This document shows, one piece after another, positions 1 through 64,000 of a stretch of 64,000 bases of DNA. Origin of the DNA: Terrilactibacillus sp. S3-3 (GTDB taxonomy: Bacteria; Bacillota; Bacilli; Bacillales; Sporolactobacillaceae); contig CP129291.1 of the NCBI GenBank assembly GCA_030437565.1, positions 3,224,001-3,288,000 on the forward strand. The letters run 5' to 3'. Numbering within the stretch: position 1 is the stretch's first letter; every line of letters starts with the position of its first letter. The position numbers and the translations under genes were made by a program. The notes below the pieces were generated by a model. The model worked only from the letters and a program-made list of their open reading frames with translations, was not told the origin of the DNA and did not search any database.

Positions 1-60
1 ACTCGGCAGAAGCCCCTTTCGAGCGAGAGATTCGATAAGCGGGAGATGAATACCGGGGCT
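1..60 (+). mobile_element. solo IS200/IS605-type left end (relic)
   Basis: The first 60 bases contain CGGCAGAAG, then a C-rich arm, a spacer, and AAGCGGGAGATGA. The same arrangement forms the left ends of the two IS605-family elements here (complement of 35.43-35.49 kb and of 10.36-10.42 kb). No transposase follows; lipL begins about 100 bases downstream. I infer a leftover or miniature left end pointing rightwards. Confidence 0.45.
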
Positions 61-94
61 GGCGATTTCGAGATATACAAACAAATGACTAAAG

Positions 95-127
95 TTTTAC
101 TCGCTTTTCGCGCTAGTTTGCTATAAT
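95..127 (+). promoter_or_regulatory. extended -10 promoter for lipL
   Basis: TGCTATAAT at 119-127 is a perfect extended -10 element; the -35 region (TTTTAC near 95-100) is weak. The same TGCTATAAT lies inside the left end of the IS1341-type element at 35.4 kb, so this promoter may have come with the IS end. It excludes translation from the ATG at 126 and supports the start at 162. Confidence 0.5.
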
Positions 128-161
128 GAAAGTCATGAACAAGAGAAAGGCGCGATACGTT

Positions 162-1004
162 ATGCCATCCATTCTGCACCAGCCAATCTGGCGTGTGATT
201 GACCAAACGACACTCGGCTCGACTTTTGATGGTAAACAATCTTTTGCCATTGACGATACACTGTGCCATTCTGTCGGCAGCGGAGATTCCCCGTGCACGG
301 CTCGTATGTGGGTGCACGATCGAACCGTTATGCTCGGCATTCAGGACACCCGTCTACCGCATTTAGAAGCGGCACTCGAAGTTTTGGAGCAGGCCGGCTA
401 CCGATACATTGCCCGAAATTCCGGCGGTCTGGCCGTTGTTCTCGACAGCGGCGTGCTCAATCTGTCGCTTATTTTTCCTGAACATGACGGGAAACTCACA
501 ATTGATAAAGCCTATCAGGCAATGGTTGATTTTATCCGCAAAATGCTCGCACCCTATTCTATATCGTTTGAAGCACGGGAAATTGCTCGTTCATACTGTC
601 CGGGGCGCTATGACCTCAGCGTAAGCGGAAAAAAGTTTGCCGGTATCTCGCAGAGGCGCATCCGCCGCGGCGTGGCCGTACAAATTTACCTTTGTATCAG
701 CGGAAGCGGCGCCGAACGTGCCCGGCTGATTCAGCATTTTTATGAACGAGGTATTCAGGATGAAAAGACGCGTTTTGTCTACCCGAATATCGATCCGAAC
801 GTGATGGCCTCATTGGAAGAAATCAGCGGGAAGCCGCTCACGGTTCAGCAAATGGCCGGAGCTTTTCTGCAAACGCTCCAGTCTTTCGGCACCGTGGTGT
901 CCGCTCCCCTTTCAGCCGATGAAGCGGAGCGTTTCAATCTTTACGAGCGGATGATCCGGCGGAATGAGAAAGCTTTTCATTTTACCCGCAATGGATTGGA
1001 TTGA
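162..1004 (+). CDS. lipL: octanoyl-[GcvH]:protein N-octanoyltransferase
   Basis: LipL moves the octanoyl group from GcvH to E2 subunits of 2-oxoacid dehydrogenases in the Gram-positive lipoate pathway. The 280-residue product has the lipoyl-transferase fold signature and the motif SYCPGRYDLSVSGKKFAG, in which Cys146 matches the acyl-accepting cysteine (Cys150) of the B. subtilis enzyme. The frame opens at 126, but the TATAAT box overlaps that codon and AGAAAGG at 144-150 precedes the ATG at 162. Length is normal and the frame is intact. In B. subtilis lipL lies near pta and hemQ, which are found here at 25-27 kb. Confidence 0.93.
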   Translation: MPSILHQPIWRVIDQTTLGSTFDGKQSFAIDDTLCHSVGSGDSPCTARMWVHDRTVMLGIQDTRLPHLEAALEVLEQAGYRYIARNSGGLAVVLDSGVLNLSLIFPEHDGKLTIDKAYQAMVDFIRKMLAPYSISFEAREIARSYCPGRYDLSVSGKKFAGISQRRIRRGVAVQIYLCISGSGAERARLIQHFYERGIQDEKTRFVYPNIDPNVMASLEEISGKPLTVQQMAGAFLQTLQSFGTVVSAPLSADEAERFNLYERMIRRNEKAFHFTRNGLD

Positions 1005-1101
1005 TCTTTGCAAAAGCGACCTCTTCTTTTGCAAGACGCAGACGAATAATAATAACGACAAACGATAAATACGAGTTAAAACAACATACAGGTGACACGA
1101 G

Positions 1102-1740
1102 ATGATAAAAATCAAAAAATACGGCCCTTTGCTTCTCGCTGCTTCTTTAATCGGCGCGGGTCTAGCCGGCTGCTCCGAAGCGGATTCGAGCAGCCATGCT
1201 GCCAAAAAAACAGATGAAAAAACGGTCCAAGCGCATAAGACAAAAGACAAAGAGACCGCGAAGAAAAGCACGGCTTCTCAATCCAAGTCAAAAGCGATCG
1301 ACTGGAACGCCCCTTCCGGCGGAGCGTACCCTGCTTTAAAAAAAGGCGAGAACATCTGGCTGGATGTTTCGGTGGGTCAGCAAAAGGTCTATGTGAAAGA
1401 CGGCAGCAAAACGATCTATATAATGATTGCGTCCACAGGCCTGGATACCACACCGGACAATTCAACGCCAAAAGGTACCTACCACATTCAGGCGGAGCGC
1501 GGCACCTGGTTCTACACGCCTAAATACAAGGAAGGCGCCGAGTATTGGGTGTCCTGGAAAAACCACGGTGAATTCCTTTTTCACAGTGTTCCGATGGACA
1601 AGAACCGGCATGTCATCACCGCCGATGCCGAAAAACTGGGACAAAAAGATTCGCACGGCTGCGTCCATCTAACCGTCTCCGATGCCAAATGGATTTACGA
1701 CAACATTCCTTATAACACGAAAGTCGTCATCCGGAGTTGA
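1102..1740 (+). CDS. L,D-transpeptidase (YkuD) lipoprotein
   Basis: Predicted membrane-anchored cell-wall enzyme. Residues 1-24 are a lipoprotein signal ending in LAGC (Cys24), followed by a Lys/Ser/Thr-rich linker to about residue 65. The YkuD catalytic domain fills the rest, with the signature SHGCVHL at residues 184-190 (His185, catalytic Cys187) and an upstream HSVPMD stretch. These enzymes form 3-3 peptidoglycan cross-links or attach proteins to the wall; the exact substrate cannot be read from sequence. AGGTG precedes the start and an intrinsic terminator follows, so the gene is probably monocistronic. Intact. Confidence 0.9.
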   Translation: MIKIKKYGPLLLAASLIGAGLAGCSEADSSSHAAKKTDEKTVQAHKTKDKETAKKSTASQSKSKAIDWNAPSGGAYPALKKGENIWLDVSVGQQKVYVKDGSKTIYIMIASTGLDTTPDNSTPKGTYHIQAERGTWFYTPKYKEGAEYWVSWKNHGEFLFHSVPMDKNRHVITADAEKLGQKDSHGCVHLTVSDAKWIYDNIPYNTKVVIRS

Positions 1741-1767
1741 GAAATCAAAAAAGGAATAACGCGAAAC

Positions 1768-1799
1768 AACGGCCTTTCTCGATAAGGGAAGGCCGTTTT
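1768..1799 (+). terminator. intrinsic terminator
   Basis: AACGGCCTT (1768-1776) pairs with AAGGCCGTT (1789-1797) and is followed by a short T run. It ends the L,D-transpeptidase unit. The rest of the gap to 2049 shows no gene; it holds a T-rich, promoter-like stretch around 1920-1975. Confidence 0.8.
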
Positions 1800-2049
1800 C
1801 ATGCCATCTTTTTTAAAGGATAAGCTCAGGCCGAAAAGATGAACGGGCTTTTTCGGAACAAAGGGCACCCACCTTCAGAAAGGCCCGCCAGCTTGAAAAA
1901 AGTTTAATGTTCTTAGCTCGTAAAAAAGTAAATTTGACGAGTTTTTCCATTACGTTTACCATAGTTCTTATTGAGAATATGAGTGAAAGCTAAAATTTTG
2001 GGTGAGTTCCGCCGGCACAAACTGCAGTTTCAAAAGGGAGATGATGGGG

Positions 2050-2754
2050 GTGCCTTTAAAAAGATACGGCGTTCTGAAAGGCAGGCCGATAGCCACGATG
2101 GCGGGAAAAGGAGATAATCCCCATTATCAAGTGTTGATAAAAGATAAAAAAGGAGTAAGTTATCGGCTGGCAATCAATATTAAGTCCAAAACTTACCCGT
2201 CTGAAGTCTTATATTTTATCAGCAAGGATTTTTTTTATTTGAGAGAGATCGACAGGCTTGCCGAATTGCCCTATGGCTTTACGGCAATAAAAAATAACCA
2301 ACCCGTGACCGGTCTCGATTATATACGGGGAAATCTCCTCGATCCGGCAAAAATGATTCCCCTCCCGGCTGAAGCAAACGGTACGAATAATCTAAACTGT
2401 AAAATTCAGTATTTTATGAGGCTGGGCTGGCCATTCGCAAGAAAGCTGTCTTGTATGCTTTTGGAGATCGCTGGGGGCCCGAAAGAAACCATATCGATCC
2501 CTATTTCGCCTTTTCTCCCGATAATGGGATACACGATCTACACATGAACCAGGGAAATGTCGATGACTATAAAAAAAGATGATGGGATATGGCAGGATGG
2601 CGGCATCCTCATTCACTTTAAAGAAGAACAAAGGTGGATCGCGATCTTTCTAGCCTTTCAATCTCAATCTTGGTGCACCGATGATGCCGGCCATGCCGTC
2701 AAGCCGGTAAAGAATACGGATTTCGAACCTTGCAGCGGCCAGCAGGATAAATAG
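2050..2754 (+). CDS. DUF2278 (YukJ-like) family protein, frameshifted
   Basis: The sequence matches the DUF2278 family, whose members begin MPLKxYGVLKG; here this is MPLKRYGVLKGRPIAT from a GTG at 2050, ten bases after GGGAG. Family signatures continue across three frames: LDYIRGNLLD near 2310-2340, then GDRWGPERNHIDPYFAF, then DDGIWQDGGILIHF and WIAIFLAFQSQSW to 2754. One base seems missing in the T4 run near 2413 and one added in the A7 run at 2567-2573. Function of the family is unknown to me. An intrinsic terminator follows. Confidence 0.8.
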
Positions 2755-2805
2755 AAAAAAGACTGTGAAACCAATTCTGTAAACCATCCAAATCTGTATA
2801 CTTTA

Positions 2806-2836
2806 AAAGCCCGCCCATTAATAGGCGGACTTTTTC
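2806..2836 (+). terminator. intrinsic terminator
   Basis: GCCCGCC and GGCGGAC flank an A/T-rich loop and are followed by TTTTT. It ends the DUF2278 gene. Confidence 0.7.
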
Positions 2837-2899
2837 ATTGAAAAGTTATCCCATCTCATTATAATGAAAGTAAATCAAAAACATCCGGACGGCTATTAT

Positions 2900-3187
2900 T
2901 TACGCGTAACTTCCCCGAAGGCGCCCGTAACGCCGCCCAAAACTTGAAACAAAGGCCCGCAGTTGGTTGACATGATCGCCTTCAACGACAACGAGACATT
3001 CTTCGTCCCTTGACTGCGTAACAAGAAGAAATGACAGCAGTTCGGGTTTTTTTTTGATCTTCTCTACCTTTCCTTTTCCTTGTACATAAATGGTTTGACC
3101 CAGTTTTTCGCAATAGCTGTAGAAATCAATGATTGGCCGCACTCGGAAGGTTTCAGGACGCACCTTGAATGATATGATACTGTTCAT
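2900..3187 (-). CDS. HPr-like small protein lacking the phosphorylatable His
   Basis: A 95-residue product starting at the ATG at 3187, preceded by AAAGGAGG. Length and layout match the HPr fold: a first strand, then FRVRPI where HPr has LHARPA, a helix with an aromatic patch, a KGKVEKIKKKPEL segment where HPr carries NLKSIM around Ser46, a central LLSFL, then a VVVEGD strand and a final helix. The catalytic His15 position is Arg. I infer an HPr-fold protein that cannot accept phosphate from Enzyme I, so perhaps regulatory. Similarity is by eye only. Confidence 0.5.
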   Translation of the reverse strand: MNSIISFKVRPETFRVRPIIDFYSYCEKLGQTIYVQGKGKVEKIKKKPELLSFLLVTQSRDEECLVVVEGDHVNQLRAFVSSFGRRYGRLRGSYA

Positions 3188-3451
3188 GTCATGTTCCTCC
3201 TTTGATGCACAATGTGCCTGAATAATAGCCGGCGCCTGGCGCAGATTACTTTTCTGCCACAGGCGTAGATTCAAAGCTTCTTTCCTTACCGGCTGATTTC
3301 ATTTTAATCCGCGAACCTGAATATAACCTGAAGATTCGACCACAGCAAGCTGGTAAAAGATGGGGCTGCACGCCTCGAAGTAAAAACAGCCTCAAGAAGC
3401 TATGCCTTTTTGTCCATGCACACATCCAGCTTTTTTTCAGCGCCATCTGGA

Positions 3452-4410
3452 TCAGCCCCATTGACCTGGCGGGAGCCTGTTTTTATGCCGTGATATCCCG
3501 TTTCGTGTGAAAAAAAACAGCCAACCAAAGATAACGAACAGCACATAATAAATGCAGAGGACAACGATCGAAAAATTGAGCGTCATATCGCTGCGCAGCG
3601 GCGTGCCGGTAACATACTGCGTCAGATCCATATTGGCAAACAGCACATATTTGACCCAGGCGTATTGTCTCAGCAGTGTCACAATGATCGACGACCCCAT
3701 TGTCAGCCCGATGGACAACCCGATCGCCAGTGCGCCGTTTCGGAAAACGGCGGCGATCGCGCCGGCCAGCGTAACCATCATGACCAGCTGGACACCATCG
3801 AACAAATACATTTTGAGAATGTACCATGTCCAGCTCGTTTCTGTCACTGCACCGTTAGCATAGGTGAGATGGGCCTCCGCCGCCCCGCCGAAACCAAATA
3901 GGGTGCCGCCGGTGAGCCATGATGCGGCAAACAAAATGACCAGACAGGCGATCGCAAACAGCAGCGTGGCCGCATATTTGGATAATAAAATGACAGTACG
4001 GTGAATGGGCCGAATCAGAAGCAGTTTTTGATCGTGCCACTGTCGAACTCGCCGGCAATGGAAGTTGCGACCACGATAATCGTGAAAATGACAATCACCA
4101 GTTCAAGATTATTCGCGACATCCTCCACAAACCCCCATAGTGTCTCGCCTTGTGCGGGTTTAATATTGTGGTCAACGCGGTATTGGTTGATGGCGATTGT
4201 TTTTTTCAGCTGATCCCGGACGGACTTGTCTCCTTTTTCTTTTTGTAATTCTTTTTCCATCATTTGATTTTGCTGAATCAGGCTTTGTTTCCAATGTGGA
4301 TTAGCTTTTGCTGCCGGTTGATTAAACTTAATGACGCAGCCGGCAGCCAGAATTAATCCGATCAGCATGGCGAGCATGATTTTCGTTGCGTTTTTGCGAT
4401 AAATCTTCAT
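3452..4410 (-). CDS. ABC-2 type permease, frameshifted
   Basis: Last gene of the GntR/ABC operon. The N-terminal part (from 4410) has a membrane segment, a charged Gln/Lys-rich loop and a second segment ending in ATSIAGEFDSGTIK, a conserved ABC-2 permease stretch. The frame breaks at the A5 run near 4022; restoring one A continues as LLLIRPIHRTVILLSKY and then the hydrophobic segments down to 3452. The whole protein would be about 320 residues with six membrane segments. It should pair with one of the ATPases just upstream. Confidence 0.8.
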
Positions 4411-4436
4411 GTTTTCATTTTGTGAGGGTGAAAAAA

Positions 4437-5367
4437 TTAGACAATGGCTTTGCCTCCCGTCACTTCTAAAAATCGTTGTTCCAATGTTTTCGTCACGGTT
4501 CGAACCTCGTAAATTTTTATTTTTGAAAGCACGAGTACATCGACAACCACCGGAATTTTGTCATGCTCAACCTCAACCTCGATAAGATCGGGTTCCGGAC
4601 AAGCGGCGGAAACAGCTAGTTTTTCTTTGATGATTTTTGCCGCCAGAGCCCCGTCATCAACTGAAAAAAAACGAACGAGACCGCCGTTTGGCCGAACAAA
4701 ATCACCGACCGTCTCGACGCCAAGCCATTTGCCGTTTTGCAAAATACCGATCCGATCACACATCAGCTGCATTTCCGACAGTAAATGGCTGGAGACAATG
4801 ACCGCCACCCCTTCACTCGCAGCCAATTCATGAAGATACTGACGCAAATCGCGGATGCCCGCCGGATCAAGGCCGTTTGTCGGCTCATCGAGAATCAGTA
4901 CGGACGGCCGGTGCAGCAGCGCCTGGGCGGCCGAGGCGCTGGCGCATGCCGAGCGAATAACGCTTCACTTTTTCATGAATCCGATCGGACAGCCCGACGA
5001 TCCGTGTCACTTCGGCAATCCGTGCTTTATCGATCCCCGGGATCATCCGCGCATAATGCAAAAGGTTTTGGTAACCTGTCAAGTATTTGTACACTTCCGG
5101 GTTTTCGACGATCGCACCGATCTGGCGGATCGCCTGTTTATAAGCGCTTTTAATGCTGTGTCCCTGAATCAAAATGTTGCCCGAAGTCATCTTCATCAGT
5201 CCGACAATCATCCGGATCGTCGTCGTTTTACCCGCGCCGTTCGGGCCAAGAAAGCCAAATACTTCGCCGCCATAAATTTCAAAACTTAGGTCATCGATAA
5301 TTGTTTTATGGCCGATTTTCTTTGTCACATGCTCCAGTCTGACCGCGGGTGTCCGATTCTCAGTCAT
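4437..5367 (-). CDS. ABC transporter ATPase (second), frameshifted
   Basis: Cytoplasmic nucleotide-binding subunit. Start MTENRTPAVRLEHVTKK at 5367; Walker A GPNGAGKTTT, signature YSLGMRQRLG, and after a frame break near 4930-4940 the Walker B LILDEPTNGLD and switch His (SSHL). The C-terminal tail resembles ATPases that pair with ABC-2 permeases. The start overlaps the stop of the preceding ATPase by 8 bases, which suggests translational coupling. Raw sequence runs from the first ATPase into this one without a stop, but I ascribe that to an indel in the first. Confidence 0.85.
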
Positions 5368-6055
5368 ACTTTTTCGCCATCCATTCCACAAGGCTAAGGT
5401 GATCGTTATCGCGAATATCGTCAACACTTTGCTTTGCTTATCCAAAATTTTGCCCTCTTTGATCAAGACGACAGTATCGAGCAGCGGTTCGATTTCTTGC
5501 AGTTCATGCGTCGTGATCACCACGGTCTGCTTTTCGAGATCAATAAAAGAAATCAGTCCTTTAATAATGGATTGACGCACCATCGGGTCGAGCCCGGAGA
5601 GCGGTTCATCCATCAGAATATACGGGACATCGCGGGCCAGCGTCAGCACGATTTTCAGCCGGCCGCGATTTCCTTTTGAGAGATGCTTCACCTTCTTTTT
5701 TCGGTCAAGCTTCATAAAGTCCAGTATCTCTTCCGCTCTTTCCCGGTTAAAGTCTTTGAACGTGTCATTATAAAAATCAACCGTTTGCTTGACTGTAAAA
5801 AAGGAATAATAGGCATCGAGTTCCGACAAATAGGATAACTTCGTGCATATCTTCCGATCGGCGATCACACCGTCGACAAGCACCGTTCCTTTTGTCGGGC
5901 GAATCAATCCGGCGATTAATTTCAATGTGACTTGACTTGCCGCTGCCGTTCGAACCAATCAGTCCGACAATCTGGCCAGGTTCAATCGTTAAATTGACAT
6001 TAGTCAGCGCCTTGGTCGTTAAATAACGTTTTGATACATTTTCCAGCTGAATCAT
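5360..6055 (-). CDS. ABC transporter ATPase (first), frameshifted
   Basis: Begins MIQLENVSKRYLTTKALTNV at 6055, overlapping the end of the GntR gene by four bases. Walker A GSNGSGKS is followed by an indel near 5937, after which TLKLIAGLIRPTKG, signature LSKGNRGRLK, Walker B ILMDEPLSGLD and the switch region TTHE follow. The native end appears to be LSLVEWMAKKYD with a stop at 5360-5362, reached after restoring one A near 5430. About 230 residues. The layout resembles YtrB-type ATPases in YtrA-controlled operons. Confidence 0.82.
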
Positions 6056-6435
6056 TTATCCGCCCTCCCCGTTTTTTCAAAAAATTGCTTTAATCCGTCG
6101 ATCATTTCCACTTCCGAATATCCCATCTCTTTCATCTCTTGCACAAATCCGGAAATATGCCGTTCTTTCAATCCTTCTCTCATATTCTGCAAGATCTTCT
6201 GATCGGCGGTAACAAAAGTGCCCTGGCCTCTTTTCTTCTCTACGATCCCGCTCTCTTCCAATTCGCGATAGGTACGCTGGACGGTATTGGGATTGACGCC
6301 CGATTCAATTGCCAGGTCGCGAACCGACGGCAGCTTATCGCCGCTCCCCAGTTCGCCTCTGATAATTTGGTGTTTGATCCGCTCGCTGAGTTGAAGATAA
6401 ATCGGTGTTGCCGGGTTGAATGATTCCGTCATCAC
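6052..6435 (-). CDS. GntR family regulator, YtrA subfamily
   Basis: An intact 127-residue regulator. The winged helix occupies residues 1-75, with YLQLSERIKHQIIRGEL, DKLPSVRDLAIESGVNPNTV and the wing KKRGQGTFV. The short C-terminal part lacks a large effector domain, as is typical of YtrA-type GntR proteins encoded with ABC exporters. It lies inside the operon, overlapping the stop of the first permease and the start of the first ATPase. The dyad at 7326-7365 over the operon promoter is the likely autoregulatory operator. In B. subtilis YtrA responds to cell-wall-active antibiotics; the signal here is unknown. Confidence 0.9.
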   Translation of the reverse strand: MMTESFNPATPIYLQLSERIKHQIIRGELGSGDKLPSVRDLAIESGVNPNTVQRTYRELEESGIVEKKRGQGTFVTADQKILQNMREGLKERHISGFVQEMKEMGYSEVEMIDGLKQFFEKTGRADK

Positions 6436-7201
6436 GACACCTCGATTTTCCGATTGACGATCCAGGCAGAAAGATAAAATAAGATAGCCGCGAGCAGAAA
6501 ATTAAAAACATAATCGCCGATATAGATGCTATACTGCAGTCCCCCTACCCCGTCTTCGGGTAGCCAGTACTTCCATACCGATGGCGGGATCGTCCCCCAG
6601 TTCGTCAGAAAGCTTAAAACACCGGCATTCGCGATCTTTCCTAATAAATAAGGCAGGATGAATAACCCGGCAATGACGATTGCCCACACCCACTTTCCCA
6701 GCCGCGTCTTTACCAGCTGATACAGGCACCAGAAAAACAAATAAACGATACTAATGAAGATCGCAATCAGATAAAGGTGAAAAATCACAAAGAAACCGCT
6801 GCGGTAAAGGTGGACTTCCTCAGTCAAGCGGATAAATTTGTTGAAATTAATGAAATAACCAATCCATGTATAAGCGCAGCTGATGACCATTGAAACGGTC
6901 ATATAGAGAATCCCGCTAACCCATTTAGCAGCAAAAGCGACCAGGCCGGCAGCGGATTGTGCAGCCACAGATGAAGCGTCTTCCTTTCGAGAAATAAATT
7001 CACAATCATATAACCCAAGAGATAAAAAACATGCGCTAATATGGTTAAAAAACCAAAAGCAACGACGACATCCGTACTTCCCTGGCGGATGGCTTGATAC
7101 ACAACAATCGAATAAAGGGAAAGTTGTAAAATCAGAACGCTGAAAAATCCCAGGCTTCCTAAACGCATTTCTTTTTTTACCAACGCGAACCAAGCCTTCA
7201 T
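6432..7201 (-). CDS. ABC-2 type membrane protein (first operon gene), frameshifted
   Basis: First gene of the GntR/ABC operon. From ATG 7201 the product starts MKAWFALVKKEMRLGSLGFF, and after an indel near 6925-6945 continues as AAKWVSGILYMTVSMVISCAY to 6432. It is about 255 residues with six or seven hydrophobic segments, with no Walker motifs. The GntR gene starts at its stop codon. Similar membrane subunits are found in YtrC/YtrD-type operons. The transported substrate is unknown. Confidence 0.78.
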
Positions 7202-7325
7202 GAACGTCTCCTCCTTAACTCCTCATCAAGCATCTGTCTTCGTCTTAGGTATTGCCGGCCTTAATTCTGAGGCGACATCTCTCAACTTAATAGCCGATCA
7301 TCCTTTTTTGAATCACCGAGAAAAA

Positions 7326-7376
7326 AGTGTACCCGTGTACTAGATATATAGTACACAGGTACACTGCTAAAGTCAA
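7326..7376 (-). promoter_or_regulatory. promoter and dyad operator of the GntR/ABC operon
   Basis: On the minus strand TTGACT (7371-7376), 17 bases and TACTAT form a vegetative promoter. Over it lies a 40-bp dyad: AGTGTACC(C)GTGTACT on the left mirrors AGTACAC(A)GGTACACT on the right, spanning 7326-7365. The half-sites resemble the AGTGTA...TACACT operator of B. subtilis YtrA. Binding would block the -10 region. No gene lies between 7202 and 7460. Confidence 0.8.
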
Positions 7377-7387
7377 GCTGGATTTTA

Positions 7388-7413
7388 TAAAAAAAAGACG
7401 CGGGTCTCCGCAT
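7388..7413 (-). terminator. intrinsic terminator after tatC
   Basis: Read on the minus strand, GCGG-AGAC-CCGC is followed by GTC and a run of eight Ts. It lies about 50 bases after the tatC stop and just before the ABC operon promoter. Confidence 0.65.
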
Positions 7414-7460
7414 CCTTAATGTTTATTTTTTTTACCTTGATCACCGGAAACCGCAGCCGT

Positions 7461-8202
7461 TTACTTCTCGTCTTTCCCCAATTTCCGGCAAACGATCCGT
7501 GAAATCACAATGCTGATTTCATAAAGCATGATCAGCGGCAATGTCACAAGAATATTCATCGACAGTTCCGGAGGGGCAATCACGCCGGCAATAATAAACA
7601 AGATTAAATAAGCATATTTGCGAACTTTCGATAAGATCACGGGGGAAATCAAGCCCAGGCGAGTCAAAAACAGCACAAGCACCGGCATTTCAAAAAACAG
7701 CCCAAACGGAAGCGTCATCTGCATTAAAAAATGAAAATATTCGGTAATGCCGATTGTCGTCTGAATATGCAAGATGGTATTCAAATGCAGCATAAAGTGC
7801 AGCGCCATTGGAAAGACAACAAAATAGCCGAACACACACCCGGCAAGAAACAACACCACAATAAACGGAATATACGCTAAATTCGCCCGCTGTTCCCGCT
7901 CGTACAAACCCGGCCTCACAAACGCCGCCCAGATCTGGTAGTAGCAGCACAAGCGGAGAGGCGACAATCAAAGCCAAAATAAAAGCAACGGTCACATATA
8001 GATTGACCGGATCGGTGACGCGAAAAGCATTCATGCTAATCGCATCATGATGTTCGGCGCGCTGCAAGAAAAGAATCAGCGGCTTAGTAAAAACAAAACC
8101 AATGACCAAGGCGGCAGCAAAACCCGCCGCACAAGTGATCAGCCGCCGCCTCAATTCTTTGACATGCATTTCAAGGCTCATCCGTTCATCTTGGGGGATC
8201 AT
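7461..8202 (-). CDS. tatC: twin-arginine translocase subunit TatC, frameshifted
   Basis: Integral membrane core of the Tat protein-export channel, which binds the RR signal. N-terminal part: MSLEMHVKELRRRLI, then two membrane segments. The frame breaks near 7933 (one extra base), after which the TatC signature YYQIWAAFVRPGLYEREQRA appears and the rest of the six-segment protein runs to KLGKDEK at 7461. The ATG at 8202 overlaps the tatA end by 17 bases; an ATG at 8181 is also possible. Together with tatA this is probably the exporter for the Tat-signal peroxidase EfeB encoded divergently. Confidence 0.92.
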
Positions 8203-8464
8203 GCTGCAAAGCCGGCTCCTTCCCCTCTGTCGTTGCCGCACTTTGCGCAATACCGCTGCCTCGAGCCGCCGATTGGCCCTGTGCTCCGGCCGGCACGGAT
8301 TTCTTTTCTTCTGCGTCTTTCGAATCATCCCCAAGCAGGCCGCTGGTCGCTCTCTTGAATTCCCGCAGCGTCTGCCCGGCTGCCTTACCCAGCTCCGGCA
8401 ACTTCTTCGGCCCAAAAACAATCAAAACGACTCCTATGACTGCCAAGCTTCCCGGACTCAACAT
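8186..8464 (-). CDS. tatA: twin-arginine translocase subunit TatA
   Basis: A 92-residue protein with the TatA pattern: a short N-terminal membrane helix (LSPGSLAVIGVVLIV), hinge FGPKKLPELGKAAG, an amphipathic helix (LREFKRATSGLL) and a long charged, Ala/Gln-rich tail. GGAGG precedes the ATG at 8464. TatA forms the size-adapting pore with TatC, encoded downstream with overlap. A Fur-like box lies 80 bases upstream, suggesting iron control. Intact. Confidence 0.92.
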   Translation of the reverse strand: MLSPGSLAVIGVVLIVFGPKKLPELGKAAGQTLREFKRATSGLLGDDSKDAEEKKSVPAGAQGQSAARGSGIAQSAATTEGKEPALQHDPPR

Positions 8465-8540
8465 CCTTCATTCCTCCGTTTCTATATTAAAAGCATAAAA
8501 ATACAATGAATGCGTCAGCTATCATTATGTTAATTGAAAT

Positions 8541-8555
8541 TGATTTTCATTATCA
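8541..8555. promoter_or_regulatory. Fur box upstream of tatA
   Basis: TGATTTTCATTATCA matches the 7-1-7 Fur consensus TGATAATNATTATCA on the complementary strand at 13 of 15 positions. It lies about 80 bases upstream of tatA; the divergent efeUOB operon has a perfect copy. Confidence 0.7.
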
Positions 8556-8717
8556 TTGTTAGTTTAAGATACACTGCCGTTCGTGTCAACCCTTGTAATG
8601 AGAATAAGCAGCCAATTTTAACTTGTGAACTACCCACCACTTAACCAACCTTACGGTCTGCTTGAAGTGGGGGCTTCTCGACTTATCGTTACTTTTACTA
8701 GCTAACGAAAAATGACC

Positions 8718-8756
8718 GAGCTAACCCTCTTGTTCCAAGAGTTTTTTTTTTTTTTT
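8718..8756 (+). terminator. hairpin plus T15 run at the IS right end
   Basis: CTCTTG-TTC-CAAGAG followed by 15 Ts forms a textbook plus-strand terminator pointing into the tnpB 3' end. On the minus strand the same sequence is A15 plus a hairpin in the region expected to encode the 3' guide RNA scaffold. It would block read-in transcription from the tatA side. Confidence 0.6.
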
Positions 8757-9878
8757 ATGCTAATGCTAATAAGCGTAATCCTTCGTTTTTGATATTGATG
8801 GCTGAATTATAATCACGATCAGCCACATAACCGCAAGAACATTGATATAAGCGTTCAGATAGTGTCATAGGCTTTTCTGCACCACAACAAGAACATTTTT
8901 TTGTAGAAGGAAACCATTTATCAACTTTTACTAATTGTTTCCCTTGTTCTTTTAGTTTGTAGCCTAATAACGTAGTGAATATGCCCCAACCATTATCATG
9001 GACGCTTTTACCAAAGTGAAGGGCTTTAGACATCCCTTTCATATCTAAGTCTTCAATAATAACCGCATCATAGTTTGACGATAATTCTTTTGACTTATGA
9101 TGAAGAAAGTTCTTACGTTGATTGGCTGTTTTTTCTTGCAGTTTTGCTACTTTCAAACGTTGTTTTTCCCAACGTGCAGAACCTTTCTTTCTTTGAGATA
9201 AGATACGCTGTTCTTTTGCTAGTTTGTCTAATGATTGTCGATAGAAACGAGGGTAATTGACTTTCTCACCCTGTTCACTTTCAACATATAGGCCATTCAT
9301 AGCAAAGTCTAATCCAACAACATTTTTGATGATAACAGATTTAATCTCTTTCTCATATTCTGTCAAAATAGAAATATAGTATTTTCCTGATTTTGTTTTG
9401 GAAATTGTACAGGATTTTATTTTATAATCAGCAGGAATTTTCTCTCTATGCTGTTTCATCTTTACTAATTTTAATTTAGGCAATTTGATATAACCGTCTT
9501 GCAATTCGATATTGCCATTCACTAAATTGGTTGTATATGACTGCTTATGCTTTCGACTTTTGAACTTCGGAAATTCCGCACGATCTTCAAAAAAATTATT
9601 ATAAGCGTTTTGAAGGTTAATTTGTGCGTTTGCTAAAGATAATGAATCTACTTCTTTTAGAAATGGAAATTCATCTTTATACTTAGCAGGAGTTGGAAAC
9701 TTTTGTTTTTTAAGCGTTTCTTTGTCATCTTTGTATTTTTCGTAAGTCTCTTGTCGTTCCGCAAGCATTTTATTATAGACGAATCGGACACATCCGAAAG
9801 TTTTTGCTAATAATATTTCTTGGTTTTTATTTGGCAACAAAGGAATTTGAAGGCTTTGTTTTGCTTAGTCATATCCAT
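8755..9878 (-). CDS. tnpB: TnpB, RNA-guided nuclease of IS605 family, frameshifted near start
   Basis: TnpB proteins are RNA-guided DNA nucleases ancestral to Cas12, helping retain the IS. RuvC residues are visible: Asp in VGLDFAMNG, Glu in VIIEDLDMKG, Asp in DRDYNSAINI, with a zinc finger CSCCGAEKP...CSCGY between the last two. The native start is MDMTKQNKAFKF at 9878 after AGGTGAG; one base is missing before LLPNKNQEILLAK, so the long frame only opens at 9840. About 373 residues, a normal length. All catalytic residues are present. Confidence 0.92.
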
Positions 9879-9885
9879 TCTCACC

Positions 9886-10291
9886 TCACTTTTGACCTTG
9901 ATTCTCGATATATTTCTTAATGATATCTATGGAGCAGCACCGCCTGTTGTTAGCAGGCAAAAACTTCTCGACCAAAACATTTCTTTCCAAAGTTTTTTTT
10001 TTTTCTTATGTATGGAAAGTCTCTTTTTATCAATCGAGAACTAGCACTCTTATAGGCGTTGATAAATTTTGATAATTCAGAGTTGGGGTGTGCTTTGAAT
10101 AAGATATGGACATGATCTTTGTCATGATTCCATTCCACTAAAATGATATTGTACTTGCTTCCAATTTCAACAAACATTTCTTTTGCAAAATCAGATATTT
10201 CAGTGTCAAAGACTTTTCTACGATATTTCACAACAAGTACAAGATGATAATACATCAGGAACACTGAATGATTATTACTGTCTAATTTCAT
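9886..10291 (-). CDS. tnpA: TnpA, Y1 HUH transposase of IS605 family, frameshifted
   Basis: The single-strand transposase of IS200/IS605. It has YHLVLVVKYRRKV near the start, the HUH motif as HVHIL, and AYKSASSRLIKRDFP. The catalytic tyrosine region follows a 12-base A/T run at 9999-10010; correcting the run gives LWKEMFWSRSFCLLTTGGA and an end at IDIIKKYIENQGQK, stop 9886-9888. As given, the frame ends early at 9950 and loses the C-terminus with the tyrosine helix. tnpB begins eight bases after the stop. Confidence 0.9.
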
Positions 10292-10593
10292 TGGTATATC
10301 AGTCCCTCATCTATCTAAGACTGATTATATCATAGACTTTGGCTAAAGCTAACCGGCATTCATCTCCCACCTACTCATTGGGCTATGCCCTTCACATTCC
10401 TTGAGGATGGGAGACTTCTGTCGGAAATCCGTTAAATTGCCGAAAACGCAATGACTGAATCCGAGAGCTCGATTCCCGGATATCGTCGTCTTAGATTGGG
10501 ATTTCTTTGTTATAACCCGCCGCGGCCGCTTTAAATTTACCTATTTTCAGCATCACTTAGATTCCCTGCCTTTTTACAACTTTGATTTTTCTA

Positions 10594-10652
10594 TTGACAG
10601 ACCCTCATCACTCACATAAACTAATAGTTGCACTAGTTGATAATGATTATCA
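10594..10652 (+). promoter_or_regulatory. efeUOB promoter with perfect Fur box
   Basis: TTGACA at 10594-10599, 17 bases and TAAACT at 10617-10622 form the promoter. TGATAATGATTATCA at 10638-10652 is a perfect 7-1-7 Fur box just downstream of the likely start point. Iron-loaded Fur would repress the operon. Confidence 0.88.
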
Positions 10653-10679
10653 TTTTCTATTATGGAGGTGTGACAGAAA

Positions 10680-12161
10680 GTGAAACGATACATAACGGCC
10701 TGCTTGTCGGTCACTTTCGCCGTTTTGCTGTTTTTCTATCCTATTTCTTCATTTGCCAAAGATCGGGTGGATATCCGACCGGCGCTGGACAAAGTCTCGC
10801 AGACTCTCGATGCGCTAGAGCACCATCAGCTTGAAAAGGCCAACCAGTCTTTTTCGGCATTTAAACTTTGGTGGAGTCAAAACAAAATAAAGGTTAAAAA
10901 TGACTCACTGGATGCGTCCATGCAAATCAATCAGGGTGTCTCCGATACGGCACGCACTCGATCTTCTTAATGGAGAGCAGAAGCAGTCCTTAAGCAGCAC
11001 GAAAAAGTTGAAAAAATCGCTGCAGGACTATCAAAACGGCTCGTTTGAAGAAAAGAAAGCAAGCGGACACCAATCCCTTGCCGCTTATATCTCCAAATTG
11101 GCGACCGCGAAACAGGCGAAAAAAAAAAACAGGACTGGACGCACGCTGCGGCACAAGTCAAGCAGCTGCAGCAGGACTGGCTTTCTGTTGAAGGCGATGT
11201 TGTCAGCCAATCGCAAAGCGTCTACACCGAATCGGAAAAGGATCTGGTCATGATCGACGCCTATCTGGCCAAGCCGAAAGATCGTGCCAAGGCGCTGCCG
11301 ATGATCAGCGCGATGATCGCGAATTTAAAACCGTTAGCTTCCAACAACTACAGTATTTGGGATGCCGCTTTGATTCCGATTCGCGAAGGCATGGAAGCGC
11401 TGCTTGTGATTGGGGCGCTGCTCACTTTTTCCAAAAAGGCGAATTCCAAAAAAGCCAAAAGGTGGGTCTGGAGCGGAACAATCAGCGCGATCGCTGTTTG
11501 CATCGCCGTCGGCATCATCGTTTCATTTTTACTGTCAGCCGCCGCATTCGGCAATAATAATTCGCTTATAAATGGCTGGTCCGGTGTGATCGCCAGCGTC
11601 ATGCTTCTTTATGTCGGGTACTGGCTGCATCGAAATGCCGATATTCAGCGCTGGAATCATTTTATTCGGTCAAAAACGGAACAGGCGATGACGCAAAGCC
11701 GGATGATTTCTTTTGCTGCTCTCGCTTTCATCGCCGTTTTGCGCGAAGGGATGGAGACGGTCATCTTTCTGATTGGCATGGCCGGACGGATGCCGGCGAT
11801 GCGGCTGATACTCGGCATTGCGCTTGGGCTGGGCATTCTTGTCATCATCGGTTTTCTCATGTTGAAAATCGGCGTCATGCTGCCTTTACGGCCGTTTTTC
11901 CTCATTTCAAGTTTGATTGTTTTTTATCTTTGCTTCAAATTTATCGGTTCCGGTATCCACAGTTTGCAGATGGCCGGCGTCATTCCATCGACCGCAGCAG
12001 ATTACTTGCCGTCAATGAACAGCTTAAGTATTTTTCCATCATGGTACAGCACCGGACCGCAAGCGCTCTTTTTATTGATCACACTGGTGATCGTTGCCAA
12101 AGGACAGTGGGATACATTCAAAAAAAGCAAACATTTTAAGGAGGCTCCTACTCAACAATGA
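10680..12161 (+). CDS. efeU: EfeU/FTR1-type ferrous iron permease, frameshifted
   Basis: High-affinity iron permease of the YwbL type, with a signal peptide (residues 1-25) and an extracellular helical domain before the permease domain. The N-terminal frame breaks near 10950 and again in the A11 run near 11119; the permease part runs from about 11350 to 12161. Both iron-binding REGME motifs are present: IREGMEALL and LREGMETVI. GTG start at 10680 follows GGAGG. The stop overlaps the efeO start (ATGA). Works with EfeO and EfeB to import iron. Confidence 0.9.
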
Positions 12162-13318
12162 AACATAGAAAAAAAATCATTTTACTGTTATTCGTCGTCC
12201 TGATGATCGTGCCCGCTCTCTCGGCCTGCCAAAGCGGCAGCCAATCAGGCGGCTCTCAATCTTCTGAAAAGACGGAAGATCCGGTCAAACAAGGCACAAT
12301 AAAAATGGAGCAATTAAATACCAAACTTCAAAAAGCAATTGCAAACAAGGATGAAGCCGCCGCCCAAAAACTCGGCAAATCGCTAAACGGCCAGTGGCTG
12401 TCTTATGAAAATGGCGTACGCGACCGCTATCCTTTGCTCTATGCGCAAATGAAAAAAATATCAACAGCCGATTTACGCACAATCCAATATGAAAACGCCG
12501 GATCTGGCCCAAATGAAAGCGAACAGCGATCAATTGAAAAAACAACTGGCCGATCTGAAAACGGCAAAAGAAACGAAAGCGAAAACCTCTAAAACACTGA
12601 ATACGGCCGTTGAAAACTATAAAAAAAATATGTGATTGAACAAACCGATCTGCTCGTTAAAACGACCGAACCGTTTGCCAAAGCTGTTGAAGAAGGAAAT
12701 ATTGAAAAAGCCAAACAGCTCTACAGCAGATCGCGCGTGTATTACGAACGTGTTGAACCGGTTGCTGAAAGCTTCGGCGACCTTGACCCGCGGATCGATG
12801 CCCGGATTAATGACGTAGATGACAGGCCAAGTGGACCGGATTCCACGAAATCGAAAAGGCTCTCTGGAAAGACAACAGTCTCAAAGGTCAAAAGAAATAT
12901 GCCGAACAGCTGGTTACCGATGTCAAGGACTTGCAAACAAGAGCCTCGCTCGCTGCAGTTAAAACCAAAGGCCATGGTTGCCGGGGCAATGGAATTACTC
13001 GAAGAAGCCGCGACATCCAAAATCACCGGTGAAGAAGAGCGCTATTCTCACACTGACCTTGTTGATTTTCAAGCAAACATCGACGGTTCTGAGGCCGTCT
13101 ACCAAGCCGCCATTTCCTCCCTTAACATGGACAATAAAGATCTGGCCGGCCAGCTTGATAAACAGTTCCAGGCAATCGATAAATTGATGTTAAAGTATAA
13201 AACAACTGATGGCCAGTTTGTCGATTATCGCAAATTGACGAAACCGCAGCTGAGAGAATTAAGCAATGAATTAAACAATCTATCGAAACTCATGGCCCAA
13301 ACCGCAAAAATCTTCTAA
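12158..13318 (+). CDS. efeO: EfeO iron-binding lipoprotein (M75 domain), frameshifted
   Basis: Extracytoplasmic partner of EfeU. Residues 1-23 form a lipoprotein signal ending in LSAC. A helical N-terminal domain follows, then the imelysin-like M75 domain starting YVIEQTDLLVKTTEPF, with YYERVEPVAESFGDLDP, WTGFHEIEKALW and HTDLVDFQANIDGSE, all hallmarks of EfeO. Breaks are seen near 12500 (one extra C), in the A8 run at 12621-12628, near 12830 and near 12972. It is expected to take iron oxidised by EfeB and pass it to EfeU. Confidence 0.9.
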
Positions 13319-13333
13319 TTGGAGGGGTTACGA

Positions 13334-14570
13334 ATGAGTGATGAAACAAAACCGGGCTACACACGCCGGGAAATGTTAAAAATGACGGCACTTGCCGGAG
13401 GCGGGCTGGCGATCGGCGCCAGCGGCCTCGGCACGATCACACATATAATAGATTTCAGGGAAACAGGCGGGGGCGGCTAAGCCTTCCGCTCCTGTCCCGT
13501 TTTTCGGCGAACACCAGGCAGGCATCGTCACTCCGCACCAGAACTACGGCTATCTCGCCGCGTTCGATATCGATCCGTCCGTGACCGATACAACCAAAAT
13601 CATGGCGCTGTTCATTTCCTGGACACAACTTGCTTCGATGATGGCAAAGGGACAGCGGGAAAAAGACGATGCCAATACACAGCTGCCGCCAAATGATACG
13701 AATGAAGCCAGGGGTTTGAGCACGGCCAATTTAACCATCACGTTCGGCCTCGGCCACTCCTTCTTCATAAAAAACGGCAAAGATCGCTTCGGACTCGCCA
13801 AGTCGATGCCGAAGCAGCTGACGCCGATGCCCAGACTGACGCATGAAAACATCGACCGCAATATGTCGGACGGCGATATTTGCGTGCAGGTATGCGCCGA
13901 TATTCAGCAAGTCGCTTTCCACGCGCTTCGCAATCTGATCAAAGCGGCGGTCGGCACGGCGGGCATTCGCTGGCTCCAGCACGGTTTTATGAACGCGCCG
14001 AAAGGAAAAACCGGCCGCAATCTATTTGGATTCAAGGATGGAACGGCCAATGTTGATTTAAAAGACACTGCCGGCCACAATCGGGTCATCTGGACAGGAA
14101 AAGATGAACCGAAATGGATGCAGGGCGGCACCTATCTCGGTTATCGCAAAATCAAAATGATGTTGGAAACATGGGATCGCGATTCTTTTAGTGACCAGGA
14201 AAATGTCTTCGGCCGCAAAAAAGACTCCGGCGCCCCGTTCGGCCAAAAACATGAAAATGACAAAGTGATCATAAGCAAACTGCCGGCCGATTCACACGTC
14301 CGGCTGGCTCACGGCACAGGGAAAGAAATTTATCGCCGCGCCTTTTCTTATACGGACGGGATCGATGAGAGTACCGGCAATTATGATGCCGGCCTTCTAT
14401 TTATCTCTTTTCAAAATAAACCGCGGGACTCATTCATCCCGATGCTGCGGCTGCTCGGGAAATCCGATGCCCTGAACGAATACACCAGCCACATTGCCAC
14501 CGGATTGTATGCCATTCCCGGCGGCATCGGCAAAAACGAATATTTTGCCCAGCATTTGCTCGAAGGATAA
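13334..14570 (+). CDS. efeB: EfeB Dyp-type heme peroxidase with Tat signal, frameshifted
   Basis: Begins MSDETKPGYTRREMLKMTAL, a twin-arginine signal (RRE-M-LK), so the heme-loaded enzyme is exported folded through Tat; tatAC lies nearby. The frame is lost near 13478 and resumes as AKPSAPVPFFGEHQAG, TPHQNYGYLAAFDID and then intact to 14570. The Dyp signature GFKDGTAN is present with its catalytic Asp, and a distal His is in the LAHGTGKEIYRR region. About 412 residues. EfeB oxidises ferrous iron or peroxide-dependent substrates to feed EfeUO. The gene follows efeO by 15 bases with GGAGG. Confidence 0.93.
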
Positions 14571-14631
14571 CTCCGCCTTTTTTAGAGATCGCCGGACGAT
14601 GTGGTAATCTTTTTTTTGCTCCTATTTTGTA

Positions 14632-14640
14632 TGATATAAT
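14632..14640 (+). promoter_or_regulatory. extended -10 promoter
   Basis: TGATATAAT forms an extended -10, with T-rich DNA upstream and no clear -35. It lies 36 bases before the gene at 14676, which thus has its own promoter after the efe operon. Confidence 0.55.
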
Positions 14641-14675
14641 GAACCGACTACAAATTTTAGATTAACGGAGGCATT

Positions 14676-15150
14676 ATGCTGACTTTTGCACAAAAATTAG
14701 CGATTATCGAGTCCTTTCCAGAACTCGAAAAAAAGAGCGTCTCGCTTGGACGTGTAAACTTCCACTACCCCGGCAGCGTTGCAGATAAAAAAAAATTGTC
14801 GTCTACCATCTGCATCCGAACGGCAACGGCTATGTCTATGCCAAAGGTATCGCCGGTTATCAGGCCGATGATAAAGGAATGGTCAACATCCGCGATTTTT
14901 CGGAAGATGAACTGCGTGAGATTATCCAAAAAGCGATCCATGCCCTCTCCTCCGGAGGGGCGCCTATGAAGCCGCAACCGCCGGCGGCCATGATCACGAA
15001 CAATGGACAAACAGCAGCGGGCAAACACTGGCCGTTATCTATGACAATGAACTGTGGAACGTCTACGCCGGCGACATTTTGGACGGCACGTTTCTCTCCT
15101 ATAACGAAGCCAAATCCTATTTGGAAGAGGAAGGATTCCGGCCCGTCTAA
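14676..15150 (+). CDS. small conserved-looking protein of unknown function, frameshifted
   Basis: Not recognised. AACGGAGGCATT precedes the ATG. Joining frames gives about 158 residues: LTFAQKLAIIESFPELEKK, then after the A9 run near 14790 VVYHLHPNGNGYVYAKGIAG, NIRDFSEDELREIIQKAIHAL, and after a break near 14970 EQWTNSSGQTLAVIYDNELW and FLSYNEAKSYLEEEGF. It has no signal peptide or membrane segment, so is probably cytoplasmic. The repair is convincing because all segments stay open and compositionally protein-like. It is followed by its own terminator. Confidence 0.6.
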
Positions 15151-15160
15151 CAACTGCCTG

Positions 15161-15197
15161 AAAAACCGGCTTCTTCTACAGAAAGCCGGTTTTTTTG
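15161..15197 (+). terminator. intrinsic terminator
   Basis: ACCGGCTT (15164-15171) pairs with AAGCCGGT (15183-15190), followed by a T7 run. Confidence 0.85.
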
Positions 15198-15277
15198 CCG
15201 CTTGTTTTACGGCAAATTTTCATCCGCCGGTGCGATTAATCAACCGCCCGATAACCGCCAACCAGGCATTGAGCCGG

Positions 15278-15540
15278 AAAATGGAGCGACTCAGCCTCAA
15301 ATGGGGCGACTTCGCTTCAAAATGGAGCGACTTCAGCCTTAAATGGGGCGACTTCACTTCAAAAATGGAGCGACTTCAAGCTCTAATGGGGCGGCCTCAC
15401 TTCAAAATGGAGCGACTTCAAGCTCTAATGGGGCGGCCTCACTTCAAAATGGAGCGAGCGACTCAGCCTCAAAAATGGGGCGACCTCACTTCAAAATGGA
15501 GCGACCTCAAGCTCTAATGGGGCGGCCTCAGCACCTCAGC
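15278..15540. repeat. 21-bp tandem array A (family 1)
   Basis: About 12 units with a 21-bp period. The plus strand carries the core AATGGAGCGAC or AATGGGGCG, alternating with CTTCAAGCTCT and CCTCACTTCA spacers. The complementary strand, the sense strand of the sigma-54 regulator that it follows, reads GCTCCATT. The array fills the gap between two convergent genes. Open frames across it exist because the period is a multiple of three; I do not regard them as coding. No other feature is seen in 15198-15706. Confidence 0.85.
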
Positions 15541-15706
15541 TAAAACCAACACCCCTAAGCCCCAATTCCGTGCCGCAGCCCTTCTCTCTTGATCGAACGA
15601 AGCGTCAGCCGGGAGGTATGATTAAACTCAAATATCCTTTTGCCGCTCTCCCGCTTTAATCATTTCTAATCTTACCTAGTTTAATCGTCCTCTCATTTCA
15701 CCGCGA

Positions 15707-17322
15707 TCACGTATCCGACTTTTTCCGGATTAACTCGTCGGCGGGTAAATTATATTTTTTCAGCCGATGATAAAGCGTCACTCTTGAGATACCCAATAAT
15801 TTGGCGGCTGCCGATTTGTTTCCATATGTTTTTTCCAGCGCCCGCTCTATTTTTTCTTTTTCTGATTCTACAGTGAAAGTGCCGGGACCAGACGCCGTCG
15901 GCACCGCTCGCGCCGCCGATCCTGCTCCGACGTTTTTGGCAAAGTCATCCGGAAGCAATTCCTTTGTGATCACGTCAGCTTCTGCCAAGATCACCGCTCT
16001 TTCTATTGTGTTGCGCAGCTGGCGGATATTGCCCGGCCACGGATATTTTAAAAACAGAAACATCACTTCCGGATCGAGAGCGGGAACCGGTTTTTTTTTT
16101 ATATTTTAATGAGAAGTCGTTCAAATAGATTTGCACAAGCTCAGGAATATCCTCGATCCGTTCTCTTAAAGGCGGAATGGTGATCGAGACCACATTCAGC
16201 CGATAATACAGATCCGGACGGAAATGGCCGTCCGCAATCATCTTTTCAAGATCACGGTTGGTCGCGGCAATGATTCGAAGCTCAACCGGAATCGGCTTGT
16301 TGCCGCCCACGCGGAAAAATTTTTTTCCTGTAAAACACGCAATAACTTTACCTGAAGTTCCAGCGGCATTTCACCAATCTCATCCAGGAATAATGTTCCG
16401 CCTTTGGCCGCATCAATCCTCCCCCTTCTTCCCCTCGCGTGCAGCGCCTGTACGCGCCTCTGTCATAGCCGAACAGTTCGCTTTCAAACAGCGCGGGTGG
16501 GATCGCCCCGCAGTTGACAGCGACAAACGGCGAGCCCGAGCGCCCGCTCGCCTCATGGATCGCCTGGGCGAACAGTTCTTTTCCGACGCCGCTTTCTCCT
16601 GTAATAAGGACGGACGCATCGGTCACCGCAACCTTTTCGGCCAGCTTGATCGCCGACCGCAGAGAGGCGCTTCGTCCTTTAATTTTAAAAAAAAGGATCA
16701 TTCGGCCGTTTGGCTTCGAACTTGCTCTCCAGATGCTGAATATAGGCGGTCGTGGACGAAAGTTCTTCGTTCAGCCTGACAATATCGCTTATATTCCGCT
16801 CGATCGATATCCCGCCAATGGTCGTCTCTCCCATCACTACCGGAGAGCTGTTAATCAAAACATGGACATCCGATCGCGGCTGATTATAATGTTTTTTTAC
16901 CGATTTTCCTTCTTTCAGTGTCGACATCAGAACGAGCGATTCCTCTTTTAAAATCGAGTGATTGGCTCCCCTATCACATTTTTCTCCGAGCAACGGTAAA
17001 GTTCTTCCGATCGTGGATTCCATGAAATGACTTTACCCGCGGCATTCACGACTGTCGCCGCATCATCGATTGTTCTTAGCAGCGTCTCGTAAAAAGCCGC
17101 GGTTTTTTTCCATGCCTGCAGCAGCACATCCGCTAATTTGGCAAACGGCACCCAGCCGACAATAGACCCGCCATTATCAATAAGGGCCAAATCCTTTTTA
17201 TCTGTTAATTCAGAAAAGCTTTCGATGCTGGCCCCCATTGGCGCCACTCTCATATTTTTTATATCAAGTGTCTCATCCCATGGCAAAGCAAGCGTATCCA
17301 ATGAAACATTAAGAAACGCCAT
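15707..17322 (-). CDS. sigma-54-dependent enhancer-binding regulator, frameshifted
   Basis: Transcription activator for sigma-54 polymerase. Order: N-terminal sensor part with a PAS-like domain ([23 protein letters not shown]), AAA+ domain with Walker A GESGVGKE, the sigma-54-contacting loop (GAYTGA once the frame near 16445 is corrected), [40 protein letters not shown], then a Fis-type helix-turn-helix [23 protein letters not shown] at the C-terminus. Breaks occur near 16970, 16690, 16440, 16320 and 16095, several in A/T runs. It is divergent from putC, which has a -24/-12 promoter, so its likely role is proline- or arginine-responsive activation like RocR. Confidence 0.9.
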
Positions 17323-17345
17323 TTTTATTCACCCTTTGGATTGGA

Positions 17346-17390
17346 TTTACAAAAATGTTAATGTTAAGAATATTCTTTACACAAATGTTT
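17346..17390. promoter_or_regulatory. candidate upstream activator sites
   Basis: TTTACAAAAATGTTA (17346-17360) and TTTACACAAATGTTT (17376-17390) are near-identical direct repeats 30 bp apart, three helical turns, about 55-100 bp upstream of the sigma-54 promoter. I infer binding sites of the divergent enhancer-binding protein. Confidence 0.6.
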
Positions 17391-17442
17391 ACTCCTATTA
17401 TACACTTATATGTTTAATACAGCTATTCAATCATGATTAATT

Positions 17443-17460
17443 TTGGCACGTTAATTGCAT
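17443..17460 (+). promoter_or_regulatory. sigma-54 (-24/-12) promoter of the put cluster
   Basis: TTGGCACGTTAATTGCAT has the invariant GG and GC exactly 12 bases apart, matching TGGCAC-N5-TTGC. It lies about 45 bases before the putC start and opposite a sigma-54 activator gene. Confidence 0.9.
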
Positions 17461-17505
17461 GTTTAAGATTAGAAAAACCTATCAATCATTGGGAGGCTTT
17501 AAAAA

Positions 17506-19052
17506 ATGACAGCTTATCAACACGAATCTTTAACCGATTTTTCGATCGAATTCAATAAGCAAGCCTTTGAGGCAGCATTGAAAAAGGTCAAAGCAGAAAT
17601 CGGCGGACATTACCCGCTGGTTATCGGCGGCGAACGGATCACAACGGAAAAACATATTGTCTCCGTCAACCCGGCAAATAAAGAAGAAGTGATCGGCATT
17701 GTTTCAAAAGCAGACCGAACACTCGCGGAAAAAGCGATGGTCACGGCGGATCAGGTATTTGAAACTTGGCGCAAAACAAAACCTGAAGCCCGTGCCGATC
17801 TCTTATTGCGGACGGCCGCCATTGTCCGCCGCAAAAAGCATGAATTTTCGGCGCTGATGGTCCTCGAAGCCGGCAAACCTTGGCGCGAGGCCGATGCCGA
17901 TACAGCGGAAGCCATCGACTTCATGGAATATTATGCGAGAGACAGATGCTTGAATTAAAAGACGGTGTGCCGATGCATGGAGCGCCCGGCGAAATCAACC
18001 GTTACAGCTATATTCCGCTTGGCGTCGGCGTGATCATTCCGCCTTGGAACTTCCCGTTCGCCATCATGGCAGGAACAACCGTCGCCGCGATCGTCAGTGG
18101 CAATACCGTTGTACTGAAACCGGCTTCGGCGACGCCGATCATTGCCGCAAAATTCGTTGCAGCGCTTGAAGAAGCCGGCCTGCCTGAAGGCGTGCTTAAT
18201 TTTGTACCGGGCAGCGGCAGCGAGATCGGCGACTATTTAGTCGACCATCCGCGCACACGTTTTATTTCTTTTACGGGATCGCGCGATGTCGGCACGCGGA
18301 TTTATGAACGGGCCGCCAAAGTGCAGGACGGGCAGATCTGGCTGAAACGGGTCATTGCCGAAATGGGCGGCAAGGATACGATCGTTGTCGACAAAGACGC
18401 TGATCTAGAACTCGCCGCCAAATCGATTGTTGCCTCCGCATTCGGCTTTTTCCGGCCAGAAATGTTCGGCCTGTTCCCGCGCCGTTGTTCTGGAGGAAGT
18501 CTATGACAAAGTGCTTGATCGAGTCGTTCAACTGACGAGCGAACTGGCAGTCGCCGATCCGGCCAAGGCTGGCACCAATGTCGGGCCGGTGATTGATCAA
18601 GCGGCTTTTGACAAGATTACGGGCTATATTGAAATCGGTAAAGAAGAAGGAAAACTCGCTGCGGGAGGAGGCGCCGATGATTCGAAGGGCTATTTCATCC
18701 ATCCAACCGTGATTGCCGACTTAGAACCGAACGCGCGGATCATGCAAGAGGAAATTTTCGGCCCGGTTGTCGCCTTTGCCAAAGCCGCCGATTTCGATGA
18801 AGCACTCGAAATTGCCAATAATACCGCCTATGGGCTGACCGGCGCGGTCATTTCCAATAACCGTGCCCATCTCGAGCAGGCGCGCGAAGATTTCCACGTC
18901 GGCAACCTGTATTTTAATCGCGGCTGCACGGCCGCCATTGTAGCAGCCAGCCGTTCGGCGGCTTCAACATGTCGGGTACCGACTCGAAAGCCGGCGGCCC
19001 TGATTATCTCCTCCTCCATATGCAGGCAAAATCTGTATCGGAGCAGATTTAA
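17506..19052 (+). CDS. putC: 1-pyrroline-5-carboxylate dehydrogenase, frameshifted
   Basis: NAD-dependent oxidation of P5C/glutamate semialdehyde to glutamate, second step of proline breakdown. Motifs: [32 protein letters not shown] (with catalytic-site Asn), [14 protein letters not shown]-like [14 protein letters not shown], catalytic Glu in VIAEMGGKD, catalytic Cys in [20 protein letters not shown] and [17 protein letters not shown] near the end. About 515 residues as in RocA/PutC. Breaks: near 17940, 18445 and 18945. GGGAGG precedes the ATG. First gene of the sigma-54-controlled cluster. Confidence 0.93.
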
Positions 19053-19118
19053 GCTTTGGTCGGATGGCCGCCTGCCCGGTTCCGGCAGATCCAGGCTCGG
19101 GGGCCGGCCTCGGATCCG

Positions 19119-19160
19119 GCAGGTTAGACCCAAGGTTCAGCAGGTTAGGCCTAAGGTTCA
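19119..19160 (+). repeat. two-copy 21-bp direct repeat
   Basis: Two adjacent 21-bp copies sharing GCAGGTTAG...AAGGTTCA, preceded by a G+C-rich stretch with CCGGCAG repeats. It lies between putC and its terminator. The period equals that of the large arrays, though the sequence differs. Confidence 0.7.
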
Positions 19161-19225
19161 AGAGCGCATTGAATCCTGTGTAAATGGCACTCCGTTTACC
19201 TGAATTTAGATTTGAAAATTACTTA

Positions 19226-19252
19226 AGAGCAGGCTCGCCCTGCTCTGCTTTT
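19226..19252 (+). terminator. intrinsic terminator between putC and putB
   Basis: AGAGCAGG (19226-19233) pairs with CCTGCTCT (19239-19246), followed by GCTTTT. It may lower putB expression relative to putC. Confidence 0.7.
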
Positions 19253-19285
19253 CACAAAATATTTTAAAAAAAGAAGGGACTTACC

Positions 19286-20201
19286 ATGATCGAAACGGTC
19301 TCAAAGAATTTTTTCATGAAACTTGCCAATAGCTCGTCTTTAAATAAAGCGGCTAGAAAATGGGGGCTGAATTTCGGCGCGTCAAAAGTTGTCGCCGGTT
19401 CAACGATTGACTCCGCCATCCAAACAGTAAAAGCGCTTAATACAGACGGCATCACCGTCACCCTTGATCACTTAGGGGAATTTGTCTATACGCGCGAAGA
19501 AGCCGCAGAGGCCGCCGATTGGTGCGTGAACACGCTTCAAGCGATTGCCGAAGAAAATGTCAAAAGCGGGCTTTCCATAAAGCTTACCCAGCTCGGCCTG
19601 GACATTGATCGCGATTTTTGTCTCGACAATATTAAAAAAATTCTTGACACAGCCAAACAATGTGGGCGTTTCGTCCGCATCGATATGGAAGACTATGCCC
19701 ACTGTCAAACGACAATCGATATTTTAAAAGAGTTGCGCCCGACTTACGACAACGTCGGTACCGTCATTCAAGCCTATCTGCACCGTTCATTGGATGATGT
19801 CAAAGATCTCAAAGGTATTCCGCTGCGGATCGTTAAAGGCGCTTATAAAGAAGCGGCCGATGTGGCCTATCAAGAAAAAAAAAGATATTGATGAAAACTA
19901 TCTAAAAATGGTCCAAACTCATTTATTAAACGGCAGCTACACAGCGATCGCCACCCATGACCACCGGATCATCGCCGAATTGAAAGCATTTATCAGCAGT
20001 AACCACATTCCCGGCGATCAGTTTGAATTCCAAATGCTGTACGGATTTCGTAAAACATTATGGCACGAACTCGTCAAAGAAGGCTATAACGTGCGTATTT
20101 ACGTCCCCTTTGGCCAGGACTGGTTCGGTTACTATATGCGCCGGCTAGCCGAAAGACCGCAAAACGTCTCTTTTGCCTTCAGAGGCCTTTTTTCAAAATA
20201 A
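19286..20201 (+). CDS. putB: proline dehydrogenase, frameshifted
   Basis: FAD enzyme oxidising proline to P5C, the first catabolic step. Monofunctional PutB type, about 305 residues. Motifs: TVTLDHLGEFV near residue 60, SIKLTQLGLDID, RIDMEDYAHCQTT, VIQAYLHRSLDD, IRIVKGAYKE-like LRIVKGAYKEAADVAY, then after a single extra A at 19883-19890 DENYLKMVQTHL, IATHDHRII, EFQMLYGFR and VRIYVPFGQDWFGYYMRRLAERPQN, the FAD/proline-binding end. AGAAGGGA precedes ATG 19286. Confidence 0.94.
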
Positions 20202-20234
20202 ACATTGCCCATTATAAGGCGTTTTACAACTCGA

Positions 20235-20413
20235 AGCCGCACCATTAGTTCGGGGCGCGCCGTTTTGCAGCGGAGTCGCACCATTTCGGGGTGGAGTCGC
20301 ACCATTTCGGGGTGGAGTCGCACCATTTCAAGGCGGGGTCGCTCCATTTCGGGCCGGGGTCGTTCCATTTCAAGGCGGGGTCGCACCATTTCAAGGTGAA
20401 GTCGCCCCATTTG
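20235..20413. repeat. 21-bp tandem array B (family 1)
   Basis: About eight units of 21 bp on the plus strand, core GTCGCACCATTTC or GTCGCTCCATTTC with GGGGTGGA or AAGGCGGG spacers. GCTCCATTT is the complement of the array A core. It lies downstream of putB and upstream of putP, on the sense strand of both. The remaining gap to 20654 shows a putative promoter region only. Confidence 0.85.
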
Positions 20414-20654
20414 AGTTTGAGCTGGGAATTTTGGACTGAGTTGAAGGTTTCTATCCACCTTGTGCAGCTTCTTAATCTAGCCAAACAACCTGTAGCTAAA
20501 ATAAACTGGCAAGGGCCTTTTGTTCAACGTCTATTAATGGAAAATGTTTTCTGTAAAATGACTTGACCGCGTCTTCTTTGTTATGGGATGATTTGATATA
20601 TTAGCACTATACTTTGAAACTATCAAAAACAACACATAAAAGGGGAACTATCTT

Positions 20655-22116
20655 TTGAGTATTGAAACCGCTGTATCAATTGCTATTTATCTGATTGCAA
20701 TGCTTCTTATCGGTTTTTGGTCTTACAAGAGAACACAAACTCTATCCGATTATATGCTGGGCGGTCGGGAGCTCGGCCCCGTCGTAACGGCATTATCGGC
20801 CGGCGCTTCCGATATGAGCGGCTGGCTGGTCATGGGGCTTCCCGGCGCGGTGTATGTCTCGGGGATTTCTAATTTTTGGCTGCCGATCGGTTTGACGATC
20901 GGGGCGTATCTGAACTATCTCTTTTTAGCGCCGCGCTCCGGACGTACACCGAAGCGGCCAACGATTCGATTACCATTCCGGATTACCTGGAGAACCGGTT
21001 TGAAGATCGCAAAAATATCCTGCGCCTCGTTTCGGGCCTCGTCATTTTTGTCTTTTTTGTCTTTTATACATCGTCAGGAATGGTTTCAGGGGGAACACTT
21101 TTTAAAAGCGCCTTTCATCTGGATTACCGCCTCGGCCTGTTCATCACGGCCGGTGTTGTGATCATTTATACACTTTTCGGCGGTTTTCTGGCCGTCAGTT
21201 TCACCGACTTTGTTCAAGGCACAATCATGTTCATCGCTTTGGTGCTCGTCCCGGTTGTTGCATTCACAGACGTGGGCGGCTATCATCCGCTCATTCACGA
21301 CTTGTACAGTGTGAAACCTTCACTCCTGGATTTATTTAAAGGTACGTCCTTTCTCGGCATCTTATCTTTGCTCGCTTGGGGGCTCGGTTATTTCGGCCAG
21401 CCGCACATCATTGTCCGCTTTATGGCGATTAACTGCTAAAGAATTAAAAACGGCGCGCAGAGTTGGCATCGGCTGGATGATCATTACATTGCTCGGTGCT
21501 TCGATGACCGGTCTCATTGGGATTTCTTTCGTACTTCATCATGGCGGAAAACTGGCAAATCCGGAAACCATCTTTGTGGTTTTGGCGACCGCTCTGTTCA
21601 ACCCATTCATCATCGGGTTCATCTTGGCCGCCATGCTTGCGGCGATCATGAGTACCATTTCCTCTCAGCTGCTCGTCACCGCCAGCGCGGTGACACAGGA
21701 TTTTTATAAAACTTTTTTTCGCCGCAATGCGTCCAATAAAGAGCTCGTTTTCATCGGCCGCCTGTCGGTGCTGATCGTCGCCCTTTTGGCATTCCTTATG
21801 TCGTACACACCGAACCAAACGATATTGTCGCTTGTCAGCCACGCGTGGGCCGGATTCGGTTCTGCCTTCGGACCGGTTCTTTTGATCAGTCTATACTGGA
21901 GACGGATGAATAAATGGGGCGCACTGGCCGGAAATGATTGTAGGCGGCCTCACCGTTATCATTTGGATCTACGCCGGCCTTTCAGCAGCACTGTATGAAA
22001 TGATTCCCGGCTTCCTGCTGAGCACGATTGCTGTTTTTGTCGTCAGCTTGCTAACAAAAGAACCATCGAAAACGATCCACGAAACATTTGAAAAAATGCT
22101 GGAACCATTAAAATAA
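20655..22116 (+). CDS. putP: sodium/proline symporter PutP, frameshifted
   Basis: Solute:sodium symporter family membrane protein importing proline for PutBC. TTG start after AAAAGGGG. Motifs: [32 protein letters not shown] (helix 2, sodium and proline sites), after a break near 20940 [58 protein letters not shown], after a second near 21435 [28 protein letters not shown], and after a third near 21934 the last segments. About 487 residues. The third gene of the proline cluster; a terminator follows. Confidence 0.93.
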
Positions 22117-22131
22117 CTCCTTAAGAATCTG

Positions 22132-22158
22132 GAGGATCGGGCAGCCGATCCTCTTTTT
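22132..22158 (+). terminator. intrinsic terminator after putP
   Basis: GAGGATCGG and CCGATCCTC pair across a GCAG loop, followed by TTTTT. Confidence 0.88.
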
Positions 22159-22304
22159 GCTCAAAGCAGACCGTTCGGAAGTTATATATGAACCGCCGAA
22201 TACTGTTCAAACAATCCATGTCCGGACTTTGGTCCGAAATAAGTTGTTTATAAAAGCAGGAACTTGGCCGCTTACAAGTACTTAAGTCTTATAGCCTTAG
22301 AGCA

Positions 22305-22327
22305 AACCACCCTTTTGAAGGGTGGTT
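22305..22327. other. strong hairpin in an otherwise empty gap
   Basis: AACCACCCTT and AAGGGTGGTT form a perfect 10-bp stem with a 3-nt loop and no T run. The gap 22159-22502 holds no gene that I can support. The hairpin could be a weak terminator or a remnant of an IS605-type end. Confidence 0.5.
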
Positions 22328-22502
22328 ATGATTTATGTGCATTCGACCATTTTTGACATACTTTACAAAGCAGAAGTGTTATACTCTCTTCGACTGTTAA
22401 AAAACGGGGGATTATTACGGTTACGTAAAATACACCATAATGTTTTTTAGATGCTTGTTTTAAACAATTTATCGAAAATTAATTGAGAAGGGACATTATT
22501 AT

Positions 22503-23037
22503 TTGAGCATTAGAAAATTAAACATTATTTGGTGTTCGTTGGTGGTCATTATTGTCGCAGTCGGAACGATTTACCATATTACATGGGAGAAAAAACAAAC
22601 CGTAATGGATGATCCTCTCCATTGGTTTAAAAGTGAGCAAAAAGCTATTAATTATGCGAAAGAGGGCCAATCATCCGGAAATTTGACGCTGCTGAGGGGA
22701 ACAAGTTTCATTGCCGGAAAGAAAGCGATTCCCGCTTATTTTAAAAAAAAACAAACGAGATGGCGAGGGCTTTATTATTATTGAAATAGAACGAAAAAAT
22801 GGGCGCTATACCTCTTTGTTAAATAATGCTGGTGCGGCAGTCAGCTATCCCCCTGGACTCTCCGAAGGGCAGGAGGTAGTCCCAGGAATTATATTTAATT
22901 TGGATAAAAAAATCATCGATACATTCTTTATTCAAAAACAATCAAAAAGCTAATGTGATCACTCTTCATAACGGAAAAAAATTAGTCCCCTCTTATGTAA
23001 ATGGTACGAAAATTTATTACAAATTGGAGGGTTATTA
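22503..23037 (+). CDS. unknown protein with N-terminal membrane anchor, frameshifted
   Basis: Not recognised. GTG/TTG-type start region followed by SIRKLNIIWCSLVVIIVAVGTIY, one membrane segment, then an extracellular part of about 150 residues: DDPLHWFKSEQKAINYAKEG, GEGFIIIEIERKNGRYTSL (after the A9 run near 22742) and KANVITLHNGKKLVPSYVNG (after a break near 22935). The last stop TAA overlaps the ATG of the next gene (TAATG), so the two are coupled. Codon use is more A/T-rich than in neighbours, hinting at acquisition. Confidence 0.55.
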
Positions 23038-23761
23038 ATGAACTATAAAAAAATATTAACGTTAACCCTGTCACTTACTTTAGCCTTAACTTTTTCAGCA
23101 ATTATTCCAAATACATCAAAAGCTGCCTCATATAATTCAGGAGCTGTACAAACCGCACAAAATTTTTATAAAACAAACAATACAAACGAAGAAGTCGCTC
23201 CTTTTACAATTACTAATAAGGGTTCAATTCATTGGCTAAGCAAAGAAGAGTATCAAGAAGCTAAAAACGGTGAAGATTTGGATAGTTTGGGCGCTCCATC
23301 TGATGAAGATAAAGTAATAAATCATTTATTCCATCCTTTAGAATCACCATATCAGGGTTCTTTTTACACTGAATCATATGCAAAAAACTATACTGGAGAC
23401 CCTTTAACAGTTGCAAATGGAATTAAAGGTCCTGGTACCATTTCGTATTCCAAGATCGATCAAAAAACAATTAGTGTTACATACGGTGTAGATCTTACAT
23501 CTGCAGAAAAGTCAGCGGTAAAAGCAGGAGCTTCTATCTCATTACAGAAACTTAGTAGTACGCAATGCACATATTCATTTCATGTCCCGAGTGGTTATAT
23601 CGGCTGGATAGCTTTTGTACCTTATAAACACAAATCTGTTGGTACCGTAAAAACCTACTATACAGGAAGAACGACAACCAAAACATGTAACTGCCCGTTC
23701 CGCTCGAAAAAGTGGTTCATATGCTTATGGTTATTATGAGCTAATTAAAAAGAAGAGCTAA
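23038..23761 (+). CDS. secreted protein of unknown function, frameshifted near 3' end
   Basis: Not recognised. Signal peptide: NYKKILTLTLSLTLALTFSAI with a likely cut after SKAA near residue 30. The mature part has WLSKEEYQEAKNGEDLDSLG, FHPLESPYQGSFYTESYAKNY and GWIAFVPYKHKSVGTVKTYYTG; after one extra T near 23687 it ends SGSYAYGYYELIKKKS. About 240 residues. GGAGGG precedes the ATG, which overlaps the stop of the upstream membrane-anchored protein. I infer a secreted effector or surface factor with a partner, without further support. Confidence 0.6.
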
Positions 23762-23921
23762 ATTTTTTAATCGCTTTCTGACATAACCGTCCGCAGCCCC
23801 TGCCCTTTCTTAGACAAGGTTTACAGGCTGATCATTTTCGAAAATACCAAAAAACAGATCCGCTTTTTATCCCTCCTCAATTTTCCAGGAACGCCGACCG
23901 TTATTAAAAATATAGAGTTAA

Positions 23922-23966
23922 CCGGCGGGCGCATCGTCTTAAAGCGCTCCCGCCGGATTTTTTTTT
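23922..23966 (+). terminator. intrinsic terminator
   Basis: CCGGCGGG (23922-23929) pairs with CCCGCCGG (23950-23957), then a T9 run. It ends the secreted-protein unit and faces the convergent lipoprotein gene. Confidence 0.85.
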
Positions 23967-23973
23967 AATACCA

Positions 23974-24880
23974 TTATTTCACAGATGTTGCCGCTTTTAA
24001 TAAATCTGCCGGTGTTTTTATGCCGTTCAGCATGTAGACCGTTTGATTTTCCTGCCACTGTACGTAGCTTTCCCGATTGTCGGTATACACTTTAACCGCT
24101 CCGTATTGATGAGGAATCGGCAAAGTATGGGTTTCCAGGAAGTTAACCGTTTGTTTAGCCAGCGTCCTGCCTTGGCTCGCTTGTGACGTCGGCGACAAAG
24201 CCATCAGCAGCCAGCGCCCTTCATTCCACGAAATGCCGGCTGTTCCCGCTCCGGCGTCCGCATAACCGGTGATTTTATGTCCCAGATCCACCGGCTCACC
24301 GGATGATTGATCAAGCTTTTCAAAGCCGATTTGACTCTTCGCCTGGCTGCTGCTTGTATAGCCGGTCGCCTTGATGACGGCAATCTTTGTACCCATGCCC
24401 TTTTTCAGAGACGGATCGTTGATCGCCAGGTTTGGCCGTTTGGAAAAATGTCACTGTATAACTGTCGGCAGCGGATGTCGTCAGCGCCGTTAAATACTTG
24501 CCTGCCGCCAGCGGAAGGGTATGCGGCAATTTAACCGTCAATTTTGTTTTCAATTGTTTTTGGACACTTTGAATGACTTGTTCCGGAGTTTGTGCTTTAG
24601 ATTGCCCGGTGCTGCTGCTTTGCCGGCTGCTTGACCCCGCGGCCTGTCCATTGCCGCCGCTCGAATTCGCAGTCGATTTGTCCGCCGCTGCTTGGTCGTC
24701 CGTTTTTTTATTCACTTGGCCGCCCGATGAACCTGAGGACGTACCCGCTTGTGTATCCTCTTTTTTGCTTTGCTGCGTCGTACCGCTTTTTTGATTGTCA
24801 TTCGATGCGGTATTTGATCCACATCCGGCGATCAGAAAGAGCGCACACAGAACGGCAATCATGGAAGTGATTCTTTTCAT
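23974..24880 (-). CDS. lipoprotein of unknown function, frameshifted
   Basis: A 20-residue lipoprotein signal ends in LIAGCGS. A long Ser/Gly/Gln/Lys linker (residues 25-95) leads to a domain with TPEQVIQSVQKQLKTKLTVKLP and, after a break near 24430, GTKIAVIKATGY, GISWNEGRWLLMALSP and YVQWQENQTVYMLNG. About 300 residues. Anchored outside the membrane; the repeated QWxxxxxxY pattern resembles Bacillus lipoproteins of unknown role. Alone between convergent and same-strand neighbours. Confidence 0.65.
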
Positions 24881-24975
24881 TATTATCTCTCCTCATCTTC
24901 CTTTTTTTGGGGGGAAGTGATTAAAAAAAAAAGCAGGAGATGCCCTATTGGAACTTTTTTTCCTCAATCCATCCA

Positions 24976-25964
24976 TCAGGCGCGTGCAGGATCAGACAAA
25001 GCCTGTGCGGCTGTGATTAAGGCGAGTTTATACACATCTTCAGCCGAGCAGCCGCGCGACAAATCATTAACCGGTTTATTAAGCCCTTGAAGAATCGGTC
25101 CGATCGCTTCGTACCCGCCAAGACGCTGTACCATTTTATAACCGATATTGCCGGCTTCAAGGCTTGGAAAGACAAAAACATTGGCCTTGCCGTTCAGCGG
25201 CGAATCCGGCGCTTTCTTTTCCGCCACACTCGGAACATAAGCAGCGTCAAATTGCAGTTCGCCGTCAGCAACAAGAGTTGGCGCCTGTTCTTTGACAAGC
25301 TTGACGGCTTCAATCACTTTGTCTGCTTCAGGATCCTGAGCCGACCCTTTTGTTGAAAAGCTGAGCAGCGCCACTTTCGGGTCAATGCCGAAAGCCCGCG
25401 CCGTATTTGCGCTCTCTATCGCAATCTCGGCAAGCGCCCTGCTGTCGGGAGTGATGTTGATTGCACAGTCGGCAAAGACCAGCTTTTCGTTTCCTTTGGC
25501 CATGATAAAAGCTCCCGATGTTCTTTTGACACCCGGCTTGGTTTTAATGATTTTTGCAGCGCCGGCCGGACCGTATCGGCCGTCGAATGGGCCGCACCGC
25601 TGACAAGGCCGTCCGCCTCGCCCAGGTAAACCAGCATCGTCCCATAGTAGTTGGCATTCTTCAGCCACCCTCTTGCTTGTTCCGCATCTGTTTTGCCTTT
25701 GCGCCGTTCAACAAGCGCCTCGACCAGATGTTCAATATTAGGATCTTCCTCCGGTTCGCGTATTGAGAGCGAGCCTTGCGCCTCCAGCGAACGCAGGGAT
25801 TCGTCAAATGAATCGCGCTTGCCAATCAGAATGGGTTTGACTAAGTGTTCCTCGGCAAGGCGATGAACCGCTTCCCTGATTCGTTCATCGCTGCCTTCCG
25901 GAAAAACTAGGGTCGGGTTGACCTTTTTTACTTCAGCTTTCAGCGATTCAAATAAATCCGCCAT
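24976..25964 (-). CDS. pta: phosphate acetyltransferase, frameshifted
   Basis: Converts acetyl-CoA and phosphate to acetyl phosphate in overflow metabolism. Sequence: LVFPEGSDERIREAV, MLVYLGEADGLVSGAAHSTADTVRPALQ, one indel near 25555, then TSGAFIMAKGNEKLVFADCAINITPDS, LSFSTKGSA, DGELQFDAAYVP, ANVFVFPSLEAGNIGYKMVQRLGG and GPILQGLNKPVNDLSRG. About 329 residues, the length of the Gram-positive short enzyme. AAAGGGGG precedes the ATG. It is divergent from hemQ as in B. subtilis. Confidence 0.95.
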
Positions 25965-26176
25965 CGTGTATATCCCCCTTTTATTAACCTTTTCACTTCA
26001 TATTATAGACTAAATTTGCACTTATCTCATTATACAGTTAACCGTTTCCAAAGAAAACGATGATCGGTGAACCTTTCCAAATTAATTGACAATGTATAGA
26101 AAATCAATTCTTTCACATCACTAAAAAAGGACAGCTATGTTATATTTAAGATGAGTGAAAATAAGGAGGAAAAAAG

Positions 26177-26922
26177 ATGAGCGAAGCAGCAAAAACGTTG
26201 GACGGGTGGTATTGTCTCCATGATTTCCGTACAATCGACTGGACATTGTGGAAGGAACTTTCAGATGGTGAACGAATAGCCGCTCTTCAAGAATTCAACC
26301 TTTTTTTAGATAAATGGGATCAGCTTCAGGCGGAAAAATCAGGCAGCTATGCGTTCTATTCCATCGTCGGACAAAAGGCCGATATTGCTTTTATGTGGCT
26401 GCGTCCGGAAATGGATGATTTGAATGAATCGAAACGGCTTTCAATAAAACAAAACTTGCTGAAATCACGATTCCGGCCTATTCCTATGTTTCGGTAGTCG
26501 AACTCAGCAACTATCTTGGACAAGACGGCGGCGATCCGTACGCGAATCCGCAAGTTCAGGCCCGTTTGCAACCGATTCTTCCGCGTACCCAATATTTCTG
26601 TTTCTATCCGATGGACAAGAAGCGTGAAGGAAACGATAACTGGTATATGCTGCCGATGGACACCCGCAGAGAAATGATGCGCAGTCATGGCATGATCGGC
26701 CGCAGTTATGCAGGAAAAATAAAACAGATCATCACCGGCTCAGTCGGCTTCGACGATTGGGAATGGGGCGTTACCCTTTTTGCCAATGATGCTCTGCAGT
26801 TTAAAAAGCTGGTTTATGAAATGCGTTTTGATGAAGCGAGCGCCCGGTTCGGCGAATTCGGCCCGTTTTACGTCGGCTCGTTGCTGAACAAAGAACGGTT
26901 TGCTCAAATGCTCGCTTTATAA
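26177..26922 (+). CDS. hemQ: coproheme decarboxylase HemQ, frameshifted
   Basis: Last step of the Gram-positive coproporphyrin-dependent heme route: peroxide-driven decarboxylation of coproheme III. N-terminus [19 protein letters not shown]; a break near 26430 (about one base) is followed by [16 protein letters not shown], then [18 protein letters not shown], which holds the catalytic Tyr and neighbouring Lys, and [16 protein letters not shown] with the axial heme His. [11 protein letters not shown] and [10 protein letters not shown] complete the family signature. About 249 residues. AAGGAGG precedes the ATG. Confidence 0.95.
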
Positions 26923-26926
26923 AGTG

Positions 26927-27125
26927 AAACTTCAATCAGTGGGGAGTTTTCTTCCATACCCCACTGATTGTTAGCTCTTGCCCACAGGACGTGGGTCACA
27001 CAGACGTTGCCACAGGATGTGGCGCCTTTAGTCTGTGTTCCTAAGACCGGGCGTTTACGGGCAGTTTCTCTCACCTATGCTTCTTCGAATTCATTGGAGC
27101 CTTGAGGTGGGAGTCTTACTGCCCG
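26927..27125 (-). mobile_element. IS605-type miniature element (candidate)
   Basis: On the minus strand the right border reads GGGCAGTAAGACTCCCACC...TAGGTGAGAG, matching the left ends of the two full elements here. The other border is a 12-bp hairpin (CAATCAGTGGGG/CCCCACTGATTG) followed by AGTTTCA, similar to the GTAGTTCA right ends. In between are structured repeats CCACAGGACGTGG and CCACAGGATGTGG and no gene. It starts right after the hemQ stop. I infer a palindrome-associated miniature element or orphan guide-RNA scaffold. Confidence 0.4.
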
Positions 27126-27270
27126 TTAATGCGGGATAAATTTTCTCCGAGAGCAGGCTGCCCTGAGAGGTATGCCTGCTCTTTTTTTGCATGAACATAT
27201 TGTACCCGGCATACAATGGATTGAGAATGATCGATTTTGGAACGCCAATGAGATTTAAAGGAGTGTTTCA

Positions 27271-27695
27271 ATGGCAGTCATTTCATATAACACAACGGAT
27301 GTTTCCCTTCTCGCCCGGCTGATGCGCGCCGAAGCGGAGGGCGACGGTCTGCTCGGTATGCTGATGGTCGGCAATGTCGGCGTCAACCGTGTCCGGGGCA
27401 GATGTCTCGATTTCCAAAATATCACCAGTCTTCGGCAAATGGTGTTTTTCAAAGTCCGGGCGGCTTTGAAGCGGTACAAAAAAGCTACTTTTACCAAGCA
27501 GCACGTTCACAAGATAAAAGGCTCGCGAAGCAGGTCATTAATGGTGCCCGTTACTACCCGGCAACGAATTGCCTTTGGTTCTTCAAGCCGCCAGCCAGCT
27601 GTCCGGCTCAATGGTTTGATCAATGGAACACAGGAAGATATAAAGCCCATTGCTTCTATGCACCGACGCCAACGGAATGTCCGCGAGTTTTTTAA
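27271..27695 (+). CDS. cwlJ: spore cortex hydrolase CwlJ-like, frameshifted
   Basis: SleB/CwlJ family hydrolase acting on cortex peptidoglycan during germination. Begins AVISYNTTDVSLLARLMRAEAEG with the conserved catalytic Glu in the RAEAEG motif, then GNVGVNRV and, after a break near 27455, FQSPGGFEAVQKSYFYQ, AKQVINGARYYPATNCLWFFKP and HCFYAPTPTECP. About 141 residues without a signal peptide, as in CwlJ (SleB is longer and exported). gerQ follows 18 bases later; GerQ is needed for CwlJ to sit in the spore coat. Confidence 0.92.
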
Positions 27696-27713
27696 TAAGA
27701 AGGAGTGATACAG

Positions 27714-28267
27714 ATGAGCAATCAATACCCTCAAGGAGGCTGGCCTTACGGTTCATCCGCCTTTCAAGGTCCGGACTACCAGCAAAGCCCTGATTATCCG
27801 GTTGCGGATTTTGGCGATTCCGAGCGCCAGCAAATAGACCAGACAGGCGCTGCCCCCGCCCCTATTCCAGGACATTTTACGCTCCCACCGGCCGCACCGC
27901 CGGCAGGCGTCCCCTTTCCTTTTCCGGCACAACGCCTGTCCCCGGAACTGCTCCGGCAGCTCCGGGAGCTCCAGGGGCTCCGGGGGCTCCCGGAGGGCTG
28001 CCGCTGCTCGAACAGTCCTATATCGAAAACATCCTGCGGCTTAATCTGGAAAAGACGGTCACTCTCTACGCAACGTTCGAAGGCAATAAGGAATGGAACG
28101 CGAAAATCTTTTCAGGGGAACTCGAAGCCGCCGGACGTGATCATGTCATTATCAAAGATAAAAATAATGTGACCCGTTACCTCATCCCAATGGTGTTCGT
28201 CAATTATTTCACATTCGAAGGGCCGATGAATTATTCCTATCCTTTCGCCGCAGGGCCGCGCCCTTAG
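27714..28267 (+). CDS. gerQ: spore coat protein GerQ, frameshifted
   Basis: Coat protein cross-linked during spore maturation and required for CwlJ localisation. The N-terminal half is Pro/Gln/Ala-rich; a frame change falls in the GC-rich stretch around 27980, which encodes short Gly-Ala-Pro repeats. The conserved C-terminal domain follows: LLEQSYIENILRLNLEKTVTLYATFEGN, WNAKIFSGELEAAGRDHVII and RYLIPMVFVNYFTFEGPMNY. AGGAGTG precedes ATG 27714. Length 554 bases is not a multiple of three, in line with one indel. Confidence 0.93.
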
Positions 28268-28271
28268 CCTT

Positions 28272-28302
28272 CAGGAAATGTTTCCTGGGGGTTTCTTTTT
28301 TT
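28272..28302 (+). terminator. intrinsic terminator after gerQ
   Basis: CAGGAAA and TTTCCTG pair with a 2-nt loop, followed by GGGGGTTTC and T7. Confidence 0.6.
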
Positions 28303-28314
28303 AACGGCTAGAAA

Positions 28315-28683
28315 TCAGCCTTTAATGAAAGCAATCACGACTAAAAGCCAGCTGATTAAAAAGGCAACACCGCCAAATGGCGTAATCGCGCCGAGAATGC
28401 CGATTCCCGTGATACTTAATAAGAGGCTTCCGGAAAAAAGCACAACGCCAATGAGCATCAGCCAGCCCGACCAATTAAGCAGCAGCGAGCCGTTTAAAAC
28501 ACTTACCGCCAAAATACCGACGAGTATCAGACCCAAACCGTGCATCATCTGATATTCGACACCGGTAAAAAAAATATCCATATAATGCGCACTTATTTTA
28601 TCTTTCAAAACATGAGCGCCGAACGCCCCAAATGCAACCGACAGAAATGATAGCGCGGCACCGATAACAATAAAAATTTTCAT
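28315..28683 (-). CDS. ywdK: DUF423 membrane protein (YwdK-like)
   Basis: An intact 122-residue protein with four membrane segments. It has the family start MKIFIVIGAALSFLSVAFGAFGAHVLKD, YQMMHGLGLI, LFSGSLLLSI and the end TPFGGVAFLISWLLVVIAF. Function unknown. In B. subtilis ywdK neighbours gerQ (ywdL), and the same pair is convergent here. Confidence 0.93.
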   Translation of the reverse strand: MKIFIVIGAALSFLSVAFGAFGAHVLKDKISAHYMDIFFTGVEYQMMHGLGLILVGILAVSVLNGSLLLNWSGWLMLIGVVLFSGSLLLSITGIGILGAITPFGGVAFLISWLLVVIAFIKG

Positions 28684-28780
28684 CGTTCTTTCATTCCTTT
28701 CTTATCTTTGTATTCCTTTTCATTTTAACATGGACACCGGTCACTTGACCCCGGAAAACCTTTTCGATTTTCCAACAGAA

Positions 28781-28826
28781 GGGCTGTTCCATGGTCAAAA
28801 AAAAAAAACGACCTAAGAAACAGCCC
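28781..28826. repeat. nested hairpin with an A12/T12 loop
   Basis: GGGCTGTT (28781-28788) pairs with AACAGCCC (28819-28826); inside, GGTC and GACC flank a run of 12 As. On the minus strand, downstream of the DUF1499 gene, the run reads as Ts within the loop. Its role is unclear. The rest of 28684-28929 is empty. Confidence 0.55.
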
Positions 28827-28929
28827 CTTTCATAAAAAAATATTGGTTTAAACGAAAGTTTACCAGCTAAAGCACGACAAATCTCTTTTTAACACGTGCG
28901 CTTGTCTTTTAACAACCGTCATCCAATTC

Positions 28930-29358
28930 TCAATGGTCCAGCATGGAGCGTTCATCTTTTTTCTGAAGAAAGCGAGCATAAACGGACTGAAGCCAGCGTT
29001 TATTCATGCCAAAGTCGGCAATGCCTATACGCGAAACAGAGCGGCAAGAAATCGTTTTTGTTTCATCATCAAAAAATAAAACTCCGCGTCATGCGGCAGA
29101 CCAAAAATCGGTGTTCGATAAACAGCATGCATGAACATAATCTTCCGCTGTTTCAATCACTTCAGATTTAGTAATGGTATGGATCGCTTCGGTGAGCAGT
29201 CCGATTGCTGTATGAATTGAAATGCCATCATATGGCAAAGGAAGCATGCGCCGGTTTGGGTCCGGATGGTCTGTAGAAACACCATTCGGCGTTTTTGGAC
29301 ATGGTGCCAGTTTTCCGTTGTGCAGTCCCAAATCGCCATCTTTCATTTCCTCTGTCAT
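28930..29358 (-). CDS. DUF1499 family protein, frameshifted
   Basis: Matches the DUF1499 layout: DLGLHNGKLAPCPKTPNGVSTD near the start, MLPLPYDG, ETAEDYVHACC, then after a break near 29105 GVLFFDDETKTISCRSVSRIGIADFGMNKRW and a final helix, ending SMLDH at 28930. The SxSRxGxxDFGxN motif is the family's strongest. About 143 residues, no signal peptide. Start taken at 29358, the ATG best placed after AAGG. Function of the family is unknown. Confidence 0.75.
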
Positions 29359-29457
29359 TCTCATCATCCTTCAAATATTAATTATGAATCACTAAAAATG
29401 CCTAAAGGGATTTTCTTCAACTGAGGACCGGCCGTCGTCTTGATACAAAACGAACCT

Positions 29458-30137
29458 TCAATGATTTTCCTGAAGCTTGTGCTTTTTTCCCTTTTTCCAC
29501 CGGTTGATTCCCGTTCCCAAACCGACAACAATAACAGCCAATAAGATGGACAGTCCCTTTTCCAGGCTTTCGCTTTGTATCCATTGTCCGAGCCATTTGT
29601 CGCTCAGCATCATTTCCCCGGCCGTATAGCCAAGCAGTGCCGCACCGAATGTTACAATGATCGGGAAACGTTCCATGATTTTCATCAGCAATTGGCTTCC
29701 CCAAACGATCAGCGGAACACTAAGGGCTAGTCCGACCATGATTAAAAGTAAATCACCATTTGCCGCGGCAGCGACGGCGACCACGTTGTCCAGGCTCATC
29801 ACAGCATCCGCCATGATAATCGTGCGAATGGCGCCAAAAGCCGTTGAACTCTTCTTCAGTTCAAGTTCTTCCTCTTCGACTAGCAGACTTGAAGCAATAT
29901 AGATAAGCAGTAAGCCGCCAAAAATTTTGACAAATGGTAAAAACTCAGCAGCCAAACAGCGACAAATGTTAAAATAACGCGAAGCACAATCGCCCCGAAA
30001 CTTCCCCAGAAAATCGCCTTTTTCTGCTGGCTTTGGTGCAAATGGCGACAAGCCATTGCAATAACAACAGCGTTGTCACCGCTTAAAATAACATTTATAA
30101 AGATAATTTCAAGAAGACCTGTTAAAAAGGCGGCCAA
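29458..30137 (-). CDS. TerC family integral membrane protein, frameshifted
   Basis: TerC/YjbE-type membrane protein; relatives export manganese and metallate exoenzymes. Motifs: VILSGDNAVVIAMACRHL in the first segment with the acidic-Asn metal site, and MADAVMSLDNVVAVAAAANGD in the mirrored second half. A break near 29945 separates the two. Ends ...INRWKKGKKHKLQENH. About 226 residues and seven segments. TTG start at 30137 after AGGTGCGGA. I looked for a yybP-ykoY manganese riboswitch upstream and could not support one. Confidence 0.88.
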
Positions 30138-30432
30138 TAGATCCGCACCTGCCTGTCCGTTTATTATAGTAAAAAGTATAACCCTTTATATCTACGGACT
30201 CAATTCCAAAATGATACAAAGTTCCCCAGTTTTTTTTTTTGTTTTTCACAGCTGCATCTGTAGCGGAAACCCTGGCTCATCTTCCTCCTTCTCCTCTCCT
30301 TATGGCAAGAAAAAGGAAGTCTTTTCCTTTTGGCAATCAAGATCTTTGACGGTTAGTTTCTCAAAAAGAAAACGAATAGGGGAGGAGTCAAAAAGATCCT
30401 TCCAAAGTATTTAAGAAGGCACCGGCTGACCG

Positions 30433-31308
30433 CTATTTCATATATTTTTTTTTAAAAATCGCCTGTGTTCCACTATTTTCCTCACCCTGGGCTGCCAGCT
30501 CGTCATAGATTTGTTTCGAAAGCGCAAGCCCCGGGGTATCCAGCCCCATTTTTTTTGCCGATTCCAGAGCGATCCGTTCGTCTTTAATTAAGTGTTTTAT
30601 GTAAAATCCCGGTTCAAAGTCCCCTTTTAGCATACGCGGTCCCAAATTAGACAGCGACCAGCTCCCGGCTGCGCCGCCCGCAATACTTTTCATAACCTTC
30701 TCTTCATCAAGTCCGGCATATTTCGCATAAGCCAGTGCCTCAGCGACTCCAATCATACCAGAAGCGATGACGATTTGATTGGCCATCTTCGTGTGCTGAC
30801 CGGATCCCGCTTTCCCCTGATAAACGATATTTTGGCCCATTGCGCGAAGCACCGGCATGAGTGCGTCAACATCCGTTTCGTCGCCTCCGGCCATGATCGA
30901 CAAAGTGCCGTTTTGGGCACCGATGTCGCCGCCTGAAACCGGGGCATCAACCGCATGAATCCTTTTTTCTTTTGCCGCGGCATATATTTTTTCGGCCAAT
31001 TGCGGCGAAGATGTCGTCATGTCAACCACATAGCTGCCCGCTTTTGCATGATCTAAAATCGCGTTATCGAAATAGACCGATTCAACGTCCTGCGGATAAC
31101 CGACCATCGTCATGATCACATCCGATACTTCAGCGATCGCTGCCGGTGAATCTTTCCACACCGCGCCTTCTTCCACAAGTTCATCCGCTTTATTTTTAGT
31201 ACGATTGTACACGTTTACTGAAAAACCCGCTTTCATCAAATTGCGGATCATCCCTTTTCCCATGACGCCCGTCCCAATAAACCCAATAATTGGTTTAGAA
31301 ACTGACAC
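30433..31308 (-). CDS. beta-hydroxyacid dehydrogenase (3-hydroxyisobutyrate dehydrogenase family)
   Basis: An intact 291-residue NAD(P)-dependent dehydrogenase. N-terminal Rossmann motif GFIGTGVMGKGMIRNLMKAGF; substrate loop DAPVSGGDIGAQNGTL; catalytic Lys region GQHTKMANQIVI; C-terminal GFYIKHLIKDERIAL. Members act on tartronate semialdehyde, 3-hydroxyisobutyrate or succinic semialdehyde; the specificity cannot be read here. Similar to B. subtilis YkwC by eye. GTG start at 31308. Confidence 0.9.
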   Translation of the reverse strand: MSVSKPIIGFIGTGVMGKGMIRNLMKAGFSVNVYNRTKNKADELVEEGAVWKDSPAAIAEVSDVIMTMVGYPQDVESVYFDNAILDHAKAGSYVVDMTTSSPQLAEKIYAAAKEKRIHAVDAPVSGGDIGAQNGTLSIMAGGDETDVDALMPVLRAMGQNIVYQGKAGSGQHTKMANQIVIASGMIGVAEALAYAKYAGLDEEKVMKSIAGGAAGSWSLSNLGPRMLKGDFEPGFYIKHLIKDERIALESAKKMGLDTPGLALSKQIYDELAAQGEENSGTQAIFKKKYMK

Positions 31309-31495
31309 TGGCCTTCACTCGCTTTCACCATATATTTTTTCTCTTACCATACCATGTTTATTCGACAAATTCACCCCCAACAATAAAAACACTGATTGAA
31401 GTTTCACCTTCACCTTATCTACCACCCGGGAAATCCACGTTTCAAGTTCACTCATAAAAAAAGGCCATTAAAAAAATCGCCTCCGTAATCGCATA

Positions 31496-31536
31496 AAAAA
31501 GCGAGAGGGTACTTATCCCGCTCGCTTTTTTATTTG
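31496..31536. terminator. bidirectional terminator hairpin
   Basis: AAAAAGCGAG and CTCGCTTTTTT pair around a 15-base loop, giving A and T runs on both sides. It separates the dehydrogenase and the spore hydrolase regions. Nothing else was found in 31309-31683. Confidence 0.8.
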
Positions 31537-31683
31537 AGACAAAGCTCCGTTTTGCGATCAATGAAAACAATTTCCACCCGAGCCAGCCCGCTGATGCGAG
31601 GACCGATTGGGCTTAAAGTCGGCCCCCTCTATTAACGGACTGGAAAATTTTCCCGAACTATCATTGAGGCTTCCGCCTGTTTT

Positions 31684-32946
31684 CTAAGCTTTCCGGGTTT
31701 GAAAATAACGAGTGTACACCCATGGCCACTGCGGCATGGCAAAATTGAGCTGCCATCCCCCGATGCCGCCGATCCCGGTTGACCGCACAATGTCCACTTC
31801 TGCGAACAGACTGCGTGTATCGCTAAACCACACCACATGATTTTGTCCGTTCTCATCGGTATAATTAAAGTAAACGGACTGATCCGCTTCAGAGAAATGA
31901 ATCGGCGCTTGATGGCGCATGGCCAGATTCACGGCATCCGGGTTTGTAATGGCCTTTCCAGGATTCCGCGGATTGTAAGGAATGACCCAGTCATAACCGT
32001 AAAAAGGTATACCAAGGATAATTTTGCTGTGATCGACGAGACCCGCCGCGTAAGCAATCGTTTTTCTGACATTCTCAATCGGTGCCGACGCTCCCGGTTC
32101 ATTGCCTGCATGATGAAAATCATAGGCCATAACGAAAAGTTCATCGACTACCGCGCCAATGCCTCGGTAATCATACCCTCTTAACCACGGCAGCGTGTCA
32201 TCCATCTTTGGCGGAACAGTACTGCTCAATTTTAGTCCTGATGGCTGAAGCCGCGTTTTCAAAGTTCGTAAAAAAAAGCGACGAATTTTTCCCGATCTGC
32301 TGTCAGCACGCCCTCGAAATCAATACTGACACCTCCATAATTGTGCGAAGTGGCAAAATTGACGATATTGCTTATCAGCTTATTTTGCACGTCAGGCGTA
32401 TTCAGCACTCTTTGCACAATCGCCGGATTAAAACCAGAGGTCGTTAAAAATTGGTAACCGTTAAAATCGGTACGACGTGCCCTTGCCAGGCTGCCGTTAC
32501 CGCCGCATTATCATCCAATGGGCTGAGATCGCCATTCCAATTAAAATGAGTTTCAAACAAGCCGATATAAGTCAAATAAGGCGCGTAGTCCTTCACCAAT
32601 GCCTGATCGACATTCGGCGTTCTAAGCTGTGTAAAAGAGAACGATGTCGCTATCCTTTTCTGGACTGCCGGTATATTCAGCCGCAGGCCGGGATGCAATT
32701 GATTCGGACGAACGCCCGGGTTCGCCCTTTGCAGAGCATCCGGCGTGACATGCATCATTCGTGCAATCGAATAAAAACTATCCCCGGACTGAACCACATA
32801 TGCTGTACTTGTAATCAGCAGTGATTGGCCGGTCACAACATTCGCGGCTGTAAGCCCATTGACCGCCCTCAAAGTATCCAGAGGAATATCGTATTTCTGG
32901 CTGATACCAAATAAGGAGTCACCTGCTTTTACCGTATAAACAACAT
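31684..32946 (-). CDS. LysM-GH18 spore cortex hydrolase (SleL/YaaH-like), frameshifted
   Basis: Two LysM domains (VYTVKAGDSLFGISQKYDI and AYVVQSGDSFYSIARMM) precede a glycoside hydrolase family 18 domain. After an indel near 32447 the catalytic stretch GGVSIDFEGV appears with its acidic residues, then after another near 32270 PWLRGYDYRGIGAVVDELFVMAYDFHHAGNEPG and GIPFYGYDWVIPY; the domain ends near 31684. Architecture and length (about 420) fit SleL/YaaH, an N-acetylglucosaminidase of spores. The best start is the ATG at 32946 after AGGTGG, which needs a one-base correction to enter the LysM frame. Confidence 0.88.
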
Positions 32947-33331
32947 GTTTCCACCTTTCCAAGCAAAGCACTTATGGGCCCGGCCGCTTTGCTCTTTATT
33001 CCTTTTCCCGGTAATCGGAATGCCGCAGAAAACCGGCACTCGCCACTCGCTTCCTTTTGCCTAAAAGAATAGTGGTCATTAGCCCATTCTTCTTTATCAT
33101 CTTATTCCGGGCCTCGGGATGTGTTCAAAGGAATAGCAAGATGAGCCGGCGCCCGATCTTCAGAAAAGGCATCGCATTTAAACCGGTAAACTGCCGCTGG
33201 AAAAAAGGTTCATTCTAAACAGGAAGGCATAAACAATCCAAATGGGTCTCCCTGAAAATCCGTTGAAGAAGAGAAAGCGAGCGGGTTCCGGACGTCACCT
33301 GCAACTTTCCGCGGACGGCCAATCGGAGGAA
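32947..33331. other. gap without recognised gene
   Basis: I see no supported gene, repeat or strong promoter in these 385 bases between the spore hydrolase and the acetyltransferase. Confidence 0.6.
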
Positions 33332-33826
33332 CTATTCAATCCTCTTGCTTCTTCTTTCCATTAAAACGACATCATGCCACTTGCCGTTTTCCATTTTGGC
33401 CACCTTTTCTCTTATCCCTAACTCTCTGAACCCGCACTTTTGATGCAAGGCGATACTTGCCGCATTCTCTCTGATAATGGCCGACTGCAGCGTCCAGAAG
33501 CCTTTGTCCTCAGAAATTCTGACAACACTTTTCAGAAGTGCCGTGCCGATGCCCTTCCCTTTATATTTTCCACTAATATAAATGCTGACCTCCGCTACCC
33601 CTGCATAGCATTTTCTGCTCGAAGTTGGACTCAGCGCTGCCCATCCCAGCACTGTATTTCCTGAACGGGCGACCAGCCTGCACGAATCGATATGGTTCTG
33701 ATTCCAATTGTCCCAGGACGGACATTCCGTTTGAAATGTGGCAATACCCGTCTTGATTCCCTCTAAATAAATATCCTTCACCTGATCCCAGTCTGCTGGT
33801 TGCATATCGTCAATCCTGTATTCCAT
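33332..33826 (-). CDS. GNAT acetyltransferase (phosphinothricin acetyltransferase-like)
   Basis: An intact protein of about 164 residues. It begins EYRIDDMQPADWDQVKDIYLEGIKTGIATFQ, shows AEVSIYISGKYKGKGIGTALL (acetyl-CoA-binding GxGxG/A loop) and ends with IALHQKCGFRELGIREKVAKM...WHDVVLMER. This is the PAT/YwnH branch, which acetylates small amines such as phosphinothricin or methionine sulfoximine. The actual substrate is unknown. ATG at 33826; a GTG two codons earlier is possible. Confidence 0.88.
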   Translation of the reverse strand: MEYRIDDMQPADWDQVKDIYLEGIKTGIATFQTECPSWDNWNQNHIDSCRLVARSGNTVLGWAALSPTSSRKCYAGVAEVSIYISGKYKGKGIGTALLKSVVRISEDKGFWTLQSAIIRENAASIALHQKCGFRELGIREKVAKMENGKWHDVVLMERRSKRIE

Positions 33827-34000
33827 TTCCACACCGCCAAAAAAAAAATTTCTATTGTTAATTATACAGCTTAATCAAATCATCCGCGGCATGTTTTTTT
33901 GGCCGGCCTTTTTAGACGATTTGTCCCGCGGTTCTGCGTCATTTTTGCATAAAATGGATCAATGGCATATTTTGCTCTATGAAAAGCCCGGATGCGCTAA

Positions 34001-34028
34001 GCGGACGGTATTGCAAGATACCGTCCGC
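34001..34028. other. perfect 11-bp inverted repeat
   Basis: GCGGACGGTAT and ATACCGTCCGC pair around TGCAAG with no T run. It lies in the 33833-34107 gap, which otherwise shows no supported gene, just outside the IS1341-type element. Confidence 0.6.
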
Positions 34029-34107
34029 GACGGGTATAATCAAGGCGTACTGATAACCACTTGATCATGCAGGCAGCGGACTATCTTGAGATAGAATTTG
34101 AATGAAT

Positions 34108-35492
34108 TGAACTACCCCCACTTAACAACCTTTGGCTTGTTTGAAGTGGGAGATTCCTAAGAACACCGGCGCAGCCGCCGGTTATGGATTAGGCGATCCC
34201 CGCAGTCCCTGCGGTTAGAAGCCTTATCGCTTCATTTTTAAGATTGATACTTGCGTTCATATCTCGATCATGATGGGCATGGCATTTTGGACAGTCCCAT
34301 TCACGCAATCCGAGCTGTTTGACGTCTTTATTTTGGTAGCCGCAACAAGAACAAAACTGGCTGGAAGGAAAGGTTTTCGCCACCGTAACGACGCACTTGC
34401 CATACCACTTGGCTTTATATTCAATCATTGTTTTGAATTGTGACCAGAGACACTTCACTGATCGCTTTTGCAAGATGATGATTTTGTAACAGGTTGGATA
34501 CAGACAAATCCTCCATCCCGATCACATCGTGGTTTTTGACGATTTCGGTGGAGATTTTGTCTAGGTAATCTTTCCGTGCATTGGCCACCTTTTCGTGGAT
34601 ACGGGCGACTTTGATTTTGGCTTTGTGCCAATTGGACCCGCCCACAGAACGCCTGCTCATGATCCGCTGGGCTTTGACCAATTTTTCTTCCAAGGTGCGG
34701 AAAAACTTGAGGTTGGTGTGTACTGTCCCATCCGAGAGAATCGCAAAGTTTTTGAGCCCGACATCAATGCCAACAGCTGAATGGGTTTTCGGCCATGCGG
34801 AAACTTCTACCTCGGTGCCTATTGATACAAAGTATTTGCCGGAGGGAGCCCGTCTGATCGTGGCATTCATAATCCTGCCTTGGACATCGCGGCTTTTGGC
34901 AAAACGAACCAAACCAAGTTTCGGCAGTTTGATATGGTTTCCAATGCCGCAATATTATGATTGGTCATCTTCGTTGTGTACGACTGAATCGGATGTTTCT
35001 TTGATTTAAAACGCGGGTATTTGGTTTGTTTTTTGTAGTATCGGTGATAGGCATCCGCCAAGTTTTCAACAGATTTTTGCAAGGCGATACTGTCCACTTC
35101 TTTTAGAAAAGCAGAGTGGCTCTTGAGTTCAGGAAGGGCTTTGACTGTTTCATATTTGTTGAGGCGTTCACCTTTCCAAGAGTTAGCTGGAATCTGGCCG
35201 TTTTGAACCATTTCTTCGACAATCTGCCAGTAGGCATCTTTTTCTTTCTGCTTACCCAGAAAGAAATTAAACACAAATCGAGAACAGCCGATGGTTTTGT
35301 TGATGAGTCCCACCTGTTTTTTGTTTGGAAAGATGCGAAACTTATAGGCTTTGTTGACCAGCATAGTGTTCGCCCCCATACACAGAACTTATGTTCGTGA
35401 ATATTATAGCATGACAGACAGAAACGGGAGTTGCAACAAGCAGATGGCTCATCTCCCGCTTAGCAACACTTGAAGCGGGAGTCTTCTGCCGA
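34108..35492 (-). mobile_element. IS605-family element, tnpB only (IS1341 type)
   Basis: About 1.39 kb with tnpB but no tnpA. The right end on the minus strand is CTCCCACTTCAAAC...TTAAGTGGGGGTAGTTCA (to 34108), preceded by an ACCGGCG/CGCCGGT hairpin where the guide-RNA scaffold is expected. The left end CGGCAGAAGACTCCCGCTTCAAG...AAGCGGGAGATGA lies at 35430-35492. Such elements depend on a TnpA in trans; the one at 9.9 kb is a candidate. Confidence 0.8.
34189..35364 (-). CDS. tnpB: TnpB of IS1341-type element, frameshifted
   Basis: Start [33 protein letters not shown], the usual TnpB entry. After a break near 34935 it continues with [18 protein letters not shown] (RuvC Asp), [14 protein letters not shown] (Glu), and after another near 34440 [20 protein letters not shown]...[20 protein letters not shown] (four-Cys zinc finger and final Asp). 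About 391 residues. All catalytic positions survive. Different enough from the 9-kb copy to be a separate lineage. Confidence 0.9.
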
Positions 35493-35621
35493 ATTACGAT
35501 AAATCACGCAGCTTTTTGCGTTTAACCAGTATATTTTTGTAAACCGGAGGCAGGTCAATGAGAAAGACCGCCTCGTTTAATAAGATATTGTTCCAACATA
35601 TTAAGGGGGATTTTTTTTTTA

Positions 35622-36810
35622 ATGGTTGATTTCAGTCCTTCACGGCTTGTACAGGCATTGCCCGTCAATTATTTCGCCAATATGAATCAGCGGGTAGCCG
35701 ATTATACTGAGCGCGGTATCGACATTATTAATCTTGAAAAAGGGAGCCCAGATCAGCCGACTCCGGACCATATTGTCAAAGCGCTGGAAAAAGCGGCCCG
35801 CCTTCCGGAAAACCATGGTTATCCGCCATTTGGCGGCAAACAGAGCGTACGGGAGGCTATCGCTGCCTTTTACAAACGTGAATATCAAGTCGATATCGAC
35901 CCCGAGACCGAGGTCACAATGTTCTGCGGCGCTCAAATCGCGATCGCGCTCTGCCGCAAGTCCTTCTAAACCCGGGCGATGTCATGGTCACAACCGATCC
36001 AACTTACCCTCTGTATTATTCCGCTGCACGGCTTTCTGGAGCAGGCGTCCACGCCGTTCCTGTATATGAAGAGGATGATTTTTTACCGGATTGGAACAAA
36101 ATTCCTGACAATGTGTTATCTAAAACAGGCATGTTGATCATGAACTATCCTAATAATCCGACCGGCGCCATGGCTACTGAAGATTTTTTTGCGGATACAC
36201 TGGCGTTCGCTAAAGCGCACCGTTTTCCGATTGTCCATGACTTTGCCTATGGCGCTTTCGGCTTCGACGGCAAACGGCCGCTCAGTTTCCTGCAAACACC
36301 GGGTGCTAAAGAATACGGCGTGGAAATTTATACAATGTCAAAAACATATAATATGGCTGGCTGGCGCTTCGGGTTCCTTGTCGGGAACGCCTCGATTATT
36401 CAGGCTTTCAAACGATTCCACGATAATGCCCACAGCGACGTCTTCGGCGCGCGATCGAAGACGCGGCGGCAGCGGCATTGCTTGGGCCGCAAGATTGTGT
36501 CAAAGAACTGAATGCCCTTTATGAACAGCGCCGCAATGTGCTGGTCGGCAGTCTTCGGGACATCGGCTGGGACGTCAAAGCACCGAAAGGATCGTTTTTC
36601 AACTGGTTCAAAGTGCCCCAAGGGTATACATCCGAAACCTTCGTTAATGCGCTGTTTGAAAAAGCGCATGTGGCCATGGCTCCAGGCCGCGGCTTTGGGA
36701 AAAGCGGCGATCAATATGTCCGCGCCAGCCTGCTCGAACCCGAAGAGCGCTTGAGAGAGGCTGCCGCCAGAATACAAAAAGCCGGCTTTTTTCAAAAGCT
36801 GAATGTCTGA
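35622..36810 (+). CDS. PLP-dependent aminotransferase, class I/II, frameshifted
   Basis: Fold-type I aminotransferase of about 396 residues. Motifs: GIDIINLEKGSPDQPTP, GYPPFGGKQSVREAIAAFY, then after one break near 35950 DPTYPLYYSAARLSGA, MNYPNNPTGAMA, VHDFAYGAFGFDG and the PLP-Lys motif SKTYNMAGWRFGF; after another near 36450 it continues to 36810. Related to methionine/aromatic transaminases (YbdL) and LL-DAP aminotransferase-like PatA. A truncated paralogue follows the SAM-riboswitch dehydrogenase at 42 kb, suggesting a link to methionine. AAGGGGG and a T11 run precede ATG 35622. Confidence 0.88.
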
Positions 36811-36903
36811 TGACCGGCTTTTTAAGAGAAACGAGGGGCCAAAACCGCCCGAGTTTCCAAACGGTTCAATCAGCTGCCGGCACGATTTTTATAAAGAATG
36901 GAA

Positions 36904-36943
36904 AAAACGTTTCGCCCAGGAAAGGACGAAACGTTTTTTTTTT
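36904..36943. terminator. bidirectional terminator
   Basis: AAACGTTTCG and CGAAACGTTT pair across a 12-base loop with A and T runs on the flanks. It separates the convergent aminotransferase and YisL-like genes. Confidence 0.85.
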
Positions 36944-36949
36944 CTCATT

Positions 36950-37279
36950 TCAGATGATTTTGTAACCAAGCAGCAAAATGACGATTAAGTCAACGGCAAG
37001 AAGCACCCATAGCAGAACAGAAGGCTGCTCTTTTCTCCGTCTGGCAAGCGCCATTTCCATCATTCCGACTAGTATCAGCGCGAGGATCCCTTTCAGGACA
37101 AAGGCGCCAGGAAAATGTTGCAAAATAAGCATCCAAATCCCGGTCACAATCATAACAAGATAAGCCAGGCGGAGCAGCATCCGCCAGATGGATTGTCTGA
37201 AAAGAATGATACTTAAAATAAATAAAATAACCATGACTCCCCACATGCCGCTGTGGGTATGTATCAGCACGTCAAACAT
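36950..37279 (-). CDS. yisL: YisL/DUF1516 family membrane protein
   Basis: An intact 109-residue protein with four membrane segments. Begins MFDVLIHTHSGMWGVMVILFIL; HTHSGxW is typical of the family. The end is VLLAVDLIVILLLGYK. GAGAGGAG lies upstream of ATG 37279. Function unknown. Confidence 0.85.
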   Translation of the reverse strand: MFDVLIHTHSGMWGVMVILFILSIILFRQSIWRMLLRLAYLVMIVTGIWMLILQHFPGAFVLKGILALILVGMMEMALARRRKEQPSVLLWVLLAVDLIVILLLGYKII

Positions 37280-37655
37280 TTTTAATTCTCCTCTCACTGA
37301 ACAGCTCTGAAAACAGATTTTGCATCTCTGTTTTTCATTAACGATACGGCTGCCATCTATTATCTTACCATGAACAAAAAGGCCTTCTTAGTAAAATGCT
37401 CGTTTTGTTTCCGGGCTGGCCTCTTTCGGTTCACCTGCGATGGTTTTTTAAGTTTGAATTCAGCTGCAATATGAATTCAAAGCAGAAACCTCTGAAAACC
37501 AGACCAACAGCTGCGGACGGCCTGACGGGCTTTAAACCGCGTTCTATCATTCCAAGGTGACATACTTTTTTAGAAGCTGTGTTTTTTGCAAAGCCCGCTG
37601 CTTTTGATTAGAATTTTCATATACTCATTTTCTTTTGCAAAGAAAGGGGAAAAAC
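37280..37655. other. gap without recognised gene
   Basis: These 376 bases hold only the upstream regions of two divergent genes. I see no clear RNA motif; TTTAGAAGCTG and ATTAGAATTTTCATATACT near 37570-37630 could be promoter DNA. Confidence 0.5.
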
Positions 37656-38228
37656 GTGCAATACAAAACCCATCTTGTCACATCGCTTGTTATAACGGCC
37701 CCATTGCTCTATGCCAACCATGAATGGACGCTGGTTAACATCGGCGGTTTGGCTCTCGGTGCCCTCCTGCCGGATATCGATGAAGAAAGCAGTTACATCG
37801 GCAAACGCACTTTTTTTATTTCCAGATTTATAAATAAACTATTTGGCCACAGAGGTTTGACGCATTGGTTGATCACCTGGCTGATTCTCTCGTTGATATT
37901 ATTCGCGCTGTTTCATAATTGGTTCGTCATTGCTCTCAGCATCGGCTACCTGCTCCATCTCTGTGAAGACCGTTTTTCCGTCTCAGGACTGCACTGGCTG
38001 ATGCCGTTTTCAAACAAGCGCTTCGCATTTCCTTCTTCCTCAATGGTTGTCTATCGAACAGGCAGCCTGAAAGAATTGGGATTCTTCTTCGCAATGGTTG
38101 TGATTTTATTTACCGAAATGCACTATATGAACGATCAGCTGGGGCCGACAAGCAGCGTCATCTATCGAAGAGTGGAGTATATGATCGTTCACTCATTGGT
38201 TGAAATTTTTAAATTTAAGCATTTATAA
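37656..38228 (+). CDS. YdjM-type membrane-bound metal-dependent hydrolase
   Basis: An intact protein of about 190 residues from a GTG start (QYKTHLVTSLVITAPLL) preceded by AAAGGGG. Family motifs: GALLPDIDEESSYIGKR and the metal-site HRGLTHWLITW, with a second His in GYLLHLCEDRFSVSG. Four to five membrane segments. In many bacteria YdjM is SOS-induced; I see no LexA box here. Substrate unknown. Confidence 0.88.
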   Translation: MQYKTHLVTSLVITAPLLYANHEWTLVNIGGLALGALLPDIDEESSYIGKRTFFISRFINKLFGHRGLTHWLITWLILSLILFALFHNWFVIALSIGYLLHLCEDRFSVSGLHWLMPFSNKRFAFPSSSMVVYRTGSLKELGFFFAMVVILFTEMHYMNDQLGPTSSVIYRRVEYMIVHSLVEIFKFKHL

Positions 38229-38469
38229 TCAGGGATCGCAAAAAACCCGGGCGCAATCACTGCCGGCCGGCATTATTCTCCTCGACCTAAAGTTGCTGTG
38301 CGGATCCCGGCTTTTCCGGCTTTGAATTTTAGGCGGCGGATTAGCAGACGGTGGATTGGTAACCGTGTCTGCTCCTATCTGTTCCTTTAATCTATTTTGG
38401 AAAACTTGTAATACCGACGACCTGCAAGTGTTATTATAAATTAGATTTAACTTCAAAGGAGTGTCATCA

Positions 38470-39573
38470 ATGATCGATTCATCGCCTGCTATCGTTAAAG
38501 CCGGACCGCAAGCCTTTATGACCGGAGAAGGTATCTTGCAATCACTGCCCGCGTTATTAAAAGAGCGGCAATTAAAAAATTTAATGATTGTACACGGGGA
38601 AAAAGCATTAAAGGCCGCCGAACCTTTCATGCCGAGCCTGGATGATTTTAGTGTCCATTTCGAAAACTACCACGGTGAATGCACCGCCGATGAAATTTCC
38701 CGAATCGCCGCTCTGGCTGAGAAACTTTCCGCGGATGTTTTGATCGCGATCGGCGGCGGCAAAGTGATGGATATCGTTAAAGCGGCCGCCTTTAAAATAA
38801 ATGTTCCGGAGATTCTTGTCCCTACCGTCCCGTCCAATTGCGCTGCCTTTGCATCGCTAAGCATTGTTTACAATGAGAACGGCGCAGAGCCCGAACTGCT
38901 GCCGTTTACAAGAACACCTCATCTTGTGCTGATCGAACCGAAAATTCTTGTTCGTGCACCGATAAAGTATTTGATAGCCGGAATCGGGGATACACTGGCC
39001 AAATGGTATGAATGCAAAATTGGCTTGGAAGCGGTCAAAAATAAATCGATCGCCTTGACATTCAGTTACGAGGCCGCCCGGATATGCCGCGACAAACTGC
39101 TTGAAAATGGCGGACAAGCCTTGCATGATGCAAAGGATGGAAATATATCCAAAGCTTTTCTAACCGTCATCGATGCCGTTTTCTTTGGAGCGGGCATTAT
39201 CGGCGGGCTGGGAAATCCCTATGCCGACGCCGTTGGCGGCCATGCCTTCTATAACGCCGCGACTTCGATTCCGGAAACTCACTCTGTGCTCCACGGCACG
39301 CAGGTGGCTTACGGCCTTCTGCTGCAGCTGGCTTTGGAAAATAAGAACGATGAAATCAAGCAGCTGTTTCCTTTTTACCGCACCATTGGCCTGCCGGTGT
39401 CTGCCCGCGATGTACATCTTGACAACCGGAATAACTTGGAAGCCGTTGCCGCGAAAATGGCTGAACCGGGATCACTGATCCACGCTTTGCCGCGACAAAT
39501 CAGTGCCCGGGACATTCTCCAAGCGGTGAAGGATGTCGAAGCAATTACACAGAACCTGCTCATTCACAAATAG
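38470..39573 (+). CDS. iron-containing ADH-family dehydrogenase (YbdH/HcxA-like), copy 1
   Basis: An intact 367-residue oxidoreductase of the glycerol-dehydrogenase/Fe-ADH superfamily. NAD-binding IAIGGGKVMDIVKAAAF and VPTVPSNCAAFASLS; metal ligands Asp in AGIGDTLAKWYE, His in VGGHAFYN and His in SVLHGTQVAYGL. E. coli YbdH (HcxA) reduces 2-oxoacids such as 2-oxo-4-methylthiobutyrate-like compounds and neighbours the methionine transaminase YbdL. A close paralogue lies at 41 kb. AAAGGAG precedes ATG 38470. No S-box is seen here. Confidence 0.85.
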   Translation: MIDSSPAIVKAGPQAFMTGEGILQSLPALLKERQLKNLMIVHGEKALKAAEPFMPSLDDFSVHFENYHGECTADEISRIAALAEKLSADVLIAIGGGKVMDIVKAAAFKINVPEILVPTVPSNCAAFASLSIVYNENGAEPELLPFTRTPHLVLIEPKILVRAPIKYLIAGIGDTLAKWYECKIGLEAVKNKSIALTFSYEAARICRDKLLENGGQALHDAKDGNISKAFLTVIDAVFFGAGIIGGLGNPYADAVGGHAFYNAATSIPETHSVLHGTQVAYGLLLQLALENKNDEIKQLFPFYRTIGLPVSARDVHLDNRNNLEAVAAKMAEPGSLIHALPRQISARDILQAVKDVEAITQNLLIHK

Positions 39574-39779
39574 AACAGGAACAAAAGGCCCTTTTCTGTA
39601 ATTGTTGGTTAAAAGTGGCACCAAATATTTTTAGTAAATAACACAGATCGATAGCAACTTTTAAAAAAATCCCTGATGGTTTGAAATTAAACCCTATAAC
39701 AAAAATCAACAGCCCAAATAAAGCGAATGATGCTTTTTTTGGGCTTTTTAGCCTGCAAGTTTGTACAAAATAGTTCTCT

Positions 39780-40590
39780 TGGCACCCCGTTTTCGGGCCT
39801 CGGCGCTCCATTTTTGGGCCTGAAAGCTCCATTTTCGGGGCTGAAAGCTCCATTTCGGGACCCGAACGCTCCATTTTGGGACCCGAACGCCCCATTTCGG
39901 GACCCGAACGCTCCATTTTTGGGCCTGAAAGCTCCATTTTCGGGGGCTGAACGCTCCATTTTCGGGCCTGAAAGCTCCATTTCGGGACCCGACGCTCCAT
40001 TTCGCGGGACCCGAACGCCCCATTTCGGGACCCGAACGCCCCATTTCGGGACCCGAACGCCCCATTTTCGGGCCCGACGCTCCATTTTCGGGCCTGAAAG
40101 CTCCATTTTCGGGCACCAACGCTCCATTTCGGGACCCGAACGCTCCATTTCGGGACCCGAACGCTCCATTTCGGGACCTGAAAGCTCCATTTTCGAGCCT
40201 GAAAGCTCCATTTTCGGGCACCAACGCTCCATTTCGGGACCCGAACGCTCCATTTCGGGACCCGAACGCTCCATTTCGGGACCCGAACGCTCCATTTTGG
40301 CTTGCGAGCGCTCCATTTCGGATCCCGAACGCTCCATTTTCGGATCCCGACGCTCCATTTTCGGATCCCGACTCTCCATTTTCGGATCCCGACGCTCCAT
40401 TTTCGGATCCCGACGCTCCATTTTCGGATCCCGACGCTCCATTTTCGGATCCCGACGCTCCATTTCAGAACCTGAACGCCCCATTTTGGCTCGCGAGCGC
40501 TCCATTTCGGGACCCGAACGCTCCATTTTCGGATCCCGACGCTCCATTTCAGAACCTGAACGCCCCATTTTGGCTCGCGAACACCCCAAC
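39780..40590. repeat. 21-bp tandem array C (family 1), about 37 units
   Basis: The largest array, about 810 bp. The plus strand repeats GCTCCATTT with spacers of three main types: CGGGACCCGAAC, CGGATCCCGAC and CGGGCCTGAAA, all giving a 21-bp period. Many units contain the 13-bp dyad TTCGGGACCCGAA. Because 21 is a multiple of three and stops are absent, long low-complexity frames are open on both strands; I treat them as non-coding. It follows dehydrogenase copy 1 and precedes the SAM-riboswitch promoter. Confidence 0.9.
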
Positions 40591-40716
40591 CCCACATGAC
40601 GAATCGAATATACAAACACAGCGGCTGACAAGAGGGGACATTTTGCGGATCTCTAAAATCTTGTCAAATATAAGTTTCCAAGCAGCACTTGGCACATACA
40701 ATCCGGAAAAACACAT

Positions 40717-40745
40717 TTGACAAATCGACTTCTTCCCGTTATATT
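40717..40745 (+). promoter_or_regulatory. promoter of the SAM-riboswitch leader
   Basis: TTGACA at 40717-40722, exactly 17 bases, TATATT at 40740-40745. The aptamer begins 38 bases later. Confidence 0.85.
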
Positions 40746-40782
40746 ACATATTAAACACATGAATTTAATAAGAATAAAATTT

Positions 40783-40888
40783 CTTATCCAGAGAAGCGGA
40801 GGGATCTGGCCCGATGAAGCTTCGGCAACAGGCTTTTATCACAAGTGCACTGTGCCAATTCCAGCGGGCATTTCGTTCGAAAGATAAG
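40783..40888 (+). ncRNA. SAM-I (S-box) riboswitch
   Basis: P1 arms CTTATC and GATAAG enclose the conserved blocks GCGGAGGGATCTGGCCCGAT, CGGCAACAG, GTGCACTGTGCCAATTCC and AGCGGG, as in SAM-I aptamers. SAM binding is expected to favour the downstream terminator, so genes are on when methionine/SAM is low. Controls dehydrogenase copy 2. Confidence 0.93.
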
Positions 40889-40898
40889 GAAGACAGCA

Positions 40899-40942
40899 CA
40901 GCCGCTCTTCCATTATCATCGGAAGGGCTTATTTTTTTTTTT
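40899..40942 (+). terminator. riboswitch-controlled terminator
   Basis: AGCCGCTCTTCC pairs imperfectly with GGAAGGGCT, followed by a run of 11 Ts, directly after the SAM-I aptamer. Confidence 0.85.
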
Positions 40943-41013
40943 ATCTAAAACACTGAAGGCCCCTGCCCCAAAGGCCTGGCCTGCTGATTATCTAATAAAA
41001 GGAGCTGAACAGA

Positions 41014-42121
41014 ATGGGCTATTCATCACCGACCATTATCAAACCCGGACCCCAATCGTATATCAATGAAACGGATGCCTTGCAGTGGCTGCCTGCATTA
41101 TTAAAAGAACGCCGTCTCAAAAAGCTGCTTATTGTGCACGGCAGAAAAGCGCTGCAGGCGGCCGCTCCCTATCTGCCCGATCTCGCTGATTTTGACACTA
41201 CCTTTGAAACGTATCATGGCGAGTGCTCGGAAAACGAAATTGCACGTATTCACTTGCTTGCTGAAAGTCTGTCCGCCGATGCGATCATCGCGATCGGCGG
41301 CGGAAAAGTCATCGATATTGTGAAGGCGGCAGCGTGGAAAACCCATATACCGGAAATTCTGATTCCGACCGTTCCGTCAAACTGCGCTGCATTCGCTCCT
41401 TTGAGCATTATCTACGACGACTATGGCACATGGCAAAAGGGACAGGTTTTCACAAGAACATCCCATCTTGTCCTGATCGAACCTCGCATTCTATTAAACG
41501 CGCCGGTCAAATACTTAATTGCCGGCATCGGCGATACGATTGCGAAATGGTACGAGTGCCGGATCGGCCTGGAAGCGGTTAAAGACGACTCTATCGCATT
41601 GGCATTCAGCCATGAATCTGCGCGTCTCTGCCGCAACAGGTTGATCGAAAATGGCGAACAGGCCCTGCACGATGCCAAGCACGGTCTTTTGTCCACAGCC
41701 TTTTTAAATGTTGTTGATGCGATCTTTTTTTGCGGCCGGATTAGTCGGCGGGCTGGGAAGCCGGCATGCCAGAGCCGTCGGCGGCCATGCTTTTTACAAT
41801 TCGGCGACCATTATCCCGGAAACCCACTCCGTTCCCCACGGTACACAGGTCGCTTACGGCCTTCTGCTCCAGCTTGCTTTGGAAAATAAAACAGGCGACA
41901 TTAAAGCGCTGCTGCCTTTTTACAAGGCGATCGGCCTGCCGGTATCCGTTCATGATCTGAATCTCGACGATCTTGATTCATTGGAAAAGGTCGCGATAAA
42001 AATGGCCGAACCCGTTTCCCTGATTCATGGCTTGCCGCGCCAAGTCACTGCTTTGGACATCCTTGAAGCGGTCCGCACCGTCCGTGAGATGGCGCAAACC
42101 GTTCTCACTGCACAAGAATAG
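41014..42121 (+). CDS. iron-containing ADH-family dehydrogenase (YbdH/HcxA-like), copy 2, frameshifted
   Basis: Paralogue of the gene at 38.5 kb, nearly superimposable along its length: IAIGGGKVIDIVKAAAW, IPTVPSNCAAFAPLS, AGIGDTIAKWYECRIGLEAV; a break in the T-run near 41730 is followed by AGLVGGLGSRHARAVGGHAFYN and SVPHGTQVAYGLLLQLALENK with the metal His residues. About 368 residues. AAAAGGAG precedes the ATG. Its SAM riboswitch ties it to methionine metabolism, which supports reduction of 2-oxo-4-methylthiobutyrate or a similar 2-oxoacid. Confidence 0.87.
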
Positions 42122-42132
42122 GAGGTAACGAT

Positions 42133-42285
42133 ATGTCTGCTTTCGAATCATCGCGGCTTGTTCGCAGCTTCCGGACAATCGTATAAAATTGCATCCAGCT
42201 CCGAGCGCGGTATAGACGCGATCAACCTTGGCCGTGGCAATCCGAAACAGCCCGCGCCCGACCCGCCGGATTGGGTTTTTACCCG
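42133..42285 (+). pseudogene. aminotransferase, N-terminal fragment
   Basis: GGAGG and ATG 42133 start MSAFESSRLV, then after an indel the text continues SSERGIDAINLGRGNPKQPAPD, parallel to SPSRLV...TERGIDIINLEKGSPDQPTPD of the aminotransferase at 35.6 kb. Similarity stops near 42275, where the 3' end of the convergent MFS gene begins. The remaining 90 percent of the enzyme is missing. It would have been the second gene of the SAM-riboswitch operon. Confidence 0.75.
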
Positions 42286-43643
42286 TCAGTTCATAACAAA
42301 TATCCATCGGGAGCTAGCTTTTACGTGCCGCGGCGGGTGGTTTCTGACCTGCGGCGGTAACGGCGCGCAGACTGGCCGTGCAGCGCCAGGGCACTCATCG
42401 AGCAAAACAAAACCGGCACCAGTTAAACAAGCTTTTTCCTGCATGGCCGATTTTCTGCCGTGCACGGCATAATAAATTCCCATGCCGATCATGATCCAGA
42501 TTGTCATGGTGAGATATAAATGGCGAAAACTCATAAACCCAATTAGGATTCCCGTTATATAGGGCCCAACGCCATTGGATAAATCGAGAAACATAAAATA
42601 AGTCGAAGTGGCCAATGCTTTACGGTTGGATGAGGATTGCTGTATCGCAATCGCTTGAAAATTAGATACTATGGTGCCGTAGCCAATGCCGATCAGTGCA
42701 CCGGACACAAGAAAAGGCATGCCGTTATGTGCCTGGCTTAAAAACAAAAAATCCAATCGCCACACAAATAATGAGCGGATAGGTCACACGATTTTCACCA
42801 TACTTGTCAAACCATTTTCCGGTAAACGGCCGTGTAGCCACCAATGCGACGGCATAAGTGATGAAGAAAAAGCTGGAGACATCCACTAAATCAATTTCTT
42901 TGGCATAAAGAGACAGGAAGGATAACAAACTTGTATAACAAGGGTAATGGCAAAAGCAGCGCCGGAAATAGGGAGCGCTTTTGGTTCAATATAATCCTTC
43001 CAATTGAACCCTGTTGTCTTTTTAACTTTTTTTCCTCGGCATGTTCGGCTTCCGGCGCTTTTAAAAATAAGGCGGCCACGAAATCAATCAATGTGATGAT
43101 GCTTCCGATAAGAAAAGCTATTTGAAAACTTGCATGCGTACTAATGAATATCCCGATGAACGGACCAATGGCCATCGCCAGATTCATGCTTGTTGCATAA
43201 TAACCCGTCCCTTCTCCGCGGCGTTCATCAGGAATGAGCTCGGCCGCAATGGCACCCGCGGCAGTTGTCACAAATCCATGTGCCGCTCCATGAATAAAAC
43301 GAATCAGCATAAGAAAGACTAAGCTATCCGCCCCCAAATGGAGACACATAGCGATGACGAATACAACTAACGTTGCGATCAAGGTGCGTTTGCGCCCAAT
43401 CCGATCTAAATATTTACCGGCAAAAATCCGGGCCACTAAAGAGGCCAGGACAAAGACCCCCGTCACGAGTCCGGCGATACTTTGACTCGTATGAAATCGT
43501 GCCGACACATACATCGCTATGGTTACCATTAGCATGTAGAAAACGATATGGGTAAAAAAATTTACTGATGAAATAATAATAAAGTCCTTCGTCCAAAGTT
43601 TCGGTTGGTTCATTCTGCTTTTTTTTTCACTGCTTTCAATCAT
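42286..43643 (-). CDS. MFS transporter, frameshifted, 3' end altered
   Basis: Twelve-segment major facilitator. MFS motif A is visible as AGKYLDRIGRKRTLIA, with RFIHGAAHGFVTTAAGAIAAELIPDERRGEGTGYY later. Breaks fall near 42930 and 42750; then TRPFTGKWFDKYGENRV and GALIGIGYGTIVSNFQAIA follow. The last 45 residues (after YYAVHGRKSAMQEKA) read through DNA that abuts the aminotransferase fragment and look unlike a transporter tail, pointing to a rearrangement junction. Probably a drug exporter, given the MerR gene upstream on the same strand. Confidence 0.82.
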
Positions 43644-43668
43644 AATACTTCCATAATAAACCCTCCAG

Positions 43669-44490
43669 TTACTGTACAGTCAAAGGTTTTAATAAAATTT
43701 GAATTTCCTTTACCCACTCTTCTTGCTTATCAGACAGAAAAGAATCGACGATACTTCGAATATAAAAGGAGCTGCTTCCTTCCCTTCCAACGCGCTGCAA
43801 ATCGTTTAGTAAAACCTCGCAGGAGGAATGAATATGCTCATAATCGGTATTTACATAATAAAAGGCATACTCCCCGGCAGGTAATGTATGCAGCCATTCA
43901 ACCGGCATTTTTTTTGTTCATCTTCAATGGTGACAAAGGCCTTTCGAAAGAGTTTGATTTCTCTTCACTCGAAATAATATAGCCTACATTCCCGATAACA
44001 ATAGACGATGCAGATTTCGTTGCCTGCTTAATTTTGCGAAGCAATGGTTCTACATCGTTGACCCTTTGAATCGGTGTATTCACTTGAATCACTTTTCTGG
44101 CGGACATTCTCTTAATAACAGGTTGATCGTGCCTACGATAGACCGTCAAACTCGAGAGTTCATCAATTTTTTTACACAATTGATTTTGAATATGCTGCAA
44201 TGCTGAAATCTTCTTTTCTGTCTTATTTTTGTACTTTTCCAGCATGTTTATAAATTGCTCTAAAGTGTTATTTGCAATATTTTTTTGTATTTCCTTAAGC
44301 GGAATACCAATATTTTTTAAATAGAGGATTAAGTCCAGTTTTTTTATTTGTTCGAGCGTGTAATACCGATAGCCTGTAGCGGTATCGACTTCATAGGGTT
44401 TAAATAGTCCGATTTTTCATCATAATATCTTAATGTAATCGGTACACTATTCAACTTAGACATTTGTCCTATTGTCAGTTTATCATCCAT
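43669..44490 (-). CDS. MerR family regulator (BmrR-like), frameshifted
   Basis: N-terminal MerR helix-turn-helix MDDKLTIGQMSKLNSVPITLRYYDEKIG with the usual arginine and tyrosine wing residues, after an indel near 44410 YEVDTATGYRYYTLEQIKKLDLILYLKNIGIPL, then a long dimerisation coil and a GyrI-like effector-binding domain (PVEWLHTLPAGEYAFYYV). A second indel lies in the T-run at 43909-43916. About 273 residues. Encoded just before the MFS exporter, so I infer drug-sensing activation of that gene. Confidence 0.85.
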
Positions 44491-44581
44491 ATTGGACCTC
44501 ATTTCTGAATAATGACAGATTTTAGAACTATTTTAAATTGAAGTTGATTGGAAAATCAAATCATCTGGAAAAACAGAATAC

Positions 44582-44618
44582 CCCCCTGATCGGCTTTCAA
44601 TTTCAGGAGGGCTTTTTA
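44582..44618. terminator. terminator hairpin
   Basis: CCCCCTGA and CAGGAGGG pair around a loop and are followed on the plus strand by CTTTTT. On the minus strand it also lies at the end of the ycn operon. Confidence 0.6.
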
Positions 44619-44661
44619 CTGCTGGCCGCGAGCTCTGTGCCTTTGACTTAGTGGTTTGTTT

Positions 44662-45304
44662 TTATCTTTTCCTTTTGACAGCTAAAGCAATTACGGAGAG
44701 GACAACTGATGCGATCGAGAGAATAAGCGTCATATAGAGCAGCGTATTATTAGTCTTATGATCATCGCTGTCATGGCTCGTGCTGCCCATGTTTTTCATT
44801 TCCATGTTTTGACCGTGAGCGTTTTCCCCTTCACCGGCGGCGCTCTTGGTTATCAAAGTGGTTGCGTGTGGTGTTTCCGATTTTTCATTGCCGGTCCATT
44901 CGACAATGCTCTTATCTTGATAATATTGGTAGCGTTCCAGGCCAGCGTTGTCTCTTTGGCCGGATTTTTGGCGATGAAATTGAACGCTTGGAACTGCCCC
45001 GGCTGAATGCCGCCCTTAGTCGCTGTCCAAGTGACCGAGGTGACTTTTCCGTTCGCGTCTTTCTGGGTCGTGGTTTTCCAGCCGGCAACGGGTTCATAGG
45101 ATTCAAACTCTATCCCTTTAGGGGCCTTTAATACGATTTTCAAAGTTGGATTTATTTTTTTCATCCGGCACTTTCATGGTATACGTTTCATAGGTGCCCG
45201 TTCCCGACACCGCCGGGGTAACCTTCACATGGGCGCTTGCTCCCGCCGCAACGGCAAAAAAACACCAGAAAAGCGGCAAATAACGACGAAATGATTTTTT
45301 TCAT
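44662..45304 (-). CDS. ycnI: YcnI-like DUF1775 copper-binding protein, frameshifted
   Basis: Signal peptide (MKKIISSLFAAFLVFF...) ends before a mature N-terminus AHVKVTPAVSGTGTYETY, the histidine being the copper ligand of DUF1775. Then LKAPKGIEFESYEPVAGWKTT, VTWTATKGGIQPGQFQAFNFIAKNP and a C-terminal membrane anchor ending LALAVKRKR-like VIALAVKRKR. Breaks near 45255, 45150, 44925 and 44885. AGGAGGAG precedes ATG 45304. Third gene of ycnKJI. Confidence 0.88.
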
Positions 45305-45350
45305 TTTTGTTTCTCCTCCTGGCCTATATTTTCATGATGCTCAGCCGTCA

Positions 45351-47027
45351 CTATTGAACGACCTTGACATAAAATCGCTTATCGATGTCTTTAAAAGCGC
45401 TCGTTAACAGGTGAATGGTGATCGCCCAGCTGCGGGCTGCTGCTTATGTATAGACCTTTCCCCTGATAATCACCGTTTCCTGTTCGCTTTAAAATAACAT
45501 CGCTTTCGTTTGCAGCGCCGATCTGCTTTTTCGTCCGCATTTCCACTTGCTGAACTTTAGTAAAAGGACGTCCCTCCTGATCCCGCAATCTGACTGTAAA
45601 AACATTTTCACCAACAACCGCCGGGGAAACACGCAGTTGAACATCTATATTTCCCGCCCTCTCTTCACCGTAAAAAGGAACCGGTTTCGGAGGCGGAGGC
45701 GTCTGCACATTCGTCAATACCGCGGCGATCACTAATACAACCGCTCCGAGCGTCTGCTCGAGAAGCAGTGTGCCGGCGGAGATCGTCCGTTTTCCGCTGA
45801 CTCTGATTCGGCCGAAATGCCAGAGTCCAAGCAAACCCATCAAAACGAAACAGATGATCTTGGCCAGCAGCAGCCTACCATAACCGGTGGTCACCAGCTG
45901 GTCCACCGACGAAAGAAAGATCATACTCATCAGGACACCGCTCGCGATCACCCCGCCGACACCTGCTAAGGCGGGATAGGCAAACGCCCGTAAAACATCA
46001 GTCAAGAGTTTCCTTCTTTGCTTCTTTTCATGCCTGTTTAATGAGAGAGCAAACAGCAGGCCGATCATGAACAGTCCGCCCGTCCAGAGTGAAGCGGATA
46101 AAATGTGCATGGTGTCTATTGTCGTGACAGCTGCCGAATCAGCGGCATTTTCCGAAGCATGACCCATAGAAGCCTTTATCCAGGCAAGAACGATAAATAG
46201 CAAAAGCGACGGCAGCCACCAACGCAGCAAACGCTCGCAATGAAAACGATAGACTGCCCGCACCGACAAAGCTAGAAGGATGGCTAGCAGCACTTGCCAC
46301 GGCCACCATTTTCCTGCCGAAGAGTGGGCCAGCACGTCGGCCATTAATCGCGGCTGAAAAGCATTCGTCCACGAAACGCTTCGCAAAGTGGCCACCTGCA
46401 GCGGCAAATTAAGAAGTACCGACAGGATGATCGCCCATGACGCCAACATCTGGGCCCATTTTATCCCTTTTCTCTCTTGTGGCAGCAATGTCTCATTTAA
46501 TGAGAGCAAATAGGTTAACAGCAAGACTGTTCCAACAAAAACAGCCATCCCGCCATATAAAAGAAACCGATCACCGACCATTGCCAAGGACGGCCGGTAA
46601 AAGGACTGCGCGGACGGCGCACCGCCTTGGAGTGCCGCCGAATGTTCGCCGATTCCGAACATAAACGTGCCGCCCACCGGATGGCCGTCCGCCGATATCA
46701 CACGCCAGTTCACTGTATAAATCCCTTTTGACAAATGCTTTTGCAGACGAACCGATACGATGTGACCATTCTGCTTATTAATTTCCGCCCGGCCGATCTG
46801 CACTTTATGGCCTTTGCTGTCCAGAACAGCAATAAAAGGCGCTTCGTTCTGGATCGCTTCATCAAACTGCAGCCGTACCTCAGCAGGATTTTGATTGACC
46901 GCAGTCCCTGCAGAAGGGGTTGTTTTTTCCAAATAAGCGTGTGTGCTCCGGCGTTTTCGGGCGGCCAGCACACCCCAAAAAAAAAAACAGCAAAAGCAAA
47001 AATCATCAAGCTTTTCATTCTTCTCAT
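45351..47027 (-). CDS. ycnJ: YcnJ-like CopC-CopD copper import protein, frameshifted at both ends
   Basis: Signal peptide MRRMKSLMIFAFAVFFF, an indel in the T9 run near 46980, then the CopC domain starting AYLEKTTPSAGTAVNQNPAEVRLQFDEAI with VNWRVISADGHPVGGTFMFGIG (second copper site). The CopD domain has eight membrane segments with MHILSASLWTGGLFMIGLL. A C-terminal FixH-like or YtkA-like domain (FYGEERAGNIDVQLRVSP) follows, and after an indel near 45430 the end is KDIDKRFYVKVVQ. About 555 residues, as in B. subtilis YcnJ, a copper uptake protein. Confidence 0.92.
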
Positions 47028-47604
47028 GACAGGTCATGATGGCACGAACATGAAGCGGTCATCGAGTGCTTTACTTGCTCAAGCGCTTCCCAGAATGGAT
47101 AGAGCCTGCCATTGAATCCCTTCTGAAAACGTTTCGCGCTTCCTTTCTTTTCAAATAGCAAAATAGACGGACTGCAGCAGCGTATCGGCAGATCCGGCTC
47201 GAAAAGAAGATAAGCTGTGGTCACATTTACGGTTGTCCCAAGTAAAAAATCAGTTCCAATCATTTGCTCGACTTGATCGCTGATTTGCTGATAACGAAGC
47301 AACCCGCAATGCGCGCAGCATGCTGTGTCGATCTGTCCCGACTGTTGAAAAAGCCGGACACTCATCCTCTCATCACTGATGGCCTTATGGCAATAGGCAC
47401 AATGTTCACTGCTGTGATCGGGTTCCTCGCGCAGGCAATACCGCCCGGCGTCCTGTAAATGTCCTCGCTGTCCAGTAAAGGTTTAATATCGCGGTACACA
47501 GTCATCTCAGAGATTTGCAAACGCTCGCTTAATGCTTTGATACTCAATGATTGCTCTTCTTTCAGCCATTTCATTATTTGGCGTCTGCGTTCAATCGGCA
47601 GCAT
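47024..47604 (-). CDS. ycnK: YcnK-like DeoR-type copper regulator with NosL domain, frameshifted
   Basis: N-terminal DeoR helix-turn-helix: MLPIERRRQIMKWLKEEQSLSIKALSERLQISEMTVYRDI. After a break near 47420, a NosL-like copper-binding part with paired cysteines (EHCAYCHKAI, ACCAHCGLLRY) and TDFLLGTTVNVTTAYLLFEPD. Ends SMTASCSCHHD with more Cys/His. About 193 residues. In B. subtilis YcnK represses ycnJ when copper is ample. GGGGGTGG precedes the ATG; its end overlaps the ycnJ start. Confidence 0.92.
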
Positions 47605-47702
47605 GATTCCACCCCCTTTTTATGTTGAATTATAGCATAAATGTTTGAAAATGTTATATAAAAACACTTTTTAACATTTTTAATCATTATACGTTTTATC
47701 TA

Positions 47703-48340
47703 CAAGATGTCTGCTTTTTTATACAAGTCGCGTTGGGTCCGGGGGGTTGGCACGACTCTTTTTACAACTTTCGAACGTTTATTTACAACTTTTCGCGGTT
47801 TATATACAAGAATTCTGCTTTTTTATACAAGTCGAGCTGGGCACGGGGGTTTCGCACGACCCTTTATACAACTTTCGAACGTTTATTTACAACTTTTCGC
47901 GGTTTATATACGACTTTTCCTGTTTTATTTACAAGATCTCCGCTTTTTTATACAAGTCGCGTCGGGCACGGGGTTGGGCCCGTCCCTTTATACAACTTTT
48001 GAACGTTTATTTACAACTTTTCAAAATTTACATACAACTTTTCTCCGTTTGTTTACAAGATCTCTGCTTTTTTTATACAAGTCGGACTGGGCACGGGGTT
48101 TCGCACGACTCTTTGAACAACTTTCGAACGTTTATTTACAACTTTTCGCGGTTTATATACGACTTTTCCTGTTTTATTTACAAGATCTCCGCTTTTTTAT
48201 ACAAGTCGAGCCGGGCACGGGGTTGGGCCCGTCCCTTTATACAACTTTTGAACGTTTATTTACAACTTTTCAAAATTTACATACAACTTTTCGAGGTTTA
48301 TTAACGATTTCCCCTCGTTTATTTACGAGAGCTTCGTCCG
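47703..48340. repeat. 21-bp-based tandem array D (family 2)
   Basis: Five higher-order units of about 124 bp, each built of five 21-bp pieces plus one of about 19. Typical pieces are ACAACTTTCGAACGTTTATT, ACAACTTTTCGCGGTTTAT and ACAAGATCTCCGC plus T/A run; one G+C-rich piece (ACAAGTCG...GGGCACGGG) recurs per unit. Several pieces carry the dyad TTCGAA. It lies between the metQ 3' end and the ycnK upstream region. Open low-complexity frames are not considered genes. Confidence 0.88.
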
Positions 48341-48379
48341 TGTTTCGTTTTTAGTCGAGTACTATACCTTAAATTTCAC

Positions 48380-48428
48380 TTAAGAAGGACTGCTTCGTCC
48401 AATTTTTTCACGAAAAGCAGTCCTTTTA
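48380..48428. terminator. hairpin terminator after the metQ operon
   Basis: AAGGACTGCTT and AAGCAGTCCTT flank a 19-base loop; T-rich DNA follows on the plus strand and partly on the minus strand. Confidence 0.65.
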
Positions 48429-48491
48429 TCTTTTATATTCGTTTTTCAAAACATAGCTTGTGGCTCATTTTCCTTTTGGGACCGCAGCCGC

Positions 48492-49330
48492 TTATTTAAA
48501 GTAAGACGGTAATTTATATCCCTTAAATTCAGCATGTGATTTGATTGCCTTTTGAAAAGCTGCCGAATGGTAGGCCGCGATAATATCTTTGACATATTTG
48601 GAATTCTTTTTCGATTGATCGACAGCGACAACATTGATAAATGGCGACGTCATGTTTTCAAGCTTCAATGCATCCGTCAGCTTCTTCCCGCTCGAGACGG
48701 CGAAAGTTCCCTTGTATGGTCGCGTAATCGACGTCTTTCAATGCCCGCGGTCCCTGAGCTGAATCCATCGGCACGATTTTAACCTTTTTAGGATTGGATA
48801 CAATCGTATTCACCGTCGTATCGATCGGGTCGACCCCTTTTTTCAGCTTAACCCAGCCAATGTCCTGCAGGATGCCGAGTGCCCTTCCCATGTTGATCGG
48901 ATCGTTCGGAACAGCGACGGTCGTGCCGCTTTTCACTCCGCTTAAGCTGTGATGTTTATTTGAATACAATCCCATCGGCGGCGTCGGCACTTGGACAACG
49001 CCGACATTGTGGATTTTCTCCTTTTTATTAATGGACTGCAGAAAAAGGCTGTGCTGAAAAACATTTGCATCCAGTTGTCCGTTGGAAACCGCGACATTAG
49101 GCTGAATACCATCGGTGAAATTCTTGTAAATAATTTTATAGCCTTTCTTTTTCAACTGAGGGGCAATGCCAAGCTTAAACTCGTCGATATAAGGGCCGGG
49201 ATTGAACCCGATCCGGAGTACTTTTTTTGCTGCCGCCGCTTGCTGATCCCGAGTTTTTATTCCCGCAGGCGCCAAGCAATAACGCAAAACTAAGTAAAAC
49301 CGCTAAACTTACCCATACGCTCTTTTTCAT
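48492..49330 (-). CDS. MetQ-like substrate-binding lipoprotein 1, frameshifted
   Basis: NlpA family binding protein. Lipoprotein signal MKKSVWVSLAVLLSFALLLGAC; after an indel near 49225 LRIGFNPGPYIDEFKLGIAPQLKKKGY, NGQLDANVFQHSLFLQSINK, TPPMGLYSNKHHSLSGVKSGTTVAVPND, and after an indel near 48705 the end SGKKLTDALKLENM...GYKLPSYFK. About 279 residues. Last gene of the S-box operon starting at 55.2 kb. Family members bind methionine or related sulfur amino acids. Confidence 0.87.
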
Positions 49331-49406
49331 TCTGATCTCCTTTGGTATCCACTTATTAAACGACATCTCTTTCAAATTCATGGTTTAAAATTTACGGGAA
49401 GGCTTG

Positions 49407-50252
49407 TTATTTATTATTGATAATTTCGGCCACAGGCTTGTCCACCGGCACTTTTGTCCCGCCGAATTCCTTTTTAACATAGTCCTGTATTTCTTTTGAA
49501 TGATATAAGTCCTTTAATTTTAATAATGCCTTATCATGGCTGCGGCTTTTTTTGGTCACCAGCAGGTTTATATTCGCGATTGTATCCTGATTCAGTTTTT
49601 CATGGTAAATGGAGTCTTTAATTGAATTCAGGCCGGCATCCAAAGCGACGCTGTTGCCGATCAGAGCGATCGTAACATCTGGGAGAGCCCGCGCCGTCAT
49701 TCTTCCGTCCATCTCAACGAATTTCAATTTCTTCGGATTGGAAGCAATCCCGTCGATACCGGTGAAGGAATTGAAACCCGGTTTGAGCTCGATCAAGCCT
49801 GCCGACCGCAAGACACGCAAGGCGCGGGCTGTGTTTGCCGCATCGTTCGGTATGGCGACTTTCGCCCCGTCAGGAATCGCCCTAAGGCTTTTGACTTTTT
49901 TCGAATAAATGCCCATTGGTTCCAAATAAGTTGTCGCGATCGCCGCCAGCGGGTTACCTTTTCTCTTATTGTAATCCTGGAAATAGGACAAAGACTGGAA
50001 CGCATTGACATCAATGAGGCCGTCGGTTGTCGCATCGTTGATTTGTGTCCCGTCGCTGAACTCTTTAACAACAATATTTAAACCCGCTTTTTTGGCCGCT
50101 TTGGACTTCGCAATAAACTTCCATACTTGAGCGTCCGATCCGCTTGATCCGACAACGATTTTTTGTGTTTTTTTACCGCCTGCCGAAGAGCCGCAAGCGG
50201 CCAGTACACCAAGTGACAATATTAAAATAAATAAAACAAAACGTTTTTTCAT
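49407..50252 (-). CDS. MetQ-like substrate-binding lipoprotein 2
   Basis: Intact, 281 residues. Signal MKKRFVLFILILSLGVLAAC with lipobox LAAC, then IVVGSSGSDAQVWKFIAKSKAAKKAGLN, DGLIDVNAFQSLSYFQDYNK, LEPMGIYSKKVKSLRAIPDGAKVAIPNDAANTARAL and FVEMDGRMTARALPDVTIALIGN. The extracytoplasmic receptor of a methionine-type ABC importer whose ATPase and permease are not in the window. 77 bases upstream of receptor 1 and just after an M20 gene. Confidence 0.92.
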   Translation of the reverse strand: MKKRFVLFILILSLGVLAACGSSAGGKKTQKIVVGSSGSDAQVWKFIAKSKAAKKAGLNIVVKEFSDGTQINDATTDGLIDVNAFQSLSYFQDYNKRKGNPLAAIATTYLEPMGIYSKKVKSLRAIPDGAKVAIPNDAANTARALRVLRSAGLIELKPGFNSFTGIDGIASNPKKLKFVEMDGRMTARALPDVTIALIGNSVALDAGLNSIKDSIYHEKLNQDTIANINLLVTKKSRSHDKALLKLKDLYHSKEIQDYVKKEFGGTKVPVDKPVAEIINNK

Positions 50253-50334
50253 CCCCAGGTCTCCTCATCTATCGAAAAGTGATAGCCTTTTTATCTGTCC
50301 TAAAACCTGAAGGCGGGAGCCAATCCCGCCCTGC

Positions 50335-51502
50335 TTATGATTCTTTCAACTTTTTCAGTGCCTCAATGGCCAAGGTAGAGAAAAACCGGGCGCTCGGCAA
50401 TAACGCCCTTTCATCCAGTGTAAAAGCCGGATGGTGCCATTCCTCCGTACCCGAAGTCCCCATGAACACAAAGGTGCCGGGAATGACTTTCTGATACTCC
50501 GCAAAGTCTTCGCCCGCGGCCGATGGCACCGGATCGACGACATTGAAACCTAATCTCTCCGCTACGCCCGCGGTCCATTCGGTCAGCCGCCGATCGTTTT
50601 GAACCGGCGGCGGTCCGGGCGTCAGCCGCAGCGTCGCGGCCGCGCCTAAAGCCTGCGCCACACCGTCAATCACCCGGCGGATGGCGCCTGGAATACCGGC
50701 CCGCACATTTTCCTGAAAAGTGCGCACCGTTCCTTCCAATACCGCTTTTCCAGGAATGACATTCCATGTATTCCCCGCCTCTAAATGCGTGACGCTGATC
50801 ACCGCGTTATCCAGAGGACTGATGTTTCGGCTCACAATCGTTTGGAGAGCTGTAATAACATGTGCCGAGACGACGAGTGGATCAATGCCCTTTTCCGGTG
50901 CCGCGGCATGCGTGCCCACGCCTTCAATTCGATTTCGAACCGATCCACTCCGGCCATCAGCGGGCCGTCGGTGATCCCAATCGTGCCGACCGGCAAATCC
51001 GGCTTGTTATGCATGCCGAAAATCGCCTGCACATCGTCAAGTGCCCCCGTTTCGAGTGTTCTTTCCGCCCCGCCGCCGTTTTCTTCCGAAGGCTGAAAAA
51101 CAATCTTCACCGTTCCCTCAATGGCATCCTCCTGCTCTTTTAACAAACGGGCGGCGCCCAAAATGGCCGCTGTATGGAAGTCATGGCCGCAGGCATGCAT
51201 TTTGCCCGGCACTTTTGAAGCAAAAGGCAGATGTGTTTCTTCCAGAATCGGCAGTGCATCAATATCGGCCCGAAGCGCCACTGTCGGGCCCTCTTTTTTC
51301 CCTCTTATTTCCGCAAGCACGCCTGTTTTTAATGGAAAATCCAACACATTGATCCCGGCATCAGCGAGCCAGCGGCGAATAGCCTTTGTGGTTTCAAATT
51401 CTTCATTGGATAGTTCCGGATGTTCATGCAGCGGCGGCGGCGGTAATCAATCAATTCACTTTCCAGCTGCTTCGCTTCCACATCTTTAGCGATTTTGGCC
51501 AT
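50335..51502 (-). CDS. M20 family amidohydrolase 1, frameshifted
   Basis: Metal-dependent N-acyl amino acid hydrolase, YxeP/SndB-like. Order: MAKIAKDVEAKQLESELIDYRR, after an indel near 51440 LHEHPELSNEEFETTKAIR, then RADIDALPILEETHLPFASKVPGKMHACGHDFHTA with the metal ligands, FQPSEENGGGAE (catalytic Glu), GTHAAAPEKGIDPLVVSAHV in the lid domain, AGEDFAEYQKVIPGTFVFMG with the last ligand. A second break lies near 50870. About 389 residues. AAGGAGGAG precedes ATG 51502. In the S-box operon it could deacylate imported N-acyl sulfur amino acids. Confidence 0.9.
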
Positions 51503-51548
51503 TTTTTTCTCCTCCTTCTTTATTTGCCTCCCCAAAATTTCAAGCCGC

Positions 51549-52884
51549 TTATTTTGTCTCAAGCTTGGCAAAGCGGTTCACAGGTTTCTTAAGCCCCAAA
51601 TGGTCGCGGAGCGTACTGCCCTCATATTCACGGCGGAAAAGACCGCGATCTTGCAAAATCGGCACCACTTTGTCCACAAAATTTTCCAAGTCCCTCGGAT
51701 AAGACGGTGCGACAAGCATGAAACCGTCGGCCGCCTTTTCATCGAACCATTTTTCCAACTTATCGGCTATTTTTTTTCCGGTGTTCCCACCCAGTCGCGG
51801 CGGGCACTGCCTTCCATTAAGCCGTACAGTTCACGCAAAGTCGGATTTTTCTCCTCAATCCAGCCTCTCATTCTTTCAAAATGGCTCTGAATGCCGTTTT
51901 CCGGCGGAAACTCAACTTCCCTTGCCGGCGTATCCAAGCTGTACTTGCTGAAATCGACTTTGCCCAAATAGCCGGATAAGAAGCGCAGCCCTTGTTCAGG
52001 AATGAGCAAATCTTGCAGCTCTTGATATTTTTCTTCCGCTTCTTCCTCCGTATCGCCGATGATCGGCGAAATGCCCTGAAGAATGTGCAGTTCGTCTTCA
52101 GTGCGCCCGTAGTCGGGCAGCTTACTTTTTAAACTTTTATAAAAATCCTTTGCCAAATCAAAATCTTTGACATGAGAAAAAACGACTTCGGCCGTGCGCG
52201 CAGCCAAATACTGGCCCGGCTCGGAGGCACCGGCTTCAACGATGACCGGCTGGCCCTGTTCGGAGCGGGCAATGTTCAGCGGCCCGCTGACGGAGAAAAA
52301 GCGGCCTTTGTAATTCAAGCGATGAACCTTGTCCGGATCATAAAACCGGCCGTTCTCTTTATCGAACACAAAAGCATCGTCTTCCCACGAATCCCACAGC
52401 CCTTTAACCACATCGATGAATTCTTCGGCCCGTCATAGCGCTTATCATGCTCCAAATGTTCGTCTTTGCTGAAATTCTGTGCCGTCTGGCCGGTTGCATC
52501 GCCGGTCGTGACAAGGTTCCATCCGGCTCTCCCGTGGCTGACATGATCGAGGGACAAAAATTGACGTGCCAAGTTGTATGGCTCGTTATACGTTGTCGAT
52601 GCCGTGCCGACCACGCCGATTTTTGATGTTGCTCCGGCAATCGCGCTTTGCAAAATGACCGGATCAAATCGGTTGAGAATGTTGGGATGCGAGTCCTCGT
52701 TAATTGCCAGGCTGTCCGGCATAAACACGATATCGAACTTGCCCCGCTCAGCAATTTGTGCCAGATTCCGATAAAAATCAATATCAATGCTGGCGCCCGG
52801 ATCGGCGTCGGGCCGCCGCCACGAGCCAAGATGAATCCCCGTGCCAACCAGATATGCAGACAACTTGATTTGTCTTTTTCCCAT
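51549..52884 (-). CDS. NtaA/SnaA/DszA-type flavin monooxygenase, frameshifted
   Basis: FMNH2-dependent two-component monooxygenase of about 445 residues. KRQIKLSAYLVGTGIHLGSWRRPDADP, IAERGKFDIVFMPDSLA, GTASTTYNEPYNLARQFLSLDHVSHGRAGWNLVTT and HDKRYD; after an indel near 52415 VKGLWDSWEDDAFVFDKENG and GQPVIVEAGASEPGQYLAARTAEVVF; after an indel near 51770 DGFMLVAPSYPRDLENFVDKVVPILQDRGLFR. Similar to B. subtilis CmoJ (YtnJ), which acts in S-alkylcysteine salvage. GGGAGG precedes ATG 52884. Confidence 0.9.
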
Positions 52885-52913
52885 CTTCAAACCTCCCATA
52901 AATCTATTTATTT

Positions 52914-53763
52914 TTATAAGTGTGTTTTATATGTCGACGACAATTCTTTCAAAGAAATAAACGTCGGAATATAATTGCCTTTATAGGTTTGGCGAATAAA
53001 GTCGGCTACTTGCTTGGATTGATAGATTTTCACCAATTTTTTTAATTCCGGCCGGTTTTTGTCTTTAGCGCGAGCAGCAATGATATTGATATAAGGTTTG
53101 GCCGTTTTTTACTCTCATGGTATAAAGCGTCTTTCAGCCTGAGTCCCGCGACAAGCGCCGTGCCGTTATTAATCACCGATGCGGTGACATCGTCCATGAC
53201 CCTCGGCGTATTGGCGCCATCGACCGGGATAATTTGCAAATGCTTCGGATTCTCTTTGATTTTGTCCTTGCCGCCGTCTCCGTTAAAATGATCAACCAGT
53301 TTAATCAAACCAGCCGATTGCAAAAGAACTAGCGAGCGTCCCCAGTTGGATTGATCATTAGGAACAGCGATTTTGGCGCCATCGGGGATATCTTTAATAC
53401 TTTTGATCTTTTTCGAATAAAGGCCGAGCGGAGCGATGATCGTCGTGCCGATGGGAACAATTTTTGTATGATGCTTTTCATTAAATTGCTCAAGATAAGC
53501 AATATGCTGAAAGGCATTGGCATCGATGTCGCCTTCGTCCAGCGGCGTGTTAGGATCAATGTTTGCAGAAAAATTGACCACTTTCACCGTCAGCCCCTTT
53601 TTTTTAGCAATTTTCGCAATATAGTTCCAAGTTTTGAGTTCCGAACTGCGTACCCCCACTTTGATCACTTTTGTTTTTTTTTGCTTGTGCTGCTGTGTCC
53701 GCATCCTGCGCTAATCACCAATAGCAGCAGGATAAATCCGATGATGATTTTTTTTTTCTTCAA
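52914..53763 (-). CDS. MetQ-like substrate-binding lipoprotein 3, frameshifted
   Basis: TTG start region KKKKIIIGFILLLLVISAGC (lipobox SAGC). An indel in the A-run near 53680 precedes TKVIKVGVRSSELKTWNYIAKIAKKKGL, GDIDANAFQHIAYLEQFNEK, IIAPLGLYSKKIKSIKDIPDGAKIAVPND; another near 53112 precedes KPYINIIAARAKDKNRPELKKLVKIYQSKQVADFI. About 280 residues. Second gene of the S-box operon, after the MsnO8-type monooxygenase. Confidence 0.86.
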
Positions 53764-53966
53764 CAAATGATCTCTCCACACTTTCTGTATCGTTTATCTC
53801 TATTTTTAAGCCGAGCCTCTACTAAATCCGCAGCCTGCCGGAAACTTCAATCCAAGCCCGCAAACCGACTGATAAGCCCTGATTGTGACATCTAAAATGC
53901 TTTAAGCATCTTCTAATAGCGCCAGCTGGCATGATTCTGCCATTCTGTCTTTTCCTGTTCGCAAAT

Positions 53967-54990
53967 TTACTGAGCCGCAAGCTGTTTATCATTTAACAGA
54001 GCCTCATTTAAAAGTTTGTAAGTGTGCAGCCGTTTTTGAAAGTCGTCAACGGCCGCAATGATCACGAACTCATCCACTTGATACTTTTTCTGCAAGGCCG
54101 TCAGTCGTGCTTTCAAAGTATTTTTCGAACCATAGATAATGTTGGCCTCCTCAATCTCCAACGTTACCTTTTCTGCGGCATGTTTCTGAAAATCCAGCGC
54201 TTTTTCCAGACTGGTGATCGTCAATGTCTTGCCCGATTCAAAATGGATTCTGATCACCTTATTGTCGGCGGCGAGCTGCCTGGCTTCCTCATCGGAATCA
54301 GCGGCAATCACAGACAGGGCCAGCGCCGCTTTCGGTTCCGCTTGTTCTCCCGGCTGGAATTTTTCCCGGTAGGCGGACAGTGCCTCTTCCATGGCCGCTT
54401 CGTCGCCGTTAAGAAATTGCGCAAAAACATACGGAACCGAAACCCGCGGCCAGCGTTGCACTTTGCACACTTGTGCCAAGCGAATAAATATCCGCCGTCT
54501 GCCGCAGTTCGGGAATCGTTTTCAAACCGTAAAACGGATGCCCTTCCGGAAGCCGATTATGCAGGAACTGAATCAATTCCTGCAATTTGTCCGAAAGCGG
54601 CGGTTCATTATCAACGTTATCCTGCTGCAGGGCCCTTGTTGCCAAAGGAAGGCCGCCGGGCGACCGGCCGATGCCAAGGTCGACCCGCCCGGGTGCCAAA
54701 GAAGCGAGGACATTAAAATTCTCGGCGACTTTATACGGGCTGTAATGCTGAAGCATGACACCGCCCGATCCTATTCGGATCCGGCCGGTTTTCGCTAATA
54801 AATGCGAAACAAGCACTTCCGGAGAGGCTCCGACCACTTTATCCGAATCATGGTGTTCAGCGACCCAAAAACGATGATACCCCCACTTTTCCGCTGCCTG
54901 TGCCAATTCAATCGTGTGTTGAAAAGCCTCCTCCGCGTTTTTTTTTTCGCCGATCGGCGTTTGATCGAGAATACTTAATTTGAGTGTCAT
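53967..54990 (-). CDS. MsnO8-type LLM flavin oxidoreductase, frameshifted
   Basis: Luciferase-like monooxygenase of about 340 residues. Typical start TLKLSILDQTPIGEKKNAEEAF, then WGYHRFWVAEHHDSDKVVGASPEVLVSHLLAKTGRIRIGSGGVMLQHYSPYKVAENF, ASLAPGRVDLGIGRSPGG and, after an indel near 54440, VFAQFLNGDEAAMEEALSAY. Similar to B. subtilis CmoO (YtmO). First gene after the SAM riboswitch at 55.2 kb; probably opens a C-S bond or acts with the NtaA-type partner. GGGAGG-like sequence precedes ATG 54990. Confidence 0.9.
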
Positions 54991-55071
54991 TCTTTTTCCC
55001 TCCCAATTTCCAGATTTCGTTTTTTTGTTTTTACAATTCCTCCGGCTTCGCTGAGTGCGCCATTTACTGTT

Positions 55072-55102
55072 AAAAAAGGCCCTCCTTTTGACAAGAAGAG
55101 CC
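55072..55102 (-). terminator. riboswitch-controlled terminator
   Basis: On the minus strand GGCTCTTCTTG...AAAGGAGGGCC forms a hairpin followed by TTTTTT, between the SAM-I aptamer and the monooxygenase gene. Confidence 0.8.
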
Positions 55103-55140
55103 ATTCCCGAAAAATTCTGCTTATTCCAGCGAATGTTTTT

Positions 55141-55245
55141 CTCATCTTTCGAACACTTGTGGAGTGTCCGCTGGATTTGGCACAGTGCTCCTCGAGCCTT
55201 TTGCCGAGATGTCATCGGGCCAGTCCCTCAATCTCTCTTGATAAG
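55141..55245 (-). ncRNA. SAM-I (S-box) riboswitch
   Basis: On the minus strand CTTATC...GATGAG (P1) encloses GAGGGACTGGCCCGATGA, TCGGCAAAAGG, GCACTGTGCCAAATCCAGC, the SAM-I core. It heads a six-gene operon (53.9 down to 48.5 kb). Confidence 0.92.
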
Positions 55246-55349
55246 AATGTCGGTATTAAATTGATTAATTCATATAAAAATACTAAGGTTTAAGATTGAT
55301 TTAAATTTTATTTCTTTATCGCTGAGATGTCAAGGTATTTTTCATGAAC

Positions 55350-56182
55350 TTATTTCAAATCGTCCGGAATGACCCAATAATGGTTGTGATTATGTTCGGA
55401 AATATAATTTTTGAATGTTTTTGATTGGTAAGCAGACACAATGGCTTTTACCCACTTTTTATCGCGATTCTTCTTGTCAACGGCAACCGTAATTTCCAGG
55501 TCCTTGACCAATGTCTCAGAAAGCAGGGCCTTTTCCGGATCAATATGCGCCGCATAGACAATGCTTCCCGGCAGTACGCCAAAATCGACATCCGATAGTG
55601 CGCGCGGGATTTGCGCGGAGTCCATCTGGATAATCGTCAAATGGCGCGGGTTCGACTCAATATCGTCTTTCGTCGCCAGAATCGGGTTAACGCCTTTTTT
55701 TAGCGTGATCCAGCCTGCTTTTTGCAGTAAATGATAGGCGCGGGCGGCATTGGACGGATCCTGAGGAATCGCGATTTTGGCGCCGTTTTGGATTTGTTTG
55801 ATACTCTCATGTTTATTCGAGAAGATACCGGCGCGGACAGAAGGAATGTGCAGCACCGGAACCAAATCGGCCTTTTTCTCTTTATTAAATGTTCTGATAT
55901 ACGCCGTATGCTGATCAACATTGAAATCATGCTTCCTTCCGTTAAGGCGACATCCGCCTGAAGCAGGTTGGAAAAGTTGATCAGCTTTACTGTATATCCC
56001 TTTTTTTCAAGAATAGGTTTGACACCCGTTTTAAATAATTCACTGTAAGGCCCGGGCGACGTGCCGATTCGCAATACTTTTTTTTTGTCCGTGCTGCCGG
56101 ACTGACCGCAGGCCGACAAGCTAAAGATAAATAAACTTGCTAAAAGAATGGATGAGGTGATTTTCGTCAATTTTTTTGTCAT
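55350..56182 (-). CDS. MetQ-like substrate-binding lipoprotein 4, frameshifted
   Basis: Signal MTKKLTKITSSILLASLFIFSLSAC (lipobox LSAC), KVLRIGTSPGPYSELFKTGVKPILEKKGY, an indel near 55930, then DLVPVLHIPSVRAGIFSNKHESIKQIQNGAKIAIPQDPSNAARAYHLL and MDSAQIPRALSDVDFGVLPGS. About 277 residues. Closest to receptor 1 in its GPY start. Second gene behind the SAM riboswitch at 57.6 kb. Confidence 0.88.
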
Positions 56183-56274
56183 AATTTTCTCCTAGTTATT
56201 TATGTTCTTTCTGTGATGATTAAATCGGGTCCGACAAAGGGCGACCGGCTGATTGCTTCACCCCGTGCGGGCAA

Positions 56275-57460
56275 TCAGTGCGGCGCTGCCTCTAGGCTCA
56301 CCTGCTCCAAGGCTTTTTTCGCCAATAGGCTGAAAAACTTCGAAGCCGGCAAAAGGGCTTTTTCATCAACCGTAAATTTCGGATGGTGGTGATTAAAAGA
56401 ATGACCGGTGCCGATATTGACAAATGCCCCAGGAATTTTTTGCTGGTAATAGGCGAAATCTTCTCCTCCCAATTTTGGCTCAAGCCGTTTGATCCGATAG
56501 CCGCTTTCTTCGGCTACCGCTGCGGCAAGAGCTGCCCAGTGTTCATCATTGTTAGTTGCCGGCGGGCCCGGCTCCCAATGGAACGCCGCATGAATGCCGA
56601 GCCCCCGGCTGATCCCCTCAACGATCAGCTTGATCTTTTCGGGTACGGCTTTTCTTGTCTCCTCGCTTAATGTGCGAACAGTCCCCTGCAAGTAGGATTT
56701 TTCAGGAATGACATTCCAAGTATTGCCGCTTGTCAGCTGAGTCACGCTAAGTAAAACATGATCCAGCGGGCTGGTATCCCGGCTGACAAGCGTTTGCAAA
56801 ACGGTAATAAGATGAGCGGCGCATACAACCGGATCACGGCCTTTTTCAGGCACGGCAGCATGGGTCGCTTGACCGGAAAGGGTAATTTCGAAACGATCGA
56901 CTGCGGCCGTCAAAGCGCCGGTTCGTGTCCCCAAGTTCACCAACTTCAAGATCAGGCGTATTATGCAGACCGAAGATCGCCCGAACACCGTCAAGGCCGC
57001 CGCTGGCAATCACGGCCTCAGCGCCGTGTCCCGATTCTTCCGCCGGCTGGAAGATGATGCGGACAGTACCCGGCAATTCCCGCGCATGCTGTTTCAGTAA
57101 ATACGCGGCTCCCAAAATCACGGCAGCATGAAAATCGTGGCCGCAGGCGTGCATCTTTCCCGGTACGGACGAACGGTATGACAGGCCTGTTTCTTCCAGG
57201 ATTGGCAATGCATCGATATCCGCACGAATCGCGACAACCGGCCCTGCAGGATCACCGGAAATCTCGGCAATCAGACCCGTTTTAAGCGGAACGTCAAGAA
57301 TGCGGATGCCAGCCTCAAGAAGTCTTTTTTTTCAGTTCTGCCGTAGTTTGCGTCTCCTCATAGGACAGTTCGGGGTATTTATGAAAATGGCGGCGAACAG
57401 CGGTCAATTCATCCTCAAGATGCCGGAGATGTCATCCAATGTTTTTTCTGGCAAGTGCAT
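56275..57460 (-). CDS. M20 family amidohydrolase 2, frameshifted
   Basis: Paralogue of the enzyme at 50.3 kb. After an early indel near 57430: HLEDELTAVRRHFHKYPELSYEETQTT; after a T-run near 57330: LEAGIRILDVPLKTGLIAEIS; RADIDALPILEETGLSYRSSVPGKMHACGHDFHAA with metal ligands; IIFQPAEESGHGAE; an indel near 56930; ATHAAVPEKGRDPVVCAAHL and GGEDFAYYQQKIPGAFVNIGTG. About 394 residues. AAGAAGGGTGA precedes ATG 57460. First gene of the second S-box operon. Confidence 0.9.
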
Positions 57461-57482
57461 TCACCCTTCTTTCTAAATGGCA

Positions 57483-57512
57483 TAAAAAAAAAGCTCCCGG
57501 AAGCCGGAAGCT
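57483..57512 (-). terminator. riboswitch-controlled terminator
   Basis: On the minus strand AGCTTCCGGCTTCCGGGAGCT is followed by T9, between the aptamer and the amidohydrolase gene. Confidence 0.82.
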
Positions 57513-57546
57513 ATGATGAATCGATAGATAAAGCGGGGGGGTCGAC

Positions 57547-57651
57547 CTTATCTATCGGGATCAAGAATCTTCCCGCTGGAATTAGCACAGTTCCCAGAAG
57601 GGTCTGTTGCTGAGGATTCATCGGGCCAGTCCCTCAACCTCTCATGATAAG
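57547..57651 (-). ncRNA. SAM-I (S-box) riboswitch
   Basis: On the minus strand P1 arms CTTATC and GATAAG enclose GAGGGACTGGCCCGATGAAT, CAGCAACAGACC, GGGAACTGTGCTAATTCCAG and CGGGAAG, a full SAM-I aptamer. Heads the amidohydrolase 2 / receptor 4 operon. Confidence 0.94.
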
Positions 57652-57804
57652 ATATTTCATATTTTTCACAGCTGTATACTATGATTTATATCTAATTTAA
57701 CCATCTCACCTGAATTTGTCAAGCACTAAATCTGTTTTTATGATTCGCCATATACTCGAAACCTTGTATTGGACTAGGTTTGAGAGATTCTCAAAATGGA
57801 CCAC

Positions 57805-58460
57805 CTTGGCGGGTACACGTACAACTTTTCGTCACAAGATTTACGCTTTTTTATACAAGTCGGTACGGGCCCGGGGTTGAGCCCAACTCTTTTAACAACT
57901 TTCGAACGGTTATTTACGACTTTTCGTATTTATTTACAAGATTTACGCTTTTTTTTTTATACAAGTCGGTACGGGCCTGGGGTTGGGCTCGACTCCTTTA
58001 ACAACTTTCGAACGGTTATTTACGACTTTTCGTCATTTATTTACAAGATTTCCGCTTTTTTTTTATACAGGTCGGTACGGGCCTGGGGTTGGGCCCAACT
58101 CTTTTAACAACTTTCGAACGGTTATTTACAACTTCTTGTCGTTTATTTACAAGATTTCTGCTTTTTTATACAAGTCAGGACGGGCCTGGGGTTGGGCCTA
58201 ACTCTTTTAACAACTTTCGAACGGTTATTTACAACTTTTCGTCCTTTATTTACAAGATTTCCGCTTTTTTTATACAAGTCGGGACAGGCCTGGGGTTGGG
58301 CCCAACTCTTTTAACAACTTTCGAACGGTTATTTACGACTTTTCGTCGTTTATTTACAAGATTTCTGCTTTTTTTTATACAAGTCAGGACAAGCCCGGGG
58401 TTTGGCCTAACTCTTTTAACAACTTTCGAACGGTTATTTACAACTTTTCGAGGGTTATTT
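57805..58460. repeat. 21-bp-based tandem array E (family 2)
   Basis: Same family as the array at 47.7 kb. Six higher-order units each contain TTAACAACTTTCGAACGGTT, ATTTACGACTTTTCGTC, TTTACAAGATTTCCGC, a T/A run, ACAAGTCGG and a GGGCCTGGGGTTGGGC piece. TTCGAACG dyads recur. It lies between the M20 peptidase 3' end and the SAM-riboswitch promoter of the next operon. Confidence 0.88.
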
Positions 58461-58529
58461 ACAACTTCCCTTAGTTTAATTTAGTTCGCCTGCCCGCCTC
58501 GCCCGTGAGATGTCCACGAACCCAAATAG

Positions 58530-58575
58530 TACGTTCGCAAGCCAAAATGATCCATTTGCGAGAACCAAGATGGAA
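58530..58575. repeat. degenerate family-1 repeat remnant
   Basis: CGCAAGCCAAAATGATCC and TTTGCGAGAACCAAGATGG resemble the complement of array C units (GAGCCAAAATGGGGCG). It adjoins the family-2 array, the only place where both families meet. Confidence 0.45.
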
Positions 58576-58632
58576 GATGCCCGGCCGCAACCCGCTTTGC
58601 TTGTTCCGCCGGCCGTCCTAACCCTTGAGCAC

Positions 58633-59783
58633 TCAGGAATCTAATAGACACAATTTTTTCAAGACGTTGATCAGCAAATGTGTCCGCGGCACGAGAGACG
58701 GAATAAATAAAAATTCTTTATCGCTGTGCGGATTTCCCCCGGCAGGACCCAGGCCGTCGACCGTTGGCACCCCCGCGGGCCGCGATCAGATTGCCGTCGG
58801 AACGGCCGCCGTCGGCCACAGCCTTCAGATCAATATTCAGCTTGTGCGCCTCGCTTTCAATCAGCGAAACCAGCCTAAAAGAGGCCGCTGTCGGCTCAAG
58901 CGGAGGCCGCTCCATTTCCTTTACTAGAACGGTCCGGGGGAACCTTGGACATCGGCATGGGCGCAGATTGTCTTCATCGCTTCTTCCACCCATTTTTCCT
59001 GCTCTGCAGTACTTATGCGCACATCGATCACGCCCTCGGCTTCCTGAGGAATCGTGTTCGCCGCCGTGCCGCCTTTAATCAGGCCGACATTGACAAAGAT
59101 GCCCTGATCATAATCAGTTAGTGCATGTAATCTCGTAATTTTCATCGCCAAATCCTGGATCGCGTTAATCCCCTTTTGCGGCTCCATCCCCGCGTGTGCC
59201 GCCCGGCCAGATACCCTGATTTTATAGCGTCCGCCGCCCATTCGCGAATGAAAAAAAATGCTGCCCCTCGGCGCCCCCGGGCTCCGTAATCAGTGCAGCC
59301 TTTTTTTTTTCCGCTCGACCGCAATTCGATAATTTCCCGTGAACTGATCGACCCGATTTCTTCATCCGGATTGATGATGATCTCGATTTCTCGCAGGGTC
59401 TGCGAATTTTCAAGCGCCAATGACTTCATGGCGGACAGCAGCATCACTTGGCTCGCTTTCATGTCGAACACACCCGGGCCGTAAGCATAATCTCCCCTAC
59501 TAACAAAAGGGCGCTTTTTAGCCGTTCCATCAGGAAAAACCGTATCCGTATGAACCGTCAGCAGCAACCCTGGATAATGGGCTTCTTTGTGCCTTAAGAT
59601 AACGGTGTTCCCGTAGGCCGGATGAAAGCAGACAGTCGGCACAAAGCCGATTTCCTGATAGGCTGCCGTTAAGATCCCGCTTACTTTGTTCACTCCGGCC
59701 ACATTCATTGATCCGCTGTCAATGTTCACAAGCCTTTCCAGCAGCTCAAGCATCGCCGGCAATTGCATAACCCTATCATTCAT
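58633..59783 (-). CDS. M20 family peptidase, CPG2/ArgE-like, frameshifted
   Basis: Zinc peptidase of about 383 residues. MNDRVMQLPAMLELLERLVNIDSGS; LLTVHTDTVFPDGTAKKRPF (His, Asp); YGPGVFDMKAS (bridging Asp); IIINPDEEIGSISSREII (catalytic Glu pair); after indels near 59310 and 59235, AAHAGMEPQKGINAIQDLAMKI and VNVGLIKGGTAANTIPQEAEGVIDVRIS; after indels near 58935 and 58775 the last ligand GNPHSDKEF. GGAAGTGAG precedes ATG 59783. Glutamate-carboxypeptidase branch, distinct from the two M20D enzymes; likely last gene of the ssu-like operon. Confidence 0.87.
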
Positions 59784-59867
59784 GATCTCACTTCCGATCA
59801 GCTCATTCTTAAACATTATTAAATAAAAATATAAAGCTGTCCGGGCGATCGCAGCCGAACACCCTTT

Positions 59868-60824
59868 TTAAAACTTAGATGTTTTTGAAATATATCGGCT
59901 GATATCGTAGCGCTCGTTTATTAGCTTAAAGCGACTCAACTCGTTGACATTATCTTGCTGATCCTTGATCATGCCCTTAAAGAAATCGGACACGCCGGAC
60001 AACCTATTATCAAAAGTCGACAGCCATACCAAGTGTGCGATATATTTTTTTCCGTCAGCAATGTCGCTGTTCCGTGGGGATCCGCCGAAACAGTGCCGTC
60101 TATTTTTGCGATCTTTTTCATGATTAAAGTAAAAGCCTGTATTTTTTTTTATAGACATCTGCCCGCGCCACATAGACATCGCGATTGCTCGTAAAAAGTG
60201 AATGGACATCAAGTTTTCTGAAACCGGTATTCAGCGCTTTGCTTAAATAAGGTTCGCCGACAACTAAAGCGTTGATTGATCCGTCCTTTAATTTTTCCAG
60301 CCCTTGTTCGGGCGACACGTAGACGGAGCGAATCGCCCGTAAAGTCAGGTGAGTTTTTTCCAGACTTTGTGCGAGCAAAAAATGCTTGTTAGACAGCTTT
60401 TCATAGCCGACTTTTTTTTTTTTTAAATCCGCCACACTGTGAATAAGCGATGGTTTAGGGACCACGATCCCGTGAGCATTTGGATTGGGCGGCTCGGCGC
60501 CCAGATAAATGATCTTAGGATCTTCCTTATGCTGGAAAATGGGGACGGTATCGCCCACACAGGCAAAATCGATTTTCTTTTGTTCATGGCCGCATAAATC
60601 GCACTGTCATCCGGATATTTTATCCATTTTAGCGTTGTATGCTGCGAATCCAGAACTTTTTTCCAGTTTCCCTCTTCTTTCACGAGTGTCATAAGGCTGT
60701 CTTGCTCATAGCCGATTCTGATGACTTTTTGCTGTGATTTGCTGCTTAAGCCGGCCAACACCATGATGATAACAAACAGCAGGAAAAAGATTGCTGTGAA
60801 CGCTATTTTTTGCCTCTTTTTCAC
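59868..60824 (-). CDS. SsuA/TauA-like substrate-binding protein 1, frameshifted
   Basis: N-terminal membrane anchor or uncleaved signal KIAFTAIFFLLFVIIMVLAG without a lipobox Cys. Then VIRIGYEQDSLMTLVKEEGNW, after an indel near 60590 IDFACVGDTVPIFQHKEDPKIIYLGAEP, VADLKKKKVGYEK, SPEQGLEKLKDGSINALVVGEPY; indels near 60150 and 60050 precede LSTFDNRLSGVSDFFKGMI and the end ISRYISKTSKF. The SsuA-type periplasmic-binding fold for sulfonates or similar. Follows the permease gene, a second receptor for one transporter. GTG start. Confidence 0.8.
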
Positions 60825-60854
60825 TTATATGACCCCATCCTTCTCACTGCTCTC

Positions 60855-61635
60855 TTATCTGTTTGACAGTCCTTTTTTCCAGCCCGTGAGCCTTGATTCA
60901 ATGATCGACAGAATATAATTAATCGCCAGGCCAAGAAAAAAAAGCCAAAATGACGATGCCGCCATACATACTCGGTATATGGAACGTTTGCTGAGCCGTC
61001 AGCACAAAAATCCCCAGTCCGGAACTTGCACCAATCATTTCCGCCGCAACTAAGGCTGTGATCGAATAAGCACCGCCCAACCGAACCCCCGTCAGAATCC
61101 TTGGCGTTGCCGCCGGGAGTACAACTTTTCTAAAAATATAGCCCTGGGAAGCTCCCATGGATTTCGCGGAATGAATCAGTATTTTTTCAACATTTTTGAC
61201 ACCGCTGATCGTATTGAGCAAGATCGGCCAAAATGCCGACCAGAAAATGATCGCATCTTTCGAAAGCTCGCCGATGCCAAAGAAAAGAATAAAAACCGGG
61301 AACAAGGCAAACGATGACATCTGCCGGAAAAATTGCAGCACCGGATCGACAACCGTTTCAAATTTTTTGAACCATCCAAGTGTGACTCCAAGCAGGATAC
61401 CGGCGATAATAGCTACAATGAAACCTGTTAGTGAACGCTTTATGCTGCTGATCAAGTTCACCCATATATCGCCTGTTGCAAAAAAATCATAGATCGCCAG
61501 CGCCACTTGGACCGGCGAGCTTAAATAAGCATTGTTGACGATGTTAAAATGAGAAATAATTTCCCAAATAACGAGAAATAAAATCGAACCGATGGTTTTA
61601 CTGAAAACCGTGGATAAAGGCTTGTATACTTTCAT
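60855..61635 (-). CDS. ssuC: SsuC/TauC-like ABC permease, frameshifted near end
   Basis: Six-segment BPD permease of about 260 residues: KTIGSILFLVIWEIISHFNIVN, INLISSIKRSL-like VNLISSIKRSLTGFIVAIIAG, ALFPVFILFFGIGELSKDAIIFWSAFWPILLNT, then the EAA motif SAKSMGASQGYIFRKVVLPAATPRILTGVRLGGAYSI. One extra base in the T-run near 60940; corrected end AINYILSIIESRLTGWKKGLSNR. AAGGAG precedes the ATG. Confidence 0.9.
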
Positions 61636-61659
61636 TCAGGACTGGCTCCTTCTCATTTA

Positions 61660-62459
61660 CTATTGCAGTGCGTGCGCGACTTCATCCTTAATGATATTCC
61701 ATAAATATTTCCGCAAGTCGGCAAACTCTTCGGAATTCCGAATATCGACCGTCCGATTCCTTGGAAGCGTCATATCGACAATCTCTTTTACTTTTCCCGG
61801 CCGGCGAGTCATCACCGCGACCCGATCGGCGAGAAAAATCGCTTCATCAATTGAGTGTGTGATAAAGACAATCGTTTTTTTTTTTTTTTATTTAAATCCC
61901 AAATTTTCAGCAGTTCAAGCTGCAAGATTTCTCTTGTCTGCTGCGCATCAAGCGCGGCAAAGGGTTCGTCCATCAGCAGAATATCGGGATTGTACGCCAA
62001 AGCGCGGGCAATCGCCACTCTTTGCCGCATCCCGCCCGACAATTCATGCGGATAGCGATGCAAAAACGGCTTCAGGCCGACAAGCGTTAAATTTTTTGTG
62101 GCGATCTCCCTTCTCTCTTTTTTCTTAACTCCCCGGATTTCGAGTCCCGCTTCGACATTGGCCAATACCGTTCTCCAAGGAAAAAGAGCATATCCCTGGA
62201 AAACGACGCCGATATTTTTATTCACACCGTGCAGCGGCACACCGTCGACCGTGATTTCTCCATCCGTTTGCCGGTCTAGCCCGGCCAATATATTTAGAAA
62301 AGTTGACTTGCCGCAGCCGCTTGGCCCCAGTATGGTCAAAAATTCGCCTTCATTTATGCTGAGATTAAAATCATTGAGAACCGTTAATGTTTCATTTTCC
62401 CCATTTTCATTTCTAACCGTATATTGCCTTTTTAAATTTGCGATTATTTTTTCCGTCAT
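61660..62459 (-). CDS. ssuB: SsuB/TauB-like ABC ATPase, frameshifted
   Basis: MTEKIIANLKRQYTVRNENG, Walker A LGPSGCGKSTFLN, Q-loop VFQGYALFPWRTV, signature LSGGMRQRVAIARALAY, Walker B ILLMDEPFAALD. A T13-14 run near 61880 shifts the frame before FITHSIDEAIFLADRVAVMTRRPGKV; the native end is ...IKDEVAHALQ at 61660. About 266 residues. In the raw sequence the upstream receptor runs into this gene without a stop; I infer a native ATGA overlap. Confidence 0.92.
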
Positions 62460-63521
62460 TTTTTTATCCCCATAGTTGTAAGTGATGCTCTGACTTTTGG
62501 CGTTTGGATTATATTCGTTGGTCGCAATATCCGCTGCTTTGACTTTTCCTTTAGGAATCTGTTTAGCCGCCACCAGTGTATCAATCCAATATTGCAGAGG
62601 TTTTTTCTCAATCACCAAATCTTTCACATAGGCATAGCGCTCAACCTGGCTGACGTTCATTTTCAGCCGTTTGGCAATATACTCTCTGGATTGCTTGGGA
62701 TGTGCATTCACCCAGTTGGCCGCTTTCGCAATAATGCCGACAAATTCTTTCACTTGTTTAGGGTGCGCGCGCAGGAATTTGCCGTTCACAGTATAAGGCT
62801 GCATCCCGCTCAATCCGTGGTCAATATCCCAGTCACTGAACAGGCTGACCAGATTCTTATTTTTTTGAGCAATCCCTGATTGCGGCGGGTGAATGATCGC
62901 CAAGTCAATTCGTTTTTTGATCGAGCGCCTGCTCCAATTGCTCATTCGGCATCGCAATCCATTTTATTTTGGAAGGATCGACGCCGTGTTCACGCAAATA
63001 CTTTTTCGTCACATATTCGGCGCAGGCACCGAATCCGTTCATGCCAATCGTTTTTCCGACTAAATCTTTTAAATGCTTAATCCCTGAGTCTTTACGGACA
63101 AAATACTTCATGTGCGGAGCCTGAGGCAATGTTTCATTACCGGCGGAGATGATTTTTTCATCGGCGCCTCCCGCTACAGCTGAAATCGTCAAAGAGGCCA
63201 TTCTTGTTCCAAAATCAATGTCGCCGGTCCCAACCAATGGGATGACCTGGTTGGCGTCAACCTTGCCAATATACTTCGGCTTGATATCGGAGTGTTTAAA
63301 ATAACCCAGATCATCTGCTAAATAGACCAGACCAGATCGAATGTCGGATTATCCGGATATTTAAAATAGACAACTTTGCCTTTGCCGGAAGAATCATTTT
63401 TATCTTTCTCCCCTGAGGTTTGGCCAGAGCAGGCGGTAAACAAGAGCGAAAATACCAGAATAATAGATAAGATCAACGGAAGCTTAAAAAAAGAATAAAA
63501 TGGCTTATTAAAAATCTTCAT
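62456..63521 (-). CDS. ssuA: SsuA/TauA-like substrate-binding lipoprotein 2, frameshifted
   Basis: Signal MKIFNKPFYSFFKLPLILSIILVFSLLFTAC. After a 5-base direct duplication near 63325 that breaks the frame: VYLADDLGYFKHSDIKPKYIGKV, IDFGTRMASLTISAVAGGADEKII, VRKDSGIKHLKDLVGKTIGMNGFGACAEYVTKKYL, and after an indel near 62915 RIDLAIIHPPQSGIAQK, LRAHPKQVKEFVGIIAKAANWVNAHPKQSREYIAKRL. About 355 residues. First gene of the operon. Binds a sulfonate or a heterocyclic precursor; substrate not determinable. Confidence 0.87.
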
Positions 63522-63746
63522 GACATTCCTTGTTTTCCTTTCATTTTCATTTTGGTTAAATAAATCCATAGCAAGAGAGAAAACTTGGCAAAACCAGCCC
63601 CAACCCATCTGCATTTGCCTGTTTTAAAATATAAAAAATCGATAATTTTCGGTTAACAGCACACCCGAATCACCCTCTCAAAAAGATTGCTTGCCAGGCT
63701 AAAACATAGTAATCTTATGTAATTACTAATTGTTAGGATTAGATTA

Positions 63747-63775
63747 ATAGTATCTACGCCCCAGTTATTTGTCAA
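63747..63775 (-). promoter_or_regulatory. promoter of the ssu-like operon
   Basis: On the minus strand TTGACA, 17 bases, TACTAT. It lies about 225 bases upstream of the ssuA-like start; no S-box is present in this leader. Confidence 0.82.
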
Positions 63776-63832
63776 GTTGAAAAAATGCTAGTTAACGATA
63801 ACCACAGAAAGCATAAAACAGGGTGATTAAAA

Positions 63833-64000
63833 ATGAACAGACTGAAAATACACATCGTTTTTTTTTTCGCATTTATTTTATTGTTTCCCACCCTCTCCCT
63901 GGCCCATGCTTACGTTGTCCGCTCATCGCCACCAGAGAGTGTGATTAAACCTCTTATTACAAGAGTAGCGATTCAGATTGATGAAAGTATCCGGCCGACC
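63833..64000 (+). CDS. CopC-domain protein, partial at window edge
   Basis: ATG 63833 after AGGGTGATT begins NRLKIHIVFFFAFILLFPTLSLA, a signal peptide, followed by a mature start HAYVVRSSPPESVIKPLITRVAIQIDESI, the CopC domain with its N-terminal copper-binding histidine. The gene continues past 64000, so a fused CopD part as in ycnJ cannot be excluded. A second copper-handling locus besides ycnKJI. Confidence 0.85.
   Translation, partial: MNRLKIHIVFFFAFILLFPTLSLAHAYVVRSSPPESVIKPLITRVAIQIDESIRPT

Follow-up and report, generated by a model that had tools for sequence, protein, structure and literature searches.

Intergenic arrays of 20–21-bp units in origin-flanking zones of the Terrilactibacillus sp. 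S3-3 chromosome: possible phased docking sites for a putative protein

The RacA sites, the Noc sites and parS of Bacillus lie on the origin side of the chromosome, are sparse near the terminus and are read by anchoring or occluding proteins. Plasmid iterons and centromere repeats are tandem sites spaced by about two helical turns, on which one protein is bound side by side. The STAR elements of staphylococci contain the 14-bp GC-rich motif T(G/A/T)TGTTG(G/T)GGCCC(C/A), with spacers of at least 40 bp, 1–7 motifs at the loci studied and different loci in each species (PMC3532100). The archaeal Borg elements carry hundreds of tandem-repeat arrays, and the published examples include units of 18–21 nt (PMC9879509).

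The window analysed in this study is a stretch of 64,000 nucleotides (genome positions 3224001–3288000) of Terrilactibacillus sp. S3-3, whose genome is assembled as one contig of 3,600,297 bp. It contains five arrays, which belong to two repeat families, A and B. The arrays of this genome share with the RacA, Noc and parS sites a distribution that is biased to the origin side and sparse near the terminus, but those sites are short and mostly single and palindromic, whereas here long tandem arrays of a non-palindromic core are found. They also resemble the plasmid iterons and centromere repeats in that the tandem sites follow each other at about two helical turns. However, each of the latter is a single locus next to the gene for its protein, whereas about 80 chromosomal loci with no common carrier in their flanks are involved here.

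The closest likeness is to the STAR elements and lies in the many intergenic loci, the short conserved motif, the locus-specific spacers homogenised within a locus, the variation of copy number by local duplication and the change of loci from species to species (PMC3532100). Nevertheless, the STAR motif is not matched, the core here being the 10-bp CGCTCCATTT, and instead of a spacing of at least 40 bp we find steps of 20–21 bp with a variable part of 10–11 bp. Array sizes of up to 87 units, the coexistence of several unrelated families in a genome, the two-turn period and the origin-flanking zone are likewise unlike STAR. The Borg repeats are similar in unit size, in being partly intergenic, in having units not all divisible by three and in evolving rapidly; they differ in that they are perfect copies, independent at each locus, located in genes in about half of the cases and extrachromosomal (PMC9879509). 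The description consulted reports no shared core, whereas family A has one. Since the STAR logic is shared but its motif and spacing fail, and since the Borg repeats are independent at each locus, the arrays are a variant of the interspersed intergenic direct repeats, a known kind, with several traits that differ from those of STAR elements. In the literature on 21-bp intergenic satellites, of which our coverage was partial, the STAR and Borg repeats were the only near matches, and an earlier description may exist.

The focal array and its surroundings

The focal array of family A (39804–40573, plus strand) consists of 37 units, which carry the core CGCTCCATTT, CGCCCCATTT or AGCTCCATTT followed by an 11-bp variable part (dyad subtype GAAC). 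Tandem Repeats Finder placed it at 39804–40573 with a period of 21, 36.6 copies, 83% matches and a score of 771. When the array was cut at the core, 33 of the 37 units measured 21 bp, two measured 20 bp, one 22 bp and one 23 bp, giving a mean period of 21.03 bp. The earlier note, which had reported about 37 copies and dyads recurring every 21 bp, was right on both points, and the spacing is close to two helical turns. The units fall into 18 variants, arranged as ABCDCAEFGHCCIFJCCKLJCCCMNOOOOOOPQCOPR, in which identical variants are clustered: nine neighbouring pairs are identical, as against 3.8 in shuffles (p = 0.003). This adjoining of identical variants supports the growth by local duplication that had been suggested earlier, as does variant O (CGGATCCCGAC), the spacer subtype already seen to cluster, which forms a single block of six at 40330–40455. 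A blastn search against plasmids and phages gave no match.

It should be noted that the assembly is 76% complete by markers and contains broken genes; it is therefore probably indel-prone, and single-base length differences are not to be over-read. Both ParB-type genes of the host (genome 3590581 and 3592351) look broken (131-aa open frame; internal stop), which is consistent with indel errors in the assembly.

The focal array sits between two tandem paralogues of the alcohol dehydrogenase family. The upstream neighbour (38461–39573, plus strand) codes for an iron-containing alcohol dehydrogenase family protein of 370 aa. In the gap between this gene and the array, a terminator-like inverted repeat, AGCCCAAA...TTTGGGCTTTTT (39711–39750, plus strand), was read directly from the sequence; its long loop is beyond the limits of the terminator scanner. 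The downstream paralogue (41014–42121, plus strand) is 65% identical to the upstream gene and is split in two frames near a T run. Outside the array, on its 3' side, are a promoter-like TTGACA-17-TATATT (40717–40745, plus strand) and the SAM riboswitch leader of the downstream gene (40781–40890, plus strand, 86.8 bits), and the array ends about 140 bp short of this promoter-like site and riboswitch. A SAM riboswitch ahead of a gene of the iron-containing alcohol dehydrogenase family (41014–42121) seems unusual for such an enzyme. Two further SAM riboswitches are present on the minus strand of the window, at 55139–55247 and 57545–57653, and one of them stops about 180 bp before a family-B array.

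The sequence TTCGGGACCCGAA in the focal array is a perfect 13-bp dyad, and perfect dyads of 12–14 bp occur in 31% of the units, whereas shuffled variable parts yield 1%, so the embedded dyads described in the earlier note are real. Together with the position between two paralogous genes, they would suit an operator array whose dyads are the binding sites of a dimeric protein regulating the flanking alcohol-dehydrogenase-like genes. The next promoter and the SAM riboswitch, however, lie outside the array. Another reading is an RNA function, with transcripts of the arrays forming strings of small hairpins that serve as a sponge, an attenuator or a stabiliser. In favour of this, the plus strand of the focal array folds better than its shuffles (z = -4.75), but the minus strand does not (z = -1.33) and the array matches no known RNA family. 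Meanwhile, 21 bp equal seven codons and long open frames span the array on both strands, as would be expected of a heptapeptide-repeat protein. Several frames are open on both strands because the unit contains no stops; moreover, the 20-, 22- and 23-bp units break the frame, and the largest frame matches no Pfam family.

Array families, their core and their period

Besides the focal array, family A is represented in the window by a second array of the GACTTC/GAAGT subtype at 15278–15530, whose core is read on the minus strand and whose higher-order unit measures 42 bp, and by a third one at 20238–20423 (plus strand) with the variant core CGCACCATTT. The two arrays of family B, the core of which is TTTATNTACAAC, are located at 47695–48338 (plus strand, higher-order units of 104/124 bp) and 57834–58467 (plus strand, 106-bp higher-order unit). 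A 21-bp repeat resembling family D (GCAGGTTAGACCCAAGGTTCA) is present as two units at 19119–19160 (plus strand).

The pattern CGCTCCATTTY gave 426 matches in the host genome as against one for the reversed control, and BLAST searches with the focal array, the second A array and a B array detected dozens of loci. In the 1.07 Mb examined, about 30% of the genome in stretches chosen mostly by their matches, we counted 82 arrays of at least three cores. Family A accounts for 48 of them, family B for 31, family C (CGACAGTTTA) for two and family D for one. The genome contains at least four unit families unrelated in sequence. Arrays with at least four cores add up to 39.8 kb, about 1.1% of the genome. 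No common mobile carrier was found around the arrays, but some flanks share patches, one of which (425 bp at 98%, shared by the A arrays at 798 kb and 3155 kb) is perhaps a dispersed element. A 94-bp tandem repeat at genome 113822–114360 (5.7 copies, 98% matches) is unlike the 21-bp families, and a 117-bp repeat at genome 1496020 seems to hold part of it, reversed.

In family A, the first ten bases of the unit are kept except for the fourth, and the remaining eleven are free to vary. The information content of the core was measured with the anchor placed elsewhere in the core, which avoids circularity. With the anchor on CATT alone, CGC and the C directly before the anchor carry 1.5–1.8 bits each; with the anchor on CGC alone, CATTT carries 1.4–1.8 bits. 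Most positions of the variable part have 0.04–0.65 bit, and a weaker preference for GAA/GT (0.7–0.9 bit) is seen just 5' of the core. In the family-A arrays of at least 15 hits, the core is kept in 88% of 1017 units; if its positions mismatched as often as the variable sites, 6% would be expected to keep it, a rough figure because arrays mix subtypes. An identical 21-bp unit is common to only 20 of the 903 array pairs, although units repeat within arrays, so recent copying among loci does not account for the core that they have in common. A CRISPR array, which has repeats of 23–47 bp and unique spacers, was considered and rejected: the conserved stretch measures 10 bp, and the sequences in between are recurring variants of one another.

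Perfect dyads are clearly above shuffles in only one other array of family A (at 798 kb, 17% of the units) and are absent or rare in nearly all the rest. What the earlier note had taken for a separator between the dyads is the non-palindromic core that is kept genome-wide, while the dyad is specific to the array. Operators would need conserved palindromic sites, but across family A the dyad part is near random and the core is conserved instead. In addition, the orientation of the arrays to genes shows no bias genome-wide, with flanking genes in all combinations and no fixed orientation to a promoter. The operator array for a dimeric protein, as proposed in the earlier note, is thus highly improbable. 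The RNA function is also very unlikely, as only dyad-rich units would fold and most family-A arrays contain no clear dyads.

The mean step is 20.71 bp both in family A (28 arrays, range 20.3–21.0) and in family B (16 arrays, range 20.5–21.2), the sequence of which is unrelated to A, and this mean period is two helical turns. Among the neighbouring cores of family A, 849 pairs are separated by 20 or 21 bp as against 9 separated by 19 or 22 bp. Nearly all the remaining core steps are near-multiples of the unit. The 20-bp steps make up about a quarter of the single-unit steps in this family, and the higher-order repeats in the arrays measure 41–250 bp, including 41, 62, 103 and 124 bp. The mixed 20- and 21-bp steps and the higher-order units of 41, 62, 103 and 124 bp exclude coding as a general explanation, so that the probability of a heptapeptide-repeat protein is next to negligible. 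The helical phase test performed at half-unit offsets (off-register steps) was not significant. Bending by A-tracts was rejected as a general cause, since family D as well as the array of genome G026 and several units of genome G129, both described below, contain no A-tracts.

Distribution on the chromosome and in relatives

By GC skew, the origin lies close to base 1 and the terminus at about 1.85 Mb. The arrays sit between predicted genes, nearly all overlaps being frames inside the repeats themselves. Of 82 arrays, 80 are located at 0.15–1.0 Mb from the origin and none within 150 kb of it, while the rest of the chromosome contains two small arrays, and one of these two may be a fortuitous match within a gene. 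Outside the origin-flanking zone there is also a three-copy remnant at 1.41 Mb, and a 17-unit array at 2.495 Mb lies right at the 1.1-Mb edge of the zone. When arrays within 20 kb were merged, 26 of the 27 resulting clusters were at 0.15–1.11 Mb from the origin (p about 1e-6, for zone boundaries set after seeing the data). The list of A-core matches, which is complete to 2.886 Mb and independent of the choice of stretches, agrees with the origin-flanking zone; in the full list of B-core matches, equally independent of that choice, one of 79 falls between 0.73 and 2.79 Mb. The terminus half of the chromosome is nearly empty of arrays.

Two adjacent cores of family A were not found in 57 relatives. 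A looser A pattern had one or few matches in 35 of the 396 genomes of the order, and G129, with six matches, was among them. Meanwhile, similar 20–21-bp intergenic arrays with other cores are present elsewhere in the order, both in further genera of the host's family and in two different families. In G009, a genome of the same family assembled as a single contig, the arrays have the core ATCCNAGAAGGT and higher-order units of 104 and 125 bp. They are located at 0.27, 0.47, 0.60, 3.80 and 4.30 Mb of 4.80 Mb, and samples taken at 1.5, 2.2 and 3.0 Mb contained no such array. Array units with AGTCGAACCGAA were found in G014 and 42-bp units with TTCGGTTC in G018. In other families, G026 carries a 1.1-kb array with CTTGGGCYGTTA and G129 carries several arrays, some of them with GCTCCATTT-like cores. 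A single 20-kb stretch of G129 contains four 20–21-bp arrays, one of which has 34 copies. In most other relatives none was seen in the single stretch of about 20 kb inspected in each, which says little on whole genomes. The core sequences turn over between genera.

This change of cores from genus to genus would be in line with selfish or neutral minisatellites, generated by slippage, unequal recombination or an amplifying enzyme that needs the core, and having no host function. The local duplication with its higher-order repeats of 41–250 bp and the lack of a fixed orientation to genes point in the same direction, and we regard such an origin as a serious possibility. However, plain slippage would not keep about 10 of 21 positions constant in 48 arrays, mostly unlinked, and let the others become random, nor would it give two unrelated families an identical mean of 20.71 bp, and it leaves the near-empty terminus half unexplained. 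A core-specific amplifying enzyme would account for the roughly 10 fixed positions. Core-dependent amplification without host benefit, from which a similar pattern is expected, is nearly as likely as the docking of a host protein on the arrays.

Proposed docking of a putative protein

We tentatively favour the reading that the arrays are helically phased docking sites for a putative protein and may serve to organise the chromosome on either side of the origin. Phased docking sites would be expected to combine a constant core with a drifting remainder of the unit and to keep a two-turn period across many loci and several families, as the arrays do, and the origin-flanking zone suggests chromosome organisation. 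From these patterns we infer that the core CGCTCCATTT is bound by a protein, that this protein acts multivalently and that it has a chromosomal role. A putative sequence-specific DNA-binding protein would recognise the ten-base core, and with sites every 20–21 bp, that is, every two turns, the bound molecules would come to lie on one face of the helix and could assemble side by side. The sequence between the cores would drift freely and spread within each array via local duplication. If so, the approximately 80 arrays in the two origin-flanking zones would most likely organise or anchor the chromosome and not regulate single genes.

No extra ParB-type genes were found as candidate binders, as every genome tested has two of them. 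G036, which also has two ParB-type proteins, contains no array in its single 20-kb stretch. Since one genome carries several unrelated families, either several proteins or a single, loosely specific one would be required.

A wider reading, which we consider unlikely, is that the arrays make up a satellite system in bacteria comparable to the centromeric satellites. In such a system, the phased origin-flanking arrays would be read by a fast-evolving DNA-binding protein; from genus to genus the cores would differ, but the two-turn architecture would stay. Satellite-like DNA is generally regarded as scarce in bacterial chromosomes. The approximately 80 phased arrays in the origin-flanking regions, together with the like architecture in relatives, would be a testable bacterial counterpart to satellite DNA and could lead to a new chromosome-organising protein. 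Even if selfish, the arrays would remain a clear example of satellites evolving convergently towards a two-turn period.

Follow-up and report, generated by a model that had tools for sequence, protein, structure and literature searches.

In Terrilactibacillus sp. S3-3, a gene for an iron-ADH-family dehydrogenase of the YbdH/HcxA type lies behind a complete SAM riboswitch (S-box), and the S-box on YbdH-type dehydrogenases is common in Bacillales, not peculiar to this locus. We see about an even chance that the product is a starvation-induced enzyme which oxidises 2-hydroxy-4-methylthiobutyrate to the oxo acid, from which MtnE-type transaminases then give methionine. The whole stretch of DNA that was analysed (64 000 nucleotides) is called the window. 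Its features around the gene are:

35622-36810, + strand: MtnE-like aminotransferase of the PRK08068 type, with two frame breaks (35945 and 36450)
38470-39573, + strand: DH-a, an intact paralogous dehydrogenase, 67% identical to DH-b, without S-box
40717-40745, + strand: sigma-A-like promoter TTGACA-N17-TATATT, a sequence match to the consensus only
40781-40890, + strand: SAM-I riboswitch aptamer (S-box, RF00162), full length, above the Rfam threshold
40883-40917, + strand: predicted antiterminator, P1 3' strand GAUAAGGAAGA with terminator 5' arm UCUUCCAUUAUC (RNA fold)
40904-40942, + strand: predicted intrinsic terminator GCUCUUCC/GGAAGGGC, followed by a run of 11 U (RNA fold)
41014-42121, + strand: DH-b, the YbdH/HcxA-type iron-ADH-family dehydrogenase behind the S-box (PF00465, PRK10586, motif residues)
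42133-~42262, + strand: truncated and frame-broken 5' part of an MtnE-like aminotransferase gene, behind an AGGAGG (tblastn)

S-box leader

The first-pass annotation had placed a SAM riboswitch in front of an iron-ADH-family dehydrogenase, and both parts were confirmed: the aptamer at 40781-40890 scores 86.8 bits with RF00162 (gathering score 44.4, E 3.5e-19), and the gene behind it matches PF00465. This E-value and the intact platform rule out a chance match. The same S-box scores 93.9 bits with a model derived mostly from the S-boxes of its own genome, the copy at 40781-40890 included. Genome-wide, 20 S-box matches were found in 3.6 Mb. A search of 34-44 kb of the window with filters off revealed no other credible S-box, and not even a degenerate one was detected upstream of DH-a or of the aminotransferase gene at 35.6 kb.

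RNA folding of the individual segments gave -13.2 kcal/mol for the antiterminator region and -12.2 kcal/mol for the terminator. A UCUUCC segment is common to both, so that the two pairings are mutually exclusive in the computed folds. Judged from its sequence, the leader is of the standard S-box design that is OFF with SAM. Among nine relatives in which the S-box immediately precedes the dehydrogenase gene, seven have a clear terminator, which is present also in the corresponding operon of a Sporolactobacillus-group genome (locus L131).

Several further elements were seen in the window. A minisatellite at 39804-40573 (36.6 copies of the 21-base unit CGCTCCATTTTGGGACCCGAA) stops about 140 bases 5' of the S-box promoter; a repetitive stretch also lies 5' of the S-box at the related L131 locus, and a second, different array is located in the window at 47695-48302. 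The minus strand carries a second S-box-rich sulfur-acquisition stretch at 48661-60000, with four or more genes or gene fragments for NlpA/MetQ lipoproteins, two ORFs of the luciferase-like monooxygenase type, three of the M20 peptidase type and two S-boxes (55139-55247, 57545-57653). A further S-box, accompanied by MetN-like genes, is found 132 bases beyond the window end, and a Bacillaceae-1 RNA (79 bits) at 26981-27047 on the minus strand.

Dehydrogenases DH-b and DH-a

DH-b matches PF00465 at E 6.4e-22 and contains a single frame break, located in a T7 run (41725-41731). The assembly is rich in indels (completeness 76%), and metK itself is split over three frames; frame breaks are therefore poor evidence for pseudogenes. 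DH-a had been missed before, though it is intact and lies on the same strand upstream of DH-b. The best match of the dehydrogenases among all NCBIfam models is PRK10586 (YbdH), below the equivalog cut-off of the model (270.8 bits for DH-a versus 429, and lower for the pieces of DH-b); by these scores, they are relatives of YbdH, not equivalogs. In a tree of 89 dehydrogenases, both window copies group with a protein from the Sporolactobacillus-group genome and with one from Lederbergia.

The metal ligands are conserved throughout the tree: Asp177 in all 89 sequences, His261 and His278 in 87, with gaps in the other two. The Asp/His/His site and the PF00465 match place the proteins in the iron-ADH superfamily. 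Four positions set the family apart from GldA. Cys127 (GldA Asp121), Lys181 (GldA Thr175) and Gly46 (the NAD-binding Asp37 of GldA) are each present in 88 of 88 family members, Arg256 (GldA Gly249) in 85 of 88. The combination of Cys, Lys and Arg occurs in DH-b and in E. coli HcxA. In DH-a, position 256 is Asp, not Arg, which makes the S-box copy DH-b the more typical member of the family. Lys181 and Arg256 are close in sequence to the metal ligands; they are candidates for residues holding a carboxylate, which would fit a 2-oxo or 2-hydroxy acid as substrate. By analogy to known Fe-ADHs, Gly46 would fit an NADP-type cofactor; NADPH-dependent relatives also have Gly at the Asp37 position.

Aminotransferase genes

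An aminotransferase start had been noticed behind the dehydrogenase gene, and the homology search agrees: the remnant at 42133-~42262 is MtnE-like, its part 42176-42253 matching the aminotransferase of the L131 operon with 61.5% identity over 26 amino acids (tblastn, E 1.25e-6). The homology stops near 42262, within about 45 codons, and the truncation looks real.

The aminotransferase gene at 35622-36810, which the first-pass annotation did not list, is located on the same strand upstream of both dehydrogenase genes. It is closest (about 48-60%) to the dehydrogenase-linked aminotransferases of Paenibacillus and Sporolactobacillus. Its best match is the transaminase model PRK08068; split over frames, each piece stays under the cut-off, while an intact dehydrogenase-linked relative scores 526.7 versus a cut-off of 494. 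Transposase-like ORFs (34421-35379, minus strand; TnpB/IS605 type by eye) adjoin the gene on its 5' side, and an insertion there could have separated it from an older leader. The genome has its canonical mtnE/mtnU pair elsewhere (C1:855928-858248).

Occurrence of the S-box-dehydrogenase pairing

We inspected 80 loci of the genome collection, the best ones by similarity of the dehydrogenase alone. An in-sense upstream S-box was found at 35 of them, from 19 genera, and 33 of these have no opposite-strand ORF between S-box and dehydrogenase gene. Seven more of the 80 have an S-box elsewhere in the locus. The examined stretch contained none at 36 loci, among them those of Enterococcus, where neither a riboswitch nor a T-box was detected and where genes for an amino-acid ABC transporter and for an aminotransferase of a different kind lie next to the dehydrogenase gene. 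In two Listeria species (L070 and L073, about 3477-3718), a T-box stands before an operon that encodes an amino-acid ABC transporter together with a YbdH-like dehydrogenase. As a control, GldA-type paralogues were scanned; none of them had an S-box upstream and in sense within 1.5 kb, and the two S-boxes near them were either opposite-facing or not upstream of the gene.

At least five layouts were recognised, in which the partners are genes for the methionine importer MetNPQ, for MtnE, for the omega-amidase MtnU or for a free-methionine-sulfoxide reductase (fRMsr): S-box-MetNPQ-DH, S-box-MetQNP-DH, S-box-DH (with MtnU following and MtnE divergent in some cases), S-box-DH-MetQNP and S-box-fRMsr-MtnE-SDR-DH-MetNPQ. 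The commonest has the order S-box-MetN-MetP-MetQ-DH (19 loci); in nine loci, the S-box stands directly before the dehydrogenase gene, and the remaining in-sense loci are variants. Many moderately halophilic Bacillaceae have a divergent MtnE gene, then the S-box, the dehydrogenase gene and MtnU, which adjoins the dehydrogenase gene in more than 10 loci. Sporolactobacillus nakayamae has an S-box followed by genes for a GAF protein with similarity to methionine-R-sulfoxide reductase (3mmh, E 7e-28), MtnE, an SDR, the dehydrogenase and MetNPQ. Paenibacillus and Cohnella show the order MetQ-MtnE-MetN-MetP-DH without S-box, followed in three loci by a gene for MTA/SAH nucleosidase.

An intact operon of S-box, dehydrogenase and aminotransferase genes is present in the Sporolactobacillus-group genome that is sister to the window clade, and Lederbergia has the same gene order of dehydrogenase and aminotransferase. 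By this comparison, the order is probably ancestral to the clade. Behind the operon at L131 (stretch 1-8950), the same strand has genes for a cystine-type binding protein, an M20 amidohydrolase, an adenylosuccinate-lyase-like enzyme and a second ABC transporter, as well as an acetyltransferase-like ORF; as a whole, the set resembles one for succinylated-thiol salvage.

Proposed function and alternatives

The S-box, like MetJ, turns genes on at low SAM. Low-SAM induction and the company of importer and transaminase genes make it most likely that the gene helps to make methionine, and oxidation of the hydroxy acid with subsequent transamination is the simplest chemistry. With ample SAM, the aptamer would form P1, the terminator would fold and transcription would stop; with little SAM, the antiterminator would fold and the dehydrogenase would be made. 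The NAD(P)-dependent enzyme would then oxidise 2-hydroxy-4-methylthiobutyrate, either taken up or left over from methionine fermentation, to 2-oxo-4-methylthiobutyrate, which an MtnE-type transaminase would aminate to methionine. This transaminase would originally have been the product of the next gene; genes for such an enzyme also lie at 35.6 kb and elsewhere in the genome. Riboswitch anatomy, enzyme family, metal ligands, family-specific residues and the conservation of the operon context are seen in the sequences; substrate, direction and cofactor are what we infer, as is that DH-b works despite its frame break; with that break and the lost aminotransferase, the module in the window may be decaying.

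A module of methionine transamination and oxidoreduction had been suggested from this locus before. The link itself is strongly supported by the context in many genera and by the MetJ-controlled ybdH/ybdL pair. Of the two uses then considered, the hydroxy acid as a source of methionine fits better than its production, given control systems that are on at low SAM and operons shared with a methionine importer. The residue Gly46, with its NADP-type signature, would also suit the reductive direction.

That direction is the core of an alternative which we regard as unlikely: an NADPH-dependent reductase converting 2-oxo-4-methylthiobutyrate to the hydroxy acid, by which the reactive oxo acid would be drained off when in excess or be detoxified. 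Its main argument is the invariant Gly that takes the place of GldA's NAD-binding Asp; this residue favours reduction under cellular conditions and speaks against the oxidative reading. Further, E. coli HcxA is reported to be an NADPH-dependent 2-oxo acid reductase. However, S-box and MetJ induce when methionine is scarce and when wasting its oxo precursor would be senseless, and the dehydrogenase gene stands in apparent operons with a methionine importer. Quite unlikely, in our view, is a different true substrate, such as the glutamine-transaminase by-product 2-oxoglutaramate or another 2-oxo acid (for instance 2-oxobutyrate from methionine gamma-cleavage), the removal of which would pull transamination as MtnU does. 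MtnE-type transaminases do use glutamine, and hydrolysis of ketoglutaramate by the omega-amidase renders this step irreversible in the direction of methionine (PMC6302742). The frequent adjacency of MtnU would agree with such a role, but operons that contain MtnU would have no need of the dehydrogenase, and the commonest layout, S-box-MetNPQ-DH without MtnE or MtnU, would be left unexplained.

Two further alternatives concern the copy and the family. DH-b and its aminotransferase might be pseudogenes, a decayed relic beside a functional DH-a and upstream aminotransferase; the frame break and the early truncation agree with this. Yet the break falls within a T7 run, in an assembly that also breaks metK; the promoter, the aptamer, the terminator and the residues of the active site are undamaged; and Arg256 is kept in DH-b but lost in DH-a. 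We give this a small chance; it is compatible with the preferred hydroxy-acid oxidation for the family, not for the DH-b copy. Hardly credible is a glycerol dehydrogenase or generic alcohol dehydrogenase which came under the S-box by chance. The protein belongs to the Fe-ADH family and its nearest solved structures are glycerol dehydrogenases, but the loss of Asp121, which is Cys in every member, argues against glycerol as substrate, Lys181 and Arg256 are additional, and the S-box association in many genera stands against its absence upstream of the scanned GldA-type paralogues. A GldA-type identity was rejected since the signature residues Asp121 and Asp37 are replaced by Cys and Gly.

Somewhat short of an even chance is what we give to the wider proposal, a widespread, undescribed pathway in Bacilli that would lead from 2-hydroxy-4-methylthiobutyrate to methionine via MetNPQ, a YbdH-type dehydrogenase and MtnE/MtnU, under S-box control and, independently, under MetJ in enterobacteria; in Sporolactobacillus, an SDR would take part as well, possibly for the other enantiomer of the hydroxy acid. 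If true, it would give the orphan YbdH family its physiological role. That this family is found under an S-box, in operons with the methionine importer and the transaminase, in 19 genera of Gram-positive bacteria speaks independently for a role in methionine supply, and S-box and operon context open the role of YbdH/HcxA to direct tests. Since hydroxy-methionine serves as a major feed additive and is a precursor of dimethylsulfoniopropionate, knowledge of its uptake and conversion by bacteria is of practical use.

Comparison with known systems

Riboswitch class, enzyme family and the methionine link in E. coli were already known; S-box regulation and operon context are added here. An S-box of its own on this gene had been noted as an apparently undescribed context. 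A literature search, with the main 2004 S-box survey outside its scope, found no description of an S-box on a YbdH-type dehydrogenase, though regulon databases may list the link.

The Bacillus S-box regulon includes metNPQ, mtn genes, metE and metI, and shares riboswitch class, attenuator logic and metabolic theme with the window locus. E. coli HcxA is reported to reduce 2-oxo acids with NADPH. The ybdH (hcxA)/ybdL pair, to which the first-pass annotation had pointed, proved an apt counterpart: it combines the same dehydrogenase family with a partner annotated as methionine transaminase (YbdL) and is on at low SAM. The ybdH gene of E. coli and its relatives occurs together with methionine-salvage genes and is tightly repressed by MetJ, without a proven role (PMC3228920). 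The E. coli genes are divergent and controlled by a protein repressor, whereas the window has an S-box, and YbdL belongs to a different branch from the MtnE-type aminotransferase of the window (26-34% identity in partial matches). GldA has the same fold family and the same Asp/His/His metal ligands as the window dehydrogenase, but its Asp37, Asp121, Thr175 and Gly249 are Gly, Cys, Lys and Arg in the YbdH-type family, which also differs in its methionine-linked context. With the MtnE and MtnU end steps of methionine salvage, the window module has the aminotransferase family in common; what it has in addition is an oxidoreductase, which would either supply the oxo acid or draw it off.

Follow-up and report, generated by a model that had tools for sequence, protein, structure and literature searches.

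Gene content of the island

The window analysed here is a stretch of 64,000 nucleotides (positions 3,224,001-3,288,000 of the forward strand of contig CP129291.1, assembly GCA_030437565.1) from Terrilactibacillus sp. S3-3 (Sporolactobacillaceae). Between window positions 48492 and 57651 lies an island of two operons, both on the minus strand and each with a SAM-I riboswitch (S-box) and an intrinsic terminator: (i) M20D1-MetQ1, behind S-box 1, and (ii) a six-gene operon, LLM(MsnO8)-MetQ2-NtaA-M20D2-MetQ3-MetQ4, behind S-box 2. These features, and those of a third S-box operon outside the window, are as follows.

57545..57653, minus: S-box 1 (RF00162, 87.8 bits), heading M20D1-MetQ1
57492..57512, minus: terminator-like hairpin of S-box 1 (expression platform), 9-bp stem, then T8
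56275..57460, minus: M20D amidohydrolase 1, frameshifted, ScmP/YxeP-like (TIGR01891 in both pieces; 50% identical to its counterpart in a yxe/scm operon from Bacillus)
55350..56182, minus: MetQ1, divergent MetQ-family lipoprotein, frameshifted (PF03180)
55139..55247, minus: S-box 2 (RF00162, 81.8 bits), heading the six-gene operon
55078..55102, minus: terminator-like hairpin of S-box 2, 10-bp stem, then T6
53967..54990, minus: LLM-class flavin monooxygenase of the MsnO8 family, frameshifted (TIGR03558, 252 bits for the N-terminal piece; 46% overall identity to the LLM of a relative's operon, L118)
52914..53766, minus: MetQ2, frameshifted, receptor of operon clade B (N-terminal piece 64% identical to MetQB of L118; tree support 100/98)
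51549..52884, minus: NtaA-type flavin monooxygenase, frameshifted (TIGR03860; 67% identity to L118; tree support 100/99)
50335..51502, minus: M20D amidohydrolase 2, frameshifted, ScmP/YxeP-like (TIGR01891; nearest solved structure YxeP, 1ysj, 250 bits; 59% identical to the M20D encoded in the Bacillus yxe/scm operon)
49407..50252, minus: MetQ3, intact reading frame, clade C receptor as in Bacillus xiamenensis (66-68% identity; tree support 100/100)
48492..49330, minus: MetQ4, frameshifted (PF03180; 49% identity to a gene of a family relative, G020)
G000:C1:3288132-3288245, plus, outside the window: S-box 3 (RF00162, 78.7 bits), heading metN-metI
L035:4342-5374, plus, outside the window: metN, behind S-box 3 (NIL domain PF09383, and PF00005)
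L035:5364-6016, plus, outside the window: metI, after metN behind S-box 3 (PF00528)

The initial annotation had predicted two S-box operons with four MetQ-like receptors, monooxygenases of the NtaA and MsnO8 types and two M20D enzymes, and the riboswitch matches, the terminators downstream of them and the profile matches of every family bear this out.

Frameshifts break every gene of the island except MetQ3, often at homopolymers. Because the assembly is 76% complete and 9% contaminated, and because even metK and metE are split by frameshifts in the same genome, the breaks in the island are most likely errors of sequencing or assembly.

SAM-I riboswitches

All three S-boxes exceed the RF00162 gathering score (44.4 bits) and have the conserved core, and downstream of each lies a hairpin followed by a T-run. 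The genome contains 20 S-boxes in total, four of them within 23.5 kb; in a post hoc test, random placement yielded one like it in 0.4% of the simulations. Since S-boxes elsewhere in the genome stand before sulfur genes, among them metK, metE and a PAPS-reductase-like gene, SAM would appear to act as a general sulfur signal here. S-boxes also precede an SsuD-like LLM gene and an acyl-CoA-dehydrogenase-like gene. SAM control recurs among related loci and is not universal: an S-box lies upstream in 11 of the 43 loci that hold the close NtaA clade. The SAM control stated in the initial annotation is supported, but it is not special to this genome.

A conserved operon in Bacillales

Relatives in the Bacillales have a conserved operon, MetQA-MetN-MetI-MetQB-NtaA, often accompanied by genes for an LLM enzyme, a GNAT acetyltransferase, an M20D amidohydrolase and a glutaredoxin. 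In the comparison sample, which consists of the 43 loci mentioned above, MetQ is found near NtaA in every case, and 39 loci have at least two MetQ genes. Both metN and metI occur in 41 of the 43, GNAT in 26, LLM in 25 and M20D in 17; the same enzyme genes and GNAT form a single operon in relatives. We found no description of this pairing of pump and enzymes in the literature searched, although Rodionov 2004, on Gram-positive methionine regulons, may contain an earlier mention; a B. pumilus study touching on a CymR regulon has nothing on the homologous operon.

Receptors and import pump

Profile searches place all four receptors in the MetQ/NlpA family of lipoproteins. MetQ1 pairs with MetQ4 in the receptor tree, and a search of 397 genomes found no close relatives of MetQ1. 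In NmMetQ, methionine is contacted by Y81, F98, H100, Y103, R156, N213 and N238 (PMC6739813). In our alignment, in which residues close to frameshift breaks are less certain because most of the genes are frameshifted in the assembly, the tyrosine equivalent to Y81 is absent from all four island receptors and the equivalent of N213 from three of them, MetQ1 lacks the equivalents of N238 and F98, and R156 is retained throughout. The set of contact residues is partly altered in each of the four, none of which has the full NmMetQ set, and the predicted pockets depart from that of a methionine-binding MetQ. The closest solved relative of the MetQ2-type and MetQ3 receptors is PG110 (1p99), which binds Gly-Met, and the N213-to-Gly change of PG110 is also present in MetQ2.

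The initial annotation had remarked that the window holds neither MetN nor MetI, which is correct, and had suggested that the four receptors share a remote transporter. That the transporter is remote is rejected, because S-box 3 and a metN-metI operon without metQ begin only 132 bp beyond the right edge of the window, about 6.5 kb from the island. Both MetN with its NIL domain and MetI are present, as in a MetNIQ importer. A genome-wide search for metNI revealed, apart from this neighbouring pair, two further metNI sets elsewhere, each with its own metQ. In a concatenated MetN+MetI tree the neighbouring MetNI falls together with that of the relatives' conserved operon (support 98/94), whereas the two other sets group with family copies. 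The assignment rests on the concatenated tree because full-length identities to the operon copies of MetN differ little (56% for the neighbouring MetN vs 52% for the MetN at 2074 kb); on the same figures, it would be too strong to call the neighbouring MetN far closer to those copies than the 2074-kb MetN. The MetNI just outside the window is probably the single import pump supplied by all four receptors, although either of the two remaining metNI sets might serve them as well.

Enzymes

The NtaA-type enzyme belongs to the NtaA/DmoA family. It falls within a MetNI-linked clade that is sister to CmoJ/YtnJ (93/94), not inside CmoJ, and that is separate from the YxeK/ScmK clade of yxe/scm-operon monooxygenases; membership of the yxe/scm system was rejected on this ground. 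Its best solved match is YtnJ, and DszA, DmoA and EDTA monooxygenase also match. For the LLM enzyme, membership of the MsnO8 family, the same broad family as CmoO, suggests a CmoO-like role. The substrate of CmoO/CmoJ chemistry is N-acetyl-S-alkylcysteine (PMC10863075). Judged by sequence only, the two ScmP-like M20D enzymes are candidate N-acetylcysteine deacetylases, an activity that has been demonstrated for YxeP; the closest M20D to have been characterised, ScmP, is about 100 times more active on N-acetylcysteine than on N-acetylmethionine (PMC12757645). An ortholog of the GNAT of the relatives' operon lies outside the island, without an S-box, at G000:C1:273.9-274.4 kb (E 2.6e-54). Because of this gene, the parts of a pathway that would acetylate, oxidise, cleave and deacetylate all appear to be present in the genome.

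Comparison with known systems

The resemblance to yxe and ytm/cmo enzymes noted in the initial annotation is upheld by the position of NtaA beside CmoJ, by the YxeP/ScmP-like M20D enzymes and by the relatives' operon, which joins the same genes and GNAT. The Bacillus subtilis ytm/ytn (cmo) system for S-alkylcysteine salvage comprises CmoO, CmoJ, an N-acetyltransferase and YtnL. The island resembles it in having an NtaA of the CmoJ sister clade, an MsnO8-type LLM and an ScmP-type deacetylase, with GNAT in the genome and in the operons of relatives. However, cmo uses a polar amino acid (Tcy-type) ABC transporter in place of MetQ and MetNI, and the island has S-box control, no GNAT and its own NtaA clade. 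With B. subtilis yxe/scm, which breaks down S-(2-succino)cysteine, the island shares the logic of acetylation, monooxygenase and M20D deacetylase, and the M20D from the yxe operon of a Bacillus relative matches its M20Ds at 50-59% identity. In contrast, its NtaA lies outside the yxe clade, it has an extra LLM, and the SBP3/permease/HisP-type transporter genes are absent.

In Streptococcus pneumoniae, metQ-hmrB-metNP likewise combines MetQ, an M20-family amidohydrolase and MetNI(P), but has a single MetQ and no monooxygenases, and is regulated by CmhR rather than by an S-box. The met operon of Lactococcus lactis (plpABCD-ydcBC), whose plp products are MetQ-like lipoproteins, also has several receptor-like genes and one methionine transporter; unlike the island, it serves methionine uptake, has no C-S cleaving enzymes and is controlled by CmhR and a T-box. 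The plp genes are four homologous copies (PMC7058034).

Proposed function and alternatives

We propose, with a probability of about 0.6, that the island and its neighbouring pump operon form a SAM-repressed regulon that scavenges thioether amino acids, presumably of the S-substituted cysteine type, and that the island enzymes probably release usable sulfur from modified cysteine. A role in organosulfur rather than plain methionine supply, in line with the initial annotation, is supported. At low SAM, transcription would continue past the terminators of the three S-box leaders. As many as four lipoprotein receptors (MetQ1-4), differing in specificity, would bind the compounds and pass them to the one shared MetNI of the neighbouring S-box operon. 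The GNAT encoded elsewhere would acetylate the amino group, the MsnO8-type enzyme may then oxidise the sulfur (CmoO-like), the NtaA-type enzyme would break the bond between carbon and sulfur (CmoJ-like), and deacetylation of N-acetylcysteine by the M20D enzymes would yield cysteine. The sequence shows the riboswitches with their terminators, the gene families, the positions in the trees and the linkage to MetNI and GNAT conserved among relatives; that the receptors share a pump, the sequence of reactions and the substrates are inferred. Counting against the proposal are the location of GNAT outside the island, with no S-box of its own, and the presence of the two other metNI sets.

It is unlikely, though worth weighing, that the system scavenges N-acyl- or peptide-linked methionine, with MetQ and MetNI importing N-acyl-methionine or Met-containing dipeptides, the M20Ds freeing methionine and the monooxygenases serving a separate function in the same operon. 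The pairing of MetQ with an M20 amidohydrolase in S. pneumoniae (PMC5359408), which M20D1-MetQ1 recalls, is consistent with this, as are the relationship of MetQ2 and MetQ3 to PG110 and the N213-to-Gly change that MetQ2 has in common with it. However, two monooxygenases and the link between the NtaA clade and MetNI, present in 41 of the 43 loci, would be left unexplained, and the weak activity of ScmP on N-acetylmethionine also argues against it.

Less probable still is that the NtaA-family enzyme scavenges or detoxifies other organosulfur or chelator-like compounds (e.g. alkyl sulfides or sulfones), with MetNI supplying methionine independently. The breadth of the NtaA/DmoA family, including the matches to DszA, DmoA and EDTA monooxygenase, and the S-box control of the SsuD-like LLM and acyl-CoA-dehydrogenase-like genes would suit such a role, but the enzyme is on the CmoJ side of the family, with YtnJ as its best solved match, and the linked GNAT and N-acyl deacetylase imply an amino-acid substrate. 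That the island is decaying, with real frameshifts and pseudogenes, is very improbable, since the interruption of all its genes but MetQ3, which decay would account for, extends alike to essential genes such as metK and to other operons in a genome scored as only 76% complete, with breaks frequently at homopolymers.

Implications

Taken more widely, the thioether reading would make the island one form of a widespread, undescribed sulfur salvage system of the Bacillales, a suggestion that we put forward tentatively, at somewhat less than even odds. Its CmoJ/YxeK-like C-S monooxygenases would form a third clade, and a dedicated MetNI would import their substrate with at least two MetQ paralogs of altered pocket, these MetQ-family proteins being receptors for thioether adducts and not for methionine; in strain S3-3 it would have expanded to four receptors and stand almost wholly under SAM riboswitches. 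MetQ and MetNI, usually annotated as methionine importers, would then be linked, in many Bacillales, to enzymes that cleave C-S bonds of modified cysteines by oxidation, and many 'methionine ABC transporter' annotations may err on the substrate. The island would also let one test whether receptors that differ in specificity can serve one pump, and would show SAM as the sulfur-status signal for a salvage pathway that yields cysteine.

Organization of the island

The island comprises two minus-strand operons, and a third S-box (SAM-I riboswitch) transcription unit lies just outside the window. Plain coordinates are window positions, G000:C1 denotes genome coordinates, and L-numbers denote individual loci.

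57653-48492, minus strand: island of two S-box operons
57653-57545, minus strand: S-box 1 (87.8 bits), then an M20D amidohydrolase and MetQ1
55247-55139, minus strand: S-box 2 (81.8 bits), then an MsnO8-family flavin monooxygenase (LLM), MetQ2, an NtaA-family monooxygenase, M20D2, MetQ3 and MetQ4
G000:C1:3288132-3288245: S-box 3, 132 bp past the right window edge, heading metN-metI
L035:4342-5374: metN of this pair, with a NIL domain
L035:5364-6016: metI of this pair

Riboswitch scores together with NCBIfam and Pfam verification of the gene families bear out the initial annotation of two SAM-riboswitch operons with four MetQ-like receptors, two flavin monooxygenases and two M20Ds. Terminator-like hairpins follow both island S-boxes, and the S-box ahead of the neighbouring metNI also carries one. 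Every island gene except MetQ3 contains frameshifts, which we treated as assembly errors because metK and metE, elsewhere in the genome, are likewise split and the genome completeness score is 76%.

Related tandem-repeat arrays with units of 104-125 bp flank the island (47695-48302 and 57834-58464), and their core, TTTACAACTTTTCG, recurs in the genome at 361, 2795, 3338 and 3422 kb. A Bacillaceae-1 RNA (79 bits) lies at 26981-27047.

A transporter beside the island

It had been proposed that the four receptors share a remote transporter. The pump is not remote, since metNI with its own S-box adjoins the island; that all four receptors would share it is the simplest reading. No metQ follows this metN-metI, and the two further metNI sets of the genome, at 2074 and 436 kb, each have their own metQ. 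A tree built from concatenated MetN+MetI clusters the neighbouring pair with MetNI of an operon found in other Bacillales (support 98/94), and the other two sets with copies from genomes of the same family. Between island and metNI (58718-63614) are an M20 peptidase and an ABC transporter of the NMT1/THI5 type, which consists of two receptor-like genes, a permease and an ATPase and lacks an S-box of its own.

A related operon in other Bacillales

When the order was searched for close relatives of NtaA, none turned up in the genomes sampled from the organism's own family; other families hold a clade of them at 57-68% identity. The genes of this clade lie in an operon of conserved layout, MetQA-MetN-MetI-MetQB-NtaA, to which LLM, GNAT, M20D, and glutaredoxin or FMN reductase are added in varying combinations. 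Scanning named genomes yielded 80 loci; in 43 of them NtaA shares at least 59% identity with the enzyme of Gracilibacillus halotolerans. Every one of these 43 has MetQ near NtaA (two or more in 39), 41 have metN and 41 metI, and GNAT (26), LLM (25) and M20D (17) are less frequent. An upstream same-strand S-box is found at 11 of the 43, in most cases with an unbroken gene chain from S-box to operon; searching seven loci without one against all of Rfam gave only a T-box, several kb from the operon.

A LysR-type gene precedes the B. pumilus-group operon in Bacillus xiamenensis (L184, about 5828-6712), and that in L127 is 46% identical to a gene adjoining a cmo-like cluster in L132. In Lysinibacillus and Psychrobacillus (L160, L162, L164-L167 and others) an acyl-CoA-dehydrogenase-like gene follows NtaA.

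Receptors and enzymes

MetQ2 joins operon receptor B in the MetQ tree, MetQ3 joins the receptor of the Bacillus pumilus group operon variant, and MetQ1 and MetQ4 form a divergent pair. MetQ1 has no close relative among 397 genomes; relatives of MetQ4 at 38-49% identity are widespread, and many of those examined adjoin MetNI. MetQ contacts the methionine backbone through R156, N213 and N238, and the thioether through Y81, F98, H100 and Y103 (PMC6739813). All four island receptors retain R156 and lack Y81, three lack N213, MetQ3 lacks H100, and MetQ1 lacks N238 and F98. These losses suggest thioether amino acids other than free methionine as ligands, and the residues do not pinpoint which.

Another S-box lies ahead of a gene for an iron-containing alcohol dehydrogenase (40781-42121); in a family relative (G020, L231) a lookalike, judged by eye, lies immediately upstream of a MetQ4-like gene.

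The island NtaA-family enzyme falls within the MetNI-linked clade (support 100/99), which is sister to CmoJ/YtnJ and relatives (93/94), and lies apart from the enzymes of yxe/scm operons. Both M20Ds share 50-59% identity with the M20D encoded in a Bacillus yxe operon, and the nearest solved structure to M20D2, the one compared, is YxeP. A GNAT orthologous to that of the relatives' operon is encoded at 273.9-274.4 kb, without an S-box. Two more NtaA-family monooxygenases are encoded away from the island (G000:C1:2049463-2050716 and 3217919-3219188), and both fall outside the clade of the island enzyme.

B. subtilis first N-acetylates S-alkylcysteine; CmoO then oxidizes and CmoJ cleaves the product before it is deacetylated (PMC10863075); ScmP, YhaA and YtnL are N-acetylcysteine deacetylases (PMC12757645). 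Because this organism encodes the same enzyme types, we propose that it would likewise acetylate, oxidize, cleave and deacetylate substrates of the S-alkylcysteine type. Precedents for parts of the system are metQ-hmrB-metNP (PMC5359408) and, with several receptors, the met operon of Lactococcus (PMC7058034). No paper tying MetNI/MetQ to CmoJ- or YxeK-like enzymes was found in the literature searched, which excludes most subscription journals, and this absence is no proof that the link is new.

SAM as a sulfur signal

The whole genome contains 20 S-boxes. Others head metE, metK, genes of methionine and cysteine synthesis, a PAPS-reductase-like gene, and genes for a sulfate-binding-like protein, an SsuD-like LLM and an acyl-CoA-dehydrogenase-like protein, several of these assignments having been made by eye on partial sequence. 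A tandem pair (G000:C1:2083586-2083899; L010, L019) precedes a short gene of unassigned function. Since S-boxes head such varied sulfur genes, SAM is a broad sulfur signal in this genome, and SAM control over a cysteine-yielding salvage pathway is coherent.
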